Source: a virus. Taken from it: DNA of 29,082 nt. Position numbers and translations under genes: made by a program. Positions 1 through 29,082 of this stretch are shown here, piece after piece (the first letter of the stretch is position 1; each line of letters begins with the position of its first letter). Where the stretch lies: IMG/VR virus record IMGVR_UViG_3300009509_000115, positions 1 to 29,082 of that record; one strand, written 5' to 3'. Below the pieces are notes generated by a model, which had not been told where the DNA came from, did not search any database, and saw only the letters and a program-made list of their open reading frames with translations.

Positions 1-273
1 TGGCAGAAACGTCTTACAAGTTTGTGTATAAGCATTCCAAGGGCGGCTTGATCTGGCTCCCAATAGCGCCGCAAAGTAATTTTCTAATTCATATAAACGT
101 ATTGGCATTACATTGTTGTAACATTGTCTATAGTAATCGGCTTCGTAATACACTCTTTCATCTAAACATAATACATATATATTAACAACTGGGTCAAATT
201 TCAAAATTGAATTACAACACAACCAGCCTTCTAAAGAATGCATACTGTCAAAAAGCATGCAAGCCGCAATCAT
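1..273 (-). CDS. probable glycosyltransferase, N-terminal part (cut by window edge)
   Basis: An open frame begins at an ATG at 273 and runs without a stop off the left edge; 91 residues are visible. An AGGAG site at 279-283, five bases upstream and overlapping the stop of the fibre gene, supports this start. The segments NIYVLCLDERVY and NNVMPIRLYELE, then ARSSRPWNAYTQTCKTFLP, follow the pattern I know from the N-terminal region of nucleotide-sugar glycosyltransferases: a hydrophobic strand ending in CLD, then NVxPIxLxELE, then an RS..RP..Y..TC..FLP segment before the DxD-containing sugar-binding part, which would lie outside the window. The fragment has six cysteines (5, 19, 20, 36, 51, 86). 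It is co-transcribed with the tail-fibre gene, so it could modify virion proteins or host surface glycans. The family call is from motif memory and the catalytic motif is not visible. Confidence 0.55.
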   Translation of the reverse strand, partial: MIAACMLFDSMHSLEGWLCCNSILKFDPVVNIYVLCLDERVYYEADYYRQCYNNVMPIRLYELENYFAALLGARSSRPWNAYTQTCKTFLP

Positions 274-278
274 ATGTA

Positions 279-283
279 CTCCT
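279..283 (-). promoter_or_regulatory. ribosome binding site that fixes the start at 273
   Basis: AGGAG lies five bases before the ATG at 273. It overlaps the TAG stop (282-284) of the preceding fibre gene, which suggests translational coupling and supports a real gene running off the left edge. Confidence 0.7.
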
Positions 284-1718
284 ATGGGACCATGTAGATA
301 TCAGTGTACCGAACATGTGCTGTGTCAGTGCCTGCTGTTACTCGCAGTTGTATATTAGCTGTTAATAATGTATCGTCCGCTGCTGTTACAGTAATCCAAC
401 CCTTTAAGACAGTCTCTGAGGTAGCAGTTGTACTTAATGTAACAGTATCGCCACCTATATCCACTTTACATTCTGCTGTATCACCATATCCGCCAGTAAC
501 CCACACACTAACTACGACTCGCCATTGTGTGGGTGAGTTAGCTGAATCTTTCACTACCCTAAAGGTCTTCTTTGTTGCGAAAGAAGTGCCAGTTTCGGTA
601 AATTCTGTATCATCGGCAAAAATCAGATCATATCCGTCGCCGCCTCCTCCACCGCCCCCACCAGTGCCCGCATACCAAAAGCCTTCTGTTTCGCCTTCGG
701 TCCATGTTAAAACCTGGCCCTCAGAAGTTCCTTTCAAAAACTCTAGTCCATTTGGAGTACTATTTACTCTTAATATAGCACCCTCATTTCCTGTATAAAG
801 TGACGGTGTATCTAGAAGTCCACCAATAAATGTAACTACGCCTGTTGGCGATGTTTCTGGTTGCCATTGGCTTGTATATGTATCCCATGTTAAAACTTGG
901 CCATCGGTAGGAGCAGCACTTGAAACTGCTCTGCCTTGTAATCCATCTACTGTTGGGCTAGGATATGTTCCAGCCAAATCGCCGCTAGCTGCGCCAGTAG
1001 GAGCCGCACCAGTCACAAAAACTAAAGCATTGGCGCTGCCATTTACAGCGACTAATTTATTTGCTTGACCAGAATAACTGCTAGGCGTATCGGTTAAATT
1101 TAGAAACGTGGTGCTACCACCGCCCCCACCGGGTGCAGGTTCCCATCTACTTTGTGCATTATTCCAAGTTAATACTTCTCCGTTGGATGGGGCAGTACTC
1201 GCAACATATCTGCCTTGTAACCCGTCTACTATAGGGCTAGGATATGTTCCACCTAAATCTCCGCTAGCCGGACCACTTGGGGGACCGCCACTTCCGCCTG
1301 TACTATATGCTTCCAGAGTACTAAGCGCTTGAACAGTTGCCCATTCCCAACCACCATCAAATTGGTTACCTTCACCACTAGATGGTAACCTAAGATCTAA
1401 TAAGGAGGTTCGTATGGCAGCACCTACGGTGCCAACAAGATGACCATTGAGGGTCAACTGAATAATATAAGTGCCTTCAACTGTAGGTGTAAATTTTGCA
1501 GTTGCTGTCCTAGAACCTGTTAGCGTGGGAGGACCGTCAGTTGGGCCAGCTTTAGCCCACGCAAGAAACTCCCATTTATATGACGTAATGGTAGGAGCAT
1601 ATGGAGGAAGCCAGTTTGTGAGTGTTATTTCTTTATTAGTATCTAAATCATCTCTGCTCTCGCCGGGCGTTCCAGGCGATTTTCCAGTTTGATTTATCAC
1701 TATATTTACAGTAGCCAT
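282..1718 (-). CDS. tail fibre protein with PKD-like N-terminus and tandem linker repeats
   Basis: A 478-residue protein that probably sits at the tip of the tail. Residues about 1-105 look like an Ig/PKD-type beta domain (SYKWEFL near 46, then TVEGTYIIQLTLNG near 79). Two 93-residue repeats follow, at 151-243 and 244-336. Each carries GDLxGTYPSPxVDGLQGR, then a EVLTW or QVLTW segment and an LxDTPSxYxG segment, a pattern common in phage fibres and host-specificity proteins. A third QVLTW occurs near 335 and a run of eight glycines at 353-360 makes a flexible hinge. Residues 365-478 form a compact beta-rich C-terminal domain that I take to be the receptor-binding head. GGAGG at 1725-1729 lies six bases before the ATG. 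The 958-residue protein lies upstream and the probable glycosyltransferase starts nine bases after this stop. Function is inferred from repeats and context; no enzymatic motif is visible. Confidence 0.82.
   Translation of the reverse strand: MATVNIVINQTGKSPGTPGESRDDLDTNKEITLTNWLPPYAPTITSYKWEFLAWAKAGPTDGPPTLTGSRTATAKFTPTVEGTYIIQLTLNGHLVGTVGAAIRTSLLDLRLPSSGEGNQFDGGWEWATVQALSTLEAYSTGGSGGPPSGPASGDLGGTYPSPIVDGLQGRYVASTAPSNGEVLTWNNAQSRWEPAPGGGGGSTTFLNLTDTPSSYSGQANKLVAVNGSANALVFVTGAAPTGAASGDLAGTYPSPTVDGLQGRAVSSAAPTDGQVLTWDTYTSQWQPETSPTGVVTFIGGLLDTPSLYTGNEGAILRVNSTPNGLEFLKGTSEGQVLTWTEGETEGFWYAGTGGGGGGGGDGYDLIFADDTEFTETGTSFATKKTFRVVKDSANSPTQWRVVVSVWVTGGYGDTAECKVDIGGDTVTLSTTATSETVLKGWITVTAADDTLLTANIQLRVTAGTDTAHVRYTDIYMVP
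711..1268 (-). repeat. two tandem 279-bp imperfect repeats in the fibre gene
   Basis: The units are 990-1268 and 711-989, with a period of exactly 279 bases (93 codons). The best conserved DNA stretches start near 931 and 1210 and share the bases GGGCTAGGATATGTTCCA. The repeats encode GDLxGTYPSPxVDGLQGR and downstream linker segments. They are typical fibre spacer repeats that could change copy number by recombination. Confidence 0.85.
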
Positions 1719-1731
1719 TTAAAGCCTCCGA

Positions 1732-4608
1732 TTAAATTCCTAATAAAATACCCATTTGGGTAGCACTTATTTCTGAAGCAGTATTTCTGAAGCCAGCTCG
1801 TTTAAGATATACCGTAACTAGAACCCTCATGTTTAATGATATCATTAAATTGCTATGGTATTCTACAGCCGCAGCGTAACCATCATTATATAATTCGTTC
1901 ATATACATACTTAATAATGAAGTACTAGGATCGTAGTACATACCTATCAAGTCTTTAACTGTGCCACCCATCGTTACATTATATTCGTTTACGATTGATT
2001 GCAAGGCAGCCGTTATTTTAACCTTGCCATTTGTAAAGTCCAACATTTGGACATAAGTGCCATCTGCATATTTCATAGCAGGAAAGCCAGCAGCAGTAAC
2101 ACCATTAGATGATTCGGCCACAAAATTGTCAAACAATAATAGTCCAGAATAACCATCTAAAAATGTTGGGTTACCGTAAGCATCTGTAACGGGTATTTCC
2201 AAATTAACTTGGTTTACCTCAAAATCAATGGAATATGGTGTTCCATCTGGATTTTGCAAATAGCCATCGATTAATACATTGCCTGGCATAAAAAAGTCGT
2301 TCCTGCCACTTAATAACTCTGACGACACTGGAACTGAATAAGTTGTTGCCAGCAAGCGCCTTAGATCAAATATTTCCATTTGGCCCGGCGACCAATTTGG
2401 TATATAATCTATTGCCCAGTCTACACAGCTATCATCTGTAATATTTGGGGCCAATGAAACTGTTGTTGTCAGTGGATTTAATTTACTTTCAAGCAGCAAT
2501 TCTACTCTACTAAATGTAGAAAGAATGTTGCCCGAACCATCAGAAAATGCTTCTATTCTTTTGTTAATATAGTCTTCAATTAAATCCTTATCGGCTATGC
2601 TAACAACACCGTCACCATTAACATCAGCCCTTAAAAATTCCACAATATTAATAGTACCATCTTTAAACAGATATAAATCAGCGGGATTAGTTCTATCTAT
2701 ACTTCCATATGCAGTAATCCAGCCATTTATAATATCAAGGTCATCCAAATCGATGCTTCCATCGCCGTTGATGTCACCATAAGCATCGCTATATATTGTT
2801 TGTTTAATAATGCGACCACTATATGCATCACCACAACATCCTGCTCCACCCGAATGTTGCATGGTAAAATAAGAGCCTATCAAATTGTTCTGTATGTGAT
2901 CTGCATCTGGATTTATAATGTTGAATGCATTATCATAAGCTAAAGCAGGATAATAACACTTGTTGCCTGTAATTTCTGTGGGGTTTCCTCTGGCATTTTG
3001 GTCGCGCACACGAGCCAACAATACTGGATCCGGGTCGGAAGTTAATAGTGTAGTAAGTGAGCTTTGTGTTATAGACGAAATTGTTGGACTTGGCGTAGTA
3101 CGCGAAAATACCTGGTTACCTGTTCGCTGGTCTTGCTCAGGATCAGAGTATGTATCTGATACCTCTAATAAGATATAGTTATAAGCATTCCTGGTAACGG
3201 TCTTGTATGGCTGATATCCTAATATATAAGCCACTTCGGTATTTGTTTCATCTTTGGCCACTCGCGGTATTTGTACTCCAATACCCTCATCATAGGCAAT
3301 ACCATCTGTAATTTTTACATAATCGCCATATATTTCAAACCACATATCACTTTCTGGAATATCGATCCAATCAGAGCCATCATATATAACCATATGGCTG
3401 TCGTCTACTCTATCTGAAGCCTCTTCTATAAGCAAGGTTCCTACAGTAGTATCTCCAGCTCTGCCTAGAGTAAAAACATAATATTTATCCTCTTCTATTG
3501 GAGAACGATCTGGGTCAGATACATTTGAGCCAGTAAAAATGAAATCAACTATATGCATATATCCATCTGTTAGATCTATACCTTGGAAAGCAAGGTCATC
3601 AGCATCTAGTACTACTTGCCCAATAACTGTTGGGTCTGGATCAAAATCAATAGCATTGTCTGGCGTAGGTGTGACAGGACACTCAACTTCAGTTTGTAAT
3701 TCATGAAGAGTTAAAACAACATCGCCTGTCCAATTATATGCATCAGCTATGGGCACCGTGTTATCATACTTTACAGAGAGCAAGACCGAAATTTTCTGAA
3801 TGTTATTCCCGTTTGATAGAAACTTTTGGCCAATTCTAGTCGTCACATCGTTATAAGGCAGTTCTCTTTGAGCAACGGAGGACATACCTATATTCATATC
3901 AACAATAGATTTATCTGCCCCGATGGCATTTCTTAACATGGTGGTTATGGTATCTGTTGCACTCGCTGGTTTGAAATCACTCCAAAACATATTTGGCTGA
4001 GCGTTTTGTGCGAACATAATTGGATCTGGAGAAATTTCCATTGCCATAGCTTCCCTAATTACACACCGTCCAATCAAGTCATAACCATCTTCTTCTGCTG
4101 CAAATTTATAGCTGCCCCACAAGTTGCCAGCAAAATCATTAAATAAAATGCCCCTAATGCGAGTATATCTGTGTCTTGTAATTTGAGTTCCATTGTATTC
4201 AAACACAAGATCATCATGTACAAGCTCGCCACCAAATGTGTCGCCAATAATAGCTACTTTACTACTTGCTGCACCATAAAGACGCGCATTGGTTATCGAT
4301 ACTGCAAGCTGCACTCCATTTACTGCATCAGATACCGTAGGTAAATCCGTTCCGATATATAAGTTTTGGCCATCAAAACCATAAGAGTCTAATGTCGCCT
4401 GTTGTGCGCTGTTTAAGTTATCAGTGTCAAAAATAACGGGCGGTGAAGGATATTCGTCCAAAACTCCACTGGCAAAAAAGTTATTTTCGTTGGCAGCATC
4501 TATGCCTACATTTCGGTCCTGTTCATCCACTAAATCTTCATAGGTGACCTGCTGTCCGTCATACCAATTGTTTTTCTTAAGATTAACAGGCAATAGCCTA
4601 CTAGTCAT
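1732..4608 (-). CDS. large baseplate/fibre structural protein with dockerin-like EF-hand domain
   Basis: A 958-residue structural protein lying between the LamG giant and the tail fibre. The ATG at 4608 is chosen because AGGAGG sits eight bases upstream; an in-frame GTG at 4614 would be only two bases from it. The N-terminus has a KNNWYDGQQVTYEDL segment like those at the start of baseplate-associated fibre-network proteins. Most of the protein reads as beta-rich with no catalytic motif. Residues about 606-690 hold two canonical calcium loops: DINGDGSIDLDD (612-623) has Asp, Asn, Asp, Ser, Asp and Asp at positions 1, 3, 5, 7, 9 and 12, and DVNGDGVVSIAD (662-673) has Asp, Asn, Asp, Val, Ser and Asp. 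They are separated by about 50 residues, as in type I dockerin domains. It contains five DGY and four DAY tripeptides, and a CC pair near 591. The role as adhesin or fibre adaptor is inferred. Confidence 0.75.
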   Translation of the reverse strand: MTSRLLPVNLKKNNWYDGQQVTYEDLVDEQDRNVGIDAANENNFFASGVLDEYPSPPVIFDTDNLNSAQQATLDSYGFDGQNLYIGTDLPTVSDAVNGVQLAVSITNARLYGAASSKVAIIGDTFGGELVHDDLVFEYNGTQITRHRYTRIRGILFNDFAGNLWGSYKFAAEEDGYDLIGRCVIREAMAMEISPDPIMFAQNAQPNMFWSDFKPASATDTITTMLRNAIGADKSIVDMNIGMSSVAQRELPYNDVTTRIGQKFLSNGNNIQKISVLLSVKYDNTVPIADAYNWTGDVVLTLHELQTEVECPVTPTPDNAIDFDPDPTVIGQVVLDADDLAFQGIDLTDGYMHIVDFIFTGSNVSDPDRSPIEEDKYYVFTLGRAGDTTVGTLLIEEASDRVDDSHMVIYDGSDWIDIPESDMWFEIYGDYVKITDGIAYDEGIGVQIPRVAKDETNTEVAYILGYQPYKTVTRNAYNYILLEVSDTYSDPEQDQRTGNQVFSRTTPSPTISSITQSSLTTLLTSDPDPVLLARVRDQNARGNPTEITGNKCYYPALAYDNAFNIINPDADHIQNNLIGSYFTMQHSGGAGCCGDAYSGRIIKQTIYSDAYGDINGDGSIDLDDLDIINGWITAYGSIDRTNPADLYLFKDGTINIVEFLRADVNGDGVVSIADKDLIEDYINKRIEAFSDGSGNILSTFSRVELLLESKLNPLTTTVSLAPNITDDSCVDWAIDYIPNWSPGQMEIFDLRRLLATTYSVPVSSELLSGRNDFFMPGNVLIDGYLQNPDGTPYSIDFEVNQVNLEIPVTDAYGNPTFLDGYSGLLLFDNFVAESSNGVTAAGFPAMKYADGTYVQMLDFTNGKVKITAALQSIVNEYNVTMGGTVKDLIGMYYDPSTSLLSMYMNELYNDGYAAAVEYHSNLMISLNMRVLVTVYLKRAGFRNTASEISATQMGILLGI

Positions 4609-4616
4609 TGTCACAT

Positions 4617-4622
4617 CCTCCT
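4617..4622 (-). promoter_or_regulatory. ribosome binding site AGGAGG that decides the start at 4608
   Basis: AGGAGG overlaps the TAG stop (4621-4623) of the 2276-residue gene. It is eight bases from the ATG at 4608 but only two from the in-frame GTG at 4614, so the ATG is the likely start. Confidence 0.75.
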
Positions 4623-7600
4623 ATTTAGTAAAGCTGACAAATGCCCGTGTGTGACCCGGTTTTAGTTCTTGTACTAAATCTGTAATCAGCTGATGTATTA
4701 AGTCTGTATCTGCAAGTTCAAATGTATCAATTACTTCAACAAAGAAATCAAATATTCCTGTTGCCATATTGCGAACTGTTGCTAAATTCTCTACCTCAGT
4801 TTGTGTTGTATTAAAATCTAACAACAAACGAGTAAGCGCATCACTAATAACTGGCTGCGCAGTGTTTAAATTACTGGTATAGAAAATGTCTCTTCCAATT
4901 GATTGACCAGGGCCACTGCCCCCAAGATATGTAATGGTCCTTAGTTCGCTAGAAATTCTTAAGTTATCCATACGGGCCATTGCTGGAAATTGACCAGTAA
5001 AGTCTGCCCCTATATGAATTGTGTTAAATAAATCTTCCAAGTTAATATCTGCTAATATATTTCGTGCAGCTGTGGTGCCAGCTGTGGCAGAGCCCCATAC
5101 GGTAGGTGAACCATACAAATGTCCACTTCCATATAGGAGACCAGTACCATACCTAATTATTCCTGTCTCTATACCATCTACCATTAAAACCAACCTATCT
5201 TGGTTATCTTCATTATTTAAATCCCAGCCTACAAAAACTCTATGCCAGGAATTTTTCTTCCAGTAAATTGGTGCCCTGATTTGATATTCAACTCCTGAAG
5301 CAGACACATATAGTACCAAGGAACCAGTTTCATTTTTGTATATGCTAAATCTGTCGCCCTGGCTGGTTATAGGAACATATTGTACAATTACATTCCTGAC
5401 GCCTTTTGGAAGTGGCTGCCCCAATGTAATTGTAAATCCATCATTGGAAAGTGTGCCAGCCTCGAAATAATTCGTATCTGAACCCTGAATGGTGACCGAA
5501 TTAACACTACGCGCTCTCACAGGCAGAACTATAGTAAGGCGAGATTGTGCAGTAGTTTCAATCACCTGTTCTGGGCTTAGGTCGATGTAGTATCGTCTGG
5601 TTGGATCATTATAAGTGTCTAAAATAGGGCTAATCCAAAATTCTATTGTACCTTCATTATTATCAAAGATAGACTTGTTGTCTACAGCCAATGAGGTTTT
5701 TCTATTAAATATAGCGGACTGACCAAACGCCGCATTTACACTGTTCTCGCTCTGTGTGTATTCAGGAGAAAAGCTAGCATAGAAACTGGCAGAATTTACT
5801 ACATCATCATTAAAATGAAATAGGGCTAGTGTTTGGGTTGTGTCAGCAAATTCATCCACAACCAAAGCATCAGTCGTTATTGATCTGCCCGAACTTGGTG
5901 CAGCTTCTCCCTTTCCAGTATCAACCGACAACTCATCAAGAATACGCATCTCATCAATAACAGCACTCGATTGATTTGAGCCTTCCATATCTGAGCCTAT
6001 GTATAGTAAAGAAGGTATTTCTGGCCAGTAAACAGTCAGATAAGTTGGAAAATCTACTTCATACCAGCAACTTCTAAGTAGAAATGGCTGGCCACCAGAC
6101 CGCGCCCTTTCTAATGTAATAAGTCCATTTGCAAAACCACTATCGCCGTAAGATGTTGTTAAGAGTCGCCAATTTATACTAGAATAATTAGCAGGCCAAG
6201 TAGTATTTAAAACTACCGTATTGGAGTCTATTACTGTGCCGCTTGGATCCAATGCTACGTCAATTACTGTATAGGTCCCAGCTATGGCTGTGGGCGAAGT
6301 AATATTTACAATATCTCCTATATTCTCTGCACCAAAGCGTGCATATGCATCGGTGAGCGAGGAACCACCAGAGGTGGCAATGCCATTGGTACCTGCCTGC
6401 CTCTGTACAGACAAATGCACTTCAGCATATTCTCCACCATTTTCTTGCCATGTAATTGGATGCATCTCTCTAATTTCTACTGTTCCTGCTGGTAATGTAG
6501 AATCTATCGGACTAAATGCCACGAAAATATTATCTATAAAAGTAAAGTATTTTGCTGTAGATTGGGTTCCTGGCTCAGTAAAAGTCAGGGTTTCAGTATC
6601 ATATCCGTCTGGCGTTTCGCCCGTAAAAATTACTTGATTAAGACCACCCCAATCTATATTACTACCACTTACTGTAACAGACAGACGCCGCCCTGTAATA
6701 TCGTTTGAAGGTTGGCAAAAATCTGGTATATCAAAAGCAAATACTGGGATGATATGACCACCCACAGAAGTTGCAATCAACGTAAAGACACCAGGATCAA
6801 TAACCATGCGCTTTACAATTATACTAGTAATGTTTATTTTAGAAATGGCCGTTGGTTGCGGCATTATTGTACTAAGAATATTAGTTTGCATATCTGGCCA
6901 GATATATACATACTGTCTGCACCTACTCTGCATCAGTCCATATGAACGCAGGATTACGCTGTCTCCCACAGCCACACCATCATAGACATTTACATATTCT
7001 AAATATCCATCATCTTCAAAACCGTACTGTGGTGTCAATGTGCCCGGCGGATATAACTCTGTTTCATCGCCACCAGGAGTTACAGAAAAAACTCTAACAC
7101 GCTCCACATCATTGTCACTTACAGTTTGTAATTTTAGTGAATTGACACTAAAACGCACGTCAGATAAAGACAATTGCAATGTATAACTAATTTGCAATTG
7201 CGTCTCGCTGAGTACCGCAAGCACAGTTACATCATGAGTCTGTGTGTATTGTCCATCTGCCGTGCTGTCTAGGATCACAAATGAAGCTCCTGGAGACACT
7301 CCGTCAGTGACAAAGGTAGAACCTGCGGAAATAACTATGTCAGAACTCTGTGTGGTGCGCATGTCAAACCCACCAATGGTTGGAGCAGGCGCGGCTAATG
7401 AGAGAGTTTCTGTAGCTGTATCCATAAAAATTGCGCCAATCGGTGGCTCCAGATATCCTCTGTATCTAAAAGTGTTGGGTACTTCACCACCATCTATAAA
7501 AAGATGCATTTCATCTCTTTCTTCAATGGTTCCTAATTTCCAAGAACATGCGACATGATGTGTCTCTGTTGCCTCCCATTCATGAATTGGGGCACTTAAA

Positions 7601-10600
7601 ACTTTAAGGCGATGATTCCCGTCATAAACCCTGAAGCGCAAATATCCCTTGCCATCTTTAAAGAGCGACATTCTACAGTAGTTTTCATCCACGCCAGTAT
7701 CAAAAAGATAATGTATATTATCAGAAGAAAAATTTAAACCATCAAATCCGCCGATTATTCCTGGAGCGTAAGCGTCGTACGCATCAAATATTGTATTATA
7801 TTCATCATATCCATCAATCGAAAAAGAGAACTTTATCCTAGCATCTGTAGAAGTAATATGGTCAGTTACCTCATTTATACTATAACCATCATACCCATCG
7901 TATGCATCAGCCGTACTTGCAGATTTTACATCATAAAATTCTCCTGTGGTTGTTATGATGCCATCGAAATCTTTTGGAGTAGCTGTTATGGGTGCCCGCA
8001 CTCTAAACACCCACTCGTTAAGTGATGAGTCAAACCAAATAAAATAGCCTACTGCATTATGAAGCATATTTGGTTTACCTAGGGTTTCCACATCTTCTCT
8101 ATTCAAATCAAACGGAATTGTTGTAGGATGTATGCTGTTGCTGCCTATGTAGATTTTGGTTGTATCATAAACTCCATCATACATTATATCAAATGTTAAT
8201 GTGGCATCATTATCGATCCCTGCCCATTCTGGAGTCACAAAAGCTTCCCATGTGCCTTCATTAAATCTCAAATTTGATGTGGCAGGGATAACGGCAGTTT
8301 GAGATGCTTTATCAAGCAACAAACCATTGCCAAATTTACCCGGCGCAAACGTTGGCCAATCTTCTTCATCATCAGCATAAAGAGCCATTTCTTGGAGATG
8401 CAAAAAATCTCTACCTAAAATCCATTCCAAAAAGACGGACTCGATGATGTTTGGATCGATTTCTGTAAAAGCACTTGCTAACTGCTTCAGTGCTGGAATT
8501 GTTGGTCCCTTAGGAAATGCCTGCAACGAACCACTGATGGCATTTCTATATACTTCTCTGTCCAAATCATCTGGGATAGTAGATAATTCTTCTAGGCCAG
8601 TCATTACTCCAAAGTTGTCTCTTAATGAATTTCTAAGAGCACCGTATCGATATGATACATAATAGGTGTCGTCAGTATTCAATGTATCAGAAATGCTCCA
8701 ATCTAATACATTATCTCCATACTCGTAAGTTATAAGAATTTCGTCTGTCGTATATGCATAATCTACATACATATTACCAACCGTATAATCTACAAGTACT
8801 GCTGCACCATCACGCAAACGAGCTTTATATGTAGCAGTTACTCTTCTGCCCACTGCCCAATTTGCCGCTACCGGCAGATATATTCTATTATTAATTGCAT
8901 CTACAAATCCGTCTGTTCCAAGAGCAAAATAATCCAGATTGGTGATATCGTCTCTAACATAAGTAGCTGATACTAAAACTGCAAGACTGCGTTGATATAA
9001 ATCGTCAAGGCGTTCGGCTTCAATATAAGCTCTTGAACCAGTCCATTTTACAAGAATTCCAGCGCCACTATTATTGTCAATGATAGTCACACCAGAAGTG
9101 TTTAGTTCAATAGTATTTCCAGAAACAGCAGAAATAGAAGAACCTACGCCGAAATCAATTGGATCATGTGTGTTTTGTAGGTCTACTACCTGATAGACAT
9201 GATTAAGGTGATCAACATCATATCGCACCTCAACTGCGCCGCCACTTACAACAATAGGAACATAGGTGCCTGTTGAATCTAACACTGTTCTTTCGCCCGC
9301 CTCTTCTAAATCCGAAAGGCTTATAGTTGCATCTTCTACAAGATCAACTCCATATGTTTTTGTAATTTGTCCAATTTTTGGACTTCTGTAAACATTGTTG
9401 GCTCTTATGATGTGGTCATTTCTGGTTTGTACTACAGCTTTCTTATATGTGCTATCTCCAATATCTGTAGTGGCTGTAGACAAAACAGCAAGATAAACTG
9501 TGCCACTTACATAATTTACCATATAATCGCCCACTACTTGAAGGCGCTGCAAATTGTCCGTCAGGCTATCTTCAGGATCATAATAAAACTCTCGTACAAA
9601 TGTATTGCTGTCGGAGAAAGTTAGAGAGCTATTAAAGCTGGCCCCTACAAAATTTTCAGTAGCAGAGCCAATATTTTCATCAGAAAGATGTATTTCAAAT
9701 GCTATAAAAGATTTAGAAGGTATAGTTATTCTATCTGCTACTACCAATTGAGACTGAATTATAGATTCAAATTCGGCCCTTTCTCTCTCCACATCAACAA
9801 TATTTGGAGGTGTTACTGCATCAAAATAGACAGCATTCCCACTTATTCTGGTGGGAGTATATAATTCTCCTGTGGTTTCATTATAAATTCTAAAGACTTC
9901 ATTGACCGGATAATTCTGTGTTCTTACTCCTATAGTTTCAATAAGATTATTATTTACACGCTCATTAATGACCTCTATATGTGATGCGAAATTAAAATCA
10001 ACACCATTTGCATAAGTATCTTCGTATTCATACCAAATGGTTGCCGGATTTCCTCGCAAATCTCTGTCAGGCAGCGAAGCCACTTCGTTAAGATCTGAGA
10101 AGAAGCGATAATCCAAGCCTTCCTGATAAGTTTTTTGTGCTGTATAAGAAGCTACCGGAGGAATAACTGTTGTTCCATCGGTGCCGGTGCCATCTACTCC
10201 GAACACAAAAACTTGGCCGGTATTATAATCAACACTGAATTGTCCAGGCAGACTTGGCAAACTTGCAGCATTAAACTGTATTTCGGTTACAAAAGCTGGA
10301 TGTTTTTTTGTAGGATCAAAATTTTGGGCTGGGTCTAGCCAAGAAACACCATTTCTTGTAGGAACGTTGCCCGTAGAATCTACAATTGGAGCATTGTCTA
10401 GGTAGAAAGATGTTGCCACAGCAGGGGCTGCTTCTCTTACAATATCGACATCTGTAGTTATACGAACTGAGCTAGCTTCAACAATGCGCCCTGCTTTTTT
10501 ATAGTAATATGAAATAATGAATTCATCGCTTCCCTGAGGAAATGGAAAAGAGGGCCCGATAGCCGAAGCATTCAATTGAATTTGATTATTATCTAAATTC

Positions 10601-11451
10601 AGTGCAGAATAAGAATGGTCTGGGTCATACTTGCTGTCATAGATGCCATATTTATACTGCGCAATATCATAGGTATAAGAGGTAGTTCCGCGCACCAATT
10701 CTATTGAGGTTACTTTAATTACCGTTTCTTTGTTCAATGTAATTACAAGACCAACAAAACTGTTGCCGCTTGTAGTATTAGATACTGTTTCTCCATCTAC
10801 AAACAATTGTTGCAAACTCACTGGCGCCGCAGGAAATTCTGTATAATCTGTGCTAGCGCTAGTGGTCGTACCTGTAACGCTAGATCTCACGCTTAACAGT
10901 TGAAAAACTCCTTCATTTGCAAAACGATCAAATGGCCCAGAACCTCTGGTTATTTCTTCATCCTCAACGTCGATAGATACATAGTTTGCGCTTTTTACTT
11001 CGCCCGCAGCATGAGAGGAATGTTCTATTTCTTTCGCCCCAGCTTCTATAAAATCAAAAATTCTTGAGCCCGGCTCTTTATTATAAATGTCCGGAATATA
11101 ATCAAGAATAGCCTCTCTAATTTCACTATCTTCTATAAGTCCCACAAAGAATGATACATTAGTGGTACCATCCTCTAAGAACCGTTCGCCATGTACTCCT
11201 TGAATTATACGAGACGTGGTTGATTCTAATATAAGTTTATAGTAGGCACCAGGCACCATCGGGCGCACATTAATGGTCAGCACATTCTCTGATGTAGACA
11301 CAGATGTTACGGTAAGAGCAGAAACACCACCTTGGGCGCCCGCTATCGTCACGTTCTCTACACCAATACCAGAGCTGAGACTAGTTGTAAATTCAACTTC
11401 TATTTTAGTGCTTGTTCTTATTTTAGTACGAACAATCCTAATGTTTGCCAT
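4621..11451 (-). CDS. giant baseplate protein with LamG-like domains, in the tail protein I position
   Basis: A 2276-residue virion protein directly downstream of baseplate J. Residues 1-95 look like an SbsA-type Ig fold (KIEVEFTTSL, then VRPMVPGAYYKLIL). Residues about 105-180 (ILDYIPDIYNKEPGS) and the extreme C-terminus (LIHQLITDLVQELKPGHTR) resemble parts of P2-type tail protein I. Residues about 240-950 are repeated beta modules with YTYD and VxYxY strands. A LamG-like (concanavalin-fold) domain starts near 1034 (FAPGKFGNGLLL) and continues with HHVACSWKL and MHLFIDG near 1300-1320. A half-LamG ends near 1815-1840 (LLYIGSDMEG, AVIDEMRIL). A further LamG spans about 1875-2170 (ALFHFNDD, GTIEFWISP, WHRVFVGWDL, HIGADFTG). 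LamG folds bind glycans, so receptor or glycan contact is likely but unproven. It contains five DGY and four DAY tripeptides, clustered in an insertion in the first LamG. GAGGAA lies eight bases before the ATG. Confidence 0.78.
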   Translation of the reverse strand: MANIRIVRTKIRTSTKIEVEFTTSLSSGIGVENVTIAGAQGGVSALTVTSVSTSENVLTINVRPMVPGAYYKLILESTTSRIIQGVHGERFLEDGTTNVSFFVGLIEDSEIREAILDYIPDIYNKEPGSRIFDFIEAGAKEIEHSSHAAGEVKSANYVSIDVEDEEITRGSGPFDRFANEGVFQLLSVRSSVTGTTTSASTDYTEFPAAPVSLQQLFVDGETVSNTTSGNSFVGLVITLNKETVIKVTSIELVRGTTSYTYDIAQYKYGIYDSKYDPDHSYSALNLDNNQIQLNASAIGPSFPFPQGSDEFIISYYYKKAGRIVEASSVRITTDVDIVREAAPAVATSFYLDNAPIVDSTGNVPTRNGVSWLDPAQNFDPTKKHPAFVTEIQFNAASLPSLPGQFSVDYNTGQVFVFGVDGTGTDGTTVIPPVASYTAQKTYQEGLDYRFFSDLNEVASLPDRDLRGNPATIWYEYEDTYANGVDFNFASHIEVINERVNNNLIETIGVRTQNYPVNEVFRIYNETTGELYTPTRISGNAVYFDAVTPPNIVDVERERAEFESIIQSQLVVADRITIPSKSFIAFEIHLSDENIGSATENFVGASFNSSLTFSDSNTFVREFYYDPEDSLTDNLQRLQVVGDYMVNYVSGTVYLAVLSTATTDIGDSTYKKAVVQTRNDHIIRANNVYRSPKIGQITKTYGVDLVEDATISLSDLEEAGERTVLDSTGTYVPIVVSGGAVEVRYDVDHLNHVYQVVDLQNTHDPIDFGVGSSISAVSGNTIELNTSGVTIIDNNSGAGILVKWTGSRAYIEAERLDDLYQRSLAVLVSATYVRDDITNLDYFALGTDGFVDAINNRIYLPVAANWAVGRRVTATYKARLRDGAAVLVDYTVGNMYVDYAYTTDEILITYEYGDNVLDWSISDTLNTDDTYYVSYRYGALRNSLRDNFGVMTGLEELSTIPDDLDREVYRNAISGSLQAFPKGPTIPALKQLASAFTEIDPNIIESVFLEWILGRDFLHLQEMALYADDEEDWPTFAPGKFGNGLLLDKASQTAVIPATSNLRFNEGTWEAFVTPEWAGIDNDATLTFDIMYDGVYDTTKIYIGSNSIHPTTIPFDLNREDVETLGKPNMLHNAVGYFIWFDSSLNEWVFRVRAPITATPKDFDGIITTTGEFYDVKSASTADAYDGYDGYSINEVTDHITSTDARIKFSFSIDGYDEYNTIFDAYDAYAPGIIGGFDGLNFSSDNIHYLFDTGVDENYCRMSLFKDGKGYLRFRVYDGNHRLKVLSAPIHEWEATETHHVACSWKLGTIEERDEMHLFIDGGEVPNTFRYRGYLEPPIGAIFMDTATETLSLAAPAPTIGGFDMRTTQSSDIVISAGSTFVTDGVSPGASFVILDSTADGQYTQTHDVTVLAVLSETQLQISYTLQLSLSDVRFSVNSLKLQTVSDNDVERVRVFSVTPGGDETELYPPGTLTPQYGFEDDGYLEYVNVYDGVAVGDSVILRSYGLMQSRCRQYVYIWPDMQTNILSTIMPQPTAISKINITSIIVKRMVIDPGVFTLIATSVGGHIIPVFAFDIPDFCQPSNDITGRRLSVTVSGSNIDWGGLNQVIFTGETPDGYDTETLTFTEPGTQSTAKYFTFIDNIFVAFSPIDSTLPAGTVEIREMHPITWQENGGEYAEVHLSVQRQAGTNGIATSGGSSLTDAYARFGAENIGDIVNITSPTAIAGTYTVIDVALDPSGTVIDSNTVVLNTTWPANYSSINWRLLTTSYGDSGFANGLITLERARSGGQPFLLRSCWYEVDFPTYLTVYWPEIPSLLYIGSDMEGSNQSSAVIDEMRILDELSVDTGKGEAAPSSGRSITTDALVVDEFADTTQTLALFHFNDDVVNSASFYASFSPEYTQSENSVNAAFGQSAIFNRKTSLAVDNKSIFDNNEGTIEFWISPILDTYNDPTRRYYIDLSPEQVIETTAQSRLTIVLPVRARSVNSVTIQGSDTNYFEAGTLSNDGFTITLGQPLPKGVRNVIVQYVPITSQGDRFSIYKNETGSLVLYVSASGVEYQIRAPIYWKKNSWHRVFVGWDLNNEDNQDRLVLMVDGIETGIIRYGTGLLYGSGHLYGSPTVWGSATAGTTAARNILADINLEDLFNTIHIGADFTGQFPAMARMDNLRISSELRTITYLGGSGPGQSIGRDIFYTSNLNTAQPVISDALTRLLLDFNTTQTEVENLATVRNMATGIFDFFVEVIDTFELADTDLIHQLITDLVQELKPGHTRAFVSFTK

Positions 11452-11453
11452 TT

Positions 11454-14400
11454 TTAGCGTTCCTCTGTTGTTACGGTTACAATTCCAGGAGCCAGATACT
11501 CACTTTTTTGAGCAGTTATACTCAACTTGGTGCCAGAAACGTTAGTTATATTAAACCTTGTTATTCTCACTCTATCTACACCCTCTACATTATATACATT
11601 GTTAACAATATCTGAAGAATCCAATGTAGTGCCTAATGCAGTAGCAGTTAAGGTAGAAGTTATATTATCTGCCACGTCTTGTTTTACCGTACTCTCCTTA
11701 TCTTGATATGCAGTATCTACTATAATTACAGCAGTCACATCCAACTCTATCTTGGTTGCAGCTTTCACCAGAACATCAGCTGTAATGGGCCGCTTTTCCT
11801 CAATTGCTTCTGTAGCATCAGCAATCAATTTATTGTACTCATAATTTATAGTTATTCTTTCATTTTCTTTAGGCGCTGTATAATTATAATCAACAGCATA
11901 TGATTCATTCTCTACAGGTTGGTTTAATGTATCAATTTGCATACTTCCACTTACGGTGCCACCGGAATCCTGTAGTCCAGACACTCTGCTTACAGCAGAT
12001 ACATATCCAAAACGTTTATCTGTAATTGCTTTCCCACTTCTCGAAAAATACAAATCTTCATAGTCATTTTCTTTTGCATAATAAAATGTAATGTTTAATT
12101 TGGTTCCAGTTGTAATAGCAGCAGAAGTTTGAGTGTTAGTTGTAGATGACGCCAAAGATACGCTTGTGCGTGACAAACTAGGTATTTCAATTGCATTTGC
12201 TCTGTCCCATACTGAACTTCTGATTTTATAATTTGTTAAATCATATGTATAATCAACAGAGCTAATGGCCCCGCTTATGTCAAGAGTAACCTTTTCCATT
12301 TTAACAACACGAGCAACAGATATATAACTAGAAATAGAAGCAGTGCTAGACAGACCCTCTGCCGCCCTAATAAGGGCGCTTAAATCAATATTTTGGTTGC
12401 TTGATGTTACCGTAAGTACCCCTGCTACTTTATTTATCGTAGTACCACTTATACGAAGCGAGCCGCCCGTAGCAGGTATGTTAGAAGTGGTCATCACTAG
12501 ATTAGAAGGCGAGCGACGTTGATTTGTACTTACAACTGAACCGGTATATGTATTTAGTACCGGCTGGTATCCATCTACACTAACAAAAGAATTAAAACCG
12601 TCGCCCGATATGGGCAAACTTGACAGTTGTGTGTTTGTCGGGATAACATTAGATAAATCGGCCACATAGTTAACTCGTACTATAGTTCCAGATGACACTA
12701 CCGTCGATGGTAAGATGGTAATTTCATTATTCACGAATTGACCACTATTTGTGGCAGATGCCAAGTCTGTTAAATTGTATACTACAGAAACTATATCACC
12801 CACTTGAGCAATAGTATCAGTTGGCAAAGTAATCAGCACATTAGAAAAGGTACCATCAGCTTCCAAAGTGTTATATACTTCTGGACTGCCAGACAACGAA
12901 TTATCTTTAATACTATGTATGTTGCTTACAGCTGTAGTTACCTCAATAGTCATATCGGCTTTTACAATAGCAGTTTCGCTTTCAAAAGTATTAACAGAAA
13001 GCACACGGCTGATTGGATAGTCAGTTTTTACAGTTAAATTATTATATGCATCTAAAATAGCTTGTGAGATTTCGTCTCGTATATAATTTGAAAAACCCCA
13101 CTCTACCGAGTCCTGTGCTTCATCCAAAGGATCGATAGGATCGAAGTTATCAAAGTCTATATACTGATCATAAGAAAAAAGCCAAGTATAATCCACTTGT
13201 AATACATCACTAGCCGTGGGAAGTGTTCGCCCACTTATTTCTATTTTTCCTGTTGTGTTAACTGAGCCGCCATCAGGATTTTGATCTTTGATCGTATAGC
13301 GTTCGCCAGTTGTCAAATTGAAAACTCTACTTACTGTTTTAATTGGAGCATGATTAGTAGTAACATATTTTCTTTGAGAACCAACAGTAGAGTTTTCATT
13401 AGTTACTTGAATCTCTTGTTCTATGCCCGGTATTATCAGAACGTCAGTAAAAGAGAGCCCATCAATACTATTAAACGGACCTTTGGTAGTTGATTCCCCT
13501 TCTAGCTCGATGTGATCAGAAGTCCATGCAAACTTATCTAAACCAAACGCACTGCCGCCCGCATAACCAGTATCTTTTATCAATTTGTAGTTTCCTTGAT
13601 AATTACCTGATTCGTCCAGATATTGTTCTACAAAATTGGGCCCCGATGAACTGCCGCTTACAGATACTAGCTTTGTAACTGGTTGATTAGGAATATCTGC
13701 AGTTCCGGATAGTGTTGCTACTCTGCGCGAGTTTAAAGTTAGATTTGTACTTGCAGTGAGACTACTTTGCCCCAAGACATAATCGTTATCAGATGATGCT
13801 GGGTCACTAGCACCACTTTGATCATAATATACGAAACTATCTATTCCAGCCTGAGCATTTTCGCCCATAACATATATATCTACGCGTCCCCCAGTGCCTG
13901 GCTCAGAAACAATCAAATTACCATCAGAATCTTCAACTACTACCGTGCCATCCCTAATCATTAATGGATCGCCGGGCTCAATCACAAGAGCATCAATTGC
14001 ATCAGCAAGATTCAAAATAACGCTTCTGTATCCTATGGCCGTACCAACATTGGCCCCAGCAAATGTGGCTAAAATACGCGCACGAAAAGCCGCATCGCTT
14101 TCAAGATCAGTTCCTCCTGTAAAAGGAGATAAATTAGTAACATTGCTGACACCAGCAATGCTATGGTTAATAATAGAATATGCTGCAATATTTCCTGCAC
14201 TTCCTTGACTTTGTGCTTCAACCGAAATTTCAATAGCAAATTCGTCCGTAATCCCTGCTGTATTCAGCTGCTCACGTAAACGTGTAGCTGTTGCTCTTAA
14301 TGCATTTGATTGAGTTGTTCTAATGGTTACTGTAGATACAGTGAGAAAGGGAAGGCCATTTCTTGTTCTTACAACAGAGTTCTGTGATATAGTTACATCA

Positions 14401-14696
14401 TTATCTAAACTCTTAAATGTAAAAACAGCAGTTCCTATCGCTTTAGTGCCAGTTTGTCTGCTTATGCCATAGTTAGAGCCATAATTTGTTAAATCCTGCC
14501 CTGTTAAATTGGCAATGGATTGTAAAGCAGAAATCTGTTGAAGCACGTCATATATATTGGAAACTTGTAAAGCCTGCGCATCAATAAACAAATCTCTAGC
14601 TACCGAGTTTGGCTTTATATCTAGGCTAGGCTGAGATAATCGCAAGCTATTAATTATATCTAAGACTATGTTGTTAAAACTTTTAAAAGTTACCAT
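11454..14696 (-). CDS. baseplate J-like wedge protein with large internal insertion
   Basis: A 1080-residue homologue of the phage Mu gp47 / P2 J / T4 gp6 type baseplate wedge protein. The N-terminal part is diagnostic: PNSVARDLF near 29, an ALQSIANLTGQDLTNYG segment (57-73), SAGNIAAYSI near 166, FTGGTDLESDAAFRARI (192-208) and GGRVDIYVMG near 269. The C-terminal part, about 958-1080, carries the usual KRPITADVLVKAA, an I.V..V.. strand and a NVEGVDRVRIT segment. Between them, at about 280-955, lies an insertion of some 675 residues made of repeated beta-rich modules (for example VDYTYDLTNYKI at 814-825). Ordinary J proteins are roughly 300-400 residues. The gene starts one base after the stop of the W-like gene, with GAGG about nine bases upstream. 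The function in joining wedges around the hub is well supported; the role of the insertion is unknown. Confidence 0.9.
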   Translation of the reverse strand: MVTFKSFNNIVLDIINSLRLSQPSLDIKPNSVARDLFIDAQALQVSNIYDVLQQISALQSIANLTGQDLTNYGSNYGISRQTGTKAIGTAVFTFKSLDNDVTISQNSVVRTRNGLPFLTVSTVTIRTTQSNALRATATRLREQLNTAGITDEFAIEISVEAQSQGSAGNIAAYSIINHSIAGVSNVTNLSPFTGGTDLESDAAFRARILATFAGANVGTAIGYRSVILNLADAIDALVIEPGDPLMIRDGTVVVEDSDGNLIVSEPGTGGRVDIYVMGENAQAGIDSFVYYDQSGASDPASSDNDYVLGQSSLTASTNLTLNSRRVATLSGTADIPNQPVTKLVSVSGSSSGPNFVEQYLDESGNYQGNYKLIKDTGYAGGSAFGLDKFAWTSDHIELEGESTTKGPFNSIDGLSFTDVLIIPGIEQEIQVTNENSTVGSQRKYVTTNHAPIKTVSRVFNLTTGERYTIKDQNPDGGSVNTTGKIEISGRTLPTASDVLQVDYTWLFSYDQYIDFDNFDPIDPLDEAQDSVEWGFSNYIRDEISQAILDAYNNLTVKTDYPISRVLSVNTFESETAIVKADMTIEVTTAVSNIHSIKDNSLSGSPEVYNTLEADGTFSNVLITLPTDTIAQVGDIVSVVYNLTDLASATNSGQFVNNEITILPSTVVSSGTIVRVNYVADLSNVIPTNTQLSSLPISGDGFNSFVSVDGYQPVLNTYTGSVVSTNQRRSPSNLVMTTSNIPATGGSLRISGTTINKVAGVLTVTSSNQNIDLSALIRAAEGLSSTASISSYISVARVVKMEKVTLDISGAISSVDYTYDLTNYKIRSSVWDRANAIEIPSLSRTSVSLASSTTNTQTSAAITTGTKLNITFYYAKENDYEDLYFSRSGKAITDKRFGYVSAVSRVSGLQDSGGTVSGSMQIDTLNQPVENESYAVDYNYTAPKENERITINYEYNKLIADATEAIEEKRPITADVLVKAATKIELDVTAVIIVDTAYQDKESTVKQDVADNITSTLTATALGTTLDSSDIVNNVYNVEGVDRVRITRFNITNVSGTKLSITAQKSEYLAPGIVTVTTEER

Positions 14697-14697
14697 T

Positions 14698-15126
14698 TTA
14701 TACCCTCAATTCAAATGTTTCTTCAACTACATTAAGTTTGCGCGTTAACACAGAGACTGTTACTTGAAATTGTCTAGGATCTTGCTCATCTCTAAGCACA
14801 CTAATATGACGGATAACAGCTATAGTTTCGCCGGCAGATACGTATTGAATGCGTGCCTGCGCATTTTGTAGTGCAATTAAAGTGCTTAACGTATTCTGAA
14901 TAGTACGCTGGGCTTCGGCTTCAATAGTTACCATATCTAATGCCTGTCCAATAACCGATGCAGACAACGCATTTCCATACCACTTATGAAATTTATTTGA
15001 TCCGATGGTAGTCAAAATGGCTTTGATAATATCCTGGATCAACTTGTCATTATCTCTGACTGTTTGAATGCTGCCATCGTTATTAATAGCTAAATCATTG
15101 CTTTCTATGCGCAAATCAAAAGACAT
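14698..15126 (-). CDS. baseplate wedge protein, gp25 / W family
   Basis: A 142-residue protein of the size and pattern of T4 gp25, P2 W and Mu gp46, which initiate sheath assembly at the baseplate. The N-terminus MSFDLRIESNDLAINNDGSI followed by DNDKLIQDIIKAILTTIG matches the family pattern of a short strand, a turn, then a Q.I...L.T..G helix. The C-terminal half forms strands ending in RQFQVTVSVLTRKL. The ATG at 15126 is chosen because GAGGAG lies seven bases upstream and it leaves a four-base gap after the preceding stop. A longer in-frame reading back to 15276 would overlap the 548-residue gene by about 145 bases and adds a stretch unlike the family. The position immediately before baseplate J is the classical one. 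Confidence 0.87.
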   Translation of the reverse strand: MSFDLRIESNDLAINNDGSIQTVRDNDKLIQDIIKAILTTIGSNKFHKWYGNALSASVIGQALDMVTIEAEAQRTIQNTLSTLIALQNAQARIQYVSAGETIAVIRHISVLRDEQDPRQFQVTVSVLTRKLNVVEETFELRV

Positions 15127-15130
15127 ATTA

Positions 15131-16777
15131 TCACTCCTCTTTTCCCTCAGAGTAGGAAACACGCCTACTAGTTTTGGATTTTCTTTTTCTGTTCTGGGCT
15201 TGTCTAGAACGTTTAGTTCGATCCTCATACTGTTTAACAAGAGCATTAAAAGAATCAAATACAAATTGTACTGCACTTTGTAATCTATTCACAGCCTCTG
15301 TAGCCTTTTCTATACCATCTGGGTTTCCCAAATCTTCTATTGCAGCTTTTAATCTTTTGTCCTTTTTCATTTCTTCTTTTGTCTCTGTATCCAGCAAAGC
15401 AACCAAATATTCCTCATCAATAATAAAGAGAGCAGTTATTACTGCGATAACATCTGGCACAGAAAGACCGGTAAATTCTCCTGTCATAAGCTCCAATTCT
15501 ACTCTTAGTGACTCAATTCCTCTTGTATCATTTTTAATACCATTCTCAACTTTTTGAATACTAGTTTTAATTTGTTCTATATTATATGATAACAACTTTG
15601 TAAAAGGATCTGTTAATGCCATCAGTGCAGTATTCTTCGTAGTGGCAGTGCGACTGTTTGTGCCATAAATACTATCTTCGCTTGGCAACAAAGACAACAT
15701 TGCTTCTTCTTCCAATAAAGCTTTTTGTAATTTTTGTAATTCTTCACCCCGATCACTTTCTGGCTTAATTGTTAGAGTGGCTGTTGGCTCAGCTCTTTTG
15801 CCAAATGGTGTTGTTTTACTTGAAGTAGTTTTTACAGCAATAGTAAAATCAGTTTTTGAAAGAAATAGTTCTTGTAGAATTCGCAGCTTAACCCACCTTT
15901 TAGCCAATTGGTGCAAAGAAGATAAAAGTTTTACTACAATAAATCCTTCTAGTGTATTTAGACTTCCACTTGTTATAATCCCCCACAGCTCTAATGTATC
16001 TACGCCCAAAGAAGTTAAGTTTTCCTCTATTGCATTTATCTTTGCTAATTCATTTTCATCATCGGCATTTGTAGCACTGATCATGCGGATTCTTGCGACC
16101 GTCTCTATAAATGGTTTGGCTAGTACTGTTCTGCTATCAGGCATTTGATCTTGTAATAACTGCAAAAAGGGCCGTGCCACTTCATTTTTCATCGGCTGTA
16201 TTTTCATATAAGTAGTTACCAATGGAAATAGAGCCTTATAAACCTCTCTCTCCGATTCTTTTCCGACATCTATTTTATTCTTTTTTGATACTGCCAGTGC
16301 AATGTCTGAGTCAGTTTTTGCAGAAGGATAATTTATAGTCACTGGCATAGCACTTCTAAGAGCTTTTACCATAGCTTCATCCATTTTGCTGTTGCCAATT
16401 TCTTCTTGTTGTTCTTTTAGCATTGCCTCTCTTTTTTGAGCCAACTCTCCCAAAGATGTGCTGTTTCTAACAATATACGGACTCAATCTGCTACCATAAT
16501 AGCCAGGTGTTAGATGACGTTTTCCAGAAAGGTTACCACTAGCAACGCCATCGCTTCCTTTTGGCAACTCAATATTTACAAACATAGGCAACCCAATTAG
16601 CCTAAAAAATGCGTTAAGCCTGGACTCAACAGGATATTGGTACTGTTTCTTTGTTTCTGGGTCTGTGTCTTGTGCAACAGAGCGAATCGAGTCCACTTCT
16701 GCCAATACCTTTTTGGCAAACTCAATTACATTGAAATCTCCTATAGCATTCACTATGCTTGCAGTGTCATTACCCAT
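15131..16777 (-). CDS. baseplate-cluster protein of unknown function, coiled-coil with basic tail
   Basis: A 548-residue protein that I do not recognise. Its ATG overlaps the TAA of the preceding gene by one base (TAATG), with GGGAG nine bases upstream. It is largely alpha-helical and charged. A segment near 50-66 reads ESRLNAFFRLIGLPMFV. Probable coiled-coil stretches lie at about 340-362, 398-430 and 462-520. The C-terminal 30 residues are strongly basic (RTKRSRQAQNRKRKSKTSRR at 520-539) before an acidic end. No membrane segment, signal peptide, catalytic motif or DGY tripeptide is visible. Its place between the hub/spike genes and the W-like gene suggests an accessory baseplate or tail-assembly protein. 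The basic tail could contact DNA or an acidic partner, but that is only inference. Confidence 0.7.
   Translation of the reverse strand: MGNDTASIVNAIGDFNVIEFAKKVLAEVDSIRSVAQDTDPETKKQYQYPVESRLNAFFRLIGLPMFVNIELPKGSDGVASGNLSGKRHLTPGYYGSRLSPYIVRNSTSLGELAQKREAMLKEQQEEIGNSKMDEAMVKALRSAMPVTINYPSAKTDSDIALAVSKKNKIDVGKESEREVYKALFPLVTTYMKIQPMKNEVARPFLQLLQDQMPDSRTVLAKPFIETVARIRMISATNADDENELAKINAIEENLTSLGVDTLELWGIITSGSLNTLEGFIVVKLLSSLHQLAKRWVKLRILQELFLSKTDFTIAVKTTSSKTTPFGKRAEPTATLTIKPESDRGEELQKLQKALLEEEAMLSLLPSEDSIYGTNSRTATTKNTALMALTDPFTKLLSYNIEQIKTSIQKVENGIKNDTRGIESLRVELELMTGEFTGLSVPDVIAVITALFIIDEEYLVALLDTETKEEMKKDKRLKAAIEDLGNPDGIEKATEAVNRLQSAVQFVFDSFNALVKQYEDRTKRSRQAQNRKRKSKTSRRVSYSEGKEE
15134..15139 (-). 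promoter_or_regulatory. ribosome binding site GAGGAG that decides the start at 15126
   Basis: GAGGAG lies within the last codons of the 548-residue gene, seven bases before the ATG at 15126. It favours the 142-residue W-like protein over the 192-residue reading. Confidence 0.75.
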
Positions 16778-18828
16778 TAATCTGTACTCCCAACTCCAAG
16801 CGGCTCAACAGAACCACCCTCGGCTCTCGGTCTAAGGTCACTCGGCTCAACAAACTCTACTGTAATCGTGCGAGGAATTAGATCATAGCCATCGAATTCC
16901 GCTATATCATAGCCATCTATCGTTGCACTTATCGTAGAAAATGTAGCAATATCACTAGTTAATGTGGCTTCAAATACACCCGTAGTTGCCCCATATGCAT
17001 CTAATACCTCTGTAACAGTTGACAACTCACCCTTAGTAGCCGATATTTCTACATCTACGGTACCAGGTGGCAATCCAACAGCCAATCTGGCGCCGTTATC
17101 ATCTAAAGGTATTACATTAATATTGATATGATAACCTATCAATTGTTTTATAGGATCCGCTGTAAATATACTATTTTCAAAATCAGTAACGCGAGGAAGG
17201 ATACTTTTAACGTAATCAATCGCATCAGCCTGAAAGCTATTAAGTATATTTTCAATACACGATGTCATAGCACTATAATTATCTAACACACTGCTATAAT
17301 TATCTAAAATCCATTGAGAATCTATACTTGCTGGAAATACGCTCCTGACACACTGAGTTACTCCATTTATGACTGCATCCAAGTCCGGAAGTTCTGGTAT
17401 TTCCGTATTAAATTTATAACTAGGAAATCTATTATTAAGGGCATCTTTTTCTGCCTTAATGGCCGGATGGCATCCTAAACCTATGAGATCATGACGAATT
17501 AATTCGTCATGATTGATGTCTACACTAAATGCCCGCTGTACTCCTATATATGATGGAACTATGGGTGCAAACCGCCACGTAATATGTCTGCCAGGGTTGT
17601 ACAGAGCATAACCATCCCAATCTCCATAGGTGGACTGATCTCTGGTCAACACCACATTTTTATTATCTAAAACCGTTTTTATTTTCCATGTTCCGTTGTT
17701 ATCGATAGCATCTGGGTAAGTTGACAAAGTTCTACGATCCGAAATTTCCAAGTAGTAGTTACCACTAGCCATAGAGGCATCAAAACTCACAGTGTCTGTG
17801 CCAAATCTAATATCGTCAGTTGCGTTACCGACATCTATATGATTGATATATGTAGACAAATAACCATCAGTGACTTCTGGATTTGGGGTCTGATATAAAC
17901 GCAAAACTCCCGAACTATCTACAGAAGTTACCGCAAAACTGTTGCCACCCACTTTTAATATATAAGGCACATCCTCAAGTTCAATTTGGCCATAATCAAG
18001 TCCCCTAGGAAAGAAATCTCTTATGCTAAGAAAATCACTTCTCCTATCTGCCGAATAAAATCTTAGATCAAAACTAAATACACTACTTCCATAAACGACT
18101 GACATAAATCCATCAGTTCCGTCTATGCTATTTTGCTGAATTACAGATGGACAAATTTCATCTGCATCGCCACAACCATCACAAGAACCGCCGCTTCCAC
18201 CACAAGGAATTGCTATACCTAATTTTAAAAGAGCTTTTATCATCTCCCACAATGCAGCTAATGCGGCCAAAATGCCCAGTACGTTCTCTAATTCTTTTAC
18301 TATAGAGACAATCTTAAAAGCAATGGCAGCCTGCGCGTCAGTATTAGCATCCTTAAAGGCACTAATAAGCATATCAATATTTTCTATAATTTCTTCAATA
18401 AGCGGGAAAATTACAGTAAAAATATATTCTACAATAGCTAGAACGATTTTAATTACACATATAATAATTGCCGGCACTGCCAACTGTGGAAAGATCAAAA
18501 TGAAATCTGGCAGACAAGTTCCGAACAATCTTATAAGAGCAAATATTAAACAGAATGGATTAGTGAGACAACATAAAACATCGATAATACAAGCGATCAT
18601 TCGAATTACCACGGTAATCATCCCGTATGCCGATGTAAATGCAGATAGTAATCGTGCATGATCGGCAATAACATCACCAAGATTTTTGGTAGCACTTGGT
18701 AACGGCGATGGTTTTATAATAGCCCCAGCTGGACATGTACATTTCAGTTTGTCTACAAATTCAGGATAAGTAACAGGAACCATTCCGTCGCTAGGGTAAC
18801 TCGGTTCATCTTGTTTGGGCTTCGTCAT
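16777..18828 (-). CDS. baseplate-cluster protein with hydrophobic cysteine-rich segment and Ig-like C-terminus
   Basis: A 683-residue protein of unrecognised family. After a polar N-terminus (CxC at 30 and 32), residues about 68-145 are strongly hydrophobic with six cysteines (80, 86, 87, 93, 105, 124), for example VIRMIACIIDVLCC and PAIIICVIKIVLAIVEYIF, long enough for two or three membrane-type helices. A second apolar helix lies at 183-207. It is followed by a C-x6-C-x2-C-x6-C cluster (209, 216, 219, 226) in a Gly-rich loop, which could bind metal or form disulfides. The middle (about 235-440) is beta-rich. Residues about 567-660 form an invasin-like Ig domain (VDVEISATKG, GVFEATLT, PRTITVEF). 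There are 15 cysteines, four DGY and one DAY. GGGAG precedes the ATG at 18828. A tail-tip protein acting on the host membrane is one reading; a buried scaffold is the alternative. Confidence 0.72.
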   Translation of the reverse strand: MTKPKQDEPSYPSDGMVPVTYPEFVDKLKCTCPAGAIIKPSPLPSATKNLGDVIADHARLLSAFTSAYGMITVVIRMIACIIDVLCCLTNPFCLIFALIRLFGTCLPDFILIFPQLAVPAIIICVIKIVLAIVEYIFTVIFPLIEEIIENIDMLISAFKDANTDAQAAIAFKIVSIVKELENVLGILAALAALWEMIKALLKLGIAIPCGGSGGSCDGCGDADEICPSVIQQNSIDGTDGFMSVVYGSSVFSFDLRFYSADRRSDFLSIRDFFPRGLDYGQIELEDVPYILKVGGNSFAVTSVDSSGVLRLYQTPNPEVTDGYLSTYINHIDVGNATDDIRFGTDTVSFDASMASGNYYLEISDRRTLSTYPDAIDNNGTWKIKTVLDNKNVVLTRDQSTYGDWDGYALYNPGRHITWRFAPIVPSYIGVQRAFSVDINHDELIRHDLIGLGCHPAIKAEKDALNNRFPSYKFNTEIPELPDLDAVINGVTQCVRSVFPASIDSQWILDNYSSVLDNYSAMTSCIENILNSFQADAIDYVKSILPRVTDFENSIFTADPIKQLIGYHININVIPLDDNGARLAVGLPPGTVDVEISATKGELSTVTEVLDAYGATTGVFEATLTSDIATFSTISATIDGYDIAEFDGYDLIPRTITVEFVEPSDLRPRAEGGSVEPLGVGSTD
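16849..17130 (-). other. invasin-type Ig-like domain of the 683-residue protein
   Basis: Residues about 567-660 show alternating beta strands with the order of bacterial Ig repeats: VIPLDDNGA, VDVEISATKGELS, GVFEATLTSD, TISATIDGYD and RTITVEF. Such domains are common in surface-exposed phage structural proteins. Two DGYD tetrapeptides, 24 bases apart at DNA level, lie in its last loop. Confidence 0.55.
17273..17307 (-). repeat. short direct repeat, 14 bases with 21-base period
   Basis: CTATAATTATCTAA (plus-strand reading) occurs at 17273-17286 and again at 17294-17307. It encodes a doubled LDNYS in the 683-residue protein (ILDNYSSVLDNYSA). It is a small internal seven-codon duplication. Confidence 0.75.
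17488..17513. repeat. perfect 26-bp palindrome inside a coding region
   Basis: The 13 bases ATCATGACGAATT are followed at once by their exact reverse complement. The block lies in frame in the 683-residue gene and encodes part of NHDELIRHDLI. It could form a cruciform in DNA or a hairpin of about 11 base pairs in mRNA. No function can be assigned from sequence. Confidence 0.9.
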
Positions 18829-18837
18829 AATTTCTCC

Positions 18838-21060
18838 CTATATCAGTCTTCCATCTCTTATTATATATCTAGGATTGCGTTTGTAATTCTGAATTACAGG
18901 TGCTTCTAAGATAATTGCACTTCCACTTTGAAGTGTCATATTTTGGCCACTTATAATATTAAATTGGCCAGGCGTCAGCAAAGTCATGCCCGACTCATCT
19001 ATAATTAATAAGTTTTCATCAGTGGTGTCTGGGCCGGTCCCAGATGTATTAGCACGCCTTACTTTTATAACGATTTTACCATCTCTAAAACGTTTTTTGT
19101 CTCTAGGCAACGATTGTGTTCTAGCAGCTCCTCTTCCAACAAATCTGGTGTCAACCTCATCACTTGAGTTTTCGCCAACAAAGTCAAAGCCTCCGACTTC
19201 TATAGCAATAGTGCCATCACTATGAATGATAGCACTTCTTCCTTGCCTATCTCTTCCAAGTCTTGCAACCAGTGCCCCAGCCGTATCTAATACCCACGAA
19301 ACTCTATCAATGGTATTAGCTCCAATGGACAATTCCAAACTGCCATCCATGTTGACTTGTGCGCTACGTCCACCAGCATTAGGTTGATTTGTTACTAACC
19401 CAGTCACAGTAGCATCTCTAATTGCAGAAGCCGCAGGATCATATATTGCGTTAATCTCCTGCGCAATTGCTAGGGGATCTGAATAATTTGCCTGAGTACC
19501 ATCGGTTGGTATTTCTGATGCCCTAAGATTGATATTGTTCTGCAGCAATGTTTTTGCAGTTTGTGTAATATCATGAAACGCCGTGCCTGCTTCTACATAT
19601 TTTGGCAAAGATGACGCTGCACTGCCATTTTCTACCCAACTGGTTTTTTTACCTTTCAGACGATTTTCAATTTTATCAATATTCGTTTTTACTTTGATAC
19701 CACCGGGGCCAAACTGATCGTGGAAAATATCCTGATTATTTGCATTGCGATATAGCCCATCGGTATCATCGCGCTGCCCATCAGTTAATTTGCCATTAGA
19801 ATCAACTTTAAGAACACTTGATGTCTCTTGTCTTGTTAAAAAAGGAATGGTCCCGGTCTCTGACGTAGCTGGAATATTAAGGGTAGTCAACCCTTCTTTA
19901 TCTATTCTGAGTGCCCATCGACTCCTATCTCGTGCGTTATTTGCAGATATCATAGGGTTAGGAATACTATCTGATAGTACTGCTGGTTTCAGACTGCGTT
20001 CGCCTTCTCTATAAGCATAGCCCTTTTTGGTGTTTATTTCCATATGGTAGGCAACCGAATGTCTGTTAATTTCAAAAACATTAAGCAACAAGTCGCTTGG
20101 TGTTTTTCCCGTCGGCACTGGCAGAGTCGCTTTGTTTATATTTAACACATTGCCAAATATGTCTATAAGATTACCGTTTATTCTTTCAATTAATTCGTTT
20201 GGATAAGTTTGAGAAAGACTTAAGACATTGCTTCTTCTAGCGCGACGATCACTAGAATCGGACAAAATAATGTCGTCGCTTTGTAGTTTTATAAGCTCGT
20301 CTTGAAAATCTCCAACGGCCCAGCTTTTGGCGTATTCAAAAACAACTTCTCTGTTTTCTGTACGAGGCGGATTTCTAAACCGCTTATCTTCTGATGGGGT
20401 CGTACCTTGTGAAATAGGGGTGCGAGTATAAAGAGAAGTCTGCTTAGATGGATCCCAACCAACTTGTTCCAAAACTTGTTCAGAATCAGGATCGGTTAAG
20501 AAGTTAACAAATTCTTTTTCGCTTTCTTCAGTTCTTATATCTCGGCGCACTATGCCGCTTGTTTTTATGCCAGCTTCAGAAATATGATATTCAGTTGGGG
20601 ACGCTATTCCTATAGAACACCGAATGGAATGATCAGCTGCATTATAAATCACGCCTTCACCAAATTGGTTCTCTAGGATGATATCGCCATTATTATTTAA
20701 ACGCAACTGAGAACCAGTGGCTCCTTGAGCAACTATATCTCCAGATTCTATATACGGAAAACTTATATCATCATAATCTACTTCCGCAGTATCTATAGAA
20801 TTACTATATGAAGCAGACAAAGGAGCCGTGAATACTGGAACATATTGTTCGGCTGATAACATACTAAGGGCAATAACATTGCCTTTGCGGAATCCCACAA
20901 ATATGCCCTCTCCATTTTTGCCAGGATAAGGATGTGGGATTGAAACAATAGGACCTTCTATGCCAGGATCATCAATCCATTCAGTATACATTATACCCCT
21001 AACATAATCTACTGAAGTCACTGTTGCCAAACGAAGAACGTTTGAGACTAGTCTACTCAT
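18838..21060 (-). CDS. baseplate spike protein with N-terminal OB-fold
   Basis: A 740-residue protein in the position of Mu gp45 / P2 V / T4 gp5, which caps the tail tube and pierces the cell envelope. Residues about 8-85 have the OB-fold pattern of this family: ATVTSVDYVRGIMYTEW, then GPIVSIPHPYPG and GEGIFVGFRKGNVIALS. The following parts carry short G-D-I/L-x-L beta repeats (NNGDIILENQFGEG, DGSLELSIG, DGTIAIEVGG), consistent with a beta-helical spike, and the end reads SGQNMTLQSGSAIILEAP. I see neither a lysozyme domain nor an HxH iron-binding tip motif near the C-terminus. The ATG at 21060 is preferred because AGAGGA lies five bases upstream. An in-frame GTG at 21084 lacks such a site. 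The start overlaps the hub gene's stop by eight bases (ATGAGTAG). No DGY tripeptides are present. Confidence 0.83.
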   Translation of the reverse strand: MSRLVSNVLRLATVTSVDYVRGIMYTEWIDDPGIEGPIVSIPHPYPGKNGEGIFVGFRKGNVIALSMLSAEQYVPVFTAPLSASYSNSIDTAEVDYDDISFPYIESGDIVAQGATGSQLRLNNNGDIILENQFGEGVIYNAADHSIRCSIGIASPTEYHISEAGIKTSGIVRRDIRTEESEKEFVNFLTDPDSEQVLEQVGWDPSKQTSLYTRTPISQGTTPSEDKRFRNPPRTENREVVFEYAKSWAVGDFQDELIKLQSDDIILSDSSDRRARRSNVLSLSQTYPNELIERINGNLIDIFGNVLNINKATLPVPTGKTPSDLLLNVFEINRHSVAYHMEINTKKGYAYREGERSLKPAVLSDSIPNPMISANNARDRSRWALRIDKEGLTTLNIPATSETGTIPFLTRQETSSVLKVDSNGKLTDGQRDDTDGLYRNANNQDIFHDQFGPGGIKVKTNIDKIENRLKGKKTSWVENGSAASSLPKYVEAGTAFHDITQTAKTLLQNNINLRASEIPTDGTQANYSDPLAIAQEINAIYDPAASAIRDATVTGLVTNQPNAGGRSAQVNMDGSLELSIGANTIDRVSWVLDTAGALVARLGRDRQGRSAIIHSDGTIAIEVGGFDFVGENSSDEVDTRFVGRGAARTQSLPRDKKRFRDGKIVIKVRRANTSGTGPDTTDENLLIIDESGMTLLTPGQFNIISGQNMTLQSGSAIILEAPVIQNYKRNPRYIIRDGRLI

Positions 21061-24000
21061 TATTTTCCTCTGCAGACCAGCCACCCACAGGAGGTGGCCG
21101 CAATCTAATTTCTACAGCATTTTTAAGTGTAGGATCCAGTGAAATGGCTTCTTGAGAAGCTGTTATGCCCAATGCCAACAATCTTTCTTCATCTGGGTGT
21201 AAAGTGCCACCTTGTGGCAATGCTTGACGTATCCTTCTAGTTTTTACCAATTTTGGATCTATATTAATTTTACTTAAATCATTATCTGTTCCCATATATG
21301 TAGAAACTGCTGAAGCATTACCACCTAAACCATCTTTGCCTATGCCATCTCGTGCTGCTCCTGGTTTTTCAGGATTAAGAAACCAATTTTTGACCACATC
21401 AGCCCGTTCGTTTTGTTCAGTATCATCCCCAAAAAATGTCATACAATAAATTCTATAACTTGAGTCTGGACTTGTTTTATCCAATTCAGTTTGAGCAACC
21501 AAAGAAGCATTAACTAATTGTTGATAATTTCTTATTGCATGTTTGCCACCTAACAAGTCGTTACTATTGTCATCAAATACAACTACTCCAAGCAGCGTGT
21601 CGCTGCGCGAAGGTTCTCTTCTAATTCTATATGAAGTTTGATGTGCACCAGTAGTCGTTTGCATTTTGCCAATTACATCTAATGGAGTTGGAATATACTG
21701 GCCGATGGGATGCCCGTATCTTAACTCTAATGTGGTAGTAAAGTTTCCTTGATAATTAAAATTATGTTGTATCTTAGTTATATAATATAACATTTGGCGA
21801 TGTGTTATATAGACTACATCTCCTAGTTGATAGAATTCGTTTCCTATAACTGTCACACGTCTCTGCCTAGATAATAGCATTACGGCATAAGGCGCACACT
21901 GATATTCAGCACTCTGAAAATATGGTTTGTGAAATGATTTATCACCACGCCAACCATATTGTCGCCACAAATCAAAATCTGCTGCAAATGCGGTATAGAC
22001 TGGGAAGCCACCTAAATCTCCTTCTCCCCCAACCATTGGAATCGTTCCAGTTACAGTGCAATTTGTTAATTCAGGTGGGTGCTCAGAAAAAGTAGAAGAT
22101 ATAATATGTTCGTCTTTAATAATAAAACGATCCTTAGATAAATGACCTAATGCATCACTAGTATCATCCTCTATTAATCTATTAAACATGCCTTTTAGCA
22201 TACTGCTTGCGCTAGTAATATTTGCTTTGCTTAGGCTTGTGTTTCCACTTGTTGACAACGAAGCTATTTCAATATTTTGATCTAAAGTTTTTCCTAGTAT
22301 TCTCATTAATTTAGATCGTTCGCTCACCAACTGTGCAACTCTATTTATTATATTTGCTATGTCCGTAGAGGGCGACGATACACCATTTCGTTTTGCTCCC
22401 ACTTTTGCTTTATCATATTCTGGATAATTTCTTAATTGTTGGCCCGTCAGACTTGCCAATTGTTCTAGTGCTTTTTTATAAACGCCTTCATTGCCTAAAT
22501 CGGTTGTATAATAGTTTTCAAGCTGACCCCTATATTCTTGTTGTAAATTCCTTTGTGCCACAGAATTAAAAAGACCACCGTTTGTTCTCAATTGCACATT
22601 TTTAGATGACTGCTCAAGCAAATTTTTTAATGCTTGGCGTTGCTTGGGCTCCAATGGATTATTCGCATCTATGGCTTTATTTAGGGTGTTAACCTTATTA
22701 GTTATAAAAAACACCGACGCTCCAGATTTTGTACCAACAAAATTTTCTACGTCTACAACATTTGAAACACCTAACAGGGCAGCTTCTTTTCTTATTTCCC
22801 ATTCTTTAACCATAATATCACGAATCAGTGACTGTTCGCGAGTTTGAAACAGGCTAATAAGAAAGTCAGGAAATAATTGAACGCCGCCAAATGCCTTTAA
22901 AGATAGCATTTGATCCATTACCGATGCAGGAGTTCTATTGTATTGAGGCGGCCTAAATACAATGTGACCTTGTGTATCACAATAGAATTCAAAATTTAAA
23001 GTATCAGCTACATTCTGACAAAGTTGTTTTAATGGTTGCCAACTGCTTTTCCACATATCAGGAAGAGATTCTCTTAATCTTAGCACAAAAGCTTGAATAT
23101 CATAGTCCTTATCATATTCGTCTGATACTATAAAGTAGTTTTTATCTCTGTTTCTTATAACATCTTCTCTACGTCTAAGAGTAGCAAAAGTCAGCTTGTC
23201 ACCAAATAATCTATATTCTTCCTCACTTGTTATGCTGGCCAGATCATAACTAACATCATTGCCAGCCACTTGTATTATATTATTTTGCAATTGATCAGTG
23301 CTTTTTGCCAGCTCTGATAAATTGGTGCCAATAGTATCCGCCCGCTCTTGATAGGAATTTAATTTGGCTTGGATGCTTGCGGTCACATATTGATTGGAAA
23401 TATCGTTACTTGATAAATTGGCTTTCTGGTCTTCAAGCTGAGCTATTTGATTTCTAAGTTGTTGAAGTTCAGCAGACTTGTCAGTAATGCGTTGCTGTAA
23501 TGAAATAGCTTGCGCAAGATCAAAAGGATCAACGTTAATAGATTTAAATGGAGAAAAATTACCATGAGTTTTAACGAGAGAATTCTGCACATTTAGAAAA
23601 GAATGGAAATAATCCCTGCCACTATTTAGCGTAGTGTCTGGCACAAAAGCACCGGTATTAAGCGCACTCTGTACAAAAGTAGCAGGATTATATGGTTTTC
23701 CAGTAATTAAAATGCTAAGAACATTGGCAGCATCCATATTATCAAAAGCTGTATTAGAAACAAAAAATCCTATATCACGACGCAATGCCTGACTACTTAC
23801 TCTCGTACCATCTTTGGGATTTGTGTTGTGCATGTCATAAGTAGCAGTCATTATTCCCTCTTTCCACTTATAAACCAATCCCGGAGCATGCTGATAAATT
23901 CTTATTAAGTTATTGCCAATGGTTAGAATATCTTGTGCCATATCTTCTTTTGAAGTTATCCGCTTGCCCGTATCTGGTCCACTATTGAAATAAAACTGGT

Positions 24001-25765
24001 AATTCTGTAGCTGGCTTAGCAATTGTTGATTCGCAACACTTAATTTTAACTTGCCGGTCGGAAGCCCAGTAGCTTTATCTGTCTCAATATCAAAAGGAGT
24101 AAGCGGATCATATACAACACCTTGTGTTTGATCTAAGGAAGGCTGTTCATTATATCTTGAAACTTCAAGCCAATGCATGTTAGAAGAGCCAGTCACGTTA
24201 AGTACATAAGTGCCCGAGGAAGCATCAAAACGATCTTCAACGCTAGTTACTAATCCACCAAAAACATGTGTGGCATTTTCAGTGGACAGAGTTAAAGTTC
24301 TTATCTTTTTAAAAGTTTCAAAATCTGGAAATTTTCCAGCCCTCACCCATTCATTACGCAACAATCTTTCATCTACTTCCACACCGCCTTCTTTTAGCCC
24401 TAATACGTTGGCACCAAAATTCATAGCACCTTCAACAGTAAATATGTTTGTATTTTCATCTATATTTTCGCCCTCGCCCAACCTGCGCGTGCCGCCATCT
24501 ATAAAAATATTTATTGTATCCATGGGCTGAATTATAGATTTACCTAAGTAGAAAGTGCGCATCTTATTTCTTGCATATTGCATTTGTAGCCTTATGTCTT
24601 CGCGGAATGTATTGTCATATGCGCCCGTTAAGATAGATTTATTCATACCTTCTTGATATAACTTAAGACTTGTCATTATGGTAGTAAACAACGCCTGCTC
24701 GGTGGCATTCAATGCTTGATTATCAGGAACATCATCCAAATTGTTGGTATTTATTTCCAATCCTATAGCATCTATCACAGCGCTAACCTCAGAGCCTGCA
24801 CTCAATCCAACACTAAAACTAATGGTACTTTTGCCATTTTTCTTTCTTTCATTGCTTAATAATTCGTCAGTAATTTGAGCAGTATTTAATGATCTGCCTG
24901 TTGCAGCATCTAATCTGTTTACAATATTAGACATTGCAGTTTCACGCAATGCAGCTTCAATATCTTCTTCCGTAACAAATAAAATTCGGTATGGATCCTC
25001 TAAATTTAAACTAAGACTCCCACTACCATCCAATCCAAGAGCGGTAGAAATATTGGTCACTGTAGTAATCTCAAAAACACCATTGCCAAACCCTAACTCT
25101 TCCAAGATCGGCAGATCTGGATCAGCAAAATAAGTAGTGGTTCTCACCGGCTGTCTATCATAGATTACTCTTTTAAGTTCTTCCATAGAAGTGAATTCAT
25201 TTGAATTTCCCATTTCTTCGCTTGTTGATGAAATCAAAGAACCAATAATTGCGCCCGTGCTTATGCCCAAATCCGCAAGGGTTTCGATTTTGCTAAGCCG
25301 CTCATATTCTGACATAATGGAACATTTTCGTGCTATTAATCTTTTAGTGGCTCTGAATAACCATTGCTCTGAAGGATCCATATAAACAGGATTATATAGA
25401 TTTTGTAGAGATGAAAAAGCTCTTTTCTTTACTAACACACTTGAAACAGGTGCCTGAGTATATACTTGTCTTACGTTAGCAGCTTCAAGCGCTGGAACTT
25501 TTCCTCCTTGAATGTTTCCACCAACAATGACTTGCCGCCCGCTTTCAACATAATTGGGATCAAATTGTTCTTGAGACCGACCTAGTAATTTATCTAAAAC
25601 AGTATTCATTTTATCTTGTACTGCAAGAATATCTGATGTAGCACGACTTGGCTCACCAGGTTGTGGAAATCCAGCAATACCTAAAGCATCACCTATAGAG
25701 CTTAGTGCATTGCTAACAACTCCATCGCCTGCTGTGGTAACTTGCGAGGTAAGAATGATCGTCAT
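21053..25765 (-). CDS. very large baseplate hub protein (gp27 / D / gp44-like C-terminal region)
   Basis: A 1570-residue protein just upstream of the spike, where the trimeric hub gene of contractile tails lies. Evidence for a hub is strongest near the C-terminus: DTLNFEFYCDTQGHIVFRPP (921-940) and YQLGDVVYI..RQMLYYITKI..NFNYQGNFTTTLELRYGHPIG (1312-1355), the usual strand series of late-control-D, gp44 and XkdQ-type hubs. An earlier part (IIQPMDTINIFIDGG at 411-425; FGGLVTSVEDRFD and YVLNVTGSSNMHWLEVSRY near 502-538) resembles the first tube-like domain. Between them lie a coiled coil (about 755-830) and long helical insertions (about 960-1200). Mu gp44 and T4 gp27 are under 400 residues, so this protein is roughly four times the usual size. 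The ATG overlaps the upstream TGA (ATGA) with AGAGGA seven bases before. No DGY tripeptides occur. Confidence 0.8.
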   Translation of the reverse strand: MTIILTSQVTTAGDGVVSNALSSIGDALGIAGFPQPGEPSRATSDILAVQDKMNTVLDKLLGRSQEQFDPNYVESGRQVIVGGNIQGGKVPALEAANVRQVYTQAPVSSVLVKKRAFSSLQNLYNPVYMDPSEQWLFRATKRLIARKCSIMSEYERLSKIETLADLGISTGAIIGSLISSTSEEMGNSNEFTSMEELKRVIYDRQPVRTTTYFADPDLPILEELGFGNGVFEITTVTNISTALGLDGSGSLSLNLEDPYRILFVTEEDIEAALRETAMSNIVNRLDAATGRSLNTAQITDELLSNERKKNGKSTISFSVGLSAGSEVSAVIDAIGLEINTNNLDDVPDNQALNATEQALFTTIMTSLKLYQEGMNKSILTGAYDNTFREDIRLQMQYARNKMRTFYLGKSIIQPMDTINIFIDGGTRRLGEGENIDENTNIFTVEGAMNFGANVLGLKEGGVEVDERLLRNEWVRAGKFPDFETFKKIRTLTLSTENATHVFGGLVTSVEDRFDASSGTYVLNVTGSSNMHWLEVSRYNEQPSLDQTQGVVYDPLTPFDIETDKATGLPTGKLKLSVANQQLLSQLQNYQFYFNSGPDTGKRITSKEDMAQDILTIGNNLIRIYQHAPGLVYKWKEGIMTATYDMHNTNPKDGTRVSSQALRRDIGFFVSNTAFDNMDAANVLSILITGKPYNPATFVQSALNTGAFVPDTTLNSGRDYFHSFLNVQNSLVKTHGNFSPFKSINVDPFDLAQAISLQQRITDKSAELQQLRNQIAQLEDQKANLSSNDISNQYVTASIQAKLNSYQERADTIGTNLSELAKSTDQLQNNIIQVAGNDVSYDLASITSEEEYRLFGDKLTFATLRRREDVIRNRDKNYFIVSDEYDKDYDIQAFVLRLRESLPDMWKSSWQPLKQLCQNVADTLNFEFYCDTQGHIVFRPPQYNRTPASVMDQMLSLKAFGGVQLFPDFLISLFQTREQSLIRDIMVKEWEIRKEAALLGVSNVVDVENFVGTKSGASVFFITNKVNTLNKAIDANNPLEPKQRQALKNLLEQSSKNVQLRTNGGLFNSVAQRNLQQEYRGQLENYYTTDLGNEGVYKKALEQLASLTGQQLRNYPEYDKAKVGAKRNGVSSPSTDIANIINRVAQLVSERSKLMRILGKTLDQNIEIASLSTSGNTSLSKANITSASSMLKGMFNRLIEDDTSDALGHLSKDRFIIKDEHIISSTFSEHPPELTNCTVTGTIPMVGGEGDLGGFPVYTAFAADFDLWRQYGWRGDKSFHKPYFQSAEYQCAPYAVMLLSRQRRVTVIGNEFYQLGDVVYITHRQMLYYITKIQHNFNYQGNFTTTLELRYGHPIGQYIPTPLDVIGKMQTTTGAHQTSYRIRREPSRSDTLLGVVVFDDNSNDLLGGKHAIRNYQQLVNASLVAQTELDKTSPDSSYRIYCMTFFGDDTEQNERADVVKNWFLNPEKPGAARDGIGKDGLGGNASAVSTYMGTDNDLSKINIDPKLVKTRRIRQALPQGGTLHPDEERLLALGITASQEAISLDPTLKNAVEIRLRPPPVGGWSAEENNE
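21066..21071 (-). promoter_or_regulatory. ribosome binding site AGAGGA that decides the start at 21060
   Basis: AGAGGA lies inside the end of the hub gene, five bases before the ATG at 21060. No comparable site precedes the in-frame GTG at 21084, so the 740-residue form is preferred over 748. Confidence 0.72.
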
Positions 25766-26598
25766 TTATTTTCCTCTCCTCTATAACTGAGTGGAGTATA
25801 ATTTGCATTAGATTTAAAATATCCAGTAGGCTTACCAGAGACTGGATCATAAGTGGCAGGAGACCTTGCCCATTCGGTAAAGTTTTTGCGCTCACCTCTT
25901 CTATCAAATACCGCAAAATCCATTGTGTAATTAAAAATTCCTGGCCCGTGCGCTGTTGCTTCATCAACGGTAAAGCCTTCAAAATATCCTTTAAAAACCC
26001 AGCCCTGATAATATAATTCAACGGCTGCAGCTAATGAGGCTAGTGTTGGCAATAACGGCGGGTTCTGAGAGCCGCCGACAATAGTGTTGATTAGAGTTCC
26101 TACTGCTCCGGTTCCACCATTAGTGGAAGCTGCCTGACCGATTAGACCGCCTAGCGATACGCTGGCAGTATATTCTTGGAGCCTATCAGCCAGTGTTTGT
26201 TCTACTTGTTGAAATGCATCTTGCTCAGCTCTATATACGCTTCGTAGAATATTAATACCTTCAATACTAGATGCACCAGTTGTGCCAGAGATCTTAATCT
26301 TTGTTAATTCTTCACCCCAATATTGCATAACATAACCACCCTTAGTACGAGTAGTTCGTATGACTTTTTGTTCTACAATATTAAAATTTTGAGGATTTAT
26401 ATACATTTCTACCATGCCCAATCCCGGCACTCGCCATTTTATTAATTGGCGATTTCTCCTTGCCAAAGGCATCTGTGGATTTTGTCTTATGATTTCTGGC
26501 AATTCTCCACCAGTATCAGTAGTAGTATAATCCTTATATAGAGGGTTGTTAGATTCATCCTCAGCAGGATTAACTTTTACTCTGCTATCAAAAGCCAT
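25762..26598 (-). CDS. tail tube/baseplate connector candidate
   Basis: A 278-residue protein between the tape measure and the hub, where XkdP-like or gp48/gp54-like tube-initiator proteins are encoded. The centre reads WRVPGLGMVEMYINPQNFNI (55-74), then a GGYVMQYWGEELTKIKISGTTG segment (87-108) and SIEGINILRSVYRAEQDAF. Near 205-232 come YFEGFTVDEATAHGPG and FNYTMDFAVFD. The YWGEEL...SGTTG pattern with a late F.V....F strand is one I associate with phage baseplate proteins that often carry LysM domains; no LysM repeat is visible here. A small Gly/Ala-rich low-complexity stretch lies at about 149-175. The near-consensus TAGGAGGT site just before the ATG at 26598 overlaps the stop region of the tape-measure gene. 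The exact role is inferred from position. Confidence 0.68.
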   Translation of the reverse strand: MAFDSRVKVNPAEDESNNPLYKDYTTTDTGGELPEIIRQNPQMPLARRNRQLIKWRVPGLGMVEMYINPQNFNIVEQKVIRTTRTKGGYVMQYWGEELTKIKISGTTGASSIEGINILRSVYRAEQDAFQQVEQTLADRLQEYTASVSLGGLIGQAASTNGGTGAVGTLINTIVGGSQNPPLLPTLASLAAAVELYYQGWVFKGYFEGFTVDEATAHGPGIFNYTMDFAVFDRRGERKNFTEWARSPATYDPVSGKPTGYFKSNANYTPLSYRGEENK

Positions 26599-26607
26599 TT
26601 AAACCTC

Positions 26608-28827
26608 CTAATCATAAATCCCCAAAGTTTGTCGTTGCTGTGTTAATTCCATATCGTTTTTCCACTCTTTAATCTTATCTGCTAATTTTTCAAAAACAGT
26701 GCTTTCATCTCCTACTATCCTAACAGTAATAGTTTTTTCGCCTGCAGCAGCCACACCAGCAGCAGGAACTTCAGCCGCCGGTTTTGTTTCTTTAACGGCT
26801 GTTAAACCTTCGCGCGTCGTGCTAATTAATTGTTGCAAATCTCTATGTATAATTTGGTTACCCTGAGCAACATTCGCTGTAAGATTTCTGAATCCTTGGA
26901 CACGCAATGTTTGAGGTGCTCTCACCGCGCCAACAGCTGTGCCTGGTCTTCTTACTTCTGGCATACGTACTCTGCCTGCCGCCTCAGTTGGTGGTCTCAG
27001 CGCTTCCCTACCTCCTCCTGGTTGTGTTAATAACATACCTCTGGCTGCTAACAACCCCCGTTCGAACCAACCAGGCTGAAGTTCTTCGCGTGGGCGGCCA
27101 TGCCTGGTGACTCCTTCTAATGGTCCTCCCTCAGCTCTTACTAGACGCTTTACTCCTAATAATGTACCTTCAGCCGCACCTTTCATATATTCGCCAAATA
27201 ATTTTGTGTTATTTAAAATTTGTTGTGTTGGGTCAGCTGTTTCAGGTCCCACTTGCCCAAATATAGGATCGAAATATTGTGCCATGGCTGAAGTAAAATC
27301 TTGTATTGGTATGTCTGTCATTTGGCCTAAAGAAATTTGCCAAAAACGAGTATGTTTTTCAAGTTCTGTGACAGTTTGTTTCTGCAAGTTTTCGCCCTTT
27401 TCTAATATTTTTCGCATTGCGCCCGCAGCATCAACTTGAGACATTCCGCCACTTTGTACTTTCTGTAAAGTTTCTAATACTCTATTTTGTTGCTCAGTTG
27501 TAGTCATGCCAGTTAATTTACCAAGCATTTCACGTTGTATAAAAAATTGTTGTTGAAGCTGTGGGTTTCTTTCTGCTTGTTCTAATGTAATTATTCTTCC
27601 ACCAGCAAAACCTTGCAACGTTTGTGTTAAACTTTGCATATGTCTTTCCATGCCCTCTGGTCCACGCATGGCCAATTCCATTTTAAGTGCGCCGCCAAGG
27701 GCAGTTGCGCCGCGACCCATACCACTCATCATACTAATGAATGCTCTGTTTTGCACAGTCATTCTAGCTAGGCCCTGAGTTAGTTGATCAACCATTCTTC
27801 CAACTTCCTCGATTGGAACTGTTCCTTTAAGGCTCCCCATAAATGTCTGCCACATACTAGTTGCTGCACCGATTTTTTGTCCAAATATGGCAAGGTGTCC
27901 ACTTGCCTTTTCAATGTGTGCCCTTGCTAATTCTACATTTACACCAAGAGTAGCAGCAGCTTGGTGCATAATTCCCAACTGTCTTACAGTTTCAACCTGA
28001 TTCTGATTGAACTCTCGGTATGCTTTGCGAGTTGCTTGAGCCGCTTCGGTACCTGTTACACCAAATGCTCTAAAAGCTGTCATTGCTGCCGTATTTGCTG
28101 TTACCACGTCGGTTTTCAGAATATTAGATATTTCTGTTAATGCTTCATCGCCTATCCTCATTCCTTTAGGTAGGTCAGCACCAACGACCGTATTAAAAGC
28201 TTGTATATCTTTGGCAGCAAAATTCGAAGCAAATTGTGTAGCCCTCAGCTGTTGAGCATAATCTTGGACAGCAGCATTTGCACTTTCTATACTTTGTCCA
28301 GCCATTATGAATGCTGTACGCATTGGATCTTGTGCTGCAATAAGATTCTTTTGCGCTTCGTTAAGACCCCTTAGAAAATCTCCAAATTTACCCAACCTTG
28401 CCGTGGCTGTACTTATTGCCTGAGATGTATCTGCAAGAGGATTTACTAAGCCACGTATTCCTTGGGAAAGAGAAGTGGCCAACAATCCGGCGGAATTTTT
28501 AGCTGCGTCAAAAAGTTTGCTTCCCAGCGCCATTGCCATATTTTCTGTTGGTCCTAGAACTCTATCAAGGGCATCTTTAAGCTCGGGCACCTTTTGAATT
28601 AGAGCCGACATACTTCCACCCACATTTCCAATGGCAGTACTTAATCCAGATTTTAGAGCAGTCAGCATTTCTGTCTTTTTTTGCAAATCAAGATATTCTT
28701 GACCAGTTTGCTTATTAGCCCTAGCCAATTGATTCATTTTTTCTGCTGTGGAAGTTAGAGCAGCATCTGCTTGTGGCAGCGCAGATTTTAAATATTCTAT
28801 TAGTTTTGTAGGATCAAATTCGGCCAT
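26608..28827 (-). CDS. tail tape measure protein candidate
   Basis: A 739-residue protein, mostly helical and rich in Ala, Gln and Thr, placed before connector, hub and spike as tape-measure genes are. It starts with a polar helix (EFDPTKLIEYLKSALPQADA). Long heptad-like helices cover about 20-530, with moderately hydrophobic parts such as MALGSKLFDAAKNSAGLLATS near 97-117. A Pro/Arg/Gly-rich linker occupies about 555-640, and the C-terminus has KTITVRIVGDE then an amphipathic helix. Tape-measure length scales at about 1.5 angstroms per residue in helical form, which would give a tail of roughly 110 nm if all of it is used. The ATG at 28827 shares its A with the TGA of the preceding gene (TGATG), with GGAG six bases upstream; an in-frame TTG at 28830 is less likely. 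No peptidase or muramidase motif is visible. Confidence 0.78.
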   Translation of the reverse strand: MAEFDPTKLIEYLKSALPQADAALTSTAEKMNQLARANKQTGQEYLDLQKKTEMLTALKSGLSTAIGNVGGSMSALIQKVPELKDALDRVLGPTENMAMALGSKLFDAAKNSAGLLATSLSQGIRGLVNPLADTSQAISTATARLGKFGDFLRGLNEAQKNLIAAQDPMRTAFIMAGQSIESANAAVQDYAQQLRATQFASNFAAKDIQAFNTVVGADLPKGMRIGDEALTEISNILKTDVVTANTAAMTAFRAFGVTGTEAAQATRKAYREFNQNQVETVRQLGIMHQAAATLGVNVELARAHIEKASGHLAIFGQKIGAATSMWQTFMGSLKGTVPIEEVGRMVDQLTQGLARMTVQNRAFISMMSGMGRGATALGGALKMELAMRGPEGMERHMQSLTQTLQGFAGGRIITLEQAERNPQLQQQFFIQREMLGKLTGMTTTEQQNRVLETLQKVQSGGMSQVDAAGAMRKILEKGENLQKQTVTELEKHTRFWQISLGQMTDIPIQDFTSAMAQYFDPIFGQVGPETADPTQQILNNTKLFGEYMKGAAEGTLLGVKRLVRAEGGPLEGVTRHGRPREELQPGWFERGLLAARGMLLTQPGGGREALRPPTEAAGRVRMPEVRRPGTAVGAVRAPQTLRVQGFRNLTANVAQGNQIIHRDLQQLISTTREGLTAVKETKPAAEVPAAGVAAAGEKTITVRIVGDESTVFEKLADKIKEWKNDMELTQQRQTLGIYD

Positions 28828-29082
28828 CAATCACTCCGCATGGGGACAAAGTTTATTTCATCCAAATCCATATCTAAGTACGGATTATCCTTACTTGCTT
28901 GCAATATATCTTCTGCTTTTATATGTTCAGCCGGATTCCTTTCTGGAAGCTTTCTGCCAAATAATTCCTCAAGGCTGCTATCAAAATCTTGTTCGGAAGT
29001 CTTGAATGTATTTTCTCTTGCATTTCTAACCTGGTCTACGGCTTCCGGATTCCAGAACATTGCATTATGCTCAGCAATTTCT
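28827..29082 (-). CDS. acidic protein, C-terminal part only (cut by window edge); possible tail assembly chaperone
   Basis: The frame ends with TGA at 28827-28829 and stays open to the right edge, giving 84 visible residues. An ATG at 29060 exists but has no good ribosome site, and the codons before it (EIAEHNA) continue smoothly, so I treat the gene as partial at its 5' end. The visible part is polar and acidic, with DFDSSLEELFGRKLP, then KAEDILQASKDNPYLDMDLDE. The gene just upstream of a tape measure is usually a tail assembly chaperone, often made by a -1 frameshift; position and the acidic helical C-terminus fit that role, but no sequence signature proves it and any frameshift site would lie outside the window. 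Confidence 0.6.
   Translation of the reverse strand, partial: EIAEHNAMFWNPEAVDQVRNARENTFKTSEQDFDSSLEELFGRKLPERNPAEHIKAEDILQASKDNPYLDMDLDEINFVPMRSD
28834..28837 (-). promoter_or_regulatory. ribosome binding site GGAG for the tape-measure gene
   Basis: GGAG lies six bases from the ATG at 28827 and only three from the TTG at 28830. It supports the ATG start and a TGATG coupled junction. Confidence 0.6.

Follow-up and report, generated by a model that had tools for sequence, protein, structure and literature searches.

A complete type I dockerin fold is predicted within a baseplate-region protein of a giant phage, where it probably serves as a calcium-locked architectural module in the baseplate or fibre connector of a contractile tail. 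Dockerins are familiar from cellular adhesion and enzyme scaffolds, and are best known in the bacterial machines that digest cellulose. The DNA examined here (the window, 29,082 nucleotides) makes up a 29-kb virus record, and the gene concerned occupies positions 1732-4614 of the minus strand, encoding a protein with homologues in more than 100 viral loci. The open reading frame specifies 960 amino acids from a GTG start, or 958 from an in-frame ATG at 4608, two codons on; comparison with relatives places their starts near 4608, in agreement with the ATG, which is also the start behind the 958-residue count of an earlier, sequence-only reading. That reading had recognized two calcium loops about 50 residues apart, and both lie where it placed them: loop 1 (DINGDGSIDLDD; residues 614-625, positions 2740-2775, minus strand) and loop 2 (DVNGDGVVSIAD; residues 664-675, positions 2590-2625, minus strand). 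Each is a 12-residue loop of the type DxNxDGxhxxxD, with position 12 occupied by Asp and not by Glu as in the canonical EF-hand. The module as a whole spans residues 608-693 (2536-2793, minus strand), as delimited by the PF00404 profile, an AlphaFold2 model, superpositions on solved dockerins, and comparison of a family profile with sequences in the PDB.

Its proposed identity as a type I dockerin was borne out by profile search. Positions 1-57 of PF00404, the full length of the model, align to residues 612-684. With the whole 960-residue protein as query, the score was 20.5 bits (E 5e-4), just below the cut-off of 22.9, while the isolated dockerin slice scored 27.1 bits (E 4.8e-6); among relatives, 19 of 25 were matched, with scores of up to 47.9 bits. 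In a six-frame scan of the window with PF00404, the sole match was to the dockerin place in the 1732-4614 reading frame, and the genomes of relatives likewise gave essentially one place each, in the dockerin protein, besides weak sub-threshold rows. The EF-hand families, which had been put forward for the same comparison, yielded nothing near a cut-off: all of their models fell far below on the window protein, and a canonical EF-hand pair (PF13499) was not recognized.

An AlphaFold2 model of the window protein (mean pLDDT 76.3, with the dockerin blocks at 81-94) confirmed the paired F-hand dockerin fold at the level of predicted tertiary structure. The modeled elements, all encoded on the minus strand, run in the order of a beta strand leading into loop 1 (residues 598-611, 2782-2823), loop 1 itself, helix 1 (623-636, 2707-2748, as assigned by DSSP), a linker helix (644-651) followed by a turn and a helix (657-663) ahead of loop 2 (together 2626-2685), loop 2, helix 3 (673-683, 2566-2598), and a beta strand past the dockerin (700-709, 2488-2517). 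Foldseek identified 8x39_A with a probability of 1.00 and an rmsd of 1.8 Å, the E-value with the 960-residue query being only 0.02. By VIA, 13 dockerin entries were matched at Z 7-11, of which 8x39_A was the best (Z 11.2); entries crystallized together with cohesins (4uyp_B, 4dh2_D, 2ccl_B) were among them. A profile built from 25 relatives retrieved almost only dockerins from the PDB sequences, with a best E of 7e-9. The sequence-only reading had named the lack of a profile hit and a fold unlike a paired EF-hand, such as a calcium-binding turn in a beta repeat, as grounds for abandoning the dockerin; given the profile match and the predicted fold, that outcome did not occur, and the beta-repeat turn was rejected. 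Its third, degenerate calcium loop (KDGTINIVEFL) fared less well, as this stretch forms the turn and helix at 657-663 that lead into loop 2 in the model, and mainly its Gly is conserved, together with RA immediately ahead of loop 2.

The genetic context is that of a contractile-tail baseplate. In order on the minus strand are found the genes for a gp25-like sheath initiator (14698-15276; phrog_2669 and phrog_120, with PF10934 below its cut-off), a Baseplate_J/gp6-like wedge protein (11454-14696; PF04865 at 89.3 bits, phrog_6 at E 3e-39), a 2276-residue protein whose C-terminal region holds a Laminin_G_3 (ConA-like) domain (4621-11451), the dockerin protein, and a 478-residue fibre protein that starts with a PKD-like stretch and carries GDLxGTYPSPxVxGLQGR...VLTW repeats (282-1718). 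The 2276-residue protein has no PHROG match; of 106 loci, 105 have a homologue of its gene upstream of the dockerin gene, the remaining one being truncated by the end of its contig. Within the dockerin protein, a beta domain (residues 198-431, 3322-4023, minus strand) resembles baseplate chains of Staphylococcus phage phi812 by VIA (9euj_G, Z 15.0, 2.9 Å over 151 aligned residues; 9euf_0, Z 13.9), although identity over the aligned part is only 16-17% and no dockerin aligned there. No match between phi812 and the window protein was found at the sequence level. The gene order and this one domain match support the assignment of the protein as a myovirus baseplate or fibre connector, and hence uphold the earlier placement of the dockerin inside a virion protein; its position in the particle we infer from the same evidence. 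In part of a clade described below, the C-terminus of the protein runs into fibre-type repeats (18 of 106 loci by motif scan), which suggests that this end faces the fibre. Elsewhere in the window, 21053-25765 encodes a 1570-residue protein whose profile weakly matches another phi812 chain, 9euf_E (a peptidase C51 domain protein, E 0.0024).

Homologues were collected by several routes. A search with the baseplate J protein gave 12 viral loci, nine of which hold a dockerin protein at 42-61% identity; a dockerin-protein profile with search patterns outside the domain gave 27; a profile limited to the first 560 residues gave 96 confirmed loci, the 80 best of them being retained; and a profile of the dockerin only gave 44, with the same protein in 43 of them. 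An initial short-pattern search with the window protein alone had found no viral relative, its patterns being too strict. Alignment of the combined set comprised 90 distinct sequences, each 850 residues or longer, and the viral contigs bearing homologues reach 459 kb. Among 50,697 deposited phage records, tblastn found no relative of the dockerin protein, and a further search for cultured relatives returned only two matches, of 3-7% coverage and E 0.1-0.5. The baseplate J protein is also present in Bacillus phage G and in Tunturi_5, neither of which gave a dockerin match, and a link to the Moraphage lineage (PMC12619734) was sought and could not be shown. The sole match in a cellular genome was to a contig of 3 kb, placed in the bin of a Thioploca MAG, that encodes a member of the family, reflecting either contamination of the bin by phage DNA or a hint of the host. 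A different viral protein, of 255 residues (L091:3755-4522), starts with a dockerin whose loops are about 95 residues apart.

Both loops were in place in all 90 distinct homologues, including those retrieved by patterns outside the domain, and a chance occurrence of the pair is thereby excluded. With every homologue carrying the dockerin, recent acquisition by a single phage was rejected, and the module is, judged from these sequences, ancestral in a broad group of uncultured giant phages. Three Asp residues are invariant (90/90), those at position 12 of the two loops and at position 1 of loop 1, and Asp at position 1 of loop 2 is found in 86. Ligands and core are fixed while surface positions vary, and the ligand positions rank mostly in the lowest 6-17% of variability within the protein. 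A few members have degraded ligands, at loop 1 in L030 and L037 (DIVTNNKIDASD and DVVTSNKIDISD, respectively) and at loop 2 in L022 (TAGLDGYITATD), and full calcium occupancy may thus not be required in all of them. These degraded loops also weigh against a reading in which the dockerin senses extracellular Ca2+ and, by folding or unfolding, helps to keep the baseplate in place or to trigger it. Such a switch would suit a baseplate-region protein in which the ligands of two loops are conserved, and calcium-dependent adsorption is common among phages, but no sign of conformational coupling was seen, and we regard it as very improbable.

Over 33 close pairs of homologues, the mean difference in identity between the dockerin and the rest of the protein was -2 points, and the two therefore change at about equal rates. 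This lends no support to a hypervariable receptor-binding tip. It also bears on the possibility that the dockerin grips cohesin-bearing proteins of the host surface, for which an exposed location on the tail is plausible and surface positions do differ among phages; cohesins and dockerins beyond cellulosomes are, moreover, widespread, occurring in many bacteria and archaea (PMC9012536). Unlike typical receptor-binding tips, the domain shows no clear excess in rate over the remaining protein among close relatives. It is also internal and has been kept across phages from many metagenomes, the hosts of which probably differ, and host attachment of this kind is considered very unlikely.

The homologues fall into two architectures, compact (49 sequences, loops 46-64 residues apart) and split (41 sequences, loops 136-178 residues apart, with an inserted domain), and both spacings set the phage module apart from type I cellulosomal dockerins. 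In the split clade the wide spacing is due to a stretch of about 90 residues, folded as beta structure, that follows the end of helix 1 and precedes the helix leading to loop 2. An AlphaFold2 model of a representative split module (L098:9669-10403, built with 40 sequences) had a mean pLDDT of 88.8, and VIA-align superposed it on 8x39_A with Z 9.5 and 72 residues aligned across the insert (model residues 31-240); in the model the two halves therefore come together as a single dockerin despite the insert. PF00404 matches 39 of 40 slices from the split clade. Foldseek alone returned only weak, mixed beta-barrel rows for the split slice, and the inserted domain gave no clear match to known folds by VIA (Z about 7 or less). 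Artificial Gly-Ser inserts have been made at the corresponding place, between the helices of a Clostridium thermocellum dockerin (PMC4728124).

Known dockerins of type I act by binding cohesins, and a Ca2+-dependent plug into a cohesin-like beta-sandwich protein of the virion, attaching a fibre or a neighboring wedge, is an alternative to the architectural reading. The fold matches to dockerins crystallized with cohesins and the adjacency of the dockerin gene to the same 2276-residue gene in 105 of 106 loci would both be in keeping with such a plug. Nevertheless, the cohesin profile (PF00963) gave no above-threshold match in 40 phage records, the longest of 459 kb, the window itself being drawn from a 29-kb fragment. 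The single sub-threshold match (L175, G035:C1:109079-109267; E 0.0044, 14.5 bits against a cut-off of 24.1) fell in a homologue of the protein encoded at 21053-25765, and alignment of that family against PDB sequences and Pfam did not reproduce it in other members; it is probably a chance match over 40 records. The positions of each repeat that contact cohesin in cellulosomal dockerins, which we take to be 10, 11, 14, 17 and 18 (compare PMC4728124), rank at the 73rd-100th percentile of variability within the protein among the 90 homologues, more variation than a conserved partner inherited together with the dockerin would lead one to expect. The window protein has LD and IA at positions 10 and 11 of its two repeats, and across the 90 homologues no S-T recognition motif is fixed and symmetry between repeats at these positions is absent, in contrast to the type I cellulosomal dockerins. 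Many noncellulosomal dockerins also differ at these recognition positions. The missing symmetry lowers the likelihood of cohesin binding of the cellulosomal type and leaves the dockerin fold untouched. An excess of symmetry between the repeats is seen at position 22, and weakly at 15, 17 and 19, so that there may still be a two-sided binding surface. A cohesin fold may also have diverged past detection with Pfam, or the partner may reside in the host. Taken with the cohesin search of the phage records, these positions did not sustain the earlier suggestion of docking to a virion partner with a cohesin fold, and we judge an assembly plug unlikely. A broader version, in which a working plug engages either a diverged cohesin-like virion protein or a host surface cohesin, and in the split clade also carries the domain inserted in its linker, is judged unlikely as well; if true, tail assembly or adsorption in this giant-phage lineage would run on cohesin-dockerin chemistry.

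The absence of a detectable cohesin, the variable contact positions and the ordinary rate of change of the domain fit a calcium-locked architectural module with a tolerant linker, although the variable surface positions give the structural role no positive support. As proposed, one complete type I dockerin fold would be seated between two beta strands, with each loop-helix motif holding a single Ca2+ through Asp1, Asn or Asp at position 3, Asp or Asn at position 5, and Asp12, an occupancy that we infer from the ligands. Binding of Ca2+ would lock the dockerin into a compact knob, and the knob would in turn fix the geometry between a wedge-facing N-terminal part and a fibre-facing C-terminal part. 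A Tyr ahead of loop 1 and a Pro past helix 3 occur at a fixed offset in 33 of the 90 homologues; the window protein has the Tyr (Tyr612), with Ser where Pro is expected. In the relatives that have both, these residues would fit the clasp of cellulosomal dockerins, and the entry and exit of the domain would accordingly be positioned together. The linker may serve as a platform, an extra beta domain being placed on it in nearly half of the sequences.

Among known systems, the closest likeness is to the double-dockerin protein Clo1313_0689 of C. thermocellum (8x39/8x3a), at the 1.8 Å rmsd and the profile E of 7e-9 already given, with the order YGD...loop-helix...loop-helix...I..xPxG of its second dockerin. 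The first dockerin of Clo1313_0689 prefers the ScaD cohesin and the second is functionally ambiguous (review PMC12484212). Clo1313_0689 is cellular and protease-linked, whereas the phage module lies inside its protein, its linker is longer, and no cohesin was found to accompany it. With the type I cellulosomal dockerins (2ccl, 4uyp, 4dh2), it shares the paired F-hand fold, Asp as the twelfth loop residue and, in many phage relatives, the Tyr/Pro clasp residues (PMC4728124). A protein of an uncultured Caudovirales phage, A0A6J5RS54, is a whole-length fold match to the window protein (E 2.7e-76, 24% identity) and, at 1332 residues, has the length of a split-clade member. It bears the automatic name 'Dockerin domain-containing protein', for which a literature search found no underlying study. 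The search likewise found no paper describing a dockerin as part of a virion, and the one phage paper that contains the word concerns a carbohydrate-binding module (PMC5967307).

The dockerin fold and the name of one relative were already known; new are the universal retention of a dockerin in a baseplate-region protein of giant phages, its split form, and the failure to detect a cohesin alongside it. The dockerin protein provides a marker for a broad lineage of uncultured giant phages, and the dockerin itself a calcium-dependent element of a contractile tail that lends itself to experimental test. The split clade, for its part, shows a dockerin whose halves are naturally separated by an entire inserted domain.
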